A DNA stretch of 64,000 nt, from positions 1-64,000 of the forward strand of contig NZ_QFDQ01000054.1 of assembly GCF_003270085.1 (NCBI RefSeq), given 5' to 3'. A model generated the notes under the pieces. The model was given only the letters and a program-made list of their open reading frames with translations, did not search any database and was not told the origin of the DNA. Source of the stretch: Streptomyces triticisoli (GTDB lineage: Bacteria; Actinomycetota; Actinomycetes; Streptomycetales; Streptomycetaceae). The position numbers and the translations under genes are program-made. This document shows positions 1 to 64,000 of the stretch, in pieces; the stretch's first letter is position 1, and every line of letters starts with the position of its first letter.

Positions 1-224
1 GCCGGGCGCCGGCCGGCGGAGCCACGGGCGGCACTGCCGGGACCGGCGGCCGGGGCTCCGACCGCCGGGGCGGCCGCCGCACCTCTGCCACCCGTGCCGC
101 ATCAGGCAACACCGGCCCTGGTGACGGCTTTTCGTAGGCGTTCGTCCCGGGCGTGCTCGTTCCGCCGGACGACGCAGCGACGGATCCTGCCTCTCATCGG
201 GGTGAGGAGCCCGTTCATCAGGTG

Positions 225-303
225 GAAGTGGCGGATTTGGGCCACCAGCGACCTGGAAAACACCTGGTCGCGTCAGTACGCGGTGGCCCAAATCCGCCAC
301 TTC
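225..303. repeat. Hairpin repeat, copy 1 (22-bp perfect inverted ends)
   Basis: Bases 225-246 (GAAGTGGCGGATTTGGGCCA plus CC) are the exact reverse complement of 282-303, separated by a 35-base loop. A near-identical element lies at 15257-15333 in the same orientation and with the same arm spacing. The loop is partly conserved (a central CCTGGTC, CGTCAGT and GCGGTGG). No coding potential is evident in it. It could be a REP/MITE-like element, a structured RNA or a transcription terminator. The sequence does not decide between these. Confidence 0.85.
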
Positions 304-420
304 ACGTGGGCGCCGGCGGGGTGGCGTCGGACGATTCGGGTTGAGACGGAAGGCGATTCCCAGCGCTTCTCGTTTTCTCGTTTGCGGGCGCCTCCACGGT
401 GTCCCTATTCTTCCGGGCAA

Positions 421-689
421 CGCGTCGACGGAGACGAGTAGCCAGGGAGCACGCGAGCCGAGAGAGCCGCCGGCAGCTGGGAAGGCGGTCTCGCGCCCCG
501 AGGTGAAGACCCTCCCGAGCGCGGGGAGGAACGGCCCCACCACGTGGCCCGATGCCCCGCCGGCCGGCCCCCGTCACCGGGCCCGAACGAGGCCGTCACT
601 CGGTGGCGGCGAAAGTGCGGTGGTACCGCGAGTTGCCCTTCTCGCCCGCACTCCCAAGGGATCATGACGATGTCCTTCGGAGGACCGCA
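421..689 (+). promoter_or_regulatory. T-box riboswitch leader of aspS2, specifier GAC (Asp)
   Basis: The 5' leader has the full T-box antiterminator/antisequestrator architecture. Helix A1 AGTGCGG (614-620) pairs perfectly with CCGCACT (646-652). Between them are the 7-base bulge TGGTACC (621-627), helix A2 GCGAG/CTCGC (628-632 with 641-645) and an 8-base loop. Upstream, a Stem I is recognisable: an AGTA S-turn strand (437-440), an AGAGAG segment (461-466), a distal helix CCGCC/GGCGG and, on the 3' side, GAA followed by GAC (508-510). GAC is in the specifier position and is an Asp codon. The Shine-Dalgarno sequence lies in a small hairpin, GTCCT-TCGG-AGGAC (672-685), so control is probably at translation initiation. 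One oddity is that the bulge reads TGGT, which would pair best with an A73 discriminator, whereas bacterial tRNA-Asp normally has G73 (a wobble pair). Confidence 0.85.
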
Positions 690-2003
690 ATGATCCACAG
701 CCGCGTACACGTCTCCGACCTGCGAGAACACGTCGGCCGTACCGTCACCGTCCGCGGATGGGTGAACGCCCTGCGCCTGCAGCGCAAGATGCAGTTCGTC
801 ATCGTGCGGGACAGCACCGGCAGCATGGTGCAGGTGACCCACAAGCGTGACGACGGGCCGCTGGAGGCCCAACTCGAAGCCCTCACACCCGAGTCCGCCG
901 TCAGGATCACCGGCCGCGTCGTGGACGCCGCCCAGGTCGGGCTCGGCGGACTGGAACTCGTCCCGGAAGCCGTCGAGGTCCTGAACCCGGCCGCCACCCC
1001 GCTGCCCATCGACGAACACACCGGAACCGAGCACCGACTGGACTGGCGCTTCCTGGACGTGCGCCGCCGTCCCGCCACCCAGCTGATGTTCGCCGTGCAG
1101 ACCACCCTGGAACAGGGGATGCGGGAGTACGCCTACGCACAGGGCGCCACGGAGATGCACACGCCCAAACTCATGGGCACCGCATCGGAGTCCGGTGCGG
1201 ATGTCTTCAGGCTCGGCTACTTCGGCCGCAGCGCCTACCTGGCCCAGTCGCCGCAGTTCTACAAGCAGATGGCGATCTCGGCCGGGATCGAGAAGGTCTT
1301 CGAGATCGGCCCCGTCTTCCGCGCCGAGCCGTCGTTCACCTCCCGGCACGCCACCGAGTTCACCGGCGTCGACGTCGAGCTGGCCTGGATCGACGGCGTC
1401 GAGGACGTCATGGCCTTCGAGGAGCGGATGCTCGCCCACGCGATCGCCAAGGTCGCCGACGCCCACGGCGAGGCCGTCCGGGAGCAGTTCGGCGTGGAGG
1501 TCACCGTCCCCGCGACGCCCTTCCCCCGCATCACCATGGCCGAGGCGCACGACATCCTGCGCGAGGGCGGCTGGGACCCGGAGGGGACCAAGGAGGACCT
1601 GGACCCGGAGGGCGAGCGGAGCATCAGCGCCCACATCCAGCAGGCCACCGGCCACGAGTTCGTGTTCGTCACGCACTACCCGGTGAGCATCCGGCCCTTC
1701 TACCACATGCGGCCGGCCGACAACCCGGAGGTGACCCTGAGCTTCGACCTGCTGTGGAAGGGGCTGGAGATCACCACCGGCGCGCAGCGCGAGCACCGCT
1801 ACGACGTGCTGCTGAAGCAGGCCGCCGAGAAGGACATGAGCCCGGAGCCGATGCAGGACTACCTGAACGCGTTCCGATACGGCTGCCCACCCCACGGCGG
1901 CCTGGGCATGGGCCTCGGCCGGGTGCTGATGGTGATGCTCGGTCTGGAGTCGATCCGCGAGTCCACCTTCCTCTTCCGCGGCCCCAACCGGCTCACCCCG
2001 TAG
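690..2003 (+). CDS. aspS: Aspartyl-tRNA synthetase, archaeal-type second copy (AspS2)
   Basis: A class II aminoacyl-tRNA synthetase of 437 residues that charges tRNA-Asp (possibly tRNA-Asn too) in the cytoplasm. The N-terminal OB-fold anticodon-binding domain (about 1-105) includes GWVNALRLQRKMQFVIVRD. The catalytic domain carries motif 2 (FRAEPSFTSRHATEF) and motif 3 (GLGMGLGRVLMVMLG). The length and absence of a bacterial GAD insertion place it with archaeal/eukaryotic-type AspRS rather than the roughly 590-residue bacterial enzyme. The ATG at 690 is chosen because GGAGG (679-683) sits 6 bases upstream and the domain starts there. Longer in-frame starts would lie inside the T-box leader. 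Streptomyces normally has a bacterial AspRS elsewhere, so this is probably an inducible spare, perhaps protective against AspRS inhibitors (inference). Confidence 0.93.
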   Translation: MIHSRVHVSDLREHVGRTVTVRGWVNALRLQRKMQFVIVRDSTGSMVQVTHKRDDGPLEAQLEALTPESAVRITGRVVDAAQVGLGGLELVPEAVEVLNPAATPLPIDEHTGTEHRLDWRFLDVRRRPATQLMFAVQTTLEQGMREYAYAQGATEMHTPKLMGTASESGADVFRLGYFGRSAYLAQSPQFYKQMAISAGIEKVFEIGPVFRAEPSFTSRHATEFTGVDVELAWIDGVEDVMAFEERMLAHAIAKVADAHGEAVREQFGVEVTVPATPFPRITMAEAHDILREGGWDPEGTKEDLDPEGERSISAHIQQATGHEFVFVTHYPVSIRPFYHMRPADNPEVTLSFDLLWKGLEITTGAQREHRYDVLLKQAAEKDMSPEPMQDYLNAFRYGCPPHGGLGMGLGRVLMVMLGLESIRESTFLFRGPNRLTP

Positions 2004-2019
2004 CCGACCGCTGGATGCC

Positions 2020-2054
2020 TCCCACGGCACGGGCTCGCGCCTCGTGCCGTGGGA
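2020..2054. terminator. Hairpin terminator between aspS2 and the sigma-factor gene
   Basis: Perfect 12-bp arms TCCCACGGCACG (2020-2031) and CGTGCCGTGGGA (2043-2054) enclose a GC-rich loop. It lies 16 bases after the aspS2 stop, between two convergent genes, so it could serve both. Confidence 0.7.
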
Positions 2055-2181
2055 CAGGTCTCAGTGGCGGACGTTGCGCAGGTCCGTACGTCCGCACCTC
2101 GGCGGGGTTCCTGTCCCAGTAGGCCCGCAGCGCCGGCCCCCGCTCGTCCGGCTCCGGGACCGGGTACGGAAGCGGAACCGG

Positions 2182-3087
2182 TTACGCGGAGCCGTCCCGC
2201 CCCCACGGCCGCAGTTTCTCCGGATTGCGGACCGCCCAGATCCGGGTGACGCGGCCGTCGGCGACATCGAACGAGGCTACGGTCACGACGGCGCCGGCAT
2301 GCCGGGCCACCAGGCCCGGCATGCCGTTGACCGACCGCTCCAGGAGTTCGAGCCCCGGATCCTTGTCGGCGATGGCGACCATGTACTGGGCGATGCGCGC
2401 ACCGCCTTCGACCGGGCGTAGGGCGGTACCGACCATGCCGCCGTCGTCGGAGGTCATCACGGCGGCCGGGTCGAGGAGTTCGACGAGGGCCGCGATGTCC
2501 TTGGTCTCCCACGCCTCTTTGACCTGCCGCACCGCGTCGGCCTGCCCGGCCGCCGTCACCGGAGTCCGCGCGACGCGCACCCGCCGCCGGGCGGAGGCCG
2601 CGAGCTGCTTGCAGGCCGCAGGGGTCCGGCCGAGGACGTCGGCGATCTCGGCGAAGGGGTAACGGAAGACGTCGTGCAGGACGAATGCCACCCGCTCGGC
2701 GGGTGTCATCGACTCCAGGACGACGAGGAAGGCCATGGTCACCGATTCGTCCAGGACCATCTGGTCCGCGGGGTCGGTGCCATGTCCGTGGTCCCACTCG
2801 GCGTGGTCGGGCAGCGGATCGGGCAACCACGCGCCGACATAGCGTTCACGCCGGGCCCGAGCCGAGCCGAGCACGTCCAGGCAGATGCGGCTGGTCACCG
2901 TCGTCAGCCAGGCGCCGGGGGACACGATCTCGTCCTGCCGACTTCGTGGCAGCGCGTACCAGCGCGCGTAGGCCTCCTGTACGGCGTCCTCGGACTCGGC
3001 CAGTGAACCGAGCAACCGGTAGGCGACATTGATCAGTTGGCGCCGCTCACCGGCTGTCTCACCGGTGCCCGTCCCAGCCGTCCCCAT
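2182..3087 (-). CDS. ECF sigma factor of the ECF41 group (SigJ-like)
   Basis: A 301-residue RNA polymerase sigma factor. Region 2 is at about 15-80 (INVAYRLLGSLAESEDAVQEAY) and region 4 at about 130-185 (MTPAERVAFVLHDVF, then an HTH ending AACKQLAASARRRV). A C-terminal SnoaL-like extension (about 195-300) follows. It has the ECF41 hallmarks: a DDGGM segment (cf. the DGGG motif) and NPEKL near the end (cf. NPDKL). In ECF41 factors this extension modulates activity instead of a separate anti-sigma factor. The usual partner, a carboxymuconolactone-decarboxylase-type or oxidoreductase gene, is absent. The divergent neighbour encodes a small membrane protein that may be the target. Confidence 0.9.
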   Translation of the reverse strand: MGTAGTGTGETAGERRQLINVAYRLLGSLAESEDAVQEAYARWYALPRSRQDEIVSPGAWLTTVTSRICLDVLGSARARRERYVGAWLPDPLPDHAEWDHGHGTDPADQMVLDESVTMAFLVVLESMTPAERVAFVLHDVFRYPFAEIADVLGRTPAACKQLAASARRRVRVARTPVTAAGQADAVRQVKEAWETKDIAALVELLDPAAVMTSDDGGMVGTALRPVEGGARIAQYMVAIADKDPGLELLERSVNGMPGLVARHAGAVVTVASFDVADGRVTRIWAVRNPEKLRPWGRDGSA

Positions 3088-3188
3088 GTTCCCGACCGCC
3101 TCCTCGCCTTACCTTTCGCAGGTCCGCGTCGTCGGGCTGGTGAGACCTCACCGATCTACTGCCCCCGGGCGGAAAAGGGGACCGTGGC

Positions 3189-3551
3189 ATGGCACCCCAG
3201 GCGACGGCACAGCAGCGCTTCTCGTTCCTGCAGATCGCGATCACTTTGCAGACCCTGACCATCTTCCTTCAAGCGGTCTCCGCCGGACTGCTGCTGACCT
3301 CGTCCTACGGAGAGACACTGCACAGTGTCGGAGCCCGAGTGATGTACGGGGCGTCGATGCTGTACGTGCTCGCGGCGGTGCTGGCGTGGAAGCCGGGCGG
3401 CGGCTCGCCCCGGCCCGTCTGGCACGCGTCCGGCTTCCTCGTCCTCGCCTCGGTCCAGGTCGTGCTCGGTATCGCGCACATACCGTCGGTCCATCTTCCC
3501 CTGGGCGTCCTGATGTTCGGACTGAGCATGCTGGCGCTGACGCGGCGCTGA
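3189..3551 (+). CDS. Small four-helix membrane protein
   Basis: A 120-residue, very hydrophobic protein with about four predicted membrane segments (roughly residues 12-36, 48-68, 78-97 and 100-117). No catalytic motif is visible. The ATG at 3189 is preceded by AAAAGGGGA at a good distance. It is divergent from the ECF41 sigma gene with a 101-base intergenic region, so it is a plausible member of that regulon (inference). The fold recalls DoxX-like or DUF-type four-helix proteins, but it is not assigned to a named family. Confidence 0.7.
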   Translation: MAPQATAQQRFSFLQIAITLQTLTIFLQAVSAGLLLTSSYGETLHSVGARVMYGASMLYVLAAVLAWKPGGGSPRPVWHASGFLVLASVQVVLGIAHIPSVHLPLGVLMFGLSMLALTRR

Positions 3552-3588
3552 AGTCCGGTACGGGGGCATACAGGGATCAGCGGAAACC

Positions 3589-4047
3589 CTAGTCGTTGAT
3601 GTCGAGCGCCGTTCCGTACAGCCGGTCCACCTGCAATCGGACGACCACCCGGTGCTCGGCGACCAGCTGCTCCAGGAACGCGTCCTCGTCCTCCGGCCTC
3701 GCGTCTCTCGGGACGATCCCGAGCAGTTCCCGCCCGACCGCGTCACCGGCAACCGTCGTGACCTCGGAGACCTCGGCCCTGCCCTCGGCGACGGCGAACG
3801 ACCACACGTCGCCGCCCTGCACATGCAGCGCGGCATGCGGGTCGCGCCGCAGGTGCTTGACCTTGACGCGGTCGGCCGTCGTCGACAACCGCACGATGCG
3901 GGCCTCGGCGTCCCAGCTGTAGAGCATGGTGGTCAGGTGGGGGTGGCCGGTGCGCTTGACCGTGGCGAGGGTGCCGAACCGCTGCTTGCCGAGCAGCTCG
4001 GAGAGGGCTTCGTCGGACAGGGTGTGAGGTGCGGGTCTTTGAGTCAT
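3589..4047 (-). CDS. PPOX-class (split-barrel flavin-fold) oxidoreductase
   Basis: A 152-residue protein of the pyridoxamine-phosphate-oxidase-like split-barrel superfamily, subgroup of putative F420- or FMN-dependent enzymes. Visible are FGTLATVKRTGHPHLTTMLY (the first beta hairpin), a cofactor-binding segment with RVKVKHLRRDPHAALHV, and a C-terminal VVVRLQVDRLYGTALD. Such proteins reduce small substrates with F420H2 or flavin. The substrate here is unknown. The start at MTQRPAPH (4045-4047) is preferred over an upstream in-frame ATG at 4080 because homologues begin close to the LSDEAL helix. It ends 37 bases from the convergent membrane-protein gene. Confidence 0.85.
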   Translation of the reverse strand: MTQRPAPHTLSDEALSELLGKQRFGTLATVKRTGHPHLTTMLYSWDAEARIVRLSTTADRVKVKHLRRDPHAALHVQGGDVWSFAVAEGRAEVSEVTTVAGDAVGRELLGIVPRDARPEDEDAFLEQLVAEHRVVVRLQVDRLYGTALDIND

Positions 4048-4264
4048 GACGCGATCAACGTCCGTGGCTGCCTCCAGCATTCCTTAAGCAGTCGTGGTGA
4101 CACCTCGTTTGCCGGAGAACTGCCCCGTTCGGATTTTTCGCATGGGCCGATTTGCTGATGCATGAACGCGCCACGGCCGGGCGCGCCGCTCGTCCAAGGG
4201 ACGGCAGGTCAAGCTCCCTCTCATGGAAACCTTTCGCACGCCCGTCGGACAAGGGAGCACCTAG

Positions 4265-5209
4265 ATGAGTCCTGGGGGCACAAGACGCCCGCTGTGGGGG
4301 CCACTGGCGCGGGACAACTTCAGGAAAGCAGGCATGCTGGCCTCGCTCGCACTGGCCCTGACAGCCTGCGCGGCCGGTCTGGCTGCCGAGCCGATGCGGG
4401 GCACGGCAGACCCCACGGCCGTGGCGTACAGCGGTGACAAGGACGAGTGCACGCACGACTCACACAGGCCCCGCGAGGGGCACTACCGCACGGCCTCACT
4501 CGACAGTGACGGCGGCAACGGCAAGGACCACTGCCGGGGAGCAACGGGTCCGCCTGGTCCGCCTGGCCCACCTGGTCCGGCTGGTCCGTCCGGGCCGCCC
4601 GGGGTTGCCGGTCCGTCGGGTCCGGCTGGTCCGTCGGGTCCGCCCGGGGCTGCCGGGTCGGCTGGGCCGTCGGGACCGCCTGGTCCGTCCGGGCCGCCCG
4701 GGGTTGCCGGTCCGGCTGGGCCGCCGGGTCCGACGGGTCCGACGGGTCCGACGGGTCCGCCCGGAGCGACCGGCCCGTGCGCTGACATCGACACCATCGC
4801 CCCATCGAGGTCGGAGCAGTTCAGCGCGGTGATCTCGGGTGGTGTCACGTACGTGGGCCGCCAGGACCTCCTGCCCACCATGAGCCCCTACACGTGGGTG
4901 AACCTCAGCAGCAACGACAATTACCCCGGACCCTCGGTCTGTGGTGTCGGCGTCTCCACCCAGGGCAACGACCTATGGGTCCAGGTCCTGACGACCGGCG
5001 GGCAGGTCTGGCAAACCCACTGCAACGTGCCGGGAACGACCCTCACCTGTACGGGGGCGTGGGTCCAGCAGAAGACTCCGTCCACGACCCTGAGTGCCCC
5101 GAACCCAAGGAACGGTTCGGTTCCGGGCAACGGCCCGAACCGCCGTACCGGCCCGCTGCCCACCAGCTCCCCGTCGAACGGCCCGGTCAAGGAGCCCGGG
5201 CGATCCTGA
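4265..5209 (+). CDS. Collagen-like secreted lipoprotein
   Basis: 314 residues. The N-terminus has a hydrophobic segment ending in LALTAC, a good lipobox (LTAC, Cys at about 35), so the protein is probably exported and lipid-anchored. Residues about 95-168 are an uninterrupted run of roughly 25 Gly-X-Y triplets rich in GPP, GPS and GPT, expected to form a collagen-like triple helix. A C-terminal domain of about 145 residues follows, with Cys pairs, aromatic residues and a Pro/Ser/Asn-rich tail. GGGAG (4253-4257) precedes the ATG. Bacterial collagen-like proteins are usually surface adhesins or structural proteins. The role here is unknown. The repeat DNA is likely to vary in copy number. Confidence 0.88.
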
Positions 5210-5227
5210 ACCGGACTGGTGTCCCGT

Positions 5228-5258
5228 GCCGTGCCCGGCACAACCGACCGGGCACGGC
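5228..5258 (+). terminator. Terminator after the collagen-like gene
   Basis: GCCGTGCCCGG (5228-5238) and CCGGGCACGGC (5248-5258) form an 11-bp perfect stem with a 9-base loop, starting 18 bases after the stop codon. Confidence 0.7.
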
Positions 5259-5475
5259 CATGACGGCCCCGGCCACGGCTCGGCCGAGCATGACACTGCG
5301 GATGCGCACCAGGCGCACGAGCCATCTGCCGAAGGCAACGGCCACTCGGCAGAAGGAAACCAACGCCACAGCAGTGACGGCGAAGGCGACGTTGCACCCC
5401 GTGAACTTCCACCAGGCACAGCCGAGCGCACCCTTCACGAGATGCGGGCCATGCGCCACTCACGGGCACGGTACA

Positions 5476-5757
5476 AGGGCGCGGAGGACTACCTCCGCGA
5501 GATGGCAGGTGGTGCTCCTGAGCGGCACTGTCCCGTACCGACTCACGACCCCCCTACTACCCTGTACAAGCGCCCAAGGGGCGCCATGTCGACGTTCCAG
5601 TGGATATGCCGGACGGTCGCACTCTGGCCATCGAAATCAAGCACTGCCTTGAATGGCGTACAGTCAAACTTCGATCCACGCTGGGTCTTCCTGCACGCGC
5701 CCCCGTCAGAGGCTCTCAGGAACCATCTCATCCAGGCCCGCATCGTATTCATCGAGG
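5476..5757 (+). pseudogene. Remnant of a polymorphic-toxin C-terminal domain (REase-fold type)
   Basis: Conserved fragments of one protein are spread over two frames: YKGAEDYLREMAGGAPERH, then (shifted) VDVPVDMPDGRTLAIEIKH followed by CLEWRTVKL, then back in the first frame FDPRWVFLHAPPSEALRNHL and QARIVFIE. In order these resemble the C-terminal domain of actinobacterial polymorphic toxins with a restriction-endonuclease-like core (DGRTLAIEIK is the D...ExK-like strand pair). No start codon or N-terminal region survives, and two frameshifts break it. The family assignment is from memory of the sequence pattern. Confidence 0.5.
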
Positions 5758-5891
5758 CTGCAGCGGAGCTTCCGCAGGAGGCGCCAGCCCCTGAGAATGG
5801 CCATGGCCTGCTTATCGAGGCATCGGATCTTGGCGTGGGTGGTGTTGTGGTGGCGCTTCCACCTTCTGAGGCGACGACCCCGAAACGGCAT
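5757..5891 (-). pseudogene. IS5-type transposase C-terminal remnant
   Basis: On the minus strand HHNTTHAKIRCLDKQAMAIL followed by RGWRLLRKLRCS matches the C-terminal signature of Streptomyces IS5-type DDE transposases (HAKIR...EQAMATLK.WRLLRRLRC). The same signature occurs at about 10087-10200. Only about 40 codons survive. The fragment abuts the toxin remnant on the other strand, so the element probably inserted there and then decayed. The stretch 5892-6036 has no recognisable gene. Confidence 0.6.
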
Positions 5892-6036
5892 TCGGGCAGG
5901 TCAGCCGGCGCTTTGATACGCCTTGTCCGCCCAGCATCAACGGAACGCTCATGGTTGGCGTTCGCATGGCAATGATGGCCGCGGTCGGGCAGGTGGCCGA
6001 CGGCGCTGCCCGGCCGCGTGGAAGAGTCAGCTGCTG

Positions 6037-6387
6037 TCACTCGGTCTCGTCGGCGCGGAGGGTGAGGTCGAGGAGGCCGGGGAAGCGGGCGTCGAACTCT
6101 TCGCGGCGCAGTCGGTTGAGTCGTTTGGGGCCCTGGTCCCGCTGTTCGACCAGGCCTGCGCTGCGCAGGATCGCGAAGTGGTGGCTCTTTGCGGCCCGGC
6201 CGACCGGTACGTCGAAGTTGCTGCAGCTGAGCGCCCAGGCGGGGTGTTTGGCCAGTTCGCGGACCAGCTGGATGCGCACGGGATCCGCGAGTGCGGACAG
6301 GGCCGTGAGAAGCGGGACCTCGTCAGGGTGCGTATGTACGGGCGCCGGACGGTGACTTGCGCCTTCAGCCTGTTCGAGCATTCCCAT
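6037..6387 (-). CDS. ArsR-family winged-helix repressor
   Basis: A 116-residue regulator. The core is LLTALSALADPVRIQLVREL (first helices), a recognition region around SNFDVPVGRAAKSHHFAILR, then GLVEQRDQGPKRLNRLRREE (wing). There is no obvious metal-binding CxC pair. A lone Cys lies in SCSNF, so it may sense something other than metal. GGAGG precedes the ATG. It is divergent from the quinone oxidoreductase gene, and AGTGTTC sites in the shared intergenic region suggest it controls both (inference). Confidence 0.88.
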   Translation of the reverse strand: MGMLEQAEGASHRPAPVHTHPDEVPLLTALSALADPVRIQLVRELAKHPAWALSCSNFDVPVGRAAKSHHFAILRSAGLVEQRDQGPKRLNRLRREEFDARFPGLLDLTLRADETE

Positions 6388-6400
6388 GTTTCCTCCAACC

Positions 6401-6451
6401 AGTGTTCGACAGTCATCGTACAGTGCTAGTGTTCGCTTTCAGTTGAACACT
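6401..6451. promoter_or_regulatory. Putative ArsR operator sites in the divergent intergenic region
   Basis: AGTGTTC occurs at 6401-6407 and 6428-6434, and its reverse complement GAACACT at 6445-6451. The last two form an inverted repeat with a 10-base spacer, just upstream of the plus-strand oxidoreductase. The placement fits autoregulation plus control of the target gene. Confidence 0.5.
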
Positions 6452-6472
6452 CGTTGAGGGGTGGTCCGACGT

Positions 6473-7450
6473 ATGCGTGCGATCGAGTTCCAGGAGTATG
6501 GCGGTCCCGAGGTGCTGCACGTCGTGCGGACTGCGGCACCCGAGCCGGGCCCTGGTCAAGTGACCATCGAGGCCCTGTGGGCGGGGGTGAATTTCGCGGA
6601 CGTGAAGGCGCGTGCCGAGGGGTACCGGGTGGCGTCGCTGCCCTACCGTCCGGGCTTGGAGGTCTCCGGGCGCATCCGGGCGATCGGGGAGGGCGTCGAG
6701 GGCCTGCGGGCGGGGCAGGAGGTCGCCGCGCTCGTCGACGGCGGCGGCTACGCCGAGGTCGTGCTCGCGGAGGCCGCGAGGGTCTTCCCGTTGCCCGACG
6801 GGCTGGACCTGCGGACCGCGGCCACGTTGCCGACGGTGCTCCCGACCGCGCACGCGCTGGTCCACGAGGTGGGGCGGCTGCGGGCCGGGGAGAGTGTGCT
6901 GGTGCACGGCGCGGCGGGAGGCATCGGCACGGCGGTCGGGCAGCTGGCCCGGGCAGCTGGCGCCGACGCGGTGTACGGAGTGGCCTCCAGCGACGCCAAG
7001 GCCGACTACGCACTCAAGCACGGCTACCACGAGGTGTTCCGGCCCGACACCTTCGAGACGGACGTCCGCCGGGCGACCGGCGGCCGGGGCGTCGACCTGG
7101 TCCTGGACCCGGTGGGCGGCGACACGCTGCGCCGCGGCCTGGAGGCACTGGCGGTCTTCGGGCGTCTGGTGTCCTTCGGCAACGCCAGCGGCGCCGAGCC
7201 CTGGCGGGCCGGGCAGGGTGAACTGTACGCGCAGGGCCGATCCGTCGCCGGCTTCTCCGTGCTCGCCCTCGCTCAGTCCGCGCCCGACGCCCTACGTGCA
7301 CTGACCGAACGCGCCTTGCGTACCGTCTGCAACGAAACGGTCACCCTTCCCGTCACCGCCGAGTTCCCTCTGTCGGACGCGGCTGGCGCGCACCAGCTCA
7401 TCGGCGAACGCACGTCCACGGGCAAACTGCTGTTGCGCACCACCGACTGA
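6473..7450 (+). CDS. Zinc-free MDR oxidoreductase (NADPH:quinone reductase-like)
   Basis: A 325-residue medium-chain dehydrogenase/reductase. The N-terminal GroES-like domain begins MRAIEFQEYGGPEVLHV. The Rossmann domain has VHGAAGGIGTAVGQLARAAG, the NADPH-binding AAGGIG loop, and RGVDLVLDPVGGDTLRRGLE. Catalytic-zinc cysteines are absent, as in quinone oxidoreductase/crotonase-like MDRs. The ATG at 6473 is chosen because the domain begins there. A GTG at 6461 is also in frame. The divergent ArsR gene probably represses it, suggesting induction by a reactive quinone or electrophile. Confidence 0.9.
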   Translation: MRAIEFQEYGGPEVLHVVRTAAPEPGPGQVTIEALWAGVNFADVKARAEGYRVASLPYRPGLEVSGRIRAIGEGVEGLRAGQEVAALVDGGGYAEVVLAEAARVFPLPDGLDLRTAATLPTVLPTAHALVHEVGRLRAGESVLVHGAAGGIGTAVGQLARAAGADAVYGVASSDAKADYALKHGYHEVFRPDTFETDVRRATGGRGVDLVLDPVGGDTLRRGLEALAVFGRLVSFGNASGAEPWRAGQGELYAQGRSVAGFSVLALAQSAPDALRALTERALRTVCNETVTLPVTAEFPLSDAAGAHQLIGERTSTGKLLLRTTD

Positions 7451-7484
7451 TCGTCGACTCCCGCACGCGACGGTCCGTCAGGGT

Positions 7485-7946
7485 TCCGACCCGTTTGTCC
7501 GCCTGCTCGGTCAGTCCCACTGCGGCGATGAGCTCGTCGACCTCCCACGGCCGCCGCACGAGGGCGGTGGAGTACGGCGCGTAGTACGAGCCGAGATGGG
7601 CCAGCAGTTCCCGCGTCCGCCACTTGCCGTGGTCGCGCCAGGACTGCAATACGATGCCCAGGCGTGCACGCCACCGTTCGTCCCCGCGAGCCGGATCGGT
7701 GCCGAGGACGGTCACGTCACCGGCCGAGCGCATCCGGAAGCCTTCCAGGACCTCGATCGTGGTCGTCTTGCCCGCACCGTTCGGGCCGAGCAGCACGACG
7801 ACTTCGCCTCGCCGGGCCGTGAAGTCCACTCCCCTCAAGACCTCTTGGCTGCGGTAGCGCATCCGCAGATCCCGTACGTCGATGACCGTGTCGTGCTCCG
7901 GCGGCGGGCTGCTCCCCGTCCCGGACAAGGCGTGAGCGGTCGTCAT
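7485..7946 (-). pseudogene. Truncated ABC transporter ATPase (N-terminal half only)
   Basis: Starting at MTTAHALSG (7944-7946), the sequence has an intact Walker A (LLGPNGAGKTTTIEVLEGF) and Q-loop (LGIVLQSW). It then reads KRVGTL and breaks off where the LSGGQ signature should follow. The signature, Walker B and H-loop are missing. The frame runs on into unrelated antisense sequence of the quinone oxidoreductase gene. It resembles DrrA/CcmA-type drug-export ATPases. No permease gene remains nearby, so a deletion probably removed the 3' half and its partner. It should be non-functional. Confidence 0.85.
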
Positions 7947-8299
7947 CGGTGTTCCCCGTCCCTCTCGTGGTCGTCCTCCGGGACCAGGAGCCGGAGCCCG
8001 CGCCAACGTCCGTGGTCATGGGATGCGTCTACGGCTGTGACGAACCGTTACCCCCTGGCAGCAGTCCCTCAGGCCCTCCCCGGACGAACACATTACCGAA
8101 CGGTTCAGGTGTTCCACGCTGTTCCACGGACCCGGCCGATCCTCCCGTGGACGACCATCACGAACATGCGAGCAGGCGCGGTGATGCTCGCGGGCAAGAC
8201 GGTGGCGCCAGTGGGCCTCGAAGCCGGGTTGACGAGCAACGGTGCAGGTAAACATGGGAGTTGAGGACTCTGAGTATTGCCGTGTGTCATGCTTCGATC
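7947..8299. other. Intergenic stretch between divergent genes, no gene seen
   Basis: 353 bases without a convincing gene. It contains a direct repeat TGTTCCACG (8110-8118, 8120-8128) and an inverted pair GAACCGTT (8040-8047) / AACGGTTC (8099-8106), which could be regulator sites. It should carry the promoters of the broken ABC gene and the methyltransferase gene. Confidence 0.4.
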
Positions 8300-9103
8300 A
8301 TGACTGACCAAGACGACTGGGACAGACGACTGCAGACCGATCGGCCCCACTCGGCGCGCGTGTGGGACTACCTGCTCGGCGGAAAGAACCACTACCTGGT
8401 GGACAGCCAGGCCGGTGACCTGATCCTCCAGACCTTCCCCGAATTCGCGGCCATCGCCCGCGTGCAACGGGGCTTCCTGGTACGAGCGGTGCGGTTCCTG
8501 GCGCGTGACGCGGGGATCCGCCAGTTCCTCGACATCGGTACCGGGCTGCCCACCACCAACAACACCCACGAGGTCGCCCAGGGCATCGCGCCCGAGAGCA
8601 GGGTCGTCTACGTGGACAACGACCCCATCGTCCTCGCCCACGCCGACGCGTTGTTGCGCAGTACGCCTGAAGGCGTGTGCGCCTACCTCGACGCCGATGT
8701 GCGCGACCCGCGGAAGATCCTCGCCGAGGCGGCTCACACGCTGGACTTCGACCGGCCCATCGGCCTGATGCTGCTCAACATCATGGGGCAGCTCTCGGAC
8801 CAGGAGCAGCCCGAGCGCATCGTGGCCGAGCTGGTCGACGCCTTGCCACGGGGCAGCTACGTGGTCCTGAGTGACGGCACGGCCACCAACGAACAACTCG
8901 AGGCGGCCGTCGCGGCGTACAACGCGCAGTCCGTCAACACGTACCACCTGCGCTCGCCCGAGCGCATCGGGAGCTTTCTGCAGGGGCTGCGCCTGGTCGA
9001 ACCCGGCCTGGTCAGGTCCGCAGACTGGCGCCCGGACCCCGACACCGCGGACGTCACTCGCGAGCAGGGCCACGCCGTCGGGGCGGTGGGCCTGAAGGAG
9101 TAG
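8300..9103 (+). CDS. DUF574-family SAM-dependent methyltransferase
   Basis: 267 residues, Methyltransf_19/DUF574 family, expanded in streptomycetes. The diagnostic N-terminus is HSARVWDYLLGGKNHYLVD. The SAM-binding strand is FLDIGTGLPTTNNTHEVAQ, followed by VVYVDNDPIVLAHA and GLMLLNIMGQLSD. The substrate is unknown for the family. The ATG at 8300 is preferred. A TTG at 8261 would add 13 residues without similarity. No strong ribosome-binding site precedes either start. It stands alone between a decayed ABC gene and a decayed methyltransferase. Confidence 0.85.
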   Translation: MTDQDDWDRRLQTDRPHSARVWDYLLGGKNHYLVDSQAGDLILQTFPEFAAIARVQRGFLVRAVRFLARDAGIRQFLDIGTGLPTTNNTHEVAQGIAPESRVVYVDNDPIVLAHADALLRSTPEGVCAYLDADVRDPRKILAEAAHTLDFDRPIGLMLLNIMGQLSDQEQPERIVAELVDALPRGSYVVLSDGTATNEQLEAAVAAYNAQSVNTYHLRSPERIGSFLQGLRLVEPGLVRSADWRPDPDTADVTREQGHAVGAVGLKE

Positions 9104-9204
9104 GAGTTCCTCCCAGGCCGAACTCGCAGGGCCTGGGACCACCTGCTCATACGCCTACGTCCCGGATCGGACAGGTCGAGCGGGAGGCGGCGGCCGGGGA
9201 GACA

Positions 9205-9905
9205 GCGGCCGATCGGGCCCGGCCGGAGGTACTTTCCCCTCCGGCCACCTCCACCACTCCCGTGACCGTCGTCTCGATGACCGAAGACCTGGAGACGGCC
9301 GACGGGCACACGGTCCTGGAGACCGGAACCGGCACCGGCACCGGCTACTCCACCGCGCTCCTGTGCCACCGTCTCGGCGAGGACAACGTCACCACGGTCG
9401 AAGTGGCCCCCCAGGTCGCCGCCCGCGCGGACGCGGCCCCGGAAGAGGCCGGTTTCTCCACCTGGACGGTGACCGGCGACGGCCTCCTGGGCCACCCGGC
9501 CCGCGCGCCCTACGACCGGTTGATCGCCACCTGCGCCGTACGCCGCATCCCCTGCACATGGATCCGCCGGCTCAGCCCGGCGGCATCATCCTGGCGACGG
9601 TCGGCTCCTGGCCGTACGGCACCGGGCTCGCCAAGGTGACGGTGAACGAGGACGGAACCGCCGAGGGCCGCATCATCGCCCGCTCCTCCTTCATGCAGGT
9701 TCATGCAGGCCCGCTCCCAGACCGCGCCACCTTTGGCGGGCGACCTGTCGGCCCGCACCGCCTATGCGGACACCGAGCGCCCCGCCAGGGTCCCGCCGAC
9801 CCCGCTGGACGACTGGATGCCCGCCTTCCTCGCCCAACTCGCCGCGCCGGGCGCTCAGTTCATCCGCGCCACGGACAACGAGGGCGCACGGCTGCTGTAC
9901 CTCTC
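9205..9905 (+). pseudogene. Decayed PIMT-like methyltransferase (TgmC-like, graspetide maturation)
   Basis: Pieces of one protein-L-isoaspartate-O-methyltransferase-like protein lie in three frames. They are GHTVLETGTGTGTGYSTALL (SAM motif I), then QPGGIILATVGSWPYGTGLA, then ARSQTAPPLAGDLSARTAYA with DDWMPAFLAQLAAPGAQFI. The first shift is at about 9555-9575. The second is caused by an exact 10-base tandem duplication, TTCATGCAGG (9690-9699 and 9700-9709). Removing one copy restores the frame across SSFMQ-ARSQT. The C-terminal half resembles methyltransferases of ATP-grasp peptide-maturase systems. No precursor peptide or ATP-grasp gene remains. The sequence runs directly into transposase remnants. 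Confidence 0.6.
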
Positions 9906-9920
9906 CGAGGGACTCACCGG

Positions 9921-10254
9921 CCTTGCCCGACGCCGTCCACGACATCCGCGCTGCTCGCGAACACGGCATCGTCGACGCCCTCGCCGAGGCCGACATCACG
10001 AGCTGGGCAGCATCAAGGGCTACCGGGGTGCCGGCGGCACGGTCCGCACCCCGTGCCGGGGACGGTGGGAGACCCTGTCCACCGGTCAGCAGGCGGTGAA
10101 CCGGTCCCACGCGAAGATCCGCGCACTCGTCGAGCAGGCCATGGCCACCCTCAAGTCCTGGCGGCTCCTCCGCAGGCTCCGGTGTTCGACCACCTGGATC
10201 ACCAGCCTCGTCCAAGCCGTCCTCTGCCTTCATCCGGCCGGCTCAGACCGATGA
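9921..10254 (+). pseudogene. IS5-type transposase C-terminal remnant with frameshifts
   Basis: In one frame LPDAVHDIRAAREHGIVDAL (the VHD.TAAR DDE-region signature). In another, KGYRGAGGTVRTP, then AVNRSHAKIRALVEQAMATL and LRRLRCSTTWITSLVQAVL. Together these are the C-terminal half of an IS5-type transposase. The N-terminal half is missing, and the element fused to the methyltransferase remnant. Confidence 0.7.
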
Positions 10255-10759
10255 TGGAAAGCCCTCCTTCACTCGGACAAGGCGGAGAACCAGATTACGG
10301 ATCCGCTTCCTTCTGCATCTCGGAGGAATGGGATCGCGCAGACCGGGAAGGAGCTGCGGCCGGTCACATTTCCGCCAGGGCGCCATCCACCCTTTCTGCC
10401 GCGTTGCCGACGTGAAGTTCAAAGGGTGAAGGCATGCAGGGCGACGACCTTCGCGGCCAGCCCGGCGGACGACCTCGTCCCACCCGACGAAGTGACGAAA
10501 CTACAGGTCATGCGCCGAGAGTGGGGCTTGATGCCGACCTGTGGCCGCACGGCCGGACCAGCTGTCGCGGCCCGCACTTCCGACGGGCTAACGCCGCTGA
10601 TTGCGACAGCAAATTAGCGAAACTGAGCCAGTCCTGCTATGGTCAGAAGAAATCCGTCTCTCTGGACCGGTCGATACGTGCAGACTCTGACGACCGGATG
10701 GCTTCGCCCTGCCCGTAAGGGTGGGAGCGGGGTCGCATGGCGAAAATAAAGGGACATAC
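10255..10759. other. Non-coding stretch upstream of the tmm-like gene
   Basis: About 500 bases with no convincing gene on either strand. The part from about 10600 to 10760 is clearly less GC-rich than its surroundings. It ends in AAAATAAAGGGACATAC before the GTG start of the next gene, so it probably holds that gene's promoter. TTAGCG (10614) and TATGGT 18 bases later are a weak -35/-10 candidate. Short GC-rich hairpins occur at about 10705-10730. Confidence 0.35.
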
Positions 10760-12148
10760 GTGACGAACAGAAAAAGAGTGGCGATTGTCGGTGCCGGCCC
10801 CTCGGGCATGGCTCAGCTGCGGGCTTTTGAGACCGCAGCGCGTGCGGGGGCGGACATCCCCGAGATCGTCTGTTTTGAGAAACAGGCCGACTGGGGTGGC
10901 CAGTGGAACTTCACCTGGCGCACCGGACTCGACGAGTACGGCGAGCCCGTGCACTCGAGCATGTACCGCAATCTGTGGTCGAATGGGCCGAAGGAAGCGC
11001 TGGAGTTCGCTGATTACACCTTCGACGAGCACTTCGGTCGCGCCGTCTCCTCATACCCGCCGCGCACGGTTCTGTGGGACTACATCGCCGGCCGGCTGAA
11101 GAAGACGAACGTGCGCGATTTCATCCGTTTCCAGACCGTCGTGCGCTGGACGGAATACGACGCCGAGCGTGAGGTCTTCACGCTCACGGTCGAGAATCTC
11201 CCCACCGGAGAAACGACGACCGAGGAGTTCGACCATGTGATCGTCGCCAGCGGCCACTTCTCTTTCCCCAACATGCCGCACTTCCCTGGCATCGAGACCT
11301 TCCCCGGGTACATCACCCACGCGCACGACTTCCGCGGCGCGGAAGCCTTCAAGGGGCAGGACGTCCTCGTCGTCGGCTCCAGCTACTCGGCCGAGGACAT
11401 CGGCAGCCAGGCGTTCAAGATGGGCGCACGCTCGGTGACGGCGAGTTATCGTTCCACGCCGATGGGCTACGACTGGCCCGAGGGCTTCGAGGAACGCCCC
11501 GCCATCAAGCGCATCGAGGGCAACACGGTCCACTTCGCCGACGACACCTCGAAGCACATCGACGCCGTCATCCTGTGCACCGGCTACCTGCACAAGTACC
11601 CGTTCCTGCCCGACGAGCTCGCGCTGGCCTCCCCGAACAACGTGTACCCGGACGGCCTTTACCGCGGTGTCGTGTGGCAGGACAACCCGCGTCTGGCCTA
11701 CCTCGGCGCGCAGGACCAGTGGTTCACCTTCAACATGTTCGACGCGCAGGCCTGGTATGTACGCGACCTCATCCTGGGCCGCGCCGAGCTGCCGTCGGAG
11801 ACCGAACGCTCCGCGTCCATCGCCGAGTGGCGGGAACGTTTCGAGAAGATTTCCTCGGCCGCCGAAGAGGTCCGCTTCCAGGCCGACTACGTGCGTGATC
11901 TGCTGCGGCAGACGGACTACCCCGAGTTCGACCTCGACCAGGTCGTCGAGATCTTCCTCGCGTGGATGCGCGACAAGAAGGCCGACATCATGGGCTACCG
12001 CGACCGTGTCTACCGCTCGGTCATGACGGGAACCCTGGCCGCCGAGCACCACACACCGTGGCTCGAAGAACTCGACGACTCGATCGAGCGCTACCTCGCC
12101 GAAGCCCCCGCCAAGACCCTGCAGAGAAGGCTGAGAGCAGCGGCGTAA
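10760..12148 (+). CDS. tmm: Trimethylamine monooxygenase-like flavoprotein (Tmm)
   Basis: A 462-residue class B flavin monooxygenase of the FMO family. The FAD site is VAIVGAGPSGMAQLRAFE, followed by CFEKQADWGGQWNFTWRTGL. The NADPH site is VLVVGSSYSAEDIGSQAFK. Stretches such as EYGEPVHSSMYRNLWSNGPK and SVMTGT with HHTPW near the C-terminus match bacterial trimethylamine monooxygenase (TMA to TMA N-oxide, using NADPH and O2) better than generic FMOs, from recollection of the Methylocella enzyme. GTG 10760 is chosen because AAAGGGA precedes it and the Rossmann strand follows at once. It is monocistronic with a strong terminator. No TMAO demethylase or transporter is adjacent, so the pathway is incomplete here. 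Recent acquisition is plausible. Confidence 0.8.
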   Translation: MTNRKRVAIVGAGPSGMAQLRAFETAARAGADIPEIVCFEKQADWGGQWNFTWRTGLDEYGEPVHSSMYRNLWSNGPKEALEFADYTFDEHFGRAVSSYPPRTVLWDYIAGRLKKTNVRDFIRFQTVVRWTEYDAEREVFTLTVENLPTGETTTEEFDHVIVASGHFSFPNMPHFPGIETFPGYITHAHDFRGAEAFKGQDVLVVGSSYSAEDIGSQAFKMGARSVTASYRSTPMGYDWPEGFEERPAIKRIEGNTVHFADDTSKHIDAVILCTGYLHKYPFLPDELALASPNNVYPDGLYRGVVWQDNPRLAYLGAQDQWFTFNMFDAQAWYVRDLILGRAELPSETERSASIAEWRERFEKISSAAEEVRFQADYVRDLLRQTDYPEFDLDQVVEIFLAWMRDKKADIMGYRDRVYRSVMTGTLAAEHHTPWLEELDDSIERYLAEAPAKTLQRRLRAAA

Positions 12149-12175
12149 CTCCCCGAGGTCGGGGACGGACCTCAC

Positions 12176-12222
12176 TACGGTTCAGGGGCCCAGCAGCTCT
12201 CACTGCGGGCCCCTGAACCGTA
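12176..12222 (+). terminator. Strong terminator after the tmm-like gene
   Basis: Perfect 16-bp arms TACGGTTCAGGGGCCC (12176-12191) and GGGCCCCTGAACCGTA (12207-12222), with a 15-base loop, lie 27 bases after the stop. Confidence 0.85.
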
Positions 12223-12385
12223 TCCATGGGGTGGGCACAGCTGATGACCTACCGGAGGTTCCAGCAACGCGCAGGTTCGCCGATCGGCGGACAGGCGAAC
12301 ATCGCACTGATGGCCGGCCGACCCGGCCCCGTCACGTCTTCCAGACCGGTGGGGGACGAACTCTGTCGCCGATAACCTTCGTGAC

Positions 12386-12650
12386 GTGAGCAACTCGTAT
12401 ACGGGCTTTGACGATGCTGGAGTCGCGACGGCTGCGGCATGTGCCGGCGCGGACGTGGTGCGCACCCTGTACGGCCGGCGGCTCGCCCGCATCGACAAGG
12501 GAGCCGGGGACTTCGCCACCGCGGCCGATGTGGAGGCCGAGAAGGCGATCCTCGCCGTCATCCGCGCCGCGAGACCCGATGACGCCGTGCTCGGCGAGGA
12601 GGGCGGGCAGCAGGGCGCCGCGGAGGCCGCGCGCCAGTGGTTGGTGGACC
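12386..12650 (+). pseudogene. Inositol-monophosphatase-family gene, 5' part (split by a tnpB element)
   Basis: The first 88 codons of an IMPase-fold phosphatase: a GTG start (VSNSYTGFDDAGV), KGAGDFATAADVEAEKAIL (helix with the metal-site KGxxDxxTxxD motif) and DDAVLGEEGG (metal-binding Glu). It is interrupted after QWLVD plus the first base of the next Pro codon. It resumes in frame at 14255 with PLCGTLNYAAG, the expected second metal-binding D-P-x-x-G-T motif. Joined, the two parts give a 269-residue protein of normal length. IMPase-fold enzymes hydrolyse inositol phosphates, sugar bisphosphates or PAP. Which one is not decidable here. Confidence 0.85.
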
Positions 12651-12654
12651 GTTC

Positions 12655-14066
12655 CTAAAGGCTGAGCGGGAGTGAGTCCTGGTGCCAGGACTCGTGCTCA
12701 GCCGTGCGCCCCGAACGGTTGTGGGCACACTGGTCGCCCGCTTTCGCTCCGCGTCCGGCGCCGGCGGATCGTGTCCGTGGTCCGGGAAGGCGGGGGCGGG
12801 GTCCCTCACGCCCCGGGCCGCCCGATGCGGTCTGGACGGTCCGATGCCCCGCACGATCGCTCCGGTCGTGTGGGGGCGGTGCCGTCCGACGCCGGACCGG
12901 GTGTCCCAGGGCGCGTCGTCCGATCGCCACGGCGGCCGCATCGTGCCGCGTGGGCTTCCTGTTCTGGCTGGTGAGGGGTTTTTGCCAGTGCTGGGCGCCC
13001 CAGCGGCTGGTGTAGGCCGGATCGACCGCAACGACGGGCACGCCCAGCTCGGCGGCCATCGACACCAGCCGGGCCCGCAGCTTGGCGGTGGGCAGGCCGG
13101 AGAGCAGCTTGCGGAACCGCTTCCGCCTGCCGTGCTTCTCCCGGGTCTTCTCCATCGCGAAGTCGAGGTCCTCGATCGCCAGGGCCAGGCCGTGCCGCTT
13201 CGCCCAGTGCAGCAGGCGGATCAGGGCATGGCGCACCTGGGCGTCCCGGTGGCCCGCGGTGCCGGTCAGGGTGTAGTCGAACCGGCGGGGATCGCCGACG
13301 GGGTTGCCGTGGCGGTCCAGGCGCCAGGCGGCCAGGTGGTCGGCGTTCAGGTCCACCCCGGCCAGCCCACCCGCCCGGACCGCCTCCAGCGGCACCGCCT
13401 GCACCGGCGGGATCTGCCAGGCGGCGGTCACATACCAGCGGCCTCGGTCCGGGTCGTAGTGGATCCGGTAGGCCACCGCACGGCTCGCGGCGATCCGGTC
13501 GGCCCACTCCTCTTCCCGGTGGCGAAAGACGGCCCGGCCGGCGAGCACGTACCGGCCGTGGGGGGCGTTGGCCAGGTGGGCCAGCGGCGCCGGCAGCCGG
13601 ATGCTCACCTCCCGTGCAGCCGCCGGGACTTGGCGAACCACTCCCGGCGCGAGCGGTAGCCGCCCGGCGCCCCCTGGGAGCCCTTGGCCCCGAGGGGCTG
13701 CGCGAGCCGGTGCGTGATCGTCTCGATGCCTGCCTGGAGATTCTGCAGGTGGGCGAACTGCCCGCGCCGGGCCAAAGCCCACTGGTCGTGGGTGGCCTTG
13801 GTGATGCTGCCCGCCCACCGCGCGGACGACTGCCCCGTCAGCGCCCGCTTGCGCCGCGCCCACTGCTCGCCGTCGTGGGCCGGCCCGGCCGCGCAGCGCG
13901 CCTTCAGGTCGCCGGAGGCCAGCGAGCCGAGCAGAGCGCCGACCCGGCGCAGCACCGTCTCGTCCTGCCCGGTCAGCCCCTTCAGGCCGGCGCGGATCGC
14001 CACCCCGGACGGGCCGGACACCACGAACGGCGCCGCCACCTTCCGCAGCCCGCCCACACCCCCCAC
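12655..14066 (-). pseudogene. tnpB: TnpB-family RNA-guided nuclease gene, frameshifted with internal deletion
   Basis: The N-terminal part (14066-13605, about 153 codons) contains KGLTGQDETVLRRVGALLGS and ends YRSRREWFAKSRRL. The C-terminal part is in another frame, from EVSIRLPAPLAHLANAPHGR down to 12655. All three RuvC acidic positions are present: LAGVDLNADHLAAW (Asp), LALAIEDLDF (Glu) and TRHDAAAVAIGRRALG (Asp). No CxxC zinc ribbon is seen. From memory of related Streptomyces proteins, about 70-80 residues normally lie between the two parts, so a deletion plus frameshift at about 13610 is inferred. Intact TnpBs are omega-RNA-guided nucleases or repressors. Confidence 0.8.
12661..12702 (-). 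ncRNA. Nested hairpin at the tnpB 3' end (candidate element end / omega-RNA scaffold)
   Basis: An inner stem GAGTCCTGG (12674-12682) / CCAGGACTC (12685-12693) sits inside an outer pair GCTGAGC (12661-12667) / GCTCAGC (12696-12702). It lies within 10 bases of the element boundary at the 3' end of tnpB, where omega-RNA scaffolds and right-end hairpins of IS200/605/607 elements sit. By that logic the guide would be the phosphatase sequence just outside, read on the minus strand from 12650. Confidence 0.5.
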
Positions 14067-14254
14067 CCCCGCCCGACACCGAAGAACCCTTCACCGCACC
14101 CAACGACCACCCCGGTCAAAGGTCACGCATTCGAAACCAGAACTCCCGTCGTCCTGTCGCCTGCCGCCTCCCACCCCGCGCACCGCCACCGCGACGCTCA
14201 CTCATGCACACCAGAACACACTCAACCAGCGTCAACCGCCAGCAGTTCACAACC

Positions 14255-14799
14255 CCCTGTGCGGCACGCTGAACTACGCCGCCGGCAACATGCTCGTGGC
14301 CGTCAACGTGGCGCTGCGCGGCGGTGCGGCGGCGGTGGCCGACCCGTTCAGCGGCGAGGTCTTCTTCACCGACGGTGAGGCCGCCTGGGTGCGGCACGAC
14401 GGTGCCGACACCCGGCTGGCGCCCACGCCCGCGACCCGGCTCGTGGACGTCAACCTCGACCCGCCGTTCCCCAGCGCGCCCGGCTTCCGGGCCGTGGACC
14501 TGCTGGCCCACCCCGGGTTCGTCCAACGGTTCCGGGCCAGGGTGGTCTCCACGACCCTGGCGCTGGCCTGGGTCGCCGCCGGCAAGCGCGCCGCGTACGT
14601 CACCGACGGCGACGACTTCTCCGAGTGTGTGCATTTCGCGGCCGGCATCGCTCTGTGCCGGGCCGCCCGCTGCGTGGTCACCGGGATCGACGGCTCCCCG
14701 ATCGGACGGGCGGGCCGCGGACTTGTCGCCGCGGCCGACGACGAAACCCACCAGCTGCTGATGTCGATGATCGACAGCCGAAGCCGTCACCGCGTATGA
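14255..14799 (+). pseudogene. Inositol-monophosphatase-family gene, 3' part
   Basis: Continuation of the gene begun at 12386. It has (P)LCGTLNYAAGNMLVAVNVAL (metal motif), DPFSGEVFFTDGEAAWVRHD, TTLALAWVAAGKRAAYVTDG and FAAGIALCRAARCVVTGIDG (conserved C-terminal substrate region), ending at the natural stop. It has no start of its own. The coding sequence downstream of the insertion shows no further damage, consistent with a fairly recent insertion. Confidence 0.85.
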
Positions 14800-14867
14800 G
14801 AGATCGTCCCCGCGCCGGCCTCAACGGGGGCGGTGAGGTGACGGAGGAGGGGACCTGATGGGGCGCG

Positions 14868-15089
14868 GTGGAGATGAGCCGGGCGCGGGCTGTTGCGTTC
14901 GCGCAGCGGATCATGGACGCGGATGACGCCTCTGAGGAGGAGGTGGGCAACTGGCTGGACCTGCTCGACAGGGCCCTGGCATGTCCAGCCGGGCGTGTCA
15001 GCCACTTGATCTTCTAGCCGCCGGAGCGGGAACTCTCGGCAGATGAGGTGGTCGATCAGGCCTTGGCTGTCGGTCGGTCGCTTTGTGAG
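14868..15089 (+). pseudogene. Bacteriocin-immunity-like small protein with an internal TAG
   Basis: Reading from GTG 14868 gives SRARAVAFAQRIMDADDASE then NWLDLLDRALACPAGRVSHL and IF. A TAG follows at 15015-15017, after which PPERELSADEVVDQALA continues in the same frame. Streptomyces homologues of this colicin/pyocin-immunity-like family have Trp at this point (LIFWPP), so a TGG-to-TAG nonsense change probably broke the gene. No toxin gene is adjacent. Such orphan immunity genes are common relics of contact-dependent competition loci. Confidence 0.55.
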
Positions 15090-15256
15090 GGCCCTGTCCA
15101 TTTCCGGGTCCGAATGACGAGGACTGCGGTGGCAGTGGTGACCGGGAAGGTACAACCGCGTTTGCCGAAGCAGTCGACGGCGACTCGGCACTGGCCGGGC
15201 AGACCCGCCGCGTCACGACAGCGCACTGGGCGGCGGGCGTGATCCACCGCAGGCGG

Positions 15257-15333
15257 AAGTGGCGGATTTGGGCCAACCGCGGCCCGGGAAATGCCTGGTC
15301 ACGTCAGTGCGCGGTGGCCCAAATCCGCCACTT
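15257..15333. repeat. Hairpin repeat, copy 2
   Basis: AAGTGGCGGATTTGGGCCA (15257-15275) is the exact reverse complement of 15315-15333. The loop is closely similar to that of the copy at 225-303, and the orientation is the same. It lies 35 bases beyond the end of the DUF397 gene, so here it could also act as that gene's terminator. Confidence 0.85.
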
Positions 15334-15368
15334 GGCGTGAGCACTCGGCCTGCTCTGCTCCCGGCAGG

Positions 15369-15587
15369 TCAAGGGCGCTCGGGCCACCCTCGGCGCACCG
15401 CGCTCGTGAAGGCGTGCCACGCCGGGGAGGCGATGGTCGCGACGGAGGCGCCGCCGAGCTTGGTGTCACGTACGAGTACCTGCTCACCGGCGTGAGCGCA
15501 CTCGACGCATTCGCCTCCGGCGCCGTTGCTGTAGGACGACTTGACCCATGGGCCCGTGGTCTCTGTGCCGCTGTGGTCGATGTTCAT
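15369..15587 (-). CDS. DUF397 small protein
   Basis: 72 residues with the DUF397 signature: WVKSSYSNGAGGECVECAH, then VLVRDTKLGGASVATI and [18 protein letters not shown] precedes the ATG. The start overlaps the stop of the upstream XRE regulator (ATGA), so the two are translationally coupled. DUF397 proteins are partners of XRE/DUF5753 regulators. In the BldB/WhiJ-type systems the small protein modulates the regulator. Confidence 0.9.
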   Translation of the reverse strand: MNIDHSGTETTGPWVKSSYSNGAGGECVECAHAGEQVLVRDTKLGGASVATIASPAWHAFTSAVRRGWPERP

Positions 15588-16432
15588 CGTGCGTACTCCT
15601 TCACAACGCTTCTGATCAGCTGGGTCGTTCGTCGCGGGCTGAGGGCCGCTGCCCTCAACTCGTCGAACGCCCGCGTGTACTCGCGGACATGGGGTTCCTC
15701 TTCCAAGTACATGGCATCGGTGATGCCGTCCCGGTACACGATGTCCGGGTCCTCCGGGTCGGGGAAGCCCAACATGGTGAATGGTCCCGTGGTCGGGCAG
15801 GTGCCGGCGTCGAAGGGGAGTACCTGCAGGGTCACACTGGGCTGCTCCGCGGCCTCGAGTACGCGTTCCAGTTGTGCTCGCATCACCTCCCGGTCGCCGA
15901 CGACCCTGCGTACGGCCCCCTCGTTCACGATGAACCAGCAGTCCGGAGCACCGGGGGCGCTGAGCATCGACTGCCGCTCCAGCCGTACCTGCACCGCCCG
16001 ATCGATGTCCTCGGGAGACATGTACGAGCCGCACGTGTGGAGTTCGCGTGCGTAGGCAGCGGTCTGCACAAGGCCGGGCAGTACCTCGGACTGGTACTGG
16101 CGCAGCGTGGAAGCGTCCTGTTCGAGACCGATGTAGATCGAGAACCACTCGGGCACCCCCGATCCGTGGGCCTGCCACCAGCCGCGCGTCTTGGCCTGTC
16201 TGGCCAGGGACTTGAGGAACTCCCGCAACTCATCGCTGGTGCCGTAGAACCGGCACAACGCGTCGATGTCGGAAGGCTGGACCCGCCCGCTGCCGGTCTC
16301 CATCCGGTTGACCTTGGAACCGCTCCAGTCCAGGGCCGCCCCTACCTGTGCGCAGGTCAGGGCGTTCTTTTCCCGGAGCTTCTTCAACTCGATGGAGAGG
16401 CGACGGCGGCGTGCCGTCGGTGATCCGGCCAT
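15584..16432 (-). CDS. XRE-family regulator with DUF5753 ligand domain
   Basis: 282 residues. The N-terminal HTH (about 10-65) includes LREKNALTCAQVGAALDWSG and SKVNRMETG. The C-terminal DUF5753 domain (about 95-275) includes YIGLEQDASTLRQYQSEVLP and GLVQTAAYARELH. It is the WhiJ-like member of an XRE/DUF397/ATP-binding-protein triad, with the ATPase-type gene divergent at 16653. These triads influence development or antibiotic production in streptomycetes. The target here is unknown. Confidence 0.9.
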   Translation of the reverse strand: MAGSPTARRRRLSIELKKLREKNALTCAQVGAALDWSGSKVNRMETGSGRVQPSDIDALCRFYGTSDELREFLKSLARQAKTRGWWQAHGSGVPEWFSIYIGLEQDASTLRQYQSEVLPGLVQTAAYARELHTCGSYMSPEDIDRAVQVRLERQSMLSAPGAPDCWFIVNEGAVRRVVGDREVMRAQLERVLEAAEQPSVTLQVLPFDAGTCPTTGPFTMLGFPDPEDPDIVYRDGITDAMYLEEEPHVREYTRAFDELRAAALSPRRTTQLIRSVVKEYAR

Positions 16433-16652
16433 CTGGACCCCTTCATGTCGAAACAGCGTTCAGTCTCTGTGCCAAGGGCGACGGTCGCCAATCACCCGAA
16501 GGTGGGATTCTCTCTGTGCACATTGCACGACGGGATTCGCGCCGGCCATCCTGGCGAAGAAGGACGACCGATGTGGGCCGGCCGGAGATCCGGCGTCCGC
16601 ACGGACCGGCGAGCGACAGAGGGTTGGTTCCGAAGTGATCCCAGGTGCATGC

Positions 16653-17291
16653 ATGGTGCGGACGCCGTGGGTCGTGGAGTTCACGGCCTTGGAGGAAGAG
16701 GTGGCTGTCCTACGGCGCAGGGTGCGGGAACACCTCGGCAGATGGGGGCTGCAAGACCTCGTGGACGAGGCGCAGCTCTGCGTGAGTGAGTTCGTGGCCA
16801 ACGTCATCACCCACGTCGGCGTCGGAACGCCGACCACCCTCGCCGTCCTGATGAACGGCACGTTCCTGCGCATCGAGGTCCACGACCCCGACACCCGCAC
16901 CCTGCCCACACTCATGGCCGCGGACGTCGAGTCGGAAGGGGGCCGTGGCATGACGCTCGTCGAGGCGATCACGGACCGCTGGGGCGTTCAACTCCTCGCC
17001 GACCGAAAGGTCACCTGGTGTGAACTGGCCACGGCGCTGCCGTCGTCGGAAGGCTACGGCGGGGGTTCTCGCGTTACCCGGGCCGAGGCGATGCTCGACC
17101 TCTACGGTGCGGCGGGACCGAAGCTCGGTTCGCGTCTCGGCAGGTTGAGCATCACCGAGGGGGAGGAGGCGGCGATCTTCATCATCACCGACCTCCTCCA
17201 CTGGCTCAGGGCGCACGGCCGCGACGCGGACGACGTGCTGGACCGCGCGCAGATGCGGTTCGAGACACAGGTGTCCGAAGTCCGCTCCTGA
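16653..17291 (+). CDS. ATP-binding protein, RsbW/SpoIIAB-like HATPase fold
   Basis: 212 residues. It has a GHKL N-box EAQLCVSEFVANVITHV, a G1-like region VHDPDTRTLP and a G2-like EGGRGMTLVEAITDRWGVQL, as in anti-sigma-factor-type HATPase_c_2 proteins. An extra C-terminal helical region (about 140-212) follows. It is divergent from the XRE regulator with a 220-base promoter region, the usual arrangement of this triad. The ATG at 16653 is chosen. A GTG at 16635 is also in frame. Confidence 0.82.
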   Translation: MVRTPWVVEFTALEEEVAVLRRRVREHLGRWGLQDLVDEAQLCVSEFVANVITHVGVGTPTTLAVLMNGTFLRIEVHDPDTRTLPTLMAADVESEGGRGMTLVEAITDRWGVQLLADRKVTWCELATALPSSEGYGGGSRVTRAEAMLDLYGAAGPKLGSRLGRLSITEGEEAAIFIITDLLHWLRAHGRDADDVLDRAQMRFETQVSEVRS

Positions 17292-17317
17292 TTCGGCTCG
17301 GAGAGCATCAAGGGGCG

Positions 17318-19156
17318 TCAGGAGTCGAGAGCGTCCCGGAAGAATCCCAGGTCCGGTTTCTCGGGCGTGCCGATCAACAGTGCGCGATCCAGTAGGCCGT
17401 TGTTCTGCTCGCAACTCGTCTCCGGGAGCAGGACGCATGCGTGGCACGCGGCGAGGTTGATGCTTCCCGCGCCACCCGCTTCCGACTCGACGCACAAGGG
17501 GTCGGCGGAGCACCATTCGGCGCGACGCAGGGCGGAGCGCAGCGTTCTCGCCAACCGGTGCGGCTCGCCCTGCGCCACCAACCCGCCGAGGCTTCCGGCC
17601 GAGTCACTGGTCGCTGTGTAGATCAGCAGCCCGGCCATGGTGTCGTCGGTGTAGAGACGCTCGCGCAGGGATGCCGCGGGATAACCGGCTTCCAGACTCC
17701 ACTCGGTGATGAGTATGTGCGCCAAGGTGTGCAGCAGGACCATGCGCGGGGTGGCTGGAGACTCGGGCGCGGATTTGGGGTCGGACGCCCGTTCACGCAG
17801 GAGACGGTTGTGACGGATGCGGATGCGCTCCACACGCCCGGCGACGGCGACGTCGTCGGCCCACGTGTCCAGACGCTTTTCGTCGAGCCGGAGGAAGACT
17901 CCTTCCCCCAGGACCTCCATGGCGGGCAGCCAGTCCAGGTCGACCAACGAGAGGGGGGCTTCCTGCACGTCCGCGTTGGAGTCAGGGGTGTGCACCCGGG
18001 TGAACGACTTCAACGCCCGTACTTCACGTAGCCGCTTGACGAGCATGGGTGTGACCAATCCGAATTCGGCGAGCACGGGTGAGGAAGTGGACGGCGGTTC
18101 GCAGATGAACTGCTCGTCGCGTGTCTGGTCGCGCTCCGCGTTGCCCACCCGCAGACGCCGGTACTCCTGTCTGCGCAGCGCCACGTACCGGCTGTCGTGA
18201 CCGGTCTCCTCGCCGGCCTCCGACTCCTCGTGCTGCTCCGCCTCCAGAAGCTCGACCACCACCGCGATGGGGATCTCCTCCTTGTGGCGCAGCGAGAACC
18301 CCTTCAGAAAGAGCTCGAGGTCCGAGCGCTTGAGCTCCCTCAACTGCTCCCAGACATCAGCCAGTCGAGCCGCAAGGCCATCACTCCACGGAGGAATGGA
18401 CAGCGCCGACTTGACCAGCGGCTGCCAGGCCATGGACGAACCACGCTGCAGCGTGCGAGGCGGCTCCTTGCAGCTCTCGACAGGAGCGTCCTTGAGCCAC
18501 GGTCGTTTCCCCGTGCACCGGACACGCAGGTTCGACAGAGCGCTGCTGCGGAAGGCCCCTTCCATGGACACCTCCGGCACTTCACCGCAGGTGCACGAGA
18601 TCAGGATGCTCCGCAACGATGCGGTCCTGCCGCTAGTACGCAGGCGCAACTGTCCACCGCAGTGCCCGGACACCCCGTCCTGGCGATTGTTGCGGTGAAC
18701 CCATTTCCAGTAGGGGAAGTCGTCGATGTGACCGTGCGGACAGGCCATCACGAAACGAGACGGAACCAGGTCCTCCTGACAGTCGCCGCACTCGTTCTTC
18801 CGGGGCGGTGAGTTGAAGCGGTCCACATGCTGGAGGGAGTGACACGAGGGACAGAAGTGCCACAGCGGGAAGCGCCGGACGTGTACGCCGTCCTTGCTCG
18901 TGTCGTCCGAGGCGGGTGGGAGCCGGAACGACTTCACCCCGAGAGCGCGAGCGAGTCGGTGCTCGTGCAGTACGGGGGCCTCGGTGATGTTCCAGGAGTC
19001 GGTCCCGGCGACGATGAACGACTCGCTGTCCACCGCGACCATGGAGCCCACACCGTACGTGGTGATCATCTGGGAGCGCCGCACCGCACCCTTGCGGGGA
19101 AGGCTGCGCGCGGGAGCGCCTGCGCCACGCCGGCGATGCGGAGGGGGCGGGGTCAT
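17318..19156 (-). CDS. drmB: DrmB: DUF1998 protein of the DISARM core
   Basis: A 612-residue zinc-finger-rich protein. The N-terminus has RRSQMITTYGVGSMVAV. Cys pairs occur in FCPSCHS...CGDCQED, ACPHGHIDDFPY and SCTCGEV. The C-terminal DUF1998 hallmark is SINLAACHACVLLPETSCEQ followed by NNGLLDRALL. In DISARM, DrmB pairs with the helicase DrmA to recognise or block incoming phage DNA. It is the last gene of the operon. Its ATG overlaps the drmA stop (ATGA) with GGAGG upstream. No PLD-type drmC follows, unlike canonical DISARM. Confidence 0.88.
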   Translation of the reverse strand: MTPPPPHRRRGAGAPARSLPRKGAVRRSQMITTYGVGSMVAVDSESFIVAGTDSWNITEAPVLHEHRLARALGVKSFRLPPASDDTSKDGVHVRRFPLWHFCPSCHSLQHVDRFNSPPRKNECGDCQEDLVPSRFVMACPHGHIDDFPYWKWVHRNNRQDGVSGHCGGQLRLRTSGRTASLRSILISCTCGEVPEVSMEGAFRSSALSNLRVRCTGKRPWLKDAPVESCKEPPRTLQRGSSMAWQPLVKSALSIPPWSDGLAARLADVWEQLRELKRSDLELFLKGFSLRHKEEIPIAVVVELLEAEQHEESEAGEETGHDSRYVALRRQEYRRLRVGNAERDQTRDEQFICEPPSTSSPVLAEFGLVTPMLVKRLREVRALKSFTRVHTPDSNADVQEAPLSLVDLDWLPAMEVLGEGVFLRLDEKRLDTWADDVAVAGRVERIRIRHNRLLRERASDPKSAPESPATPRMVLLHTLAHILITEWSLEAGYPAASLRERLYTDDTMAGLLIYTATSDSAGSLGGLVAQGEPHRLARTLRSALRRAEWCSADPLCVESEAGGAGSINLAACHACVLLPETSCEQNNGLLDRALLIGTPEKPDLGFFRDALDS

Positions 19157-22100
19157 CGTGTTGCCTCCATGAACAGGGCGGATTCCGCGTCGACGTCGCG
19201 CAGACTCCACAGGGTCGGCCATGCCTCGTCGTTGGATTCGTCGTCATAGGCACACAGGAGCGAGGGAATTTTGCTGCCTCGGACCGGCTCGTAGTAGAGG
19301 CCTCCGCTTTCCTCCGCCGCGTCCGTCCACCAGTCGACGAACTCGTCGAAGGCATCAGCCGTCCTCTTGCGCTCCTCGGGGTCGATCGTGCCCACGCGGC
19401 TGAGTAGAAGCGGCCTGATCACCTCTGTGAGTTCGTCCTGGAACTGGCGAATGCGACCGGCAGCGTCATTGGCGCGAGCCTGCGGGATCAGGATGCGAGT
19501 CAGAGCGACGACGACGGCGTGCAGACCTCGGTCCCGGGCGCGGGCGGAGAAGGGCGTGACGGACGTCGACTCGACCTCGCGGTACAGGGCCGAGTGGAAG
19601 TGCAGGAAGTTCTCGTAGTGCGAGCGGTCCCTGGAGCGGGCGGAGTTGAGCATGACCGCCACCAGCCCGGGATGGCTGCGCCCCACCCGGCTGGTCGCCT
19701 GGATGTACTCGGCGGTCGTCTGTGGTTGGCCCATCACCGCCATGAGCCCCAGCCGGTCGACGTCCACACCGACGGAGATCATGTTGGTGGCGAGCAGTAC
19801 GTCGACCGTCTCCTCGTGTGGAAGCCTCAGCTCGATCTGCTTGAGGCGGCTCGGGATCTCGCTGGAGTTGGCGCGGCTGGTCAACTCGGTCTGCTCCCGG
19901 ATCTTGCGCCTCGGTGTCTCGTCGCGCTCGGCCAGGTATTCCAGATAGGACTCCACGTCGTCGTGGACCTGCAGTTCGGCCGCCGCCAGCAGGCGCAGGC
20001 TGTTGAAGTAGCCGACCAGGGTCCAATAGGCGTCACGGACACTCTCCGCCGTGTCGAGACGCTGCGCCTGGTGCAGCAGGGTCGCGTACGTGCGGATCAG
20101 CAGCGTCGACTGGCTGGTGCTCGGAGTGAGGAGGCCGATGTACTGGCGACTGGCCTTGCGCTCGCGCGGGGTCTCCACGGCGAACCACGAGTCGCGGGCA
20201 TCCAGCCCGGCCGGTGGGAACTGGCGCACCTCTCGGTCGAAGAGGGCTCGACCTTGTTGCTCGGCCCGGCGGATGGTGGCCGTGGAGGCAACGATCTTCG
20301 GCTGGTCGGCCAACGCATCCACCGCGGTCTCGTACAGGCCGGTGAGGGTGCCGAGTGGCCCCGAGATGAGGTGGAGCTCGTCCTGGACGATCAGCTCGGG
20401 CGGCTTGGTGCCGTCCGCGCGGTCTCGATTGAACAGCGCTGCGCTCTGCTCCCGCCAGGGCATGGAGGCGAACTTGTCGACCGTCGCGATGACCAGGGTG
20501 GGACGGGCGTCGTACACGGCGTCGTCGATCAGGTGGACCGGGAGACCATCGGTGAACTCGCACGTCTGGTCCGGGCAACGGACGTGCATGCGCTTGGCGT
20601 CGTGATCCACCTCGTACTGGTGGGCATCGAGCCGGGTTCCGCACCAGGGGCAGGCGTGGAGCTGGACCGGGTTCTTCTCCTGGAGCACCTTCTCCTTGCG
20701 GAGCTCCGCCAGGCTCTCCTCGGCGACCGTCAGTTTGTTGGGGGTCGCGGACTGCCCCACCCACATGCCGATGGAGATCGGCTCCCGGCCCAGCAGATCC
20801 TCGTCCTCCTGACGCATGAGCTCCATGGCACACATCAGGATCGCCGCGCGTTCGAACTGCTGAAGGGTGAGTAGCCGCAGGGTGTAGCGCATGAGCACGG
20901 TGACTCCCGCGCCCTGAGCGCCGTGGCGGATACGACGCAGGAACGTGGTGAAGGCGATGAGCCCGAGGTAGGCCTCGGTCTTGCCACCGCCGGTGGGGAA
21001 CCAGAGCAGGTCGGCCAACTGCCGATCCGGATGCTCGGGGTTCACGATGCCTTCCAGGCACAGCAGCATGAACGAGATCTGGAACGGTCGCCAGCGACCG
21101 GACACCGGGTCGGGCGCACCCTGCCTTCCGCTCTTCACCCACGCACTGCGGGCCCGCTGCTGCGACATGGCCTGGTTGGCGAGCCGGAAGGCCTTCATGG
21201 CATCCGGATTCTCGGCAAGGATGCGAATGCCGCGCCGCATACGTCCCAGGGCCGCTTCACAGGCGTCCAACTGTTTGCCGGCCACTTCCTCGAACGGTGT
21301 GCCTGCGAGGTCGGCGGCCTCCGCCCTCTTGCGCTCGATCCAGTCGGCGTATCCGCCGACCAGCGCGCCCAACGCGGACAGGACGTCCGAGCCCGGCTTC
21401 GTGGCGAGACCGTGCATGGTCAGCGCCTCGCTGTCGATGTCCGGGTTGGAGTCCGTGAGCAGGACCTCGTGCGCCGGCACGAACTCTGTCCGCACCTCAG
21501 CGACGACGGCCGGCTTGATCTTCGGGTCTCCCACGGGAGGCGGTGTCCAGTCCCAGTCCGCCGCGCAGCCGTGCCCCACGGCGAACGTCGGAGCGTGACG
21601 GTGGAGCAGTCGGCTCACGGCCTGGTCGGGGTCCACCGCGTCGCGTGCGGTGGGGCGTTCCACGAAAGCGGGCGCACCGGACGGGGTGGTCACGGTGAGA
21701 CGAGGCTGGAAGAGGCTGAACGCATCCTGCAGTTCGCGCTCGCTCACCCGCATGTTGTTGATGAGGGTCACGGTCACGGTGACCGTGCCGGAGGGGACCG
21801 ACGGCTTGCGGACGAGTGCCCGCACCAGCACCTCTCCCTGTTGCGGACCGTCGGGCTGCATGCCGGGCTGCGTCACATCGATGGAGACGACGGGCAGGGA
21901 CAGCTCGCGACGCCGCCAGTGCTCGGCCTGGTCGGAAGTCGTTCGTGCCTCCGCTCGCTTCGCGGACACGATACGTCCCTCGGCGTCGACCGGTTCGTAC
22001 ATCGCGGCCCGGACGTGCACCTCCACGACGGGGGACACCGACGGATCCACGGCGAAGGTCAGACCCATGGACGACGGGCGACGGTCATTGGCCAGGGAGA

Positions 22101-22377
22101 CGCCCAGTTCCGACCCGGCGTCCTCGGTGTCCCGCCGCGCCAGTACGGGCGTGTCGTCCAGGCCATCCACCTCGGCCGCCTCGTCGGCGATCTCCTGCTC
22201 GGCGACGGCGTCCGTGCCACGTGGGAACAGCACACCGATCGGGTACATGGTGATCGGTGGATCCTGCGTGAGGACCTCGTCGGGCGCCCCCGGCCCCAAC
22301 AGGTCCCTGCGGAGCTGGTCGACAAGGCTCTGACGAGCGGCGTAGTGCGCGGCGTGCGGGTTCTCGGCATTCGTCAT
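19153..22377 (-). CDS. drmA: DrmA: DISARM SF2 helicase
   Basis: 1074 residues. It has a large N-terminal region (about 1-400), Walker A LLWFPTGGGKTEAYLGLIAF, a DEAH variant QDELHLISGPLGTLTGLYE, a zinc-ribbon-like insert (CPWCG ... CPDQTCEF), and C-terminal motifs ISVGVDVDRLGLMAVMGQPQ and QATSRVGRSHPGLVAV. These match DrmA, the core DISARM helicase. The N-terminus contains DPPITMYPIGVLFPRG. The ATG at 22377 overlaps the stop of the UvrD-like gene (ATGA). It is probably expressed and assembled with DrmB. Confidence 0.9.
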   Translation of the reverse strand: MTNAENPHAAHYAARQSLVDQLRRDLLGPGAPDEVLTQDPPITMYPIGVLFPRGTDAVAEQEIADEAAEVDGLDDTPVLARRDTEDAGSELGVSLANDRRPSSMGLTFAVDPSVSPVVEVHVRAAMYEPVDAEGRIVSAKRAEARTTSDQAEHWRRRELSLPVVSIDVTQPGMQPDGPQQGEVLVRALVRKPSVPSGTVTVTVTLINNMRVSERELQDAFSLFQPRLTVTTPSGAPAFVERPTARDAVDPDQAVSRLLHRHAPTFAVGHGCAADWDWTPPPVGDPKIKPAVVAEVRTEFVPAHEVLLTDSNPDIDSEALTMHGLATKPGSDVLSALGALVGGYADWIERKRAEAADLAGTPFEEVAGKQLDACEAALGRMRRGIRILAENPDAMKAFRLANQAMSQQRARSAWVKSGRQGAPDPVSGRWRPFQISFMLLCLEGIVNPEHPDRQLADLLWFPTGGGKTEAYLGLIAFTTFLRRIRHGAQGAGVTVLMRYTLRLLTLQQFERAAILMCAMELMRQEDEDLLGREPISIGMWVGQSATPNKLTVAEESLAELRKEKVLQEKNPVQLHACPWCGTRLDAHQYEVDHDAKRMHVRCPDQTCEFTDGLPVHLIDDAVYDARPTLVIATVDKFASMPWREQSAALFNRDRADGTKPPELIVQDELHLISGPLGTLTGLYETAVDALADQPKIVASTATIRRAEQQGRALFDREVRQFPPAGLDARDSWFAVETPRERKASRQYIGLLTPSTSQSTLLIRTYATLLHQAQRLDTAESVRDAYWTLVGYFNSLRLLAAAELQVHDDVESYLEYLAERDETPRRKIREQTELTSRANSSEIPSRLKQIELRLPHEETVDVLLATNMISVGVDVDRLGLMAVMGQPQTTAEYIQATSRVGRSHPGLVAVMLNSARSRDRSHYENFLHFHSALYREVESTSVTPFSARARDRGLHAVVVALTRILIPQARANDAAGRIRQFQDELTEVIRPLLLSRVGTIDPEERKRTADAFDEFVDWWTDAAEESGGLYYEPVRGSKIPSLLCAYDDESNDEAWPTLWSLRDVDAESALFMEATR

Positions 22378-24284
22378 CGGCTGTTGTTCCCCTGGACCTT
22401 TCCACTCGACTTGTAGCGCCCCAGCCCCGACAACCGGGGCACGAGCCACACACCGTGGTCACCGAGGCCCGCCCGGGCGCCGGACGCAGGGCTTCCCGCG
22501 ACGGTCTCCATGGTGTCGACCCGGAACCCGTGAACTTCGTCGGGCCATCGAATCTCCCACGTCCGGCTCACCTTGAGGGAGGCGTGCAGGTCGCGTCGGA
22601 AGCGCTCCGACACGACGGCGACCTGCCGGTCCTCGTGCACGACCGCGTACGGAGGACTCTGGTCGACGGCCATGGGCAGATCGTGCAGCCGACGCAGCAC
22701 GAGGGAGTCGCCGGTACGGACATGCGTCGCCAGGTAGTCCTGCAACTCGACGGGGTCATCATGGAAGCCGTCGGTGCCCGGCGGGTGCTCGCCGCACACG
22801 TCACGCCCGGCTGCCTCGATCCCACGGCGCTCGTACGACTTCCAGCCGCCCACATACCAGCGGTTGAGAGCGCGGTGGAAGCGCAACTGCGCGGTGTCCG
22901 GGGCGTCGATGCGGTACAGGTCGTAGCGAGGGCGGGTCATGGCGACGTACAACGCGCGGGCCTCGGCGGCCGGGTCGACGTGGGTGTGGTGCTTGCGCAG
23001 TTCCCCCATGGTCGGCGGCTCGACCACCACTACCCGGTCGAACTCCAGGCCCTTGGCCCGGTGCACGGTGGAGACGACGAGGGACGCGGGCTCGGCAAGG
23101 GACAGGTCGTCGGGAAACCATCCCTCCGCCACCGATCGACGGATCCTGCCCAGGTCCAACTGCCCACGTCCCCCGCGTGCCACGGCGCGCAGCGAACGCC
23201 ACATACGGTCGACATCCGCACCGGCCGGCACGCTCGACTGCACGACGAGCTCATGGAAACGCTCTTCCCCGAGCGTCGCGGAGCCGGTACGGCGAAGCAC
23301 CCCCGCCACCCATGCGGGAACCGGCCGATCCTGCGCGGACCTCTGCAACCGGTGGGGAACCCCGTGCTTGTGCAGCACCTCAGCGATCACCAGTGCCTGC
23401 CGGTTGTCCCGGCACAGGACGGCGCAGGAGTCGGGGAAGTCCCGGAGGGAGTCGAGGGTGAACTCCGACGTGAGCACGCCGAAGGAGGGAAGACCCTGGA
23501 GGCGGGAGCGCAGCTCGCCGTGGACGCGCTCACCCTCGGCAGCGGCCTGATCCGTCTCCGAGGGCAGTCCCTGCAGGGTTTCTCCCAGTGACAGGGCGGT
23601 GCTCGCCTCAGCGGATTCGGCTCGGAAGTTCCGCGAAAGGTGCAATTCGATCAGGTCGTCCGGGTAGGACGCACGCAGCCAATCGAAGAAGTAGTTGGTC
23701 TCGGCGGCGCGTGCGTCGGGGTCGGAGACCTGGAACCCGTAGATCGCCTGGGCCGGATCACCGACCACGGTGAAGCCGCAGGAGTCCTGGAAGCGATCCA
23801 GCAGGGCCTCGACCATGTTGCGTCGGTCGCCGACGAGGTCCTGGACCTCGTCGATCACCACATGGGCCGGTGCTCCCTGCTCCCCAGCCTCGACGGCACC
23901 TTTGGTGATGGCGTCCTCGGCCTGCCGAATGCGTTCCTCGAAGCTGTACCGGCTCCAGTCCTCCTCCGGGTAAGCACTGGTCAGCAGGGCGTATGCCCAG
24001 GAGTCGAAGGTCTGCGCCCGGACTCGCCGAGCTTGCTCGGCGTGCCGGGAGATCCGGTCCTTCAGCTCGCGCACGGCGGCACGGGAGAAGCTCAGGACGA
24101 GAATCTCCCGTGCTTCCAGCGCGTCCTCATCCCGACTCATCAGGGCGTCGAGACGGCGGACCAGGGTGTGGGTCTTACCGGACCCCGCACCTGCAGTCAC
24201 CAGGACGCGAGCGTCCCAGGGCTGGTCGACGACGGTCTGCTGCTCGGCGGTGAGCGGAGGACTGTCGGCGTAGGGGTCGATCAC
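22374..24284 (-). CDS. UvrD/PcrA-like SF1 helicase of the defence operon
   Basis: 636 residues. The SF1A helicase motifs are intact: Walker A VTAGAGSGKTHTLVRRL, DEVQD in VVIDEVQDL, GDPAQAIYGF (motif III), STVHRAKGLEFDRVVVVE (motif V) and ALYVAMTRPRYDL (motif VI). The C-terminal about 130 residues are of unknown type. It starts at GTG 24282-24284, overlapping the upstream stop (GTGA), so it is coupled to the giant helicase and to drmA. UvrD-like helicases accompany nucleases in several defence systems. No nuclease domain is visible in this protein. Confidence 0.88.
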   Translation of the reverse strand: MIDPYADSPPLTAEQQTVVDQPWDARVLVTAGAGSGKTHTLVRRLDALMSRDEDALEAREILVLSFSRAAVRELKDRISRHAEQARRVRAQTFDSWAYALLTSAYPEEDWSRYSFEERIRQAEDAITKGAVEAGEQGAPAHVVIDEVQDLVGDRRNMVEALLDRFQDSCGFTVVGDPAQAIYGFQVSDPDARAAETNYFFDWLRASYPDDLIELHLSRNFRAESAEASTALSLGETLQGLPSETDQAAAEGERVHGELRSRLQGLPSFGVLTSEFTLDSLRDFPDSCAVLCRDNRQALVIAEVLHKHGVPHRLQRSAQDRPVPAWVAGVLRRTGSATLGEERFHELVVQSSVPAGADVDRMWRSLRAVARGGRGQLDLGRIRRSVAEGWFPDDLSLAEPASLVVSTVHRAKGLEFDRVVVVEPPTMGELRKHHTHVDPAAEARALYVAMTRPRYDLYRIDAPDTAQLRFHRALNRWYVGGWKSYERRGIEAAGRDVCGEHPPGTDGFHDDPVELQDYLATHVRTGDSLVLRRLHDLPMAVDQSPPYAVVHEDRQVAVVSERFRRDLHASLKVSRTWEIRWPDEVHGFRVDTMETVAGSPASGARAGLGDHGVWLVPRLSGLGRYKSSGKVQGNNSR

Positions 24285-27200
24285 TTGGCGCTCCACAGGT
24301 GTTCGAACTGGGTGAAGGCCAGGGCCTTTCCGTAGTTGGTGATGTTGTCGCGGACGTTGAGGATCAGGCACATGGGCTTCCCGCCGTTGCGCGGTCCGCG
24401 CAGGCCGCGGCCGATCATCTGCTGGTAGACGTTCGGGCTGTAGGTCGGCCGAGCCACTACGACGGCGCGGGTGGCGGGGGCGTCGAAGCCCTGGTGGAGA
24501 ACGCCGTAGTTGGTCAGGACGCGTAGCCTGCCCTGACGGAAGGCGCTGATGCGGTTGGTGCGGTCCGAGGGACTGGTGGCCGAGTCCACAGCTGCGCTAC
24601 TGATGCCGCGGTCGTTGAGCTTGGCCGCGAGGAACTTGGCATGGCCCACTGAGGTGGCGAAGACCAGCACCGGCCAGTCCTCGGGCATTGCGGTGATCTC
24701 GTCGATGATGCGCTGGTTGCGGTTGTGGTCGTCGGCGAGACGCTGCTCGGCCGCCTTGGAGAGAACGCTCATCTGGTCGGCGCGAGCCTTTTCGTCCTGA
24801 GTCAACTCGATGGTTCCACCGATTAGCTCCTGATGCTCAACCCGAGCGAGCATGCCCAGTTCCTGGAGTTCGGCGTATGGGTCGCCGTGGAAGACACCAT
24901 CATCCAGACGCCTACCGCCGAAGCGTTGGACCAGGCGGCGGGTCTGCTCCTCGTTGGTGTTGCGGAAAGGCGTCGCCGTGAGGCCCAGCAGGTGCCGATC
25001 GGTACGGGAATGCGGAAGGCCCAACTGCGTGAGCAACTCGGTGTACTGCGGGGAGATCGCCACGTGCGCCTCGTCGACGATGACAAGAGCAGCCTTTCGG
25101 AGCCAGGCGTAACTGTCGGTCGCCAAGCAGTTCCGCAGTTTGGCGTCAGTGGCGACGACGAGCTGGGGGCGCCCCACAATCGGGCCGGCCTCGTTGGAGG
25201 ACCAGAGACGACTGATCGTCAGCTGCTTCTCCGCACCCACCTTCTCCCAGACGAACTTCCAGCTCTGCACCGCCTGTTCACAGAGTTCTTCGGTCTGGGC
25301 GATCCACAGGATCGGGCCACCGAGGTCGTCGTCCTGCTTGATCCACCGAATCACGGCCTCGGCGGTCACGCGGGTCTTGCCGGCACCGGTCGGCAGGGAG
25401 AGCATGCCCCGCTGCGGCGTGACACGGTCCAGCATCTGGAAGATGTTGGCGGCCAGGCGCTCCTGGTAGTCGTGCAGTCGAGGGAATTCTCGCGGCCCGT
25501 CCACATCGACGCGGGGCTGGAGCTTCGGTGTGCTGAAGCCGGCGAAGACATCGGGAAACCTCAGGTCGGATACGAACTTGACCGCTGCGGCCGACCCGGT
25601 GAACGAGGACGGAGCATGGCTCGGGAACCGCGCTTGGAGCTCCTTGACGTAGGCGTGGAGCACGCCGTCGCCATGCGAGTTGTAGGCCATCTGCGCGACA
25701 CGCTCGGCAGAAGGCTCGCCTCCGAGTTCATGCCGCTCGCTCTCCAGCAACCCCTCGGGCAGGCGCTCCCGCAGAGCGTCCGTGCCGAGCAGTAGGGCGA
25801 GCTTCTTGACGACGGTGTCGGCGTCGCGGACCGCCTGCAGAGCCTGCTGGGTCCTCTTGTCCTGCTCCTGCCGGTGCTGCGCCTCCAGAATCGCTCGGCA
25901 GCCGGAGTCACCCAGCCGCCACCGCAGCTCCCGATCGGCCGCGGTCAGCGCTTCCAGACGAGACTTCGGGTTGAGAACCAGCACCGTGGTGCCCGACAGC
26001 GCACTCTTCAGCGGCTTCGGCCTCATGCCGTTGGGCGTCTTGGTGATCTCCTCGAGCTCGGAGCAGTACTGGAGCTCGAAGTTCTTGATCGTGTTGCCCA
26101 GCCGCTGCCGAAGCGTCGGGTAGGCGTCGGTGAGCATCATCGGCTCGCCGGACGGGACGTACCGGACCTCCTTGCTGATCACATGGGCGAAGGGCAACAT
26201 TCCCCATTTGTCTATCAGCAGCTCGGCGTCCTCGGGGCCCGCGGTGAGCAGGGCAGGTACAGCCTCCGCGCGGAGCGTCCGGTACTCCTCGACGGAAGCG
26301 GCCACGGCGATTTCGCCGTCCTCCCGGTTCCCCCATGTCTCACCGATGCGGCACCGAGTCTTCCCTTCCGGGAAATGCAGATCGAGGCGAGTCATCAACA
26401 CGTATGTGTTGCCTACGAATGCATCGTCCTCGCTGGCGAGCAGTTGCTCTGTCAGCTTGGCCCACAGGGCTTCGGGAACCTTCTCCACGCTTATGGGAAG
26501 ACCGAGCTTGCGGGCCTTCTCCTCGCTGATGTCCGCGACGGGCAGGACATCGGCGTAACCGGCGAGCTGAGGGCCCACCGCATCGGATGGGCGACGCGGC
26601 CCCTGGGAAGTCGGCACCATGCCGTACTTGCGCACCACCCAACGAAGGGGAGAGGGAACCGCGGCTCGCGTGTTCGCGGAGGCGCCGATCTGCCGGGTCC
26701 ACCGTTCGACGACCAAGTGGTCCGGCAGGGCCTGGACGAACGCGGCCCGCCCTTCGTCGGACAGCAGGAAGAGGAGATGGAGTGAGTCTGCGAAGGCTGA
26801 GCCTTCCGTCGTCATGCGGTTGATCGTGGGGCGGCTCTTGCTGCCGAGGGTGCGGCAGTAGTCCTCGTAAAGGGCCTTGCGGTACTCCTCGTACCAGTTT
26901 TCCTCAGCGGCCTGGGTCGCTTGCCAGGGCCGTGTGCGCAGGCCCAGTTCACGAAACACGGCGGTGTCGTCGGAGTGAAAAGAGAGGTCGACGGCAACAG
27001 AGCGGTCCCGAGAGCCGTCCTCGGGGACGATCGGCCCCGGCAGGAGGCAGTTCCGCATCGGGTGGAACGCGCCGTCGAGCGTGAGGACGTGGAGGGCCTC
27101 CAGTGGCTTGGGGAAACGAGAACGGATCTCACCCACGACACTGGAACCACCGGCACGGCGGAACAGCTCCCAGAACCGCCGCCAGTCGCGGGCGGTGTAA

Positions 27201-29044
27201 TTGGCGAATCCCTGGTCGAGGACACCGACGAACCGACCGCGGCTGTCCGCCTCACGGATGCCGATTGTACTCAGGGCGACTTGAAGGGACGGGTCCTCCG
27301 AGAGCTTCGGATGCACGTAGACGAGGTCGTCCTTGAGGCCGTCCTGCACACTGCGTCGCCAAACCTGCCCGGCGATCGGCGCGACCAGATCTCCGGCCTC
27401 CGTCAGAACGGTCCGAGCCCGCCGGGCCTCCTCCGCGAAGGGGTGCCGCTCAGTGATCATCTCGGCCAGGATGCGGACGGCTATCGCCGAGCCCTCCGGG
27501 CCGGCATCACCGACGAGTGCCTCCAGCCACTCGACGACGGTGGCCCGCCGGTGACCGGCCGCGTCGAGGATGTGCTCGACCTTGCCCGAGCGGATCTCCG
27601 CGGCCTCGACGGACGGGTGCAACCAGTCGGCCGGCCGGCCGGGGCACTTGCTCCACATACGGAGCCACTCCGGCTTCAGGACCCTGCCGGACCGACGGCC
27701 CCCGTCCGGATGGATGCGCAGGTCGCGCGGTGTCCGCAGGCGACCGTCCTGGTCGGGCAGGGAGGGGAGGATCGCCGTGAGCCTCCAGATGCTCCTGGTG
27801 AGGAGTTCGTCCGCCCAGCTGAGGGTTTCCGCTGCCTTGGCTCGACCAGGGAGGAAGGCCAGGTACGCGCCGGGGTCTTCAGCAGGAGCGAGTTGCGGGA
27901 GCGACGTCACGACCAGCTTGGCGGCAACCTGGAGCAGCTCCTGGTTGAACGGACTGGAGTCCAGGAGGTTCTGTCGATCCTCGTTGGTCTTCCAGGCACC
28001 GTTGAGGGCGCCGCTCAACGTCATCTCGTACTTGGTGGGGAAGAAGGACCAGAACTTGCCACGTCCCCTGGCGGGGTTGGCGTAAGGGAGAGTACCGCCG
28101 TACTCGGGGACCGCCCACGAGATGTCGATGGTGGCCCGGTCGTGGAGCTCACCCGCTGTGCCGCGCGCCGCTGTGGTCGGCTGGTGGGCTGCCGTGAAGA
28201 CCTTCCAGCTCACGCTTGATGCGGTCCGGCCGGTACCTTTCTCGTGAATGGTCCGGCGCACCCCGTCCTGGTCGACCGTGATCACGCGTCGGACGACGGG
28301 CATGCGTCGCCGGTCCTCCAGGACGACCTGACCCACGTGGGACGAGAAAAGCTGGAAGAGCTTCGGAAACTCCTCCTGGCCGTTCTTCGACTCGGGGTTA
28401 TGGATGTCGTTGGCCAGTCGGTTGGCGGCGCCGGGGAGCAGTGGCAGTCGGACAACGGTGGTTGCCCAGGAACGCAGATCGTCCAGAACGGCGTCGGCCT
28501 TTCGCTCCGCAGCCTCGTCGAGGGACCGGGCCATGCGTAGTACCGGCGCCTCGAAGTCGGAATCCGGTGAGAAGCCGGCGGTGCGTGCGATCTCGGTGCG
28601 GGACCACGCGCGGTCGAAGCCGAAACTCCCGGTGTCGCTGAAGAACTGGGGGGCGTCCGTCACCACCAGGTAGGACTTGACACCGACACCGAAGCGACCG
28701 ATCTGCCCGCCACGCTTGCGGGAGACGCCCATCCGGAGAATCGTCTCGGTTCCCTCGGGGGTTACGGGCGTGCCCTGGTTGGCACAGTACAGATAGGTGT
28801 CGGTGAGGATGACGTGCACCGCGCCACCAGGCTCGTTGGCGATTTCGTCGGCCGCGTTCTGCACGATCTCGAAGAGCTGGCGGTCACCGTATCCGCCCTG
28901 AGTGATGCGACGTTCGCCGTTGGCGTGCTCTTGGATGAGGCCCGGGTCGACCCGGTACGTCTCCAGAACGCGGGACGACTGCTCGAGGATTTTGGCGATC
29001 ACGGGCGAGGTGGCCGAGGAGTCCCCCGACGACGGCTGTGACAC
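24281..29044 (-). CDS. GHKL (sacsin-like) ATPase fused to an SF2 DEAH helicase, 1587 aa
   Basis: The N-terminal GHKL/HATPase domain (about 25-330) has RQLFEIVQNAADEIANEPGG (N-box E..QNA.D) and GGQIGRFGVGVKSYLVV (G2 box), similar to sacsin-type ATPases in prokaryotic conflict genes. A long middle region (about 330-1190) has no recognised domain. The C-terminal SF2 helicase (about 1200-1587) has LSLPTGAGKTRVTAEAVIRW, IVDEAHVAIS, GLTATPFR and YQQMIGRGLRGPRNGGKPMC. The start is GTG 29042-29044, with no strong ribosome-binding site. A later internal GTG is possible. It leads the coupled operon to uvrD-like, drmA and drmB. GHKL ATPases fused or linked to helicases are known in methylation-coupled restriction systems. 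A DISARM linkage is unusual. Confidence 0.85.
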   Translation of the reverse strand: MSQPSSGDSSATSPVIAKILEQSSRVLETYRVDPGLIQEHANGERRITQGGYGDRQLFEIVQNAADEIANEPGGAVHVILTDTYLYCANQGTPVTPEGTETILRMGVSRKRGGQIGRFGVGVKSYLVVTDAPQFFSDTGSFGFDRAWSRTEIARTAGFSPDSDFEAPVLRMARSLDEAAERKADAVLDDLRSWATTVVRLPLLPGAANRLANDIHNPESKNGQEEFPKLFQLFSSHVGQVVLEDRRRMPVVRRVITVDQDGVRRTIHEKGTGRTASSVSWKVFTAAHQPTTAARGTAGELHDRATIDISWAVPEYGGTLPYANPARGRGKFWSFFPTKYEMTLSGALNGAWKTNEDRQNLLDSSPFNQELLQVAAKLVVTSLPQLAPAEDPGAYLAFLPGRAKAAETLSWADELLTRSIWRLTAILPSLPDQDGRLRTPRDLRIHPDGGRRSGRVLKPEWLRMWSKCPGRPADWLHPSVEAAEIRSGKVEHILDAAGHRRATVVEWLEALVGDAGPEGSAIAVRILAEMITERHPFAEEARRARTVLTEAGDLVAPIAGQVWRRSVQDGLKDDLVYVHPKLSEDPSLQVALSTIGIREADSRGRFVGVLDQGFANYTARDWRRFWELFRRAGGSSVVGEIRSRFPKPLEALHVLTLDGAFHPMRNCLLPGPIVPEDGSRDRSVAVDLSFHSDDTAVFRELGLRTRPWQATQAAEENWYEEYRKALYEDYCRTLGSKSRPTINRMTTEGSAFADSLHLLFLLSDEGRAAFVQALPDHLVVERWTRQIGASANTRAAVPSPLRWVVRKYGMVPTSQGPRRPSDAVGPQLAGYADVLPVADISEEKARKLGLPISVEKVPEALWAKLTEQLLASEDDAFVGNTYVLMTRLDLHFPEGKTRCRIGETWGNREDGEIAVAASVEEYRTLRAEAVPALLTAGPEDAELLIDKWGMLPFAHVISKEVRYVPSGEPMMLTDAYPTLRQRLGNTIKNFELQYCSELEEITKTPNGMRPKPLKSALSGTTVLVLNPKSRLEALTAADRELRWRLGDSGCRAILEAQHRQEQDKRTQQALQAVRDADTVVKKLALLLGTDALRERLPEGLLESERHELGGEPSAERVAQMAYNSHGDGVLHAYVKELQARFPSHAPSSFTGSAAAVKFVSDLRFPDVFAGFSTPKLQPRVDVDGPREFPRLHDYQERLAANIFQMLDRVTPQRGMLSLPTGAGKTRVTAEAVIRWIKQDDDLGGPILWIAQTEELCEQAVQSWKFVWEKVGAEKQLTISRLWSSNEAGPIVGRPQLVVATDAKLRNCLATDSYAWLRKAALVIVDEAHVAISPQYTELLTQLGLPHSRTDRHLLGLTATPFRNTNEEQTRRLVQRFGGRRLDDGVFHGDPYAELQELGMLARVEHQELIGGTIELTQDEKARADQMSVLSKAAEQRLADDHNRNQRIIDEITAMPEDWPVLVFATSVGHAKFLAAKLNDRGISSAAVDSATSPSDRTNRISAFRQGRLRVLTNYGVLHQGFDAPATRAVVVARPTYSPNVYQQMIGRGLRGPRNGGKPMCLILNVRDNITNYGKALAFTQFEHLWSAK

Positions 29045-29184
29045 GAGGATTTCCGGTTTCTGTGCGTGGTTCGATGTGGGCGGAGAGCGAAGGGCCGGCC
29101 ACCTGGGTGATGCGTGGCCGAGCCCCTCGTCGAGGGCGAGCGAGTGTGTGGACGGCGAGTCCGAGAGCGAGCTGCCTGGTTGCT

Positions 29185-29565
29185 TCAGGAGAAGTTGATG
29201 ATGATGACCAGGGCGATGCGCTTACGGGATCGGGAAACCCGCAGGGAAGTCTTCGGACGGGTCGTCTCGTAGGTGCGGGAAGGCGGAGCCACGTTTCGGC
29301 GAGAAGCCCGGATGCGACGCGTGGACCTGCGAATGTGAACCGTGGCGGTGGGGGACTTCTTGGTGATCTGCCGGTCGGTGAACGCGATGATCCTCCGGTA
29401 ATTCGAGATGACCGGATGCGAGAGGCCGTGCGCCATGAAGAACTCGGACCGCTGCTCGGGACCCTCGAGGGACTCGTACTGCGCGACCAGGCGTCGCATG
29501 CGCTCGATGTCGGGATCGCGGGAAATACTCGAGTCGTCCGAAGAGCCATTGGTGGAATTCGACAT
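29185..29565 (-). CDS. Small basic protein at the head of the DISARM-like operon
   Basis: 126 residues, not recognised. The N-terminal half is acidic and Ser-rich, followed by DIERMRRLVAQYESLEGPEQ and RSEFFMAHGLSHPVISNYRR, which could form a small helical DNA-binding unit. The C-terminal half is very basic (many Arg/Lys) and ends in a short hydrophobic tail LVIIINFS. AGGGGG lies 6 bases before the ATG at 29563-29565, a good sign of translation. It lies 140 bases upstream of the giant GHKL-helicase gene on the same strand, so it is probably co-transcribed and may be a regulator or DNA-binding component. Confidence 0.6.
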   Translation of the reverse strand: MSNSTNGSSDDSSISRDPDIERMRRLVAQYESLEGPEQRSEFFMAHGLSHPVISNYRRIIAFTDRQITKKSPTATVHIRRSTRRIRASRRNVAPPSRTYETTRPKTSLRVSRSRKRIALVIIINFS

Positions 29566-29800
29566 GTTTATCCCCCTGCAGTGTTGGATGGCTGATCGTT
29601 TCGGCGGTGCGGGCGCGCAAACGAAAACGCAGTGGGGGGAAAGGTGCAGCCATGCGACAACCCCGTTACGGATGTTTGCCGTGGAGTAACTGATGGCGCC
29701 TGTTGAAGGTAAGGCCTGAGGGAAGCTCGGCGCAAGGTAGTTGCCGAAGATGCTCACAACTGAGGGTTTCGTTTCGGGGTGCGTCGCTCCTGTCACTGCC

Positions 29801-30340
29801 TCAGGACAAGTCCAGTCTCGACGACGAAGCCGTCCAACAGGACGGAATGGGACGGCACTGCATCTGCTTGAGCAAGGTCCTTGCCAGCGTGGCGTGTTGG
29901 CCGTGATGCATGCGGCCATGTTGGCCAGCGTCTTCTTCATGCTCGCCCACATGTCTTCGTCCAAGCAGATCCAGGTACGGCGTGTACAGCGGAGGGTGAA
30001 GCCCCGTCAACGAGAGGTGCACACAGCCAGCAGGGCATGCATCGCTGCGGCCGAGGTGATGGCACGCCGCCTCAGTGGCCTTTGGGAGACCAGGTGCGGC
30101 CCTTTGGGTTGGCGCGGGACCTTCGCCCCGGACTCGTTGGCGGAGCATAGCCCGGTGCCTACTTCTTCAACGCCGTTCCACCACCGGCCGGACCGACTCC
30201 CGAGTGGCCACCGCCTGCTCGTCACGTTCGGAGGCATGATGACCGGCGGCCCGGACTGCCCAGCCCATTTGCCACAGAGCCCGCCAGGTCTGCGGCACGC
30301 TGAGCGAGATGCACCAGCGGTAGCCGATGACGGTGGCCAT
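29801..30340 (-). pseudogene. IS630-type transposase remnant between the two defence operons
   Basis: On the minus strand, in shifted frames, are YRWCISLSVPQTWRALWQMG with ASERDEQAV (the winged-helix linker of IS630 transposases), GLHPPLYTPYLDL, DEDMWASMKKTLANMAA, and LARTLLKQMQCRP ending RLDLS (the C-terminal DDE region). The order and spacing fit one IS630-family transposase broken by several indels. It fills most of the 1.1-kb gap between the divergent operons (29566-30683). Confidence 0.6.
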
Positions 30341-30358
30341 CAGGGGTACTGGTGCAGC

Positions 30359-30405
30359 GCTGGTCCTCGGTCCCGGACGTGCACCGTCCGGGACCGAGGA
30401 CCAGC
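30359..30405. repeat. Perfect 21-bp palindromic hairpin
   Basis: GCTGGTCCTCGGTCCCGGAC plus G (30359-30379) is the exact reverse complement of 30385-30405, with loop TGCAC. It lies just upstream (minus sense) of the IS630 remnant and 279 bases before the plus-strand defence operon. It could be an insulating terminator, an IS end or an attachment-type structure. Confidence 0.75.
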
Positions 30406-30683
30406 AGCACGGCCAACTCTTCCCGCCGCTGTGGCTTCATCCGGCTTGGCTGACCGCTGGGCCTCTCAGAAGTGAAAGGAAGAAGTTCCGGTTGATGTCC
30501 CCGCAAGGGTATTGCTGCGGTTCCGGTCAATCCGGGCATTCGTGTCCATAATTTCCACGAGCAAGAGATCGAGTGTTCCGGCCGCAGTGTGGTGTCAAAG
30601 GAAATTGTCACGAACGGCTTCTGTCAAACAGTCGTGTATGCTCGTCGCCGCATGAGCACTCCGACCAGGGGGGACGGGAAGCG

Positions 30684-32804
30684 GTGAATGGCGGAGAGGA
30701 CTTCGGTCCCTGGCTGGCGCGCCAGTTGCAACGCGCGAACATGAAGCAGGCCGACTTGGCGGATCGCGTCGGGCTCACCCGCGCGGCTGTCTCCGCCTGG
30801 ATAACCGGGCGTGCGGTCCCGCGGGACGAGACGATGCGTGCCATCGCCGACGTCTTCGGCGCGGAGTACGCGACCATGCACACCCGCACGACCGATGTCG
30901 CGGACAGCGCTCGCCCTGTGAGCTGGTACCACCGTCCCGCCTACCTCGACGGCGGCCGGGACTTCGGCAACGCCGCGACGTTCGCCTTCGATGCCGATGT
31001 GGAGGTCCTGGCCCGCGAGGCCACGCAGAACAGCCTCGACGAGCGGCTCGACCGCAACAACCCCGTGCGAGTTCGTTACACGATCCACGAGTTGACCGGA
31101 GAGGCCCTCGCCCGATTCCGCGAGGCCATCCGGTGGGACGACCTCTTCCCGCACTACGAGGCGGCGGCGGCCCAGGAGCAGAAGGTCGGCCGTGTCATCG
31201 CCGAGGGACTGCGGGACATGTACGAGCGTGATCGCCTCGTGCTGCTGCGAGTCGACGACTACAACGCCTCGGGCCTCACCGGCGACGACTACGAGGACGG
31301 ACGTTTCGCCGCTGTCGTCCGGCGTCAGCTCGACAGCCGGAAGTCCGATACGAGCGCCGGCGGTTCGTACGGCCTGGGCAAGGCCACTCTCTGGGCGACC
31401 AGCCGACTCGGCATGGTGCTCATCAACTCCACCCTCTCCGAACCGCACGAGGGTCGGACCGAACGACGTCTCGTCGGGCGGCTGGACCTTCCGTGGCGGG
31501 TTGTGGAAGGCGAGCCGTTCGCCGGGCCGGCGTGGTTCGGTGAGCCCGACACCGCACCTGGCAGCGAGGGCGTCTCCAGATCGTGGTGGGCCGACGAGGA
31601 CACGGTGGAGCGACTCCACCTCGCGCGCGAAAGCTCCGCGCCGGGCACTTCCTTCCTGATCGTCGGAGCGCATGACGTGGCGAGCAAGGCTGCCGACCCG
31701 GCTGTACAAGGCACCGATGAGGTCGACGACGAGGAGACGGTGCAGGCGATGCACGAGCGTCTCGTCGACGCCCTGGGGCACAACTTCTGGGCCGCCATGA
31801 CCGCCGGCCGCAGCACGACTCCCATCCTCGAAGCCTCCGTACGGACTCTGCGCAACGGGCACGTGCTGATCGACGAGGAGCGCGTCGACCCCTACCGCGT
31901 GCAACCGTCCCGTACTCGGGCACTCAAGGCGTACCTCGACGGAGAGACCGTCGACCGTCTGACGGAAACCGGGCAAGTGGCGCATGCACGGGTGCCGTTG
32001 ATGGTCCCCGCTCAGCGCGGGCAGCGAGGCACGGTCGAACACGAGGCCGTGCTTCTGGTCACCGCGGCCGAGGACGGGGACGGCAAGCCCAACCAGGTGG
32101 TCATGATGCGCGGCAATCGCATGGTGATCCGCGAAGCTCGGGTGCCGGACCTGCCGCTCGGCACCAATCCGTTCCAGGCCGTTCTTCTGGCCGGTCACGC
32201 CGCGGGTGAGCACGCTCCCCACGCGGAACGGGCGGAGGCGTTCCTCCGGGCATCGGAGCCTCCGGAGCACGACAAGTGGGGACAGACTGACGAACTGCGT
32301 GCGGTCTACTCGACCGGAGCCCACCGCCGGATTCGGGAGTTCACGAGTGCGGCGTACCGGTCCGTTCGTGAACTCGTCGGTCGTTCCCAGGTGAAGAGCA
32401 AGGCTGGCCCACGAGCGTTGCGGGACCTGCTCCGGCTCGACGGCGGACCGAGCCCGGTCGTACGTGGTGGGGGAGCGCCGACGATCAGGGGCCTGGACGC
32501 CGAACTCGACGGATCGGGTGCCTGGCACGTGAGGGCAGAGGTACGACTGCCCGCCGGCCAGGACCCCTGGCTCCTCAGCCCGGTGGCGAAGTTCGATGTC
32601 CGTTCCGGGGCGCGTCCCTCCGTGGGCTGGTCGGAGGTCGTCGCAGGACAGAACTGCGAACTCGTCGGCGACAAGCTGCTCTTCAAGGCAGGTGCCCGCA
32701 GCGCGTCGTTCAGCGCGGTCACCGATGTGTCCACCCACCCTGTCCGAGCCGAGCTCGCAGGGCTGATCGTCGAGTTGCAGAAGGCCAGGGGAGCCTCCGA
32801 GTGA
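30684..32804 (+). CDS. HTH-GHKL ATPase (MutL/MORC-like superfamily) of a restriction-linked operon
   Basis: 706 residues. The N-terminal XRE-type HTH (about 5-65) is FGPWLARQLQRANMKQADLA with RVGLTRAAVSAWITG. The GHKL ATPase core (about 95-420) has an N-box EVLAREATQNSLDERLD, G1 LRVDDYNASGL and G2 SAGGSYGLGKATLWATS. A C-terminal region follows with no named domain. The start is GTG 30684, with AGGGGGGACGGGAA upstream. The stop overlaps the next gene's GTG (GTGA). GHKL ATPases next to Dcm and Vsr genes are described as paraMORC/MutL-type restriction-modification partners. The HTH suggests it also binds its own promoter or a methylation site (inference). Confidence 0.8.
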   Translation: MNGGEDFGPWLARQLQRANMKQADLADRVGLTRAAVSAWITGRAVPRDETMRAIADVFGAEYATMHTRTTDVADSARPVSWYHRPAYLDGGRDFGNAATFAFDADVEVLAREATQNSLDERLDRNNPVRVRYTIHELTGEALARFREAIRWDDLFPHYEAAAAQEQKVGRVIAEGLRDMYERDRLVLLRVDDYNASGLTGDDYEDGRFAAVVRRQLDSRKSDTSAGGSYGLGKATLWATSRLGMVLINSTLSEPHEGRTERRLVGRLDLPWRVVEGEPFAGPAWFGEPDTAPGSEGVSRSWWADEDTVERLHLARESSAPGTSFLIVGAHDVASKAADPAVQGTDEVDDEETVQAMHERLVDALGHNFWAAMTAGRSTTPILEASVRTLRNGHVLIDEERVDPYRVQPSRTRALKAYLDGETVDRLTETGQVAHARVPLMVPAQRGQRGTVEHEAVLLVTAAEDGDGKPNQVVMMRGNRMVIREARVPDLPLGTNPFQAVLLAGHAAGEHAPHAERAEAFLRASEPPEHDKWGQTDELRAVYSTGAHRRIREFTSAAYRSVRELVGRSQVKSKAGPRALRDLLRLDGGPSPVVRGGGAPTIRGLDAELDGSGAWHVRAEVRLPAGQDPWLLSPVAKFDVRSGARPSVGWSEVVAGQNCELVGDKLLFKAGARSASFSAVTDVSTHPVRAELAGLIVELQKARGASE

Positions 32805-33790
32805 AGGTCTATCCGTACAAGAGGATCACAGGGGAGATCGGTCTCGAGGTCACGAGTGTTCGGCAGGAGCGCGAGGGCTTCTACCAACACGATCTGGAGA
32901 CCTGGGCGTTCTCCACGCAGGAGCGGGTCGTCGCGCTGCACCAGGTGGAACGCGACGACTGGGAGAGCGTGCGCCTCGGCGTGACCGCGATCCTGCCGGG
33001 CAAAGAGATTGCCGAAGGCCCCTGGACGGACATCTCGGTGATTGCCGTACTCACCGAGAAAGCGACCAACTCCCGTACTACCGCTCGACTCGAGCGGGTG
33101 GCGGGGAAGGACGGCTCGTGGACCGGCCACCTGCGGTTCTGGAGGTCGGCCTACCGCAGTCGGGCCGACCTGTCCGTGGTTGCCGTCGCCACCGTCGACG
33201 GAGTGCGGGGCAGGATGATCGGCAGGGCGGAGGAGCCCTGGATCGTGGATCTGACCGCCCGCACACCCGTACGGCAGCGGGAAATGATCATCAATCAGGT
33301 GGACTTCACCTCCGGCCCCGAGTGGCTGCGCCCCTTCCGGGACGCGCCGTGGCTCGTGGAGACCTCGGGTGATCTCCCGACCGTGCACCTCAACGCCGGG
33401 TTCGAGGGTGTGTCCGAGCTTCTCGACTCGTCCGGAGGGCCTTTGGAGCGAGCAGTGCGAGACATGCTCGCCGCCCAGATTGCGACCGACGTGTGGACGG
33501 CCGTCTTCCACTCCGCGGTGAGCGACCTGGAGGTGGACGAGCACGGAAACCCGCAGTGGCCGGGTGGGTGGCGGGATGCGGTACTGCGCGGAATGCTCGC
33601 CGACGTCCTGCCGGACCACTCGGAAGCCGACGCTCTGCGTGAGATCGACGCCCGGCGCAGGGAAGGCTCCGGATGGAACGAACTGCAGCCGCGCATCAAC
33701 TACGCGGCCGGGAGGCGGGCAAAGGTGGCCAAGAACCTGGGTACGGCGATCCGGACCCTCGACACGTCGCAGAGGGAGAGCCGAGCATGA
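32801..33790 (+). CDS. Unknown protein, middle gene of the GHKL operon
   Basis: 329 residues, family not recognised. It begins at GTG with KVYPYKRITGEIGLEVTSVR, has a beta-rich N-terminal half (for example TTARLERVAGKDGSWTGHLR) and an alpha-helical C-terminal part (about 215-329) with NPQWPGGWRDAVLRGMLADV. No HKD, PD-(D/E)xK or Walker motif is seen. It is coupled on both sides by 4-base overlaps (GTGA and ATGA), so it is almost certainly made in fixed ratio with its neighbours and may form a complex with the GHKL ATPase. Confidence 0.75.
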   Translation: MKVYPYKRITGEIGLEVTSVRQEREGFYQHDLETWAFSTQERVVALHQVERDDWESVRLGVTAILPGKEIAEGPWTDISVIAVLTEKATNSRTTARLERVAGKDGSWTGHLRFWRSAYRSRADLSVVAVATVDGVRGRMIGRAEEPWIVDLTARTPVRQREMIINQVDFTSGPEWLRPFRDAPWLVETSGDLPTVHLNAGFEGVSELLDSSGGPLERAVRDMLAAQIATDVWTAVFHSAVSDLEVDEHGNPQWPGGWRDAVLRGMLADVLPDHSEADALREIDARRREGSGWNELQPRINYAAGRRAKVAKNLGTAIRTLDTSQRESRA

Positions 33791-34686
33791 CCGACAAGCC
33801 GGAGCACCTGCCGGAGCGGCTGGCCCTGCTCGCCGACATCAATGCGGCGAAGTTCCTGAGCACGGGCGTTCTCTCCGGTCATGAGGCGCCTCCCTACATT
33901 GCGCTGAACAAGATCACCGATCCGGTGGACGCCAAGGGCGTGCGTACCGAGGTCGTCCCGATACGGGACCTCATCGACGACGTGATGCACCTCTTCCGCG
34001 ACGACGCGCGAACCAAGGCGGACGCGTGGCTCGCTCCGCGACTGCACGCCGCACTGAGGCTGAGCCGGAGGGAGGCGTCCGACAGCAGGCTGTGGAGTTT
34101 CCTTGCCCTGGCCGTTGCCCCGGACTACGTGGTGTGGCGTCACCTACCGACCAAGGGCAGGAACGGGCTGCCCCCCATGGTTGCCGCGAGCAGGTTCTCC
34201 GGCGCCCACTACACCCAGGCCTTCTCACGACTGTGGTGGGCCGCCGAGTTGTTCCGGGACGGCAGCGACTACGGACCGGTACAGGTGGCCTGCGGGAACC
34301 AGGACGTCCTGAACACCGTCCTGCGCCTCGACATCATCGATCACCGGCCCACGGCACAGGCGCTGATACGACTCGTGGCCAAGGAGACGGTGACCACGGG
34401 CCGCGAGGTCAACGCTCTTGCCGTGGTGACGAACGCGGCGGCGAGCACGCTGATGTACGACGTGCTCGCCGAGGACGAGGAGTGGGACGGCGGCGCGTTC
34501 GACGCGTGGGTTGAGGAGGCGGACTCGGCGCCCCCAGTTCCGCGCAAGGTCCTGCCGACAGGTCCGGACGACGGCCCTGTACCGCTGGCGGCCATTGATG
34601 CCTTGGCTGGCCGCTTCGAAGAGCTCTTCAAGGACGCGCGGGTCCGGGGGAGGACAGAAGTCACGGACCAACTCGGTGACGACTGA
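33787..34686 (+). CDS. DUF6339-like protein, last gene of the GHKL operon
   Basis: 299 residues, mostly alpha-helical. ARLHAALRLSRREASDSRLW style helices are visible (LHAALRLSRREASDSRLWSF), followed by LAVAPDYVVWRH, FSRLWWAAELFRDGSDYGPV and VLNTVLRLDIIDHRPTAQAL, a pattern that resembles DUF6339 proteins found near bacterial restriction genes. No catalytic motif is evident. The ATG overlaps the preceding stop (ATGA). The family match is from memory and should be treated as tentative. The gene converges on the methyltransferase gene. Confidence 0.6.
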   Translation: MTDKPEHLPERLALLADINAAKFLSTGVLSGHEAPPYIALNKITDPVDAKGVRTEVVPIRDLIDDVMHLFRDDARTKADAWLAPRLHAALRLSRREASDSRLWSFLALAVAPDYVVWRHLPTKGRNGLPPMVAASRFSGAHYTQAFSRLWWAAELFRDGSDYGPVQVACGNQDVLNTVLRLDIIDHRPTAQALIRLVAKETVTTGREVNALAVVTNAAASTLMYDVLAEDEEWDGGAFDAWVEEADSAPPVPRKVLPTGPDDGPVPLAAIDALAGRFEELFKDARVRGRTEVTDQLGDD

Positions 34687-34700
34687 CCAGAGTCAGCCGA

Positions 34701-34729
34701 ACGGGTCTCCGCCGCGATCAGAGACCCGT
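34701..34729. terminator. Bidirectional hairpin between convergent defence genes
   Basis: ACGGGTCTC (34701-34709) pairs with GAGACCCGT (34721-34729). The stem spans the stop codon of the minus-strand methyltransferase gene and follows the plus-strand stop by 14 bases. Confidence 0.6.
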
Positions 34730-35845
34730 CGACTCGGTACTATCGTGGGCGTTTCTGGCCGGTGGCGTCCATGACGTGAGCCGGGCCAAGTCGGCATTGG
34801 TGGGGCGCCCGAGCCCGAGCGCCGCACTGATGATGTATATCCCCAGCCGGGGAGGCACAGCATTGCCAATCTGCTGGGAAATGTCCGTGCCTGACCAGGG
34901 GTAGGCAGCGGGGAAGGTTTGGAGCAGACCCGCTTCCGCGAAAGTGAACCGGGGAAGGTCGGTTCCGTCCGGCGCGACCACCCGATTGCGGGACACTTTG
35001 CCCGTGACCGTGGCAGATGGCTGGTGGGAGTGACGCCTGCCGCGGTTGCTGGAAACGCCTCCTGTGCTGTAGTTGGAGATCACGGTGAAGGGACCATGGC
35101 GGTTCGGGAGGGCCTGCGCCATGCTGACCCACATCTTCAGCGGCGACTCGCTCAGCGCGAGATCGTCATGGGGCGCTTCCACCCCGCTGCGATAACGGCA
35201 GTGTGTCGGAGCGGGCAGCTTCACCGGCTTGTCGCCACGGCGTGCTATCAGTACCGCCCGTCGGCGCGTCTGCGGTACGCCGAACTCTTCAGTACGCAGT
35301 ACATCGAAGTCGGTCCGATAGCCCTCGCTCTCCAGAGCCTGCGCGTACTTTTCCCAGACAGGAAGGACGGCTGGAACCTGCTCCAGCACGATGGCTTCGT
35401 ACGGCCGGAGATCAGGATTGTCGATGGCTTCCAGCGCCCAGCGCAGCGGCTGGAGCACGAGTCGGGTGCGCGGATCCAGCTTGACGAGGTCGGTCTCGAT
35501 GTTGGCCCACTTGTCCCGATCCACGAGGCGTTGCACGAATGCCAGCACGGTGTCCAAGTCTCGACGCCCCGCACCATGCCCGGCGACGGTGAACGTCTGG
35601 CATGGTGGGCCACCCGCGAGGACGTTGGCCTCGGGGAACTGCTCGGGGCTGCATTCGAGGACGTCCTTCGCCACAGTGGCGAGCCCCGCACTCGTCCGCG
35701 TGGCGACGGCGCCCGAATCCCATTCGATGCCGGTTGATGGCACGCCCAAGGCGTGCGCCGCCACGTCCAGTCCCCCAGGACCGGCGAAGAGGTCCACAAT
35801 GTGGAAATCCGCTGGTCGGGGCTTGTTCGGTTGTTCTGGGATCAT
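34718..35845 (-). CDS. C5-cytosine DNA methyltransferase (intact motifs)
   Basis: 375 residues. Motif I is IVDLFAGPGGLDVAAHALG. Motif IV has the catalytic Cys, AGGPPCQTFTVAGHGAGRRD. Motif VI is EQV in place of the usual ENV (VLEQVPAVLP). Motif VIII is PQTRRRAVLIARR, and motif X is QQIGNAVPPRLGIYI. The target-recognition region lies at about 215-300. Specificity cannot be read. It should methylate cytosine-C5 in host DNA as the protective half of the island. It is downstream of vsr and the second methyltransferase gene on the same strand, 121 bases after the latter. Confidence 0.92.
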   Translation of the reverse strand: MIPEQPNKPRPADFHIVDLFAGPGGLDVAAHALGVPSTGIEWDSGAVATRTSAGLATVAKDVLECSPEQFPEANVLAGGPPCQTFTVAGHGAGRRDLDTVLAFVQRLVDRDKWANIETDLVKLDPRTRLVLQPLRWALEAIDNPDLRPYEAIVLEQVPAVLPVWEKYAQALESEGYRTDFDVLRTEEFGVPQTRRRAVLIARRGDKPVKLPAPTHCRYRSGVEAPHDDLALSESPLKMWVSMAQALPNRHGPFTVISNYSTGGVSSNRGRRHSHQPSATVTGKVSRNRVVAPDGTDLPRFTFAEAGLLQTFPAAYPWSGTDISQQIGNAVPPRLGIYIISAALGLGRPTNADLARLTSWTPPARNAHDSTESTGL

Positions 35846-35966
35846 CGAATTCGAGGCTGTCCTGGCTGTCCGAGACGTCGGCGTGCCAGCGCAGTCTAGC
35901 CGGCTGAACCATGATCATGAATGGCTGGGTCGGTATGAGCACCGGGCTGTTGTCGCCCGACCGATG

Positions 35967-36938
35967 TCAGGTCCTGAGGGCCTCCGCGATGGCCTTGCCG
36001 AGCGCCTCACCTACCGGTGGCGGGGAGGCATGGGCGATCTGACGATACCTGACCGTCTTTCTGCCCGTGATGATCCAATCGGTTGGGAAGGACTGGAGCG
36101 CGGCCGCTTGATCCACTGTGATTTTTTTCAAGGGAGAACCGGAGGTGTCCGACTCCTGAACACCGTCGCGTCCAGGGACCTCGTTACTCAGGGCCCCACC
36201 GTTGATCCCCATGCGGGCCCAAGCCCGTTTGGTGCCGCTGAGCCCGAGGTCTGCTCCTCCGCGTCGTTCGGAGCCACCCACCAAGGTGGGCGCGAGCTGA
36301 TCCGCTTGAGCCGCCCAGGCCTCAGCACCGATCCAACCCCGCGCCGACATTGATGGGCGCAGGGCCTCACCCACGGTGACGTGTTGACTCACGGTCGGGG
36401 CGGGGATGCAGAAGTTTCGTGCGAAGGGTTCTTTCAGAGCTACCAGTACGCCCTGCTTGCGATCCTGCGGAACACCGAAGTCGGCCGCGTTGACGACGAA
36501 CCAGTGGAGCCCGTAGTGCAGGTGTGCGAGCTCATTCCGGATGAATGCGCGCACCTCCTCGAACGCCGGATCGTCGACCAGGCCTGGAACGTTCTCGATG
36601 AGGAGCGCTCGCGGCTGCATCGCGTGCATCAGATACACGGTGGCCTTGAGGAGCCCCAGCTCCAGCCCGCTGTCCGGACGTCTCTTGGTCGCGGAGGACT
36701 GCACGCGGGGCAGCCCGGCGGACAGCAGATCGACGTCGTAGCTCTCCTGGTGTTCGACCGGATCGAAATCCAGCAGATCCATTTCAAGCACGTTCCACGG
36801 AGGCCGGTTCCACCGCAGCGTCTCGCAGGCCTGCCGTTTGTGGTCCAGGAGCAGCACGGGGTCGAAGCCCGCGCGTTCAAGGCCCAGGGCGAGTCCCCCC
36901 GCTCCCGAGCACACGTCTACTGATACCAGCCTCTCCAT
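35967..36938 (-). CDS. C5-methyltransferase homologue lacking the catalytic cysteine
   Basis: 323 residues. Motif I VSVDVCSGAGGLALGLERAG, motif VI ALLIENVPGLVDD, motif VIII FGVPQDRKQGVLVAL and a motif X-like ASPPPVGEALGKAIAEAL are all present. At motif IV the sequence is SAGLPRVQSSATKRR, where Arg replaces the nucleophilic Cys of the PC(Q) motif. Without that Cys, methyl transfer to C5 is not expected. It could be a DNA-binding or regulatory partner of the intact enzyme. I recall related Streptomyces proteins with PR at this site, so it may be a stable subfamily rather than a mutation. It starts 22 bases after vsr. Confidence 0.85.
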   Translation of the reverse strand: MERLVSVDVCSGAGGLALGLERAGFDPVLLLDHKRQACETLRWNRPPWNVLEMDLLDFDPVEHQESYDVDLLSAGLPRVQSSATKRRPDSGLELGLLKATVYLMHAMQPRALLIENVPGLVDDPAFEEVRAFIRNELAHLHYGLHWFVVNAADFGVPQDRKQGVLVALKEPFARNFCIPAPTVSQHVTVGEALRPSMSARGWIGAEAWAAQADQLAPTLVGGSERRGGADLGLSGTKRAWARMGINGGALSNEVPGRDGVQESDTSGSPLKKITVDQAAALQSFPTDWIITGRKTVRYRQIAHASPPPVGEALGKAIAEALRT

Positions 36939-36960
36939 AGAGCCCCCCCCGCAGGTATGT

Positions 36961-37452
36961 TCAATTGAAGGCAGACGTGTGACCAGGGGCGTCCGCCGGC
37001 GCCCTCGCCTGGCGCAGCGACCCCCACCTGCCCTCGGAACGGATGCCCTGGACGGCGTGCATGACTGCTTCCGCGACTTCGCTGGGGCTTTCGTGTTCCC
37101 AGTAGCGCAGTACGGTCCATCCGACCGCCTGCAGATGCTCGGTTGTCTCCCGGTCGCGCGCCACGTTCTTGTCGAGCTTCGCCCGCCACCACTCCGCGTT
37201 CGACTTCGGTTGCGTTGCGTGCCATGGACAGCCATGCCAGAAGCAGCCATCCATGAAGACGGCGATCTTGGCCTTTGGGAAGACAATGTCGATGGTGCGG
37301 CGAGGCATGCCGGGCACCGGCACATTGATGCGGTAGCGGAGTCCCGCCGAGTGCAGGAGCCGCCGTACCGCGACCTCGGGTGCCGTGTCACGGGAGCCCT
37401 GGCGGCTCATGCGAGCCGAAACGGCGGGTGAAGAGGGGACGGCGTCAGGCAC
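36961..37452 (-). CDS. vsr: Very-short-patch-repair (Vsr) family endonuclease
   Basis: About 163 residues from GTG 37450-37452. Another start at MSRQGSRDTAPEV (37408-37410) is equally possible, and neither has a strong ribosome-binding site. Signature segments are RQGSRDTAPEVAVRRLLHSA, GLRYRINVPVPGMPRRTIDI, VFPKAKIAVFMDGCFWHGCP and HATQPKSNAEWWRAKLDKNV. The DIVF...AVFMDGCFWHGCP region carries the catalytic Asp and zinc ligands. Classical Vsr nicks T:G mismatches arising from 5-methylcytosine deamination. In GHKL-linked systems Vsr-fold proteins may be the restriction nuclease. The gene leads the minus-strand vsr/methyltransferase set. Confidence 0.88.
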   Translation of the reverse strand: MPDAVPSSPAVSARMSRQGSRDTAPEVAVRRLLHSAGLRYRINVPVPGMPRRTIDIVFPKAKIAVFMDGCFWHGCPWHATQPKSNAEWWRAKLDKNVARDRETTEHLQAVGWTVLRYWEHESPSEVAEAVMHAVQGIRSEGRWGSLRQARAPADAPGHTSAFN

Positions 37453-37588
37453 GGTGCCATTCTGCCAGTGGCGGCAACATGTGGCACAACACACGTGTTG
37501 CCGATGATCGGTCCGCGTCTTCGGGGCTACACAAAAGCTCCAGGTTCCCGAAGCACACGCACAGAGCTCTGCTGGACCGCGGCGCCGT

Positions 37589-38290
37589 TCACCGGCCGCT
37601 CTCCCCACCCCGCAACGAAGACAGGACCAACCGCCCGTACCGCGTCGTCAGCACCGCCGCCGTCGCCGCCACCGACACCCCGAGGCCGACCAGAAGGTGG
37701 GCCAGGGAGTGGTCGTCCAGGACTGGAGGATGCCCAGGGCCGTGCCGAGGGGCAGGTCCAGGATGGTGAGGACGCCCAGGGCACCGCTGATCTGTTGGCT
37801 TTCCTGGGTCTGGACGAGGCGGCTGCAGTCGGCGGCCTCGGCGAGGATCTCGGTGAAGCGGGCGGGGAGCGGTGCTGGTTCTGGAAGGCGAGGAGGAGTT
37901 CGTTGGCGGGGCCGTGGGCGGTGAGGTGCCGGCGCCAGTAGCCGCTGCGGAAGAGCGCGATGTTGTGCTCCACGGTGGCGACGTGGCGGGCCAGACGTCG
38001 GGGGGAGGTGAACACGTCCGAGAGTTCGTCGGTGAGCTCGTCGACGTGGTCGTGCTGGAGGGAGCCCAGCAGCAGGGCGTCGAGGTGGACGGTGCGGCAG
38101 TGCAGCGCGCCGAACTCGAAGAAGTCGTCCTCGCCCGTGTCGGGCCGGTGGCCGAGGAAGGCGGCGCCCTGCCGCAGTACCAGGGCGCTCCAGTCCGCGG
38201 AGATCCGTATGGCGTTCTTGAGCTGCTCGGCGCCGGTTTCCGGGGCCAGGGGAAATCCGTGGAGGGCGGAGCGGGAGGCCAGTTGCCACC
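37589..38290 (-). pseudogene. CATRA-like conflict-system membrane protein, truncated and frameshifted
   Basis: In consecutive frames on the minus strand are HGFPLAPETGAEQLKNAIRI, ADWSALVLRQGAAFLGHRPD and HLDALLLGSLQHDHVDELTD, then HNIALFRSGYWRRHL. A one-base shift at about 37873 gives LPARFTEILAEAADCSRLVQ and ALGVLTILDLPLGTALGIL. A second at about 37725 gives DDHSLAHLLVGLGVSVAATA ending RYGRLVLSSL. The C-terminus has two membrane segments. The order resembles the caspase/TPR-associated (CATRA) proteins that accompany caspase effectors. No start codon or N-terminal half remains. It directly follows the caspase gene. The family call is from memory. Confidence 0.5.
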
Positions 38291-38304
38291 GCCGACGGCC
38301 CGCC

Positions 38305-41300
38305 TCAGTGTTCCGGCTGCCAGCCCACCTGGATCAGGGGGGTGCCTCTCCGGCGGGAGACGAAATAGCCCCGGCCCGGAGGCAGGGGCCGGGCCCGGAC
38401 GTTGCCGAGGATCTCGCCCTCGGCGGAGTTGCCCGAGAGGACCACGCCCTGGGCGCCCAGTTCCTTGATGCGCTGCATGAACAGCTCGTAGGCGGCGCGG
38501 GAGGCGCCGGCGGAGTTGCGGGCGATGACGAAACAGAAGCCGAGGTCGCGGGCGAAGGGCAAGTGCTCGGTGAGGACGGCCAACGGGTTGCCGCTGGAGG
38601 TCGCGACCAGGTCGTAGTCGTCGACGATCACGAACGCCCTCGGACCGGACCACCAGCTGCGGTCGCGCAACTGCTGCGGAGTGACGTCCGGCGGCGGAGT
38701 GCGTCTCTCGAAGAGATCTCTGAGCTCTGCCACCTGCGTGTCCAAGGCGTTGGGCATGGTGGCGTACTGGGCCAGGTGCGAGTCCGGGACGCTGCCGAGC
38801 AGGGAGCGACGGTAGTCGGCGACGACGATACGCGCTTCGTCGGGCGTGTAGCGCTCGCAGATCTGCTTGACCAGCAGGCGCAGCAGTGAGGTCTTCCCCG
38901 ACTCGCTCTCGCCGAGGACCAGGAAGAAAGGATCGGTCTCGAAGTCGACGAAGACGGGTTGCAGGGTGTTCTCTTCGATGCCGAAGGCGATGCCGTACTG
39001 CGGATGGGCGTTGCCCTTCGGTAGTTGGCCGACGGGCAGCTCGCGGGGGAGCAGCCGGACCGGTGGGGCCGCGGGGCCCTGCCAGGCCTGTGCGACGGCG
39101 CGGCTCATGGCGGCGGTGGCGTCGGGCGGCTCCCCCTCGGGGAGGATGCCGTCGATGCGGGGCACCGCCGCGATGAAGTGCAGTTTCTCCGGCGTCTGGC
39201 CGCGGCCGGGGACGTTCGCCGGGATGTTCGCGGCGACGGTGGCGGAGAACTCCGATTCCCTGGGGTCGCTGAGCCGCAGTTCGAGCCGGTGCAGCAGGTC
39301 CTTGAGCACTGGACGCACGTCCGCGATGCGGTTCGTGGTGAGGACGACGTGGATGCCGTAGCCGAGACCGCGCAAGGCGATGTCGGTGATGGTCTTCTCC
39401 ATCATCTCGTAGTCCTGGAGGAAGCTTCGCCAGCCGTCGATGACGAGGAAGACGTCCCCCCACGGCTGGTCGGTGACCTCCCCGAGCGCCCGGCGACGCC
39501 GGTAGGTGGCCATGGAGTCAATGCCGTTGGCCCGGAAGTACTCTTCGCGCTGGGTGAGGATCGCGGAGACCTCCGCCACGGTCCGTCGAACCCGCTCGGG
39601 GTCGAGACGGGAGGCGATACCGCCCACGTGCGGAAGTTCCGCGACCGTGGACAGGGTGCCGCCGCCGAAGTCGAGCGCGTAGAACTGGACTTCCTGCGGA
39701 GTGTGGGTGAGGGCGAAGGACGCCACAAGAGTGCGTAGAAGGCTCGATTTGCCGGACTGAGAGCCGCCGATGATCAGCAAGTTGCCCGCGGCGCCGGAGA
39801 AGTCGTGCGTCAGGATCTCGCGCCGTTGTTCGAGCGGCTTGTCCACCAGGCCCAAGGGCACGACAAGTCGGGCCGTGTCCGAATTGCCGAGCTGTGTCAG
39901 GCCACGGCCCTCGAGGGCAGTCAGACCAGGAAGCAGTTCATCGAGTGTCGGTGCCTGGTCCAGCGGCGGTAGCCAGATCTGGTGGGCCGAGGGACCCTGG
40001 TTCTCCAGGCGGTTCAGGATGACGTCCATGGGCGAGTCGCCGTCAGCGGCGCGCGCGTCCGGCCCGACCCAGCCGGAAGCGTAGGCCGCCCGGAAGCCGA
40101 CCATGTGATCCATGTCGAAGCGCAGGTATCCGGCGCCGGGCACCGAGGGCAGATGATAGGCGTCCGGTACGCCCAGTACGGCCCGCGATTCCTCGGCCGA
40201 GAAGGTGCGCAGACAGATGCGGTACGACAGGTAGGTTTCCAGGCCGCGCAGCCGCTCCGTCTCCAGGCGCTGGGAGGCCAGCAGCAGATGAATGCCCAGC
40301 GAACGGCCGATGCGGCCGATCAGGATGAGCACATCCAGGAAACCGGGCTCGGCAGCCAGCAGTTCCGCGAACTCGTCGATGACCAGGACCAGGGTTGGCA
40401 GCGGTACGAGCGGAGCGCCTGCCGCACGCGCTCGATCGTAATCGAGGAGGTTGGCGTAGTTGCCCGAGTCGCGCAGCAGTTCCTGGCGCCGGATGACCTC
40501 GCCGCGGATCGCGTCGACCATGCGGTCGGCAAGGGACAGCTCGTCGGCGAGGTTGGTGATGACCGCCGCCACATGCGGCAGGCGTGTCATCTCCGCGAAG
40601 GTGGCACCGCCCTTGAAGTCCACGAGGACGAAGTTCAGTGTTTCGGAGGAGTGCGTGACCGCCAGTCCGAGGACCAGGGTGCGCAGTAGCTCCGACTTGC
40701 CGGAACCGGTGGCACCGACGCACAGGCCGTGTGGACCCCAGCCCCCCAGCGAAGCTTCTTTGATGTCCAGAATGACAGGGGCACCGTTGATGTCGACGCC
40801 CACCGGGGTGGTAAGTCTCTGAGCCGAGGCCGCCGGAGTGGTGGTTTCTGGAGCCGGGGGTGCCGGTGCGGGAAACCTCGGAGCCGGGGATGCCGGGACG
40901 GGAGGTCCCGGAACTGGGGGTGCCGGGGTGGGAAATCTCGGAGTCGGGGGCGCCGAAGTGGTGGGTTTTGGAGCCGGGGGCGCCGATGCGGGAAATGTCG
41001 GAGCCGGGGATGCCGGGGCGGGAAGTCCTGGAACTGGGGGCGCCGGGACGGGAGGTCTCGAAGCCAGCCTCGGAAACCACGTGGCTGAAGGGGCGGAGAC
41101 CCACTTCTCGGGGAGCGGCAGCAGGTCCAGCAGACGGGGAACGGAGTCGTCGCTGTCCTTGAAGGTGCTCAGCGGCTGGGCTCCCGGCCGCTGCCACGCC
41201 GCGGCCACCTTGCTCAGGAGCGCGTCGAGTTCCTCCCCCTCGTCACCGAAGGAGGCCTCCGGGGGCGTGGCCGTCTTCGCCGGGCTGCCGGTTCGGGCCA

Positions 41301-42894
41301 GCGTGGGGACGGCGAGCCGGACGTAGCGTCGTCCCCGTGTCAGTCCGAACCCCGGCTGCCCCGGCGGGATACCGCCGGCGAGGTCGCTGTCGATCCGCGA
41401 CTCCCGCGGGTCGGCGAGGGCGAGTTCGATCCACGTACCGAGGTGCAGGAAGAGGTCCTGGGGCAGGTCCGTCCACCTGTCGGCGGAGACCACGAGGTGG
41501 ATGCCGTAGTAGACCCCCTGCTGGGCGACGCGGAGCAACAGGCGGGACTCATCGGGGTAGCGTGCCGCGAAGTCCGGCCAGGAGTCGATGAGGAGGAACA
41601 CCTCTCCGTTCGACTCGCCCTCCAGCGCTCCCCGCATCCGCTTCTGGCGGAAGACCTTCGGGGACCGGATGCGCAAGGCGTCACAGAGCCGCTCTCGTCG
41701 TTTCAGCGTGGCCATGATGCCGTCGACGAGGACGCGTACGTCGTCGCCGCCGGCGTAGTCGGCCACCATGCCCACATGCGGCAGGGCGTCCAGGCGCATC
41801 ATCCCGTCCGGTTCGCCGTGCAGCCCGTAGATCTGCACCTCGTCCGGGGTGTGGGTCAGCGCCAGGGAACAGGCGAGGGTGCGCAGAACCGACGTCTTGC
41901 CGCTCCACCTGCTGCCCACGACGCCGATGTGCGGCGCGCCCCCCGACAGATCGAGTGTCAAGGTCTCCTGGAGGCCCTGCGCCGGGTCGTACATCCTCCC
42001 CAGGGGCACCCGGAGCTGTCCGTTCGGCGGCCAGTCGGGGGCGCACAGACCACGCTCGGGACTTGTCGCGAGCGCCGGCAGCAACTCGCCCAGGGGGAGG
42101 CTGTCGCCCACGAAGGGATCGTTCTCCGCACCAGGCCCCCGGTGCCACAACGCGGCTTTGGCGATAGGGATGTTGCCTTGCACGCCGGAGCGGAACTCGG
42201 TCGGTGTCTGCGGGGCCCCGCTCTCCCGGACGTGCCGCTCGATGTGCTGGAACAGCTCGTGCGCCGTGATCACACCGTCGTTGTCGATATCCGCCCGGCC
42301 GGTGCTCAGGCCATCGATGACCGCTTCGGTGAACACGGAGTGGAAGGCTCCCGAGCGGCTCTTCACCGTCTCGCCCTCGAAGGCGAACTCAAGGACGTCC
42401 GAGGCCGTCATGACGTACGTGCCCTTGCCGGCCGCCTGTGCCGACAGCTCACCGTCGTCAGGCGCGAAGGGCGCCATCCCTTGGATGTACGTCCCGCCGA
42501 AGCAGCAGTCGAGCAGGAGCACCTTGCGCCGGGCGCGGCAGCGGCTCATCTGCTCCTCGATGAACCGCGCGGAAATCGCGGTCGACTCGGGCAGGTCCCG
42601 CTTGGTGCGCAGCGTCGTGAAGAACAGACGTCCGTGCTTGTCCCTGATGCCGTGGCAGGACACATAGATCAGCAGTGTGTCGCTCGGCGAGAGATCCCGC
42701 AGCACCCGCTCGATGTGCTCCTCGATCTCCGCCTTCGACTCATTGATCAACGGGATGACCCGGTCGAAGTAGCCGATCGACTTGTCTTCCAGCAGCGCGC
42801 CCAGACGACGTGCGTCGGACGCGGGAGAGCGCAGGCGGCGCAGTCCGGAGTCGATGTAGTCGGTGGTGGCGATGAGCAGGGCGACGCGGCTCAA
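38305..42894 (-). CDS. Caspase fused to four FtsK/EccC-type ATPase domains, 1529 aa
   Basis: Residues 1-240 are a caspase-like peptidase: MSRVALLIATTDYIDSGLRR, catalytic His81 in LLIYVSCHGIRD and Cys131 in VLLLDCCFGGTYI. A canonical EF-hand loop DIDNDGVITAHE (about 202-213) hints at Ca2+ dependence. Then come an FtsK-like ATPase domain (Walker A GSRWSGKT, about 327-334), a Pro/Ala-rich linker (about 605-693), and three further domains with Walker A GATGSGKS (about 731), GGSQSGKS (about 1048) and GESESGKT (about 1333). The first of these three has DFKGGATF and VIDEFAELL, like EccC D1. The last three match the D1-D2-D3 array of type VII secretion ATPases, but EccC's N-terminal membrane helices are replaced by the caspase and one more ATPase domain. 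The start is TTG 42892-42894 with GGAGA 5 bases upstream. It lies 15 bases downstream of the EACC1 gene. Confidence 0.9.
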   Translation of the reverse strand: MSRVALLIATTDYIDSGLRRLRSPASDARRLGALLEDKSIGYFDRVIPLINESKAEIEEHIERVLRDLSPSDTLLIYVSCHGIRDKHGRLFFTTLRTKRDLPESTAISARFIEEQMSRCRARRKVLLLDCCFGGTYIQGMAPFAPDDGELSAQAAGKGTYVMTASDVLEFAFEGETVKSRSGAFHSVFTEAVIDGLSTGRADIDNDGVITAHELFQHIERHVRESGAPQTPTEFRSGVQGNIPIAKAALWHRGPGAENDPFVGDSLPLGELLPALATSPERGLCAPDWPPNGQLRVPLGRMYDPAQGLQETLTLDLSGGAPHIGVVGSRWSGKTSVLRTLACSLALTHTPDEVQIYGLHGEPDGMMRLDALPHVGMVADYAGGDDVRVLVDGIMATLKRRERLCDALRIRSPKVFRQKRMRGALEGESNGEVFLLIDSWPDFAARYPDESRLLLRVAQQGVYYGIHLVVSADRWTDLPQDLFLHLGTWIELALADPRESRIDSDLAGGIPPGQPGFGLTRGRRYVRLAVPTLARTGSPAKTATPPEASFGDEGEELDALLSKVAAAWQRPGAQPLSTFKDSDDSVPRLLDLLPLPEKWVSAPSATWFPRLASRPPVPAPPVPGLPAPASPAPTFPASAPPAPKPTTSAPPTPRFPTPAPPVPGPPVPASPAPRFPAPAPPAPETTTPAASAQRLTTPVGVDINGAPVILDIKEASLGGWGPHGLCVGATGSGKSELLRTLVLGLAVTHSSETLNFVLVDFKGGATFAEMTRLPHVAAVITNLADELSLADRMVDAIRGEVIRRQELLRDSGNYANLLDYDRARAAGAPLVPLPTLVLVIDEFAELLAAEPGFLDVLILIGRIGRSLGIHLLLASQRLETERLRGLETYLSYRICLRTFSAEESRAVLGVPDAYHLPSVPGAGYLRFDMDHMVGFRAAYASGWVGPDARAADGDSPMDVILNRLENQGPSAHQIWLPPLDQAPTLDELLPGLTALEGRGLTQLGNSDTARLVVPLGLVDKPLEQRREILTHDFSGAAGNLLIIGGSQSGKSSLLRTLVASFALTHTPQEVQFYALDFGGGTLSTVAELPHVGGIASRLDPERVRRTVAEVSAILTQREEYFRANGIDSMATYRRRRALGEVTDQPWGDVFLVIDGWRSFLQDYEMMEKTITDIALRGLGYGIHVVLTTNRIADVRPVLKDLLHRLELRLSDPRESEFSATVAANIPANVPGRGQTPEKLHFIAAVPRIDGILPEGEPPDATAAMSRAVAQAWQGPAAPPVRLLPRELPVGQLPKGNAHPQYGIAFGIEENTLQPVFVDFETDPFFLVLGESESGKTSLLRLLVKQICERYTPDEARIVVADYRRSLLGSVPDSHLAQYATMPNALDTQVAELRDLFERRTPPPDVTPQQLRDRSWWSGPRAFVIVDDYDLVATSSGNPLAVLTEHLPFARDLGFCFVIARNSAGASRAAYELFMQRIKELGAQGVVLSGNSAEGEILGNVRARPLPPGRGYFVSRRRGTPLIQVGWQPEH

Positions 42895-42909
42895 GGTGTC
42901 TCCACGTAC

Positions 42910-43302
42910 CTACGATTGCTGGTCGCTGCCGGAACGCCGCTGAAGCCACGCCTCGATCAGGGCCTTCTGGTCACTGCCCGAAAGGCCCGTGACGATCAAT
43001 GAGTCCTCGCCCTCGGTGAGTTCCACCCGCCGAGCCTGCGCCCGCTGCCGCCACTCGCTCACCAGGCTGACCATCGCGTTCAGTGCCGCCCGCGAGAACA
43101 CCCCGGTGACGAGCAGAGCTCCGAGTGTCGTGGCCGCGCCGCTCTTGGCACCCGCGGGGACGGGTTCCCCCTCCGGTCGTGCGACGGATTCGGCCGCGTC
43201 GAGCAACAGCAGCTCCTCCTGCAGCTCACGGGTGAGTGTGTCCGTCTCTTCGGCATCACCGTCCGCCGCCTCGACGGCGACGACGATCTGCATGGGTCGC
43301 AC
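42910..43302 (-). CDS. Effector-associated constant component EACC1
   Basis: 130 residues. An N-terminal alpha/beta part includes LTRELQEELLLLDAAESVAR. A glycine/alanine-rich membrane-type helix follows in AGAKSGAATTLGALLVTGVF, then LNAMVSLVSEWRQRAQARRV and VTGLSGSDQKALIEAWLQRR. This layout matches EACC1, the small conserved protein encoded beside caspase, trypsin or other effectors in actinobacterial conflict systems. GTG 43302 is favoured (GGGGGAA upstream). An ATG at 43293 is in frame. It is the first gene of the caspase-EccC operon and probably its membrane adaptor or sensor (inference). Confidence 0.82.
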   Translation of the reverse strand: MRPMQIVVAVEAADGDAEETDTLTRELQEELLLLDAAESVARPEGEPVPAGAKSGAATTLGALLVTGVFSRAALNAMVSLVSEWRQRAQARRVELTEGEDSLIVTGLSGSDQKALIEAWLQRRSGSDQQS

Positions 43303-43524
43303 GGAGTGGTTCCCCCTGTCATCCTCTGGCTCTGCGCCTCACACAGCGGACTCGTCCCGATGGCCAGGAGCGGCGATCGCGGCATGCCCCGGCACTCCGG
43401 AAAACATCAGACTGACACAGAAACACCCTTGCCAGCATCCCCGGTGACCACTTCGGTACGACAGCCGGTTTCTTGCGGACGTCCAGGACGTCTGTGAAGC
43501 AAGAGCGTGTCGTGTCCGGCTTTT

Positions 43525-43717
43525 TCAGCCAGGGGCGGCGGGTTCGGCGCCGTGCCGGAGCGTCATGGAGGCGGTCGCGACGGTGCCGTGGGCGTCGAGG
43601 GTGCCGATGCGGCGGGAGCGGGTGGGTTCGTCCGCGGCCGGTCGGCCGGGGAAGAGGGCGCAGTACTCGTCCAGGCGCCAGGACACGAACGCGCCGTCCC
43701 GGACTCCCTCGTCATGC
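43525..43717 (-). pseudogene. Fragment of a lumazine-binding/NTF2-like protein
   Basis: An open stretch ending at a stop at 43525-43527 reads FVSWRLDEYCALFPGRPAAD, then EPTRSRRIGTLDAHGTVATA and SMTLRHG. This resembles the middle of putative lumazine-binding / NTF2-like proteins. Both the start and the C-terminal FTDVFLL region are missing, and the fragment is cut on the upstream side by the neighbouring gene's terminator. Confidence 0.35.
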
Positions 43718-43720
43718 CAG

Positions 43721-43750
43721 AGCGGGCCCGCCCGGAAGGGCGGGCCCGCT
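43721..43750 (-). terminator. Terminator after the secreted DUF11-like gene
   Basis: AGCGGGCCCGCCC (43721-43733) and GGGCGGGCCCGCT (43738-43750) form a perfect 13-bp stem with loop GGAA, 20 bases downstream of the minus-strand stop. Confidence 0.85.
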
Positions 43751-43770
43751 GTGCCGGGTCGGAAGGGCGA

Positions 43771-45180
43771 TCAGGGCTTGCCCACCGGGTTCAGCACGAT
43801 CTTCCCGGAGTCGTTCGCCGGGTTGCTCTCGTTCGGCATCGTGTACGAGAAGAACGCTCGGCCGGTGGCGTTCTTGATCTTCTTGTCGACGTGGAGGCCG
43901 AAGGTGAAGGTGTGGGAGGCGTCCTCCAGGATCGGCGTGTCGATGGAGCAGAGGTAGTCGCCCTCGGCGCCCTCCCAGCCCGGGCGGCAGCCCTCAGGGA
44001 CCGCGGTGACCGTGGTACCCGGGGGGAGGTCGACCCAGAAGGAGATCGGTTCGCCGCCGGAGCGGAGCAGGGCCAGCCAGGCGGGGCCGTGGTTGGCGAA
44101 GCCGATGTCCACCGACACCGTGCTGCCCTCGCGGGCCCGCAGCCGCTCACCGGTCAGAGCGAGGTCGAAGGTGTTCGTCGTCGGGAAGTCCATCTCCGCG
44201 TAGCGGGTGTAATCGGCCGGGTCCGTGTCCGGCACGCGGACCAGCTCCAGCGCCGGCCCGTCCCCCGCCTTGTAGTCGCCCTCGGTCAGCAGCTCCCGCG
44301 CCTGCTCGGCGGGCACCGCGCTGAAGCTGTAGTACATCGAGTCGTACAGCGCGAAACCAGCCGTCTCGACCGGGAAGGACGCGCTCAGCCCGTATGCCGC
44401 CCCACCGGCGAACTCGCTGTCGAAGATGCAGATCGCCGTGGACCTCCCGAGCACATGGTCCGGGTCACGCGGGTCGTACCAGCAGTTGCTGAAGGTGCTG
44501 GGGAAGGACAGCCCCCGGCTGCCGGAGATCCGCAGCACGACGCCGTCACCGCCCAGCCCGCCGGCGTTGCGGAAGCCCAGCGGCGCCTGGAAGGTGTCGC
44601 CGGCCTGGAAGCCTTCGGGCTCGGTCAGCTGCTTCATCAGCAGCTCCGTGCCGCCCACCAGCACATCCACCGTGTGCCCGGTGAAGGCCAGCCCCTCGCC
44701 CTCGGCCGTGATCTCGATGGCGCCGAAGTCGCCCGCGGTGCTCTCGTCGGTCACGTCGAGGCGGATGCCGCCGAGGTTGTTGTAGTCCTGGCCCGCATAG
44801 ACCTCGTAGCCGCTGCAGGTGGCGACGAGCCCGTCGACGGAGCACCCCCGCCCCCTGCCGAACTGGGAGAAGTCCACCGAGGCGACGCCGGCCAGGGAGC
44901 TCGCGTCCACGGTGACCGTGTACTCGCCGTTGTGGATCGGCCAGATGATGCCGTCCTTGTCCGGCACCGACTCGCCGGGCGCCTGGAGTCCCAGCTCGAT
45001 CTGAGGCTCACTCCACTCACCGTCCTCCGGATGCAGCGAGAGGTTCACGCTGTCGGGGCCAGTGATCGAGACCGGTAGCGGTTCCTCCTGGGCATGGGCG
45101 GGACCGGCCAGCGCCGTGCCGACCAGCGCGGCCAGCACAAACGCGGAGGTGGTACGCCGCACGGCGGCGAGAGGCGTCAT
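43771..45180 (-). CDS. Secreted protein with a DUF11-like C-terminal domain
   Basis: 469 residues. The Sec signal peptide is TTSAFVLAALVGTALAGPAH, with probable cleavage after AHA. The mature part is beta-rich. The C-terminal region (about 335-465) has a DUF11-like pattern: STVSVDIGFANHGPAWLALL, DLPPGTTVTAVPEGC and TMPNESNPANDSGKIVLNP. A few Cys residues may form disulphides (for example CSVDGLVATCSGY). There is no LPxTG sorting signal and no catalytic motif. Homologous modules occur in surface or matrix proteins. Function unknown. Confidence 0.8.
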   Translation of the reverse strand: MTPLAAVRRTTSAFVLAALVGTALAGPAHAQEEPLPVSITGPDSVNLSLHPEDGEWSEPQIELGLQAPGESVPDKDGIIWPIHNGEYTVTVDASSLAGVASVDFSQFGRGRGCSVDGLVATCSGYEVYAGQDYNNLGGIRLDVTDESTAGDFGAIEITAEGEGLAFTGHTVDVLVGGTELLMKQLTEPEGFQAGDTFQAPLGFRNAGGLGGDGVVLRISGSRGLSFPSTFSNCWYDPRDPDHVLGRSTAICIFDSEFAGGAAYGLSASFPVETAGFALYDSMYYSFSAVPAEQARELLTEGDYKAGDGPALELVRVPDTDPADYTRYAEMDFPTTNTFDLALTGERLRAREGSTVSVDIGFANHGPAWLALLRSGGEPISFWVDLPPGTTVTAVPEGCRPGWEGAEGDYLCSIDTPILEDASHTFTFGLHVDKKIKNATGRAFFSYTMPNESNPANDSGKIVLNPVGKP

Positions 45181-45323
45181 GAAATCCCCATAACTTAGGT
45201 GTCATGCGCACCGGATCGGTGACGCATACTCATGACTCACGGCCTCCCCGGAAGGTTGCCCACCATGTCCAGGGCGCCGAACAGGAAGCGGTTGCCGGGA
45301 CGTTCGTCGCGGCTGCGCATGCC

Positions 45324-46094
45324 TCAGCGGTGTGTGAGGCGGCCGATCTCGGTAAGCACTGTCTCCACGTGGGGGCGTACCTGTGCTGTCAGCTCCTGGC
45401 TCCAGCTCTCCTCGGAGTAACGGCAGTTGAGGTACAGCTCCCGGGCGTGTTCCAGCACGGGGCGCTGTTCCGGGGGGAGTTGGGCGAGTGCCCAGTCGGC
45501 GGCGTGGTCCTTCGACCTGATCTCGCCGGTGGCGAGCGTCGTCCAGATACGTGCCAGGGTCAGTACGACGTTGCGGGTGTCGCCGTCCAGGTCGTCGAGC
45601 AGGTCGGGGATGCCCGCCGTGCTCGACCGGATCAGGTCGGCGGGCGGGACGTGGTCCAGCACCTCGGCCGGGGGCGGGCCGGTGAGGGGGCGGTTGCCGG
45701 ACAGCACCATCGTGATCAGGAGTGCCAGGTCCGGCATCGGTTCCGGCTGCGGGGGCCCGCTCGCCTCGAACCGGTCGCGCAGCCACTCGCCGTAGAGGAA
45801 GTCGCCGGTCGGTGGGAACCGCCACGGGCGGACGTCGGACTGGACGGTGACCGTGAGCTCGACCGGGCGGGCCTCGCCCGCGGAACCGGAACCGGAACCG
45901 GAGATGCCCAGCAGCCCGTCGAGGAGTGCCCGCCGTTCCCGGTCGTCCATGCGCCGCCGGGAGACGACCAGGATGTCCACGTCGCTGGCCGGTTTGAGGC
46001 CGCCGAGCACGGAGGAGCCATGGAGGTAGGTTCCGATGGCGGTGTGCCCCAGCACGTCGTCGACCAGCCCTGTGATCTCCTGAATCCGGTCCAT
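45324..46094 (-). CDS. Aminoglycoside nucleotidyltransferase-like protein (ANT(3'')/ANT(9) type)
   Basis: 256 residues. The nucleotidyltransferase core is GTYLHGSSVLGGLKPASDVD with ILVVSRR (GS...DxD metal site). The C-terminal helical domain has LTLARIWTTLATGEIRSKDH, AADWALAQLPPEQRPVLEHA and RELYLNC, as in AadA-type enzymes that adenylylate streptomycin or spectinomycin. Actual resistance cannot be inferred from sequence. Many actinobacterial chromosomal homologues are untested. It stands alone, with 143 bases to the next gene. Confidence 0.85.
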   Translation of the reverse strand: MDRIQEITGLVDDVLGHTAIGTYLHGSSVLGGLKPASDVDILVVSRRRMDDRERRALLDGLLGISGSGSGSAGEARPVELTVTVQSDVRPWRFPPTGDFLYGEWLRDRFEASGPPQPEPMPDLALLITMVLSGNRPLTGPPPAEVLDHVPPADLIRSSTAGIPDLLDDLDGDTRNVVLTLARIWTTLATGEIRSKDHAADWALAQLPPEQRPVLEHARELYLNCRYSEESWSQELTAQVRPHVETVLTEIGRLTHR

Positions 46095-46230
46095 CGCAGC
46101 AGCATGCCCGCCGGCTCATGCGGGCGCACCCTCATTTCCGGGGCGGCGGGTACCGGTGGCGCCGAGCCCTTCCGCCGCCCTCCGGCCGGTCGGCGGAGGA
46201 CAGCTGGGGGTGAACCGCCGGAGGTGAACC

Positions 46231-46270
46231 GCTCCTGGGGCAAGGTCGGTATGTCCTTGCCCCAGGGAGC
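46231..46270 (-). terminator. Terminator of the cstA-ybdD operon
   Basis: GCTCCTGGGGCAAGG (46231-46245) and CCTTGCCCCAGGGAGC (46255-46270) pair with one bulged G, 12 bases downstream of the ybdD stop on the minus strand. Confidence 0.75.
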
Positions 46271-46282
46271 TTCAGGGTTCCC

Positions 46283-46504
46283 TCAGCAGCAGCGGCCCTG
46301 CGGGTTCGCCTCGCGGTGGCGGGTGAGGTGGCGTTCGTAGTCGCGCCGGGTCGGCACCGGTTCGCCGGGATGCCGCTCCTCGTGTCGTCGGCAGTAGCGT
46401 TCGTAGTCCGCCGTGCCCGAGATCTCCCTCAGGTACCAGCGGACACCCCGCAGCAGCCGGGTCAGCGGGCCGAGGAGCGCTGCCGCTCTGCTGTGCGCTC
46501 TCAT
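46283..46504 (-). CDS. ybdD: YbdD/YjiX-family small protein
   Basis: 73 residues with the family pattern RGVRWYLREISGTADYERYC, RRHEERHPGEPVPTRRDYER and HREANPQGRCC. In enterobacteria the YbdD/YjiX partner is required for pyruvate uptake by CstA/BtsT. The ATG overlaps the cstA stop (ATGA). Confidence 0.9.
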   Translation of the reverse strand: MRAHSRAAALLGPLTRLLRGVRWYLREISGTADYERYCRRHEERHPGEPVPTRRDYERHLTRHREANPQGRCC

Positions 46505-48648
46505 TCCCGATCGGCCTGCCCCGTGGACGCACCGGCCAGCACCTTGGAGCGGGCCGCGGGGACGATGATCGTGGACTCCACGTACGGGGTCTCCGTCGTC
46601 GGCAGCGGCTGCGGGGACCGTACGGCCCGGACGCAGATCAGGGCCGCGTGGCCGATCACGAGCGCGACCAGCACGAGGAAGATGATCATGGTGACGCCGT
46701 TCACCGTGGAGTTGAGCATCACCGTCTCCATGTCGTCGAGCGACTTCGCCGGGGCGAGGATCTTCCCGTCGTCGAGCGCGTCCGCGTACAACTGACGCTG
46801 GGCGAAGAAGCCGATCTTCGGGTTGCTGTGGAAGATCTTCTGCCAGCCGGCGGTGAACGTGACGGCCACGTCCCAGGCCAGCGGGATGCCCGTGACCCAC
46901 GCCCAGCGCAGTCTCCCGGACTTGATGAGCAGGGTCGTGCACACGGTCAGCGCGATGGCCGCGAGCAGCTGGTTGGCGATGCCGAACAGCGGGAAGAGCT
47001 GGTTGATCCCGCCGAGCGGGTCCGTGGCGCCGACGTAGAGGAAGTAGCCCCACAGGCCGACGATGACGGCGCTGGTGATCCAGATGCCCGGCTTCCAGGT
47101 GACCCGGCCGATCGGCTTCCAGATGTTGCCGAGCATGTCCTGGAGCATGAAGCGGCCGACCCGGGTGCCGGCGTCCACCGTGGTGAGGATGAACAACGCC
47201 TCGAACATGATGGCGAAGTGGTACCAGAACGCCTTCATGGCGTGCCCACCGAACACCCCGGAGAAGATCTCCGCCATGCCGAAGGCGAGGGTCGGCGCAC
47301 CGCCGGTACGGGCGATCAGACTCTGTTCCTCGACCGAGCGGGCGGCCGCCGCCAGGTCCTCCGGGCTGATGGTGAAGCCGAGGTTCGCCACCGCCTGGGA
47401 GGCGCTCTCCACCGTGGTGCCGAGCAGACCGGCCGGGGCGTTCATCGCGTAGTACAGGCCGGGGTCGAGTATGGACGCCGCGATGAGCGCCATCACGGCG
47501 ACGAACGACTCCATGAGCATCGCGCCGTAGCCGATCAGCCGGACCTGCGATTCCTTCTGGATGAGCTTGGGGGTGGTGCCGGACGACACGAGGGCGTGGA
47601 AGCCGGACAGGGCGCCGCAGGCGATCGTGATGAACAGGAACGGGAACAGCGATCCCGCGAAGACCGGCCCGGCGCCCGAGGAGGCGAACGGGGTCACGGC
47701 GTCGTTCTTCAGCATGGGCGCGGTGACCACGACGCCGACCGCGAGCAGCACGATCGTGCCGATCTTCATGAAGGTCGACAGGTAGTCGCGCGGGGCCAGC
47801 AGCATCCACACCGGCAGCACCGAGGCGACGAAGCCGTAGCCGACGAGGCAGAGGACCAGGGTGGTCGGCGACCAGGTGAACGTCTCCGCCCAGGAGGAGT
47901 TGTCGACCCAGCCGCCGCCCACGATCGCGAACAGCAGGAGGACGACGCCGATGAGGCTGGTCTCGAGGACCCGGCCGGGCCGCAGGTAGCGCATGTAGAA
48001 GCCCATGAACAGGGCGATGGGGATCGTCATGGCCACCGAGAAGGTGCCCCAGGGCGATGCCGCGAGCGCGTTGACGACGACCAGGGCCAGTACGGCCAGC
48101 AGGATGATCATGATGGCCAGGACGGCGATCAGCGCCGCGGCGCCGCCCACCCGGCCGATCTCGTCGCGGGCCATCTGGCCGAGGGTCTTCCCGTCCCGCC
48201 GCATGGAGAGGAAGAGCACGATCATGTCCTGGACGGCTCCGGCGAAGATCACGCCGACGACGATCCAGAGGGTGCCCGGAAGGTAGCCCATCTGCGCCGC
48301 CAGGACGGGTCCGACGAGCGGTCCGGCGCCCGCGATGGCGGCGAAGTGATGGCCGAACAGGACGCGCCGGTCGGTGGGCTGGTAGTCGATGCCGTCGTCG
48401 TGGCGCTCGGCGGGTGTGGCGCGGCTGTCGTCGACCTTCAGGACACGGCGGGCGATGAAGCGCGAGTAGAAGCGGTAGGCGATCGCGTACGAGCCGAGCG
48501 CTGCCGCGACCAGCCAGATGGCGGAGATCTCCTCGCCCCTGGACAGAGCGACCATGCCCCAGGAGACGGCGCCGACCAGGGCGACGGCCGTCCAGATCAG
48601 GATCGTTTTCGGAGTGGGTCTCGCCCTGCGGGCCTCGTTGACGGACAC
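46501..48648 (-). CDS. cstA: CstA-family pyruvate/peptide transporter
   Basis: A 715-residue integral membrane protein of the carbon-starvation family with many transmembrane helices. Hallmarks are HHFAAIAGAGPLVGPVLAAQ, MGYLPGTLWIVVGVIFAGAV and GFHALVSSGTTPKLI. It takes up pyruvate, and in some bacteria peptides, when carbon is scarce. The start is GTG 48646-48648, with GGAG 7 bases upstream. A longer open frame upstream lacks homology. It is coupled to ybdD. A histidine-kinase regulator is not adjacent. Confidence 0.93.
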   Translation of the reverse strand: MSVNEARRARPTPKTILIWTAVALVGAVSWGMVALSRGEEISAIWLVAAALGSYAIAYRFYSRFIARRVLKVDDSRATPAERHDDGIDYQPTDRRVLFGHHFAAIAGAGPLVGPVLAAQMGYLPGTLWIVVGVIFAGAVQDMIVLFLSMRRDGKTLGQMARDEIGRVGGAAALIAVLAIMIILLAVLALVVVNALAASPWGTFSVAMTIPIALFMGFYMRYLRPGRVLETSLIGVVLLLFAIVGGGWVDNSSWAETFTWSPTTLVLCLVGYGFVASVLPVWMLLAPRDYLSTFMKIGTIVLLAVGVVVTAPMLKNDAVTPFASSGAGPVFAGSLFPFLFITIACGALSGFHALVSSGTTPKLIQKESQVRLIGYGAMLMESFVAVMALIAASILDPGLYYAMNAPAGLLGTTVESASQAVANLGFTISPEDLAAAARSVEEQSLIARTGGAPTLAFGMAEIFSGVFGGHAMKAFWYHFAIMFEALFILTTVDAGTRVGRFMLQDMLGNIWKPIGRVTWKPGIWITSAVIVGLWGYFLYVGATDPLGGINQLFPLFGIANQLLAAIALTVCTTLLIKSGRLRWAWVTGIPLAWDVAVTFTAGWQKIFHSNPKIGFFAQRQLYADALDDGKILAPAKSLDDMETVMLNSTVNGVTMIIFLVLVALVIGHAALICVRAVRSPQPLPTTETPYVESTIIVPAARSKVLAGASTGQADRE

Positions 48649-48917
48649 AGTTGCTCCAGATGTTCGGGGACGACTCTTGTGCATCTCGGGAGTGAGGGGT
48701 GGGGACACGCAGTGGAGTTGACGTAGCCTGCCCACCGGTTGGCTGGAAATGCTCACGAGTTGATGACGGATCGCCTTCGGTTTTGTCGTCGGCCGGACCG
48801 TCCCCGGACATCCTTGGACATGTCTCTTTCCGCCTCGGGGATCGGGCCGGGCCGGATCCGCGCGGCCGATGTGGTCGATGCCCGAACTGAGGGTGAGTAC
48901 GTGCGTGTGCCGGGCCT

Positions 48918-49967
48918 TCAGGCGGCTCCGGCGGGGTTGTGAACCGTCGTTCCGTGGCAGTCCCCGTACGTCCGCCCCGACCCGCACCAGCAGGCCGCCC
49001 CCCGCTGCGGCGGCCAGGCCGTCGCCCGCCCCCGGGCCGCCAGCGTCGTCGCGTACTGCGGCAGCAGCGTCGCGTCGGACGGGGACGCGCCCTCCGAGGC
49101 CGCGAAGGCCTCGTAGGAGGGGACCGTGCCGGTGACGATGCCCAGGTTGGGGGTGCCGGAGGAGGCCAGCTCGCGCAGGGACGTCTCTATCGTCGCCAGG
49201 TGGGTCTCGTGGGAGGGGTACTCCGCGGCCAGGTCGGCGTAGGCCGTGAGGAGTTCGGTCAGTTCCGCCGCCGGCCAGTGGAGGACCGCCACCGGGAAGG
49301 GACGGGAGAGGGCCGCGCGGTAGGCGCCCAGTTCGACGCGGAGGCGGGTGAGCTCCGCTTCCAGCTCCGCGGGGTTCTCCGAGCCCAGGGACCAGAGCCG
49401 TTTCGGGTCGTGGAGTTCGTCCAGGGAGACGCGGGGGACCGGGGAGGTGTGGAGGGTGTCGGCCAGCATGTCCCAGTCGTCGTGGGCGGCGCCCAGCAGG
49501 CGGCGTACGCGGTGGCGGCCGAAGAGGAGGGGGTGGTGGGTGACGTCCGGGGGTTCCGCGGTGTCCGTCAGCAGCAGCTCCACGCCCTGCGTGAACGTCT
49601 CGTGGGCTGCCTCGAGTTCGTCGTGGGACTCCAGGGACTCCGCGACGATCACCCAGGGGGCCGGGTCACGGGGGGACGCGGAACGGATGCCCTCGATGAT
49701 CGCTCTCGCCTCCGCCTCGTGGTCGTACTCCCAGAGGTTGGAGGCCTTGAGGGCGCGGACCAGGTGGGGGTTCTCCAGGGCGGTGGGGGAGGACAGCAGG
49801 CGGTCGTAGAGGGTGGTCGCGGCGGGGCGGTCGCCGGAGAGTTCCAGGTGGGCGGCGGCCTGGAGGAGGAGGGCCTCGGCGTCCTCGGGATACAGACCGG
49901 CGGTCCGCTGCAGACGGGCCGCCTCGGCGGCGTGGTCGACGTTTTCGGCGGGCGTGTCGGGGCGCAT
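48918..49967 (-). CDS. SEC-C motif protein with TPR-like helices
   Basis: 349 residues. The N-terminal half is repeat-like alpha-helical, as in tetratricopeptide proteins (AEAARLQRTAGLYPEDAEAL, LELSGDRPAATTLYDRL). The C-terminus has a SEC-C zinc motif, CWCGSGRTYGDCHG, which in SecA binds SecB and ribosomes. The start at 49967 is chosen where homology to the helical repeat begins. No clear ribosome-binding site is seen and a GTG nine bases earlier is possible. Role unknown, probably protein-protein interaction. Confidence 0.8.
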   Translation of the reverse strand: MRPDTPAENVDHAAEAARLQRTAGLYPEDAEALLLQAAAHLELSGDRPAATTLYDRLLSSPTALENPHLVRALKASNLWEYDHEAEARAIIEGIRSASPRDPAPWVIVAESLESHDELEAAHETFTQGVELLLTDTAEPPDVTHHPLLFGRHRVRRLLGAAHDDWDMLADTLHTSPVPRVSLDELHDPKRLWSLGSENPAELEAELTRLRVELGAYRAALSRPFPVAVLHWPAAELTELLTAYADLAAEYPSHETHLATIETSLRELASSGTPNLGIVTGTVPSYEAFAASEGASPSDATLLPQYATTLAARGRATAWPPQRGAACWCGSGRTYGDCHGTTVHNPAGAA

Positions 49968-50186
49968 GGGGGACACCGTACTGCCGGGGGGTGGCATGCG
50001 TGAGGCGGGTGCGGGACAGGTGGCCCGGGGCGGGCCGTGTTGTATCCGGTGAGTCCAGCACGTGAACGGGGTGTTGCGGAGTGGACGTGGACCTTGGAGG
50101 ATCGGCCGGCCCTCCGATGACTGCGTCCGCCGCACTCAGGTCGCCTTCATCGGCCGGGCAGCCCGCGATCGAGGGAGATGGGGATC

Positions 50187-51044
50187 ATGAAGCTGCTACG
50201 AGTCGGTGCGGTGGGGGCGGAGCGGCCCGCGCTGCTGGACGGGGGCGGGGTCCTGCGGGATCTGTCGGGGCTGGTCGCGGACATCGACGGTGGGCTGCTC
50301 GCCGACGACGCGGCGCTCGGGCGGATCCGGGAGGCCGCCGAGGCCGGGGAACTGCCCGTGCTGGATGCGGACGGGGTGCGGATCGGGGCGCCGCTCGCCC
50401 GGATCGGCAAGGTCGTGTGCATCGGGCTGAACTACCACGACCACGCCCGCGAGACCGGTGCCGAGCCGCCCGCCGAGCCGGTGATCTTCTTCAAGGCGGC
50501 GGACACGGTGGTCGGGCCGTACGACACCGTGCTCGTGCCGCGCGGGTCCACCAGGACCGACTGGGAGGTGGAGCTGGCGGTCGTCATCGGGCGTACGGCC
50601 CGGTACCTGGAGTCGCGGGAGGAGGCGCTCGCGCACGTCGCCGGGTACGCGGTGGCGCACGACGTCTCCGAGCGGGAGTTCCAGATCGAGCGGGGCGGGA
50701 CCTGGGACAAGGGGAAGAACTGCGAGACGTTCAACCCGCTCGGTCCCTGGCTGGTGACGGCCGACGAGGTGCCGGACCCGCAGGCGCTGCCGCTGAAGCT
50801 GTGGGTCAACGGGGAGCTGAAGCAGGACGGGACGACCGCGGAGCAGATCTTTCCGGTGGCGGAAGTCGTGCGGTACGTCAGCCAGTTCATGACCCTGTAC
50901 CCCGGTGACGTCATCAACACCGGTACGCCGGCGGGTGTCGCGCTCGGGCAGCCCGAGCCGAAGCCGTATCTGAGGGCGGGGGATGTGGTCGAGCTGGAGA
51001 TCGAGGGGCTGGGGCGGCAGCGGCAGGAGCTGAAGCAGGCCTGA
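50187..51044 (+). CDS. Fumarylacetoacetate-hydrolase-family protein
   Basis: 285 residues. The FAH fold has the metal site KVVCIGLNYHDHARETGAEP, then EPVIFFKAADTVVGPYDTVL and STRTDWEVELAVVIGR (acidic metal ligands), GKNCETFNPLGPWLVTADEV and VINTGTPAGVALG. Members act as hydrolases, decarboxylases or hydratases on beta-keto or hydroxy acids from aromatic and sugar-acid catabolism. The substrate here is unknown. ATG 50187 is chosen. An in-frame ATG at 50178 is too close to GAGGGA. Confidence 0.9.
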   Translation: MKLLRVGAVGAERPALLDGGGVLRDLSGLVADIDGGLLADDAALGRIREAAEAGELPVLDADGVRIGAPLARIGKVVCIGLNYHDHARETGAEPPAEPVIFFKAADTVVGPYDTVLVPRGSTRTDWEVELAVVIGRTARYLESREEALAHVAGYAVAHDVSEREFQIERGGTWDKGKNCETFNPLGPWLVTADEVPDPQALPLKLWVNGELKQDGTTAEQIFPVAEVVRYVSQFMTLYPGDVINTGTPAGVALGQPEPKPYLRAGDVVELEIEGLGRQRQELKQA

Positions 51045-51085
51045 TCGGGACTGCTTCTTCGGTTCCATCAGCCCGATCAGCCCGA

Positions 51086-52069
51086 TCAGCCCAAGGTGAT
51101 CCTGGCGGCCACCGGGAGGTGGTCGCTGGTGGTGGCGGGCAGTGTGCGGATGTGGGTGACGGATGCCGAGCGGGCCATGACCTGGTCGATCCGGGCCAGG
51201 GGGAAGGTAGTGGGGAAGCTGAAGGCGAGGCCTCGTTCCGCCACGTTCATCTGTGAGGTCAGCGGGGCCAGGCCGCGGTCGTCGACCGTGCTGTTGAGGT
51301 CGCCCAGCAGCAGCACCGTTTTCAGCTTCTCGGCGGCGATGGCCCGGCCCAGCAGGCCGGCGCTCTCGTCGCGCCGGGCGGATGCGAGGCCGCTCGCCCG
51401 GACGCGGACCGAGGGCAGGTGCGCGACGTACGCCGCGATCTCGCCGTGCGGCGTGTGGACCACGGTCCGCAGACCGCGACTCCAGTCCTCAGTGATTCCC
51501 CGGGGTTTGATGTCCAGCAGCCGGGTGTCGGTCAGCGGATGCTTCGACCAGAGTCCGACGGTGCCCCGGACCTCGTGGTACGGGTACTCCGGGGCGAGGG
51601 TCCTCTCGTAGACCGACAGGGCCGGGGGCACCAGCTCCTGAAGCGCGATGAGATCGGGTTCGGCGTCGGCCAGGGCGCGGGCCGTGCCCGCCGGGTCGGG
51701 GTTCTCGTCGCTGACGTTGTGCTGCACCACCAGCAGGTCGTGAGCGCCGGGCTCCGTCGCGGGCAGGAGCAGTCCACCGAAGAGGTACGTCCAGGCCGCC
51801 ACCGGCAGGAGCAGGGCCACCAGCGCGACGGCCGAACGGCGCAGCAACGCCAGGCCGAGCAGCACCACGACCACCAGGCCGAGCCACGGCAGGAACGCTT
51901 CCAGCAAACTGCCCAGGCGGCCCACGGAGTTGGGCACGGCCCGGTGGAAGGCCAGCAGCCCGGCCGTCAGCACCGCGAGCGCGGCGAGCACCCGCCCCCG
52001 CGTCCACCGGGGCGCCGCCGCCTCCACCGTCGGCGTCGTACCGCTGTCCGCCCGCGCCTGTTCCACCAT
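51086..52069 (-). CDS. Membrane-anchored endonuclease/exonuclease/phosphatase-family protein
   Basis: 327 residues. Three N-terminal membrane helices (about 25-105) are followed by an EEP domain: VVQHNVSDENPDPAGTARAL, LQELVPPALSVYE (metal Glu), VLLLGDLNSTVDDRGLAPL (DxN) and TTSDHLPVAARITL (SDH). The catalytic domain would face outside the membrane. EEP proteins hydrolyse phosphodiesters of nucleic acids or lipids, and the target is not evident. The stop region overlaps three copies of ATCAGCCCG (about 51067-51093). Confidence 0.88.
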   Translation of the reverse strand: MVEQARADSGTTPTVEAAAPRWTRGRVLAALAVLTAGLLAFHRAVPNSVGRLGSLLEAFLPWLGLVVVVLLGLALLRRSAVALVALLLPVAAWTYLFGGLLLPATEPGAHDLLVVQHNVSDENPDPAGTARALADAEPDLIALQELVPPALSVYERTLAPEYPYHEVRGTVGLWSKHPLTDTRLLDIKPRGITEDWSRGLRTVVHTPHGEIAAYVAHLPSVRVRASGLASARRDESAGLLGRAIAAEKLKTVLLLGDLNSTVDDRGLAPLTSQMNVAERGLAFSFPTTFPLARIDQVMARSASVTHIRTLPATTSDHLPVAARITLG

Positions 52070-52139
52070 GGCTCCCCGCCCTCCGTCCCCTTGACCTCAC
52101 CTCCCAAGACGATCTCCCAGGCGAATCAGTTTCCGGAGG

Positions 52140-53045
52140 TCACCCCAGCAGGGAGGCCAGCCTGCGCCACTCCTGCCTCGGCAGGGCGTCACGCGGGCCG
52201 TCGGTGATCACCTGGAGTGCCACGTGGTCCGCGCCCGCCGCGCGGAACGCCTCGACGTGCTCGCGGACGCGGGAGTCCTCGCCCCAGGCGAACAGCGCGT
52301 CGATCAGGTGGTCGCTGCCGCCGCCGGTGACGTCGGACTCGGTGAAACCAAGGCGCAGGAAGTTGTTGGTGTAGTTGGGCAGTTCGAGGTAGGGGGCGAG
52401 GTAGGCGCGGGCCGCCGTGCGGGCGCGGGTCGGGTCGGTCTCCAGGACGACCTTGAACTCCGGGGCCAGCAGGGCGGCTTCGCCCAGCACCTCGCGGGCC
52501 TGCGCGGTGTGCTCCGGCGTGCCCAGGTACGGGATCGCGCCGGCCGCCCGGTCCCGGGACAGCTCCAGCATCTTCGGGCCGAGGGCGGCGAGCACCCGGC
52601 GCCCGGCGGGTACGCCGCCCTTGCCGGACCGGTCGAGCTCGTCGAGCCGGTCCAGGAAGCCGACCATCGTCGAGTACGGCTTGCGGTACTGCTCCACGCG
52701 CGGGCCGTGGCTCACTCCGAGGCCCAGGACGAAGCGGCCGGGGTGGGCGGCCTCCAGATCGGTGAACTCTGCCGCGGTGTCGACGGGGTCCTGCTGCCAG
52801 ACGCTCTGGATGCTGGTGGCGACGGTGATCCGCCGGGTCGCCTCGATCAGCGGGGCGGCGTTGCGGGCGGTGCTGTTGCCGCCCAGCCAGACGGCCCCGT
52901 ATCCCAGTTCCTCCAACTCTGCTGCGGCCTCGGCGAGTTCGGTGCGCCGGGCCGCGTCCTCCGAGCGGAGTCCGATGCTCCAGATGCCGTAGCGGCCGAC
53001 GGTCTCCTGCAAAGGGCGCTGCAAAGGGCTTGCGGTGTCGCTCAT
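52140..53045 (-). CDS. LLM-class F420-dependent oxidoreductase
   Basis: A 301-residue luciferase-like TIM-barrel protein. It has ELEELGYGAVWLGGNSTARN, ITVATSIQSVWQQDPVDTAA, HPGRFVLGLGVSHGPRVEQY and a C-terminal DSRVREHVEAFRAAGADHVA. This pattern belongs to a subgroup that uses F420, not FMN, as hydride donor. The substrate is unknown. The start at MSDTASPL (53043-53045) has GGAGGG upstream. An in-frame earlier start has no similarity. Confidence 0.9.
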   Translation of the reverse strand: MSDTASPLQRPLQETVGRYGIWSIGLRSEDAARRTELAEAAAELEELGYGAVWLGGNSTARNAAPLIEATRRITVATSIQSVWQQDPVDTAAEFTDLEAAHPGRFVLGLGVSHGPRVEQYRKPYSTMVGFLDRLDELDRSGKGGVPAGRRVLAALGPKMLELSRDRAAGAIPYLGTPEHTAQAREVLGEAALLAPEFKVVLETDPTRARTAARAYLAPYLELPNYTNNFLRLGFTESDVTGGGSDHLIDALFAWGEDSRVREHVEAFRAAGADHVALQVITDGPRDALPRQEWRRLASLLG

Positions 53046-53154
53046 CGGTTCCGATCCCTCCGGACGGGGTGGGTGCTGTGCCCTGATCGTCACGCGTACA
53101 GCACACCCCAACCGGAGGGCGTCCCGGGATAATCCCCGGCTTCCCCCGACAGCA

Positions 53155-53679
53155 CTAACGCTGCTGTTCCAGGAACCGCTCCAGCGCCTCCACCACCATC
53201 CGGTGGTCCTCCAGCTGAGGCAGCCCGGACACCGTCACCGCGCCGATCACGCCCGCGCCCTCGACGTTGATCGGGAACGAGCCGCCGTGGGCCGCGTAGA
53301 GGTCCGGGTCCAGGCGGGAGGAGGCCTCGAAGGTGGTGCCCTTGGCGCGGAAGCGGGCGCCGACCAGGTAGGAGGCGCAGCCGTAGCGCTCCACCACCCG
53401 GCGTTTGCGGGTGATCCAGGCGTCGTTGTCGGGGGTGGAGCCGGGCAGGGCCGCGTGGAAGAGCTGCTGACCGGCACGGTGGATGTCGATGGCGACCGGG
53501 GCCCGGCGCTCGCGTGCCAGGTCGACCAGCAGGGAGCCCAGGGTCCAGGCGTCGTCGAGGGTGAAGTGGGGGAGGACCAGGCGGCGTTCCTGGGCCTCCA
53601 GTTCCTCGATGCTCGGGGTGGTCCGGGTGCTCTGGGTGGGCTGGGTGGGCTGAGTGGTCTGCGTGTCGTTGCTCGTCAC
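53155..53679 (-). CDS. UPF0303 / heme-degrading-domain-type protein
   Basis: 174 residues in the HbpS/GlcG-like fold. It has LEAQERRLVLPHFTLDDAWT, VAIDIHRAGQQLFHAALPGS, KRRVVERYGCASYLVGARFR and AAHGGSFPINVEGAGVIGAV. Proteins with this fold bind heme or small molecules, and some accompany sugar-acid oxidoreductases. It starts at GTG 53677-53679, overlapping the stop of the Gfo/Idh/MocA gene (GTGA), so the two are coupled. The N-terminus is Thr/Gln-rich (TQPTQPTQST), an unconserved extension. Confidence 0.85.
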   Translation of the reverse strand: MTSNDTQTTQPTQPTQSTRTTPSIEELEAQERRLVLPHFTLDDAWTLGSLLVDLARERRAPVAIDIHRAGQQLFHAALPGSTPDNDAWITRKRRVVERYGCASYLVGARFRAKGTTFEASSRLDPDLYAAHGGSFPINVEGAGVIGAVTVSGLPQLEDHRMVVEALERFLEQQR

Positions 53680-54749
53680 AGCCGCACCGCCACGCCGTCG
53701 CGGGCCGAGCGGCGGGCCGCCTCCAGGACGTCGAGTGCGGCGGCTGCCTCGTGGGCGGTCACCGGGTTCGTGGCGCCCTCGCGCAGGGCGGCGGCGACGG
53801 CGGCGTAGTACGCCGGGTAGTCGCCGGGCAGGGTCGGTACGGGGCGGCCGCCGCCGGTCAGCGGGGACTCCCCGGAGCCCAGGTGGCCCCACAGCGACTC
53901 GTCCTCCGTGCCCCAGCCGTCTGTCGCGCCCGGGTGCTCTCCCTCCCGCAGTGCCGCCTCCTGCGGGTCCAGGCCGTACTTCACGTAGCCCGCCTGCGAG
54001 CCCAGCACCCGGAAGCGCGGGCCGAGTTGGGCGGCCGTGGCGGAGACGTGGAGGTGGGAGCGGACGCCGTTCGCGTGGGTGATCGCGATGAACGTGTCGT
54101 CGTCGGCCTCGGCGCCCGCGCGGCGGATCACCGACTCGGCGTACACCTGGGTGGCCGGGCCGAACAGGACCAGGGCCTGGTCGACCACGTGGCTGCCGAG
54201 GTCGTACAGCAGCCCTCCGATCTCCGCCGGGTCGCCGGACTCCCGCCAGCCGCCCTTCGGCTTCGGCCGCCAGCGCTCGAAGCGGGACTCGAACCGCCAC
54301 ACGTCACCCAGCTCGCCCTCGGCGAGCAGCTTGCGGAGAGTCAGGAAGTCGTTGTCCCAGCGGCGGTTCTGGAAGACGGACAGGAGCAGGCCGCGCTCCT
54401 CGGCCAGGGCCGCGAGGTCCCGCGCCTCGGCCGCCGTACCGGCGACCGGCTTGTCCACGACCACCGGCAGGCCCGCCTTCAGGGCGGTGGTGGCGAGCGG
54501 GACGTGGGTCTTGTTCGGGGAGGCGACGACGATCAGGTCCAGCTCGCCGGCGCGGGCGAACAGTTCGTCGGGGGTGGCGACGGTGCGGACGTCCGGGAAC
54601 TGCGCCCGGGCCTGTTCCTGACGCTGCGGGTTGGAGGTGACGACCGTGTCGAGGGTCAGGCCCTCGGTCGCGGCGATCAGCGGGGCGTGGAAGACGGAGC
54701 CGGCGAGGCCGTAGCCGACGAGGCCCACGCGGAGGGGGGTGCCAGTCAT
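53676..54749 (-). CDS. Gfo/Idh/MocA-family oxidoreductase
   Basis: 357 residues. The N-terminal Rossmann fold is RVGLVGYGLAGSVFHAPLIA. The dehydrogenase motif is VVVDKPVAGTAAEARDLAAL (EKP-like DKP with the catalytic Lys), followed by LLSVFQNRRWDNDFLTLRKL and the C-terminal beta-sheet domain. It probably oxidises or reduces a sugar or inositol derivative with NAD(P). It is divergent from a ROK-family regulator only 56 bases away and coupled to the UPF0303 gene, which suggests a small sugar-responsive operon repressed by the ROK protein (inference). Confidence 0.92.
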   Translation of the reverse strand: MTGTPLRVGLVGYGLAGSVFHAPLIAATEGLTLDTVVTSNPQRQEQARAQFPDVRTVATPDELFARAGELDLIVVASPNKTHVPLATTALKAGLPVVVDKPVAGTAAEARDLAALAEERGLLLSVFQNRRWDNDFLTLRKLLAEGELGDVWRFESRFERWRPKPKGGWRESGDPAEIGGLLYDLGSHVVDQALVLFGPATQVYAESVIRRAGAEADDDTFIAITHANGVRSHLHVSATAAQLGPRFRVLGSQAGYVKYGLDPQEAALREGEHPGATDGWGTEDESLWGHLGSGESPLTGGGRPVPTLPGDYPAYYAAVAAALREGATNPVTAHEAAAALDVLEAARRSARDGVAVRL

Positions 54750-54805
54750 GGTCCTACTTTCGCAACGCTGTTGCCGAAGTGCAAGCGTGGGGTCAGTATG
54801 GGGGC

Positions 54806-55972
54806 GTGAGCAGCAGGAGGAGTGGGACGGGCGGCGTGACGGTCTCGGGGACGGCGGGGCGGCGGGCGCACGCCGGGGTGAACCTGCCCGCCCTGCGCAG
54901 CCACAACGCCGCGCTGGTGCTCGACCTGCTGCGCGGGGCGGGCGCGGAGGGGATCAGCCGGCTGGAGCTCGCCGAGCGGACCGGGCTCACCCCGCAGGCG
55001 GTCAGCAAGATCACCGCACGGTTGCGGGAGCGGGGGCTGGTCGCGGAGGCGGGGCGGCAGGCGTCCACCGGGGGCAAGCCGCGCACGGTGCTGCGGCTGG
55101 TGCCGGATGCGGGGCACGCGGTAGGGGTGCACGTCGACCGGGACGAGGCACGGGCGGTGGTCGTCGACCTGGACGGCGCCGTGGTCGGTGAGCGGCGCCG
55201 ACCGCTGGACCTGGGGGCGGGGGCGGACGCCGTCGTGGAGGCGGTGGCGCGGGAGGCCGAGGAGCTGGTGGGGGAGGTGCTCGGGGGGTGCCCTCCCGGG
55301 TCCGCGGAGTCCCTGGCCGGGGTCGGGGTGGCGCTGCCCGGGCCGCTCGATCACCGGAGTGGTGTGTTGCACCGGGTGACCGGGTTTCCCGAGTGGGACG
55401 GGTTCCCGCTGCGGGACGCGCTCACGCGGCGGCTCGGTGTGCCCGTCGTGGTCGACAAGGACACCAACGCCGCCGCGCTGGGGCTGGCGGTCGCGGGGGA
55501 GGGCGGGTCGTTCGCGTATCTCCACCTGGGTACGGGGTTGGGGGCCGGGCTCGTGATCGGGGGGAGCGTGCACCGGGGAGTGCGGACGGGGGCCGGGGAG
55601 TTCGGACACCAGGTGATCCAGCTGGACGGCCCGGTGTGCGGGTGCGGGAACCGGGGGTGCGTCGAGGCGCTGTGTCTGGCGGCCGTGGAGCGGGGGGAGC
55701 CGGCGGAGGCGGCGCGGGTGCTGGGGGCCGCGGCCGCGAACCTCGTGGGGTTGCTGGACATCGAGCTGGTGCTGCTCGGTGGGCGGACCGTGGCTGCCGC
55801 GCCCGAGGTGTTCGTGAGCGGAGTGAGCGCGGTGGTCGCCGCACGGGCCCGGCGGGAGGGGATGCCGGACGGGGCGGTCCCGGTCCGGGTCGCGCCGGGT
55901 GGGGAGCGGGGGGTCGCGGAAGGGGCGGCGCAACTGGTTCTCGCGCCGATGTTCGGGCGGGGAGACGGGTGA
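54806..55972 (+). CDS. ROK-family transcriptional regulator
   Basis: 388 residues. The N-terminal winged HTH is ALRSHNAALVLDLLRGAGAE with RTGLTPQAVSKITARL. The C-terminal sugar-kinase-like ROK domain has VVDKDTNAAALGLAVAG, HLGTGLGAGLVIGGSVHRGV and the zinc site GPVCGCGNRGCVEA. Members repress sugar-utilisation genes and release DNA on binding a sugar. Several GTG starts are possible. The one at 54806 is used, with GTG 54779 and 54836 as alternatives. The likely targets are the divergent oxidoreductase and UPF0303 genes. Confidence 0.88.
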   Translation: MSSRRSGTGGVTVSGTAGRRAHAGVNLPALRSHNAALVLDLLRGAGAEGISRLELAERTGLTPQAVSKITARLRERGLVAEAGRQASTGGKPRTVLRLVPDAGHAVGVHVDRDEARAVVVDLDGAVVGERRRPLDLGAGADAVVEAVAREAEELVGEVLGGCPPGSAESLAGVGVALPGPLDHRSGVLHRVTGFPEWDGFPLRDALTRRLGVPVVVDKDTNAAALGLAVAGEGGSFAYLHLGTGLGAGLVIGGSVHRGVRTGAGEFGHQVIQLDGPVCGCGNRGCVEALCLAAVERGEPAEAARVLGAAAANLVGLLDIELVLLGGRTVAAAPEVFVSGVSAVVAARARREGMPDGAVPVRVAPGGERGVAEGAAQLVLAPMFGRGDG

Positions 55973-56240
55973 CGGTTGCGCGGGGGTGCGCTGGGCGCCT
56001 CGGTCAGGTGCACAACCCGAAGCGGGCCGAGTGGGGCAGGCCTCCACCCACGGTCCGGCACCGGGAGCCTGCGAAGCGTGCGTCACGTCGTTCCGCCTGC
56101 CGGTGTGGGTGCTCCACCGGCTGACAAGCCCCGATGGACCGCTGATCTTCATGATCATGTCGCCGGGGCCGAGGCGTTTCCGGGCCCGGCCGCCTTGCCG
56201 CGCGAGATCCTGGCGGCGGGGCGTGTGACACGTTTGGGGC

Positions 56241-56430
56241 ATGACGACGACACCGGACGGGCTGCCCGTCTACCGGGTGCTGGCTGGTCCTGACGACGCG
56301 GCGTTCTGCCACCGTGTGAGCGAGGCGCTGGCGATGGGGTACCGGCTGCACGAAGGGCCGTCGGTCACGTCCGACGGGGAACGGGTGATCGTCGCGCAGG
56401 CGGTCGTCTGGTCCGGGTATCGGGAGACCG
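56241..56430 (+). CDS. DUF1737-like small protein, C-terminus uncertain
   Basis: MTTTPDGLPVYRVLAGPDDA and FCHRVSEALAMGYRLHEGPS with ERVIVAQAVVW match the short DUF1737 pattern (normally about 60 residues). After AQAVVW the frame has no stop for over 900 bases, so it runs through the next gene out of frame. A small indel near 56405-56430 has probably removed the natural stop. The end given is only where similarity ceases. Confidence 0.45.
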
Positions 56431-56550
56431 GGAACTGGGCCTGCGGCTGTTTCGCCGGCTTCGGCACCTGTCAGGTCACGTCAGGCCACATAGCGGTTCG
56501 TATGCCATATTGCGGACATGGTCCGACGAGAGGCAGACGAAGGGCACGGC

Positions 56551-57279
56551 ATGAGGTTCGCAGTCATCGGCGGTACCGGGCTGATCGGGTCGCAGGTCGT
56601 CAGGAAGCTGAACGCCGCCGGGCACGAGGCGGTGCCGCACTCGCACTCCACCGGGGTCGACGTCATCAGCGGCCAGGGGCTGGACGAGGCGGTGGCGGGA
56701 GCCGAGGTCGTCGTCAACCTGACGAACTCCCCGACCTTCGACGAAGCCTCCGCGGCCTTCTTCCGGACCTCGATGGACAACCTTCTGGCCGCGGCACAGA
56801 GGGGCGGCGTCAGCCACTTCGTCATCCTCTCGATCGTCGGCGCGGACCAGGTGCCGGAGCTGGACTACTACCGGGCCAAGGTGCTCCAGGAGCGCATCCT
56901 CGCGGCCGGGCCGATCCCCTACTCGATCGTCCGGGCGACGCAGTTCATGGAGTTCATGGACGCCGTCATGTCCTGGACCGCCGACGGCGACACCGTCCGG
57001 CTGCCCGCCACGCCGATCCAGCCGATCGCCTCCAAGGACGTGGCCGACGCGGTGGCGGAGGTCGCCGCGGGCGCCCCGCTGAACGGCGTCCGCAACATCG
57101 CCGGCCCCGAGGTCTTCTCCCTGGACGAGCTGGGCCGGATGACCCTGTCCCGCAAGGGCGACAAGCGTACGGTCGTCACCGACCCCACCGCCGGCATGTT
57201 CGCCGTCGTCAAGGGGGACGTCCTCACCGACCGGCACGCCCACCTCGCCCCCACCCGCTACACCGACTGGCTCTCCTGA
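56551..57279 (+). CDS. NmrA-like atypical SDR / NAD(P)-binding protein
   Basis: 242 residues. The N-terminal Rossmann motif is MRFAVIGGTGLIGSQVVRKL (GGxGxxG). It continues with VVNLTNSPTFDEASAAFFRT, VSHFVILSIVGADQVPELDY, YRAKVLQERILAAGPIPYSI and RATQFMEFMDAV, as in NmrA/YtfG-type atypical SDRs that act as NAD(P) sensors or quinone reductases. The catalytic Tyr-x-x-x-Lys is present as YYRAK. AAGGG lies 6 bases before the ATG. Confidence 0.88.
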   Translation: MRFAVIGGTGLIGSQVVRKLNAAGHEAVPHSHSTGVDVISGQGLDEAVAGAEVVVNLTNSPTFDEASAAFFRTSMDNLLAAAQRGGVSHFVILSIVGADQVPELDYYRAKVLQERILAAGPIPYSIVRATQFMEFMDAVMSWTADGDTVRLPATPIQPIASKDVADAVAEVAAGAPLNGVRNIAGPEVFSLDELGRMTLSRKGDKRTVVTDPTAGMFAVVKGDVLTDRHAHLAPTRYTDWLS

Positions 57280-57282
57280 CCC

Positions 57283-57298
57283 GCCCGCTCCAGCGGGC
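57283..57298. terminator. Short hairpin between convergent genes
   Basis: GCCCGCT (57283-57289) and AGCGGGC (57292-57298) form a 7-bp stem exactly between the SDR stop and the small membrane-protein stop. Confidence 0.5.
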
Positions 57299-57466
57299 CT
57301 ACTTCGTTCCGGCCCGGGCCAGAACCGCCGTGACGAACACCCCGGCCGCAAGTCCGCCGATCAGCCACGGCGCGCTGGGGTGCCCGCCGTTGAGGCGGTA
57401 GCCGACGTAGCTGAAGGCCACGACGAAGAAGAGGACGGTGACTCCCCAGTACTGCCGCTTCAGCAT
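57299..57466 (-). CDS. Small two-helix membrane protein
   Basis: 55 residues, MLKRQYWGVTVLFFVVAFSY then a second hydrophobic segment APWLIGGLAAGVFVTAVLAR. GGGGGAGA lies just before the ATG at 57464-57466, which supports translation. No family is recognised. It is divergent from the HAD phosphatase gene. Confidence 0.7.
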   Translation of the reverse strand: MLKRQYWGVTVLFFVVAFSYVGYRLNGGHPSAPWLIGGLAAGVFVTAVLARAGTK

Positions 57467-57612
57467 CTGTCTCCCCCTGGCTCCCGGGACCTCGGCTTGC
57501 GGCGCAGCGTACCCGCAACGCTCCCGCCGGACCGTTTCGGCAAGATCCGGGCACTGGTTAGGCTGGGGTTCACGCACGTCCGCGTACGGCAGGAACGGCA
57601 GGAGACTCACAC

Positions 57613-58392
57613 ATGCCAGACCGCAAGCCCATCGAGTCGTGGCTCACCGACATGGACGGTGTCCTGATCCACGAGGGTGTTCCCATTCCCGGTGCCGACG
57701 CCTTCCTGAAGAAGCTGCGGGAGTCCGGCCGGCCGTTCCTGGTACTCACCAACAACTCGATCTACACCCCGCGCGACCTGCACGCCCGGCTGGAGCGCAT
57801 GGGCCTGGACGTGCCGGAGGAGAACATCTGGACCTCCGCCCTGGCCACGGCGCAGTTCCTCGACGACCAGCGGCCCGGCGGCACCGCCTACGTCATCGGC
57901 GAGGCCGGCCTGACCACCGCGCTGCACGACATCGGCTACGTCCTGACCGACCACGACCCCGACTTCGTGATCCTCGGGGAGACCCGGACGTACTCCTTCG
58001 AGGCCATGACGAAGGCCGTGCGCCTGATCAACGACGGCGCCCGGTTCATCGCCACCAACCCGGACAACGTGGGCCCCTCCGCCGAGGGCGCCCTGCCCGC
58101 CACCGGCTCGATCGCGGCCCTGATCACCGCGGCGACCCGCAAGAAGCCGTACTTCGTCGGCAAGCCCAACCCGCTGATGATGCGCGCCGGGCTGAACGCG
58201 CTCGGCGCCCACTCGGAGACCTCCGCCATGATCGGCGACCGCATGGACACCGACGTGCTCGCGGGCCTGGAGGCCGGGATGCGGACGTTCCTGGTCATGA
58301 CCGGTGTCACCCAGCCGGAGGACGTCGACCGCTTCCCGTTCCGGCCGTCCCGCGTCGTCGACTCGATCGCGGATCTCGTCGAGCAGGTCTGA
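57613..58392 (+). CDS. HAD-IIA phosphatase (NagD-like)
   Basis: 259 residues. The HAD motifs are WLTDMDGVLIHEG (nucleophile Asp and acid/base Asp), LVLTNNS (motif II Thr/Asn), GKPNPLMMRAGLNALG (motif III Lys) and MIGDRMDTDVLAGLEAG (motif IV). The C2-type cap places it in the NagD/phosphoglycolate-phosphatase-like group, removing phosphate from small metabolites such as nucleotides or glycolate phosphate. It is monocistronic. Confidence 0.93.
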   Translation: MPDRKPIESWLTDMDGVLIHEGVPIPGADAFLKKLRESGRPFLVLTNNSIYTPRDLHARLERMGLDVPEENIWTSALATAQFLDDQRPGGTAYVIGEAGLTTALHDIGYVLTDHDPDFVILGETRTYSFEAMTKAVRLINDGARFIATNPDNVGPSAEGALPATGSIAALITAATRKKPYFVGKPNPLMMRAGLNALGAHSETSAMIGDRMDTDVLAGLEAGMRTFLVMTGVTQPEDVDRFPFRPSRVVDSIADLVEQV

Positions 58393-58482
58393 GACACGCA
58401 TTCCCCCGTTCGGAGCAGTGCGGGGCCGCAGCGGATGCGGGACCGGGCCGTCGGGCGTCTCCTGGAAGGCGGAGGTGTCACG

Positions 58483-58752
58483 ATGGGTCCAGTACGTCTC
58501 ACTCTTTGTGCGGGACTTCTGGTGGGGGCCCTCCTGGTTCCCGCGGCCGGGGCCGCGGAAGGGCACGCCGAGATCCCTGACCGCGTCCCCGCTGCCGCGG
58601 AGGCCCCCGCCGCCCCCGCCGGTCCCGGTACCGCGCACGCGGTGACCGGGCTGGTCCTCGCGGGCGCCGCCGCGGCGGCCGTCGCCCACCGGAGCCGCAG
58701 GACGGACGACCGGACGGACGACCGAGGACGTGATCACCATGCCCGGCCCTGA
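58483..58752 (+). CDS. Small secreted/membrane protein upstream of a sortase remnant
   Basis: 89 residues. The N-terminal signal segment is LTLCAGLLVGALLVPAAGAA. It is followed by an Ala/Pro-rich linker, a second hydrophobic segment AHAVTGLVLAGAAAAAVAHR and a basic tail. GGAGG lies 8 bases before the ATG. In streptomycetes such proteins are found next to class F sortases. The next gene here overlaps it and begins like one. Confidence 0.7.
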   Translation: MGPVRLTLCAGLLVGALLVPAAGAAEGHAEIPDRVPAAAEAPAAPAGPGTAHAVTGLVLAGAAAAAVAHRSRRTDDRTDDRGRDHHARP

Positions 58753-58975
58753 CCTCGGCTCGGACCCTTGCTCCGGCTCCGGCTCCTGCTTCGACTCCGA
58801 CCGTGCCTCCTCCCGCAGTACCGGCCGTCTCCTCGTCGGCCTGGCCTGGGTCGTGCTGCTGCTCGGGGTGTGGCTGTGGGGGCAGGGCCTGGGCGACGTA
58901 CGGCAGCCGCCGGCCGCGCCGGTCGTCACCGGGGACATGGCCGCGGCCGGACGGCCCGCTGGAACCGGCCCCTGA
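58739..58975 (+). pseudogene. Truncated class F sortase (N-terminal anchor only)
   Basis: 78 codons read MPGPDLGSDPCSG..., the membrane helix STGRLLVGLAWVVLLLGVWL, then GDVRQPPAAPVVTGDMAAAG and a stop. This matches the N-terminal leader of Streptomyces class F sortases. The catalytic barrel (His, TLxTC Cys, Arg) is entirely absent. The coding sequence ends where a degenerate tandem repeat begins (58955), and the next gene follows shortly. A deletion, possibly at the repeat, is the likely cause. Confidence 0.6.
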
Positions 58976-59060
58976 GCCCCCGGCGGGAACCGGTCTCTGG
59001 GCTCCTGGCGGGAATCGGTCTCTGGGCCCCCGGCCGGAACCGTCCCCTGAGCCCCGCCGT
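58955..59060. repeat. Degenerate tandem repeat of about 24-26 bases, four copies
   Basis: Successive copies begin CCGCTGGAACCGGCCCCTGA, CCGGCGGGAACCGGTCTCTG, CTGGCGGGAATCGGTCTCTG and CCGGCCGGAACCGTCCCCTG. They start inside the truncated sortase frame and continue into the region upstream of cslZ. Confidence 0.7.
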
Positions 59061-59153
59061 AACAGGTCCCCGACAGGCACCGGCGGAGTGCGTGAGGGCG
59101 GCGTCACCCGTGTGTCAGCATGGGGCGTGGCCGAACACACCAGGGGGGAAGGC

Positions 59154-60185
59154 ATGTACGGCAGGAAAGGGGCTCTCTCGCGCGTCTCTTCGGCGGGGAT
59201 CCGGGCGTCCGCGGTGGTGCTGGGGGCGGCGCTGCTGGCCGCCGGGTGTTCCTCGGGAGGCGACGACGGCAAGGACGACGACGCCTCCATCACCCAACAG
59301 CCCAAGGACACCGACCCGTTCTGGGTCAACCCGGACAGCAAGGCGGCCCAGCAGGTCGCCGCGTACGTCAAGGCCGGGAAGAAGGCCGACGCCGAGCAGA
59401 TCCGGAAGATCGCCGAGCAGCCGACCGGCCAGTGGATCGGGCCGGAGAACCCCGAGGAGGAGGCCCGCGGGTTCACCGAGGCCGCCGACAGGGCGGGCCG
59501 CACCGCGCTGCTCGTCCTCTACAACGTCCCGCACCGCGACTGCGGCCAGTACTCGCAGGGCGGCGCCGGTGACGGCGACGCCTACCGGGCCTGGGTGGAC
59601 GGCGTGGCCAAGGGCATCGGGGACCGGGCGGCCACGGTGATCCTGGAGCCGGACGCCGTACTGCACCTGGTGGACGGCTGCACCCCGGAGGAGTTCCAGG
59701 GCGAGCGCTACGACCTGCTCAAGGGCGCGATCGAACGGCTCAAGTCCCTGAAGAACACCAAGGTCTACCTGGACGCCGGCAACGCGGGCTGGGGCCATCC
59801 CGACCAGATCTTCGAGCCGTTGCGACGGGCGGGCGTGGAACAGGCCGACGGCTTCGCGGTCAACGTCTCCAACTTCTACTCCACCGAGGACTCCCTCGCC
59901 TACGGCAAGCAGCTGTCCGCCAAGATCGGCGGCAAGCACTTCGTCGTCGACACCAGCCGCAACGGCAACGGCCCCTACACCGAAGGCGATCCGGGCGAGC
60001 GCTGGTGCAACCCGCCCGGCCGGGCGCTCGGCGAGACACCGTCGACCAGGACCGCCGACCCCCTCGTCGACGCCTACCTGTGGGTCAAGCGGCCCGGCGA
60101 GTCCGACGGCACCTGCAAGGGCGGCCCCAAGGCGGGCGACTGGTGGGCCGAGTACGCGCTTGAGCTGGCGAAAACCAGCAAGTAG
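59154..60185 (+). CDS. cslZ: Glycoside hydrolase family 6 lipoprotein (CslZ)
   Basis: 343 residues. The signal and lipobox are GAALLAAGCSSG (Cys at about 32). The GH6 fold has TALLVLYNVPHRDCGQYSQG, ILEPDAVLHLVDGC (catalytic acid region), VYLDAGNAGWGHPDQIFEPL, GFAVNVSNFYSTEDSLAYGK and HFVVDTSRNGNGPY. It is a beta-1,4-glucanase-type enzyme. In S. coelicolor and S. lividans the GH6 gene beside cslA-glxA is needed for proper tip glycan deposition. The gene converges on glxA. GGGGGGAA precedes the ATG. Confidence 0.9.
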   Translation: MYGRKGALSRVSSAGIRASAVVLGAALLAAGCSSGGDDGKDDDASITQQPKDTDPFWVNPDSKAAQQVAAYVKAGKKADAEQIRKIAEQPTGQWIGPENPEEEARGFTEAADRAGRTALLVLYNVPHRDCGQYSQGGAGDGDAYRAWVDGVAKGIGDRAATVILEPDAVLHLVDGCTPEEFQGERYDLLKGAIERLKSLKNTKVYLDAGNAGWGHPDQIFEPLRRAGVEQADGFAVNVSNFYSTEDSLAYGKQLSAKIGGKHFVVDTSRNGNGPYTEGDPGERWCNPPGRALGETPSTRTADPLVDAYLWVKRPGESDGTCKGGPKAGDWWAEYALELAKTSK

Positions 60186-60202
60186 CAAGATGCGGAAGCG
60201 AC

Positions 60203-60237
60203 TTGGGGGCGCCCCCCTTCAAGGAGGGCGCCCCCAA
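60203..60237. terminator. Convergent terminator between cslZ and glxA
   Basis: TTGGGGGCGCCC (60203-60214) and GGGCGCCCCCAA (60226-60237) form a 12-bp stem 18 bases after the cslZ stop. It can serve both strands. Confidence 0.8.
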
Positions 60238-60268
60238 AGACGCAAAAGGACGTCAAAAGGACGTCAGA

Positions 60269-62203
60269 CTACGGCACCTTCACCCACTGTGCCTCGCTCG
60301 GCGTCCCCTGGTCGTCGTCCACGAACAGCATGTACCACCCCGACGGCACCAGGTTCCGGTTCTTCGGCACCGTCACCGTGATCTTGTCGCCGGACGTGGT
60401 GTAGTCCAGCCCGATCGAGCGCTGGTCGACGTCCGTCACGTGCGTCGAGGCGCTCGGGCGCATCAGCCGGACCTTCTTGACCGTGCCGGCGTGCTGCGAG
60501 GTGAACGTCCCGGAGGCGCCCCGGGCGATGGTCTGCGGGCCGCCCGACAGGGAGGGCCGCGCGTCCCGGTACAGGTACGGCGGCGTGTAGATCTCGACGC
60601 GCTGCTCGAACGTACCGGGCTTGGTGTTGGCCTTGTCGCCGAAGAGCGAGTCGGAGCCGAAGAACATCACCCGGCCGTCCGGCAGCAGGATCGAGCCGGC
60701 GTGGTAGTTGCGGCCCACCAGCGGGTCGGCGATCCGCTTGAAGGTGTTGGACTTCGGGTCGTAGAGCCGGGCCTGGAGGATGTTGGAGTCGCTGCGGCCC
60801 CGGTAGTCCTCCGAGCCGCCGGAGACCAGGATGGAGTCGTCCGGGAGGATCGAGGCCTGCGGGTAGCGGGTGCCCTTCTCCAGCGTCGGGCCGTCCGTGA
60901 AGCGCGGGTTCTTGTCCTTCAGGCCGATGATCCGGGTCTTGTTGCTGGCCAGTTTGGACTCGCCGACCCCGCCGCCGCCGATCACCATGAACCGCTCGTC
61001 CTGCGCGGGCGGCAGCAGGACCGTGCCGGAGGTCTCCATCATGTCGGCGTCGCTCAGGCCGGGCAGCTTGGTGAACTCGTTGCTGTCCACGTCCCAGATG
61101 CCCGGGTCGCGGCCCTCGTCGGCCGGGCCGTAGCCCGCGTTGGAGCCGGAGTAGAACAGCTTGCCGTTCTGCAGCGGGAACAGCGCCGGGTAGGTGGGGA
61201 ACTGGCGGATCTTCGGCGTGTACGTCCACTTCTTGCTCTTGGGGTCGAAGACCTCGTTCTTGCCCGGGACCAGCTGGCCGATGTCGTCGAGGCCGGAGAC
61301 GCTGAGGATCTTGCCGTCGCTCAGGGTGGTGAGCGTCGGGTACCAGCGGGCCTCGTTCATCGGGTCGACCTTGATGTACTTCTCGGCGACCGGGTCGAAC
61401 TCGTAGGCGTCCCGGATCCCCTGGAAGTCCTTCTTGTCCAGGGCGAGTTTCTGCGCGATGCCGTAGGTGTTGCGGGCGTCGGCGCCGGCCAGGCCCTGCA
61501 CCGTGTAGTTGTCCTGGGTTCCGGTCTCGTACTTGGCGCCGCTCTTCTGCGCCTCGACGTAGATACGGCCCAGACCCGGGGTGTTGCCGGTGAACCTGCC
61601 GGTCTTGTCGAAGTTCTTCTTGGCGCGCGGCACCAGCACCGGGTCCTTGGAGACGAACGTCTTGCCGTTCTCCTTGCCGGTGAACCTCGTGCCCGCGGGC
61701 AGCGTCATCGGCTTGTCCGGGTTCTCGTTGTGGACGATCATCAGGCCGCCGGCCTTGGTGACGTCGCCCTGGAGCTTCTCGTACCGCTTGGTGCCGCCGG
61801 CGATCAGGATGTTGCCGTCGGCGAGCTGGGTGTGGCCCGTGCAGAACAGGTCCTCGGGGGTGGGCACCTTCTTGATGGTGCCCTTGGCCGGGTCCCAGAT
61901 ACGGGTGTCGAACTGCCGGGCGTCGAAGTTCTTCTTGTTGTTGCCCGAACCGGCGACCATCAGCACCTTGCCCGTGTGCAGCAGCACGGCGTGGATGGTG
62001 TTCTGCCGGTACTCCTTGGGGAACTCGACGATCTCCCAGTGGCCGTTCTCGGCCTTGTACTCGGGCTTGTTGATCTTGTAGTGGTGGTAGCGCTCCGTGC
62101 CGAAGCGGTAGAGCCACGGCCCGTTCATCCCGGCCAGAGCGACTACCACCACCGCGCCGATCCCGACCCGTCGGGCGCGGCGGAAGCCGGCATGGTCCTT
62201 CAT
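60269..62203 (-). CDS. glxA: GlxA mono-copper radical oxidase (galactose-oxidase-like)
   Basis: 644 residues. The N-terminal membrane anchor is RVGIGAVVVVALAGMNGPWL. A seven-bladed Kelch-type propeller follows. The copper/radical site is visible: the Cys of DLFCTGHTQLADGNILIAGG, which becomes cross-linked to Tyr in this family, EARWYPTLTTLSDGKILSVS (stacking Trp region), GRNYHAGSILLPDGRVMFFG (axial Tyr and His) and a C-terminal His in THVTDVDQRS. A C-terminal Ig-like DUF1929 domain ends it. GlxA oxidises an alcohol on the CslA-made glycan at hyphal tips. Its ATG overlaps the cslA stop (ATGA). Confidence 0.95.
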   Translation of the reverse strand: MKDHAGFRRARRVGIGAVVVVALAGMNGPWLYRFGTERYHHYKINKPEYKAENGHWEIVEFPKEYRQNTIHAVLLHTGKVLMVAGSGNNKKNFDARQFDTRIWDPAKGTIKKVPTPEDLFCTGHTQLADGNILIAGGTKRYEKLQGDVTKAGGLMIVHNENPDKPMTLPAGTRFTGKENGKTFVSKDPVLVPRAKKNFDKTGRFTGNTPGLGRIYVEAQKSGAKYETGTQDNYTVQGLAGADARNTYGIAQKLALDKKDFQGIRDAYEFDPVAEKYIKVDPMNEARWYPTLTTLSDGKILSVSGLDDIGQLVPGKNEVFDPKSKKWTYTPKIRQFPTYPALFPLQNGKLFYSGSNAGYGPADEGRDPGIWDVDSNEFTKLPGLSDADMMETSGTVLLPPAQDERFMVIGGGGVGESKLASNKTRIIGLKDKNPRFTDGPTLEKGTRYPQASILPDDSILVSGGSEDYRGRSDSNILQARLYDPKSNTFKRIADPLVGRNYHAGSILLPDGRVMFFGSDSLFGDKANTKPGTFEQRVEIYTPPYLYRDARPSLSGGPQTIARGASGTFTSQHAGTVKKVRLMRPSASTHVTDVDQRSIGLDYTTSGDKITVTVPKNRNLVPSGWYMLFVDDDQGTPSEAQWVKVP

Positions 62204-64000
62204 TCCTTACGTCCCCCCAGTCCACCGAGGGCGATCCGCACGGTGTGATCGCCCGTCGTTCCGTTCGTCGTCACCCAGCCGGGCTGCTGTCGCGCCGTGT
62301 GCGGCGCGTGTCCCGGTGGCACCTCCGCCACGGGGACCGGCAGCCCCTGGGCCGGTGTGTGGGCCCGGTGCGCGTGTGCCGGGACCGCGTCCTGCGGCTC
62401 CGGAACGGCGGTCGGGACCGCGTCCTGCGGCTCCGGCGCGGCGGCCGGGCCCGCGCTCCTCCTCCGCTCCTGCCGGAGCGTCCACCGCCAGGCGAAGATC
62501 GGTGCGGCCGTGATGAGCAGGGCGAACGTGGCCCAGGTGATCATCGCCGGGTGGGAGTGCCCGAAGGCGAAACCGGCGGCGAGCGAACCGCCGAAGACCA
62601 GAATGAAGAACCAGTGGATGCGGAACGTGCCGAACAGCGTGTCGGGGCTGGCCGACTCGCCCTTCGGGGTCACCACGAACTTGCTCTTGCGGCGCAGCAC
62701 GGCGTCCATCAGCGAGCGTGCGTAGACCGGCGCCGACAGCGCCGACATCACCATGCCGGCCACCCCGCCGGAGCCCTCCGGCTCGTGCGGGGAGACGTTG
62801 TGCCGGCGGTTCCAGACGTACAGGCCGATCTGGAGCGCGGAGGCGTTGCCGTAGAGCATCAGCCACACGGTCGGGTCGATGTTCACGCCCGAGGCGCCCA
62901 GGCCCAGGAACAGCGCGCAACTCAGCGCCGCCAGAATCCAGTTGAGGGCGGACATCGGGTAGAAGATGATCATCATGGTGTAGTTGAAGAGCTTGCCCGG
63001 CGGCAGCGAGTACCAGCCCTTCCAGTACTGCTTGAGGATCGTCTCGTAGGTGCCCCGGGACCAGCGCAGCTGCTGGGTGAAGAAGTCCGTCCAGGCGTTC
63101 GGGCCCTCGCCGACCGCGAGGACGTCCGGGGTGTAGACCGACTTCCACTTGCGGCCGGTGGCCGGGTTCCTGGCGCGGTGCATCTCGAAGCCGGTGGCCA
63201 TGTCCTCGGTGATCGAGTCGTACAGGCCGCCGATCTGCTTGATCGCCTTGATCCGTACGGCGTTGGAGGTGCCGACGAACATGGGGGCGCCGTAGCGGTT
63301 GCCGGCGCGCTGGATGAGGGCGTGGAAGAGGAACTGCTGCGACTCGGCCGCCTTGGTGACGAACGTGTCGTAGTTGCCGTAGACCTGCGGGCCGATGACG
63401 AAGCCGACGTCCGGGTCGCGGAAGTAACCCAGCATCCGCTCCAGGTAGTTGGGCAGTGGCACGTGGTCGGTGTCGACGGAGGCGAAGAAGTCGTAGTCGC
63501 CGCCGTGCGCCTGGAGCCAGGCGTTGTAGTTGCCGTGCTTGGTCTTGGCGCGGTGCGGGCCCTTGGGCCGGTTCCAGCGCTCGACGCCCTTGCGGCTGAA
63601 GTGGTGCACGCCCAGGCGCGCACAGACCGCCTTCACCTCGGGGTCGTCGCCCTCGTCGAGCAGCCAGATGTGCAGCAGGCCCCGGTGGCGCAGCCGTACG
63701 GCGGCCTCCAGGGTCTTGGTCACCATCTCCAGGGGCTCCTTGCCGGGCACGAAGGAGGTCAGGAAGGCGACCTTCGTGCCGGTCTCGGGCACCACGGGTA
63801 CGGGGTCGCGGGCGACCAGGGTGGCGTGCGCGTTGGACAGCACGTTCATGCAGCGGAAGAACTCGATCAGGCCGATCGAGACCAGCATCACCGTGTCGAG
63901 GGCCGGCAGGAAGTCGTAGGCCGGGTGGTCGCGTTCGGTCCAGTGCTCGGGCTGCAGCAGCCAGGCCAGCAGGACCAGCGACAGCAGCGGTGCGGCGGCC
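62200..64000 (-). CDS. cslA: CslA cellulose-synthase-like glycosyltransferase (5' end outside window)
   Basis: At least 600 codons, open through the right edge, so the start is not seen. The GT2 domain has VAFLTSFVPGKEPLEMVTKT, FFASVDTDHVPLPNYLERM (DxD), YDSITEDMATGFEMHR (TED) and FFTQQLRWSRGTYE (QxxRW), followed by several membrane helices and a Pro/Ala-rich C-terminal tail. It polymerises a beta-1,4-linked glucan-type polymer at the hyphal tip with GlxA and CslZ. It is translationally coupled to glxA. Confidence 0.95.
   Translation of the reverse strand, partial: AAAPLLSLVLLAWLLQPEHWTERDHPAYDFLPALDTVMLVSIGLIEFFRCMNVLSNAHATLVARDPVPVVPETGTKVAFLTSFVPGKEPLEMVTKTLEAAVRLRHRGLLHIWLLDEGDDPEVKAVCARLGVHHFSRKGVERWNRPKGPHRAKTKHGNYNAWLQAHGGDYDFFASVDTDHVPLPNYLERMLGYFRDPDVGFVIGPQVYGNYDTFVTKAAESQQFLFHALIQRAGNRYGAPMFVGTSNAVRIKAIKQIGGLYDSITEDMATGFEMHRARNPATGRKWKSVYTPDVLAVGEGPNAWTDFFTQQLRWSRGTYETILKQYWKGWYSLPPGKLFNYTMMIIFYPMSALNWILAALSCALFLGLGASGVNIDPTVWLMLYGNASALQIGLYVWNRRHNVSPHEPEGSGGVAGMVMSALSAPVYARSLMDAVLRRKSKFVVTPKGESASPDTLFGTFRIHWFFILVFGGSLAAGFAFGHSHPAMITWATFALLITAAPIFAWRWTLRQERRRSAGPAAAPEPQDAVPTAVPEPQDAVPAHAHRAHTPAQGLPVPVAEVPPGHAPHTARQQPGWVTTNGTTGDHTVRIALGGLGGRKE

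What the first reader, a model, noticed from the sequence alone, without database searches (positions are those of the whole stretch)
17318..29565. Non-canonical DISARM: DrmAB core with a GHKL-helicase giant and a UvrD helicase
drmA and drmB are present and intact, but the drmC (PLD), drmD and drmE partners of known class 1 and 2 DISARM are not found here. Upstream genes in the same run are a UvrD-like helicase and a 1587-residue GHKL-ATPase/SF2-helicase fusion, linked by 4-base overlaps at three consecutive junctions, plus a small basic protein. Such tight coupling argues for one multi-helicase machine and possibly a new DISARM subtype.
Basis: partly seen in the sequence, partly recalled or inferred. 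Interest (0 to 1): 0.82.

Follow-up and report, generated by a model that had tools for sequence, protein, structure and literature searches.

The report
DISARM helicases coupled to MORC-methylation module
A Streptomyces-type genome carries a ten-gene, probably anti-virus locus in which a DISARM-like set of DNA helicases sits back-to-back with a DNA-methylation and ATPase module that in relatives carries different helicase sets, suggesting a plug-in defence design.

Summary
GHKL-SF2 helicase, UvrD, DrmA and DrmB form an operon with exact 4-base overlaps. All three partners follow the GHKL gene in 63 of 65 named loci, and the overlaps are conserved (64/64, 62/64, 60/65 rows). DrmA and DrmB pass NCBI's curated cut-offs. 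No DrmC, D or E hit was seen in the proteins scanned, and no PLDc_2 match (E 1e-5) in the genome.

X329 is in 47 of 293 genomes of the order. All 47 carry a helicase set: quartet type 31, NERD-helicase/DrmAB/UvrD 6, Z1 alone 10. The paraMORC tree needs 7 changes of set, while each DrmA type is one group. One MTase lost its catalytic Cys (PRV/PRL in 61 of 62 rows, one gap).

My reading: a DISARM-like effector plugged into a MORC-type restriction-modification platform, a new variant joining two known kinds. Linkage is shown; anti-phage function and mechanism are inferred.

The parts
17318..19156 (-). DrmB (DUF1998/MZB; DISARM partner of DrmA)
   Evidence: NCBIfam DrmB_fam 490 bits vs cut-off 240; 7s9v_B E 1.4e-84; 4-base overlap start at 19156
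19153..22377 (-). DrmA (YprA-family SF2 helicase)
   Evidence: NCBIfam DISARM_DrmAS 1037 bits vs cut-off 950; 7s9v_A E 6.9e-184; Serratia V1296 aligns with a Val inside a C-terminal stretch conserved in at least 97% of 63 rows
22374..24284 (-). UvrD-like SF1 helicase, no nuclease domain recognised
   Evidence: PF00580 2.9e-26, PF13361 1.1e-14; helicase motifs conserved over 61 rows
24281..29044 (-). Giant sacsin-type GHKL ATPase fused to RadD-like SF2 helicase
   Evidence: NCBIfam P_loop_sacsin 60.6 vs 50; RadD model matched below its cut-off (104.6 vs 720); ATP-site and helicase motifs conserved over 66 rows; PADLOC TmtA profiles match residues 18-582
29188..29565 (-).
   Evidence: convincing homologue only in L032 of 65 loci
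30573..32804 (+). HTH-GHKL ATPase (paraMORC-like; PADLOC PDC-M33A); true start probably further downstream
   Evidence: HTH_3 2.4e-10, no Pfam GHKL hit; PDC-M33A 2.7e-23; GHKL-like motifs conserved over 53 rows; found in 63 of 65 loci
32801..33790 (+). Orphan protein X329: beta-sandwich plus helical end, guessed adaptor
   Evidence: no Pfam, PADLOC or NCBIfam hit; AlphaFold2 pLDDT 87.4, pTM 0.53; 63 of 65 loci; 4-base overlap with the gene before it here, but in only 30 of 64 rows
33787..34686 (+). DUF6339 protein (PADLOC PDC-M33C), mostly helical, function unknown
   Evidence: PF19866 9.6e-13; PDC-M33C 3.7e-08; model pLDDT 84.6, pTM 0.82; 63 of 65 loci
34718..35845 (-). C5 DNA methyltransferase MTb, catalytic PPCQ present
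   Evidence: PF00145 100.9 bits vs 22, but NCBIfam dcm 83.4, below its cut-off 100.65; motif; 64 of 65 loci
35967..36938 (-). C5-methyltransferase-like MTa without the catalytic cysteine (PRV in place of PC)
   Evidence: NCBIfam dcm 111.8 vs 100.65; alignment to M.HaeIII shows the loss; PRV 59, PRL 2, gap 1 of 62 rows; 62 of 65 loci
36961..37410 (-). Vsr endonuclease
   Evidence: NCBIfam vsr 113.8 vs 97.85; 53 of 65 loci

Best explanation
The locus is one DISARM-like defence unit built from two halves. The modification/sensor half is MTb, the catalytically dead MTa, Vsr, and the HTH-GHKL/X329/DUF6339 operon. MTb marks host cytosines, MTa probably serves as its DNA-reading or stimulating partner, and Vsr handles the T:G mismatches that 5-methylcytosine produces. 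The paraMORC-like ATPase with its two partners acts as an ATP-gated clamp that reads the mark and regulates the system. The helicase half acts on DNA that fails the test: DrmAB loads on single-stranded tails, UvrD and the GHKL-SF2 helicase extend the unwinding, and phage replication is blocked. Shown: the genes, their intact motifs, the operon structure, co-occurrence and exchange of the helicase half. Inferred: anti-phage activity, the mark, the order of action, and that the halves talk physically.
For: Quartet genes together in 63 of 65 loci, with conserved overlaps. The other half is in the same loci: MTb 64, paraMORC, X329 and DUF6339 63 each, MTa 62, Vsr 53 of 65 (some hits are fragments or lie elsewhere in the locus). 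In 200 genomes of the family: quartet 18, paraMORC 24, both 16, all 16 head-to-head; Fisher p 6e-16, not corrected for shared ancestry. All 47 X329-positive genomes of 293 carry a helicase set. Pairwise distances of paraMORC track GHKL (r 0.96) and DrmA (r 0.91) over 55 loci, without a species-tree control. The Val proposed to sense the DNA base in Serratia DrmA is kept (role from PMC9142583, passages).
Against: The quartet can live without the paraMORC half: G048 and G020 have no paraMORC at 1e-20 and no MTase hit in the 20 kb read, and G050's second copy has MTases and Vsr but no paraMORC nearby. Two further genomes (G176, G042) have a distant GHKL-SF2 (30-33%) beside DrmAB and no paraMORC; counting them makes it 16 of 20. 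In L070 and L085 neither the window's UvrD nor paraMORC is found near the GHKL gene. MTa and MTb distances correlate less well with the quartet (r 0.60-0.75 over 55 loci; 0.52-0.78 without seven outliers). No shared operator: the motif enriched before paraMORC is in 2 of 80 GHKL upstream regions. No strong nuclease candidate besides Vsr, which is not detected in 12 of 65 loci. No phage data.
Confidence: 0.6

Rival explanations
1. Two independent defence systems, a paraMORC restriction-modification system and a DrmAB-helicase system, sit side by side because defence genes cluster. They share an address, not a mechanism.
For: Each half occurs without the other's usual partner: quartet without paraMORC (L105, L106, L107) and paraMORC with Z1 only (10 of 47). 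Separate promoters are expected from the divergent layout. MTase distances correlate only moderately with the quartet.
Against: The same head-to-head layout in 16 of 16 genomes with both. Two different DrmAB sets, quartet and NERD type, take the same position beside paraMORC. None of 47 paraMORC-module genomes lacks a helicase set. High distance correlation of paraMORC with GHKL.
Confidence: 0.22
2. A DNA-maintenance system: MTase, Vsr, MutL-like GHKL and UvrD together resemble very-short-patch or mismatch repair, with DrmAB as extra repair helicases.
For: Vsr and C5-MTases are adjacent in the window; GHKL ATPases of this kind were compared with MutL, and UvrD partners MutL (PMC2292703, parts 1-3 of 4 read).
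Against: Patchy presence, 47 of 293 genomes of one order and 2 of 396 in the phylum sample. Curated DISARM matches for DrmA and DrmB. Exchange of whole helicase sets fits an arms race better than repair.
Confidence: 0.1
3. A canonical DISARM that lost drmC and its class-specific gene, with unrelated neighbours.
For: DrmA and DrmB are genuine. DrmC is dispensable and often missing (PMC9142583, passages).
Against: The same quartet order recurs in 63 of 65 loci; the quartet's DrmA is one group (100/99) apart from the other DrmA rows of the family that were put in the tree.
Confidence: 0.05

Closest known systems
DISARM (DrmA/DrmB core)
   Same: DrmA and DrmB at curated strength, adjacent and overlapping; C5-MTases in the locus; the base-contacting Val kept
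   Different: No DrmC, D or E hit; two extra helicases (GHKL-SF2, UvrD) in 63 of 65 loci; linked to a paraMORC/X329/DUF6339 operon, Vsr and a dead MTase
MORC/paraMORC restriction-modification systems (Iyer, Abhiman and Aravind 2008, PMC2292703)
   Same: GHKL ATPase with C5-MTases, Vsr and SF2 helicases in one neighbourhood
   Different: The parts read (1-3 of 4) name Rad25-like, SWI2/SNF2 and a third SF2 helicase type, not DrmAB or YprA helicases; the paraMORC subfamily was not assigned here
Z1 + PD-(D/E)XK + C5-MTase candidate system, types I and II, and mzaABCDE (PMC9523054, section 11 read)
   Same: The Z1-only relatives (10 of 47) have Z1, MTase(s), DUF6339, X329 and paraMORC, often with Vsr; the NERD-type paraMORC carries an MzaA-like sigma domain (L097)
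   Different: In the window no Z1 is found and the DrmAB quartet takes its place; no PD-(D/E)XK protein other than Vsr recognised; equivalence to that paper's genes was not tested by sequence
ARMADA type II (PMC12458937: abstract, sections 5, 7, 8 and passages read)
   Same: A YprA-family helicase with a UvrD/GajB-like helicase
   Different: No BrxHII-like helicase (only a 14.8-bit BrxHI/HII match of the GHKL protein) and no PglX-like MTase seen; DrmA and DrmB are split as in DISARM; the GajB-like gene there is a RelE fusion
Tiamat (TmtA; system name recalled)
   Same: PADLOC TmtA profiles match the N-terminal GHKL part (best 9.4e-38)
   Different: Here the GHKL part is fused to an SF2 helicase and embedded in an operon with three partners

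Membership tests
DISARM | DrmA helicase | tested here: met
   1037 bits vs cut-off 950; 7s9v_A
DISARM | DrmB (DUF1998) encoded separately, next to drmA | tested here: met
   490 bits vs cut-off 240; ATGA overlap
DISARM | DrmC PLD nuclease | tested here: not met
   No DrmC hit in the proteins scanned; no PF13091 match at 1e-5 in the genome (other PLD families not searched). DrmC is reported dispensable and often missing (PMC9142583)
DISARM | DrmMI or DrmMII methyltransferase in the operon | tested here: inconclusive
   C5-MTases lie in the locus, not in the drmAB operon; PADLOC DrmMII is only a secondary hit (MTb 71 bits vs 300 for MTase_II)
DISARM class 1 or 2 | DrmD (class 1) or DrmE (class 2), as recalled | tested here: not met
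   No hit in the proteins scanned (three tables cut at 25 rows)
MORC/paraMORC restriction-modification | GHKL ATPase module with conserved ATP-site motifs | tested here: met
   QNSLD, DD.NA.GL and GGSYGLGK conserved over 53 rows (motif meaning recalled); no Pfam GHKL hit, PDC-M33A hit
MORC/paraMORC restriction-modification | S5 domain and subfamily motif | not tested
   no profile at hand; the paraMORC was not folded
MORC/paraMORC restriction-modification | SF2 helicase, C5-MTase and Vsr in the neighbourhood | tested here: met
mzaABCDE / Z1 systems | Z1-domain protein | tested here: not met
   no Z1 hit in the window; 13 of 65 relatives have one, two of them fragments
[quoted passage not shown]
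   only a 14.8-bit BrxHI/HII match of the GHKL protein; no PglX-like hit in the tables shown

The most novel reading that the evidence does not exclude
A plug-in immune platform: a conserved epigenetic sensor (paraMORC-like ATPase, X329, DUF6339, active plus dead C5-MTase) that hands non-self DNA to interchangeable helicase effectors. DISARM's DrmAB is one such cartridge and Z1 another, so DISARM-like and MORC/Mza-like systems would be different fillings of one architecture, with the dead MTase as a bacterial DNMT3L-like methylation reader.
Probability: 0.4. Interest if true: 0.82.

Novelty: new variant of a known kind. Interest (0 to 1): 0.66.

Why it matters
How DISARM tells self from non-self, and what works with DrmAB when DrmC is missing, is open. 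Here nature has replaced one helicase set by another several times behind the same sensor half. That is a natural swap experiment: hold the sensor genes constant, exchange the cassette, and ask which half sets specificity. It also links two literatures, DISARM/YprA helicases and MORC-type restriction systems, and offers a conserved methyltransferase pseudoenzyme to test.

Tried and rejected
X329 and DUF6339 as the missing nuclease: X329 folds as a beta-sandwich with a helical end, with only low-TM matches; DUF6339 is mostly helical with no PDB match at E 0.001. No nuclease claim is made.

DrmC supplied from elsewhere in the genome: no PLDc_2 match at 1e-5. Other PLD families were not searched.

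The small basic ORF as a conserved part: rejected. My first test used a wrong frame and was replaced.

A shared operator for both operons: rejected. AATTTGAC (either orientation) is enriched before paraMORC (51 of 98 regions, shuffled maximum 11; related genomes, so not independent) but found in 2 of 80 GHKL upstream regions. A 21-nt perfect hairpin at 30359-30405 is not generally conserved. No sigma-70 promoter or terminator match there.

Z1 hidden in the window: none. Canonical DISARM neighbours: none in the proteins scanned.

My simple ORF caller sometimes picks antisense frames, so the main counts rest on tblastn. The motif tally by regular expression contains false hits (L120, L121) and a miss (L128); the quartet count comes from the alignment, the others from the printed snippets.
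Full report
What is there. The minus-strand operon at 29044-17318 encodes a 1587-residue protein (sacsin-type GHKL ATPase at the N-terminus, RadD-like SF2 helicase at the C-terminus), a UvrD-like helicase, DrmA and DrmB. The three junctions are GTGA, ATGA and ATGA overlaps. DrmA scores 1037 bits against NCBIfam's DISARM_DrmAS (cut-off 950) and DrmB 490 against DrmB_fam (cut-off 240). Both align along most of their length with the Serratia DrmAB structure 7s9v. The methylation-sensing Val proposed for Serratia (V1296; PMC9142583, passages seen) aligns with a Val in the window's DrmA, inside a C-terminal stretch conserved in at least 97% of 63 rows. ATP-site and helicase motifs are conserved in the three ATPases (reading of motifs recalled).

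Is it more than chance? A scan of 84,980 species genomes with the GHKL protein gave 65 loci, mostly Streptomyces, with Kitasatospora, Rhodococcus, Rhodococcoides, Prescottella and Amycolatopsis. UvrD, DrmA and DrmB follow in 63 of 65; L079's copies are partial. The exceptions are L070, where a different ORF follows and the DNA held ends 2.5 kb on, and L085, which has DrmA/DrmB hits about 7.6 kb upstream and no hit to the window's UvrD. The 4-base overlaps recur in 64 of 64, 62 of 64 and 60 of 65 rows tested, window included. The GHKL proteins are 51-67% identical to the window's, except L032 at 88%, so this is long conservation. The query is one protein, so the set leans to near relatives.

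The missed half. Head-to-head with the quartet lies a plus-strand operon: HTH-GHKL protein (30573-32804), X329 (32801-33790) and DUF6339 protein (33787-34686). Beyond it, on the minus strand, are MTb, MTa and Vsr (37410-34718). By tblastn the six are present in 63, 63, 63, 64, 62 and 53 of 65 loci. A few hits are fragments (MTa in L065), and in a few loci MTa or Vsr lies beyond drmB or is inverted (for example MTa in L036, L037, L038, L095). The 4-base overlap between paraMORC and X329 is found in 30 of 64 rows only. The HTH-GHKL protein matches PADLOC's candidate PDC-M33A and the DUF6339 protein PDC-M33C. I call the former paraMORC-like because of its GHKL motifs and company; its S5 domain and subfamily were not tested.

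Unselected samples. In 200 genomes of the same family, the quartet's GHKL (45% identity or more over its length, counting one split and one broken copy) is in 18, the paraMORC in 24 and both in 16. In all 16 the two are divergent and 0.4-1.5 kb apart by the listed coordinates. Fisher's test gives p 6e-16, without correction for common descent. The two quartet-only genomes are G048 and G020. G050 has a second, paraMORC-less quartet. Two more genomes (G176, G042) have a distant GHKL-SF2 at 30-33% beside DrmAB, without paraMORC; they are outside the 18.

Helicase sets are exchanged. X329, a marker of the second half, is in 47 of 293 genomes of the order and 2 of 396 of a phylum-wide sample. I read the neighbourhoods of 41 of the 47 (37 fetched and four; classed), took the window directly, and classed G107, G133, G160, G168 and G186 from coordinates of GHKL, paraMORC and DrmA. 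Result: quartet type 31 (drmB lies outside the stretches), a second type 6, Z1 without DrmAB in the stretch read 10, none without a helicase set. In the second type the paraMORC has an N-terminal sigma-70-like, MzaA-like part, and across the promoter lie a NERD-nuclease helicase, DrmA, DrmB and a short UvrD-like protein (domains tested on L097; homologues). A tree of 60 paraMORC rows needs 7 changes of helicase type, and well-supported branches force 7. Six rows are flagged as long (L155, L154, L073, L136, L104, L102) and the join of L154 with L155 may be false; the tree was not rebuilt without them, so 7 may be somewhat too high. In a tree of 36 DrmA rows the quartet type is one side of a branch (100/99) and the NERD type another (100/100) (midpoint root). 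So whole cassettes have moved behind a stable sensor half. In the 65 named loci, 13 also have Z1 hits, two of them fragments.

One unit or two? For one unit: the constant layout, the absence of sensor halves without a helicase set, and distance correlations of paraMORC with GHKL, UvrD, DrmA and DrmB of 0.91-0.96 over 55 loci (0.83-0.92 without seven outliers). No species-tree control was made, so shared descent explains part of these. Against: quartets without paraMORC, weaker MTase correlations (0.60-0.75; 0.52-0.78 without the outliers), and no shared operator. I put one unit at about 0.6-0.7.

A dead methyltransferase. MTa keeps the C5-MTase frame (dcm superfamily 111.8 bits, cut-off 100.65), but where M.HaeIII has Pro-Cys, MTa has Pro-Arg-Val. 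Of 62 rows, 59 have PRV, 2 PRL and 1 a gap. In the printed snippets, 9 of 11 Z1-type and 5 of 9 NERD-type loci also show PRV. MTb, which scores below the dcm cut-off (83.4) though well above Pfam's, keeps PPCQ in 51 of the 56 rows displayed, the other five being truncated there (6 of 62 rows not displayed). A conserved non-catalytic partner, in the manner of DNMT3L (recalled), or a methylation reader are the readings I favour. Neither is tested. The one search on this theme listed no such bacterial case, which is weak evidence.

How it may work. Shown: parts, motifs, coupling, co-occurrence, swapping. Inferred: MTb marks self. The sensor half reads the mark with an ATP-driven clamp, in line with what was proposed for MORC-type ATPases (PMC2292703, parts 1-3 read). 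DrmAB loads on single-stranded tails (PMC9142583, passages). UvrD and the GHKL helicase extend unwinding. The nuclease step is unclear: no PLDc_2 match exists in this genome at 1e-5, Vsr is the only nuclease recognised in the locus, and 12 of 65 loci had no Vsr hit. Blocking replication by unwinding alone is therefore possible. In the distant relative L108 the gene between GHKL and DrmA has NERD plus helicase domains, which suggests that a nuclease partner is optional.

Against the literature. I searched PMC full text (listings). Papers opened: PMC12458937 (abstract, sections 5, 7, 8, passages), PMC9142583 (passages), PMC2292703 (parts 1-3 of 4), PMC9523054 (section 11, passages) and PMC8011034 (passages). 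None of what I read describes DrmAB with a GHKL-SF2 helicase and UvrD, nor DrmAB paired with a paraMORC/MTase module. Supplementary tables and the original DISARM paper were not read, so priority cannot be settled. The kinds are known; the combination and its swapping look new. Hence: new variant of a known kind.

Noticed in passing
window 30593-30628: Two TGTCAAA copies 29 bp apart lie before the HTH-GHKL gene; in relatives the 8-mer AATTTGAC, in either orientation, is in 51 of 98 distinct upstream regions (shuffled maximum 11). Possible autoregulatory site.
   Followed up: partly
window 30359-30405: Perfect 21-nt inverted repeat with a 5-nt loop in the divergent intergenic region; a different 18-nt one is in L044, the other loci have 14 nt or less.
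   Followed up: partly
window 38305-42894 (-): 1529-residue protein with repeated FtsK/SpoIIIE domains, a weak caspase-like N-terminus (4.9e-08) and AAA domains; PADLOC mad8 and SspH matches. Not part of the conserved unit.
   Followed up: no
window 12655-14103 (-): ORF with weak Cas12f matches (6e-4), probably a TnpB-like transposon protein (TnpB recalled).
   Followed up: no
window 15584-17291: HTH-DUF5753 gene and an opposite ORF at 16266-17291 just past drmB; their clusters are in 35 and 28 of 66 loci. Perhaps an insertion neighbourhood.
   Followed up: no
L110, L111: Two other DrmAB operons of the family have an MzaA-like protein directly before drmA, hinting at more sensor types joined to DrmAB.
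   Followed up: no
L107 (G020), GHKL gene: The GHKL-SF2 protein is split into two ORFs whose matches meet at about residue 748; a natural domain border or a frameshift.
   Followed up: no
L085, about 5.4-14.8 kb: A Rhodococcus GHKL-SF2 homologue sits with a GmrSD-type (DUF262) protein and a cluster-25 protein whose L063 member is a UvrD-like helicase, instead of the quartet.
   Followed up: no
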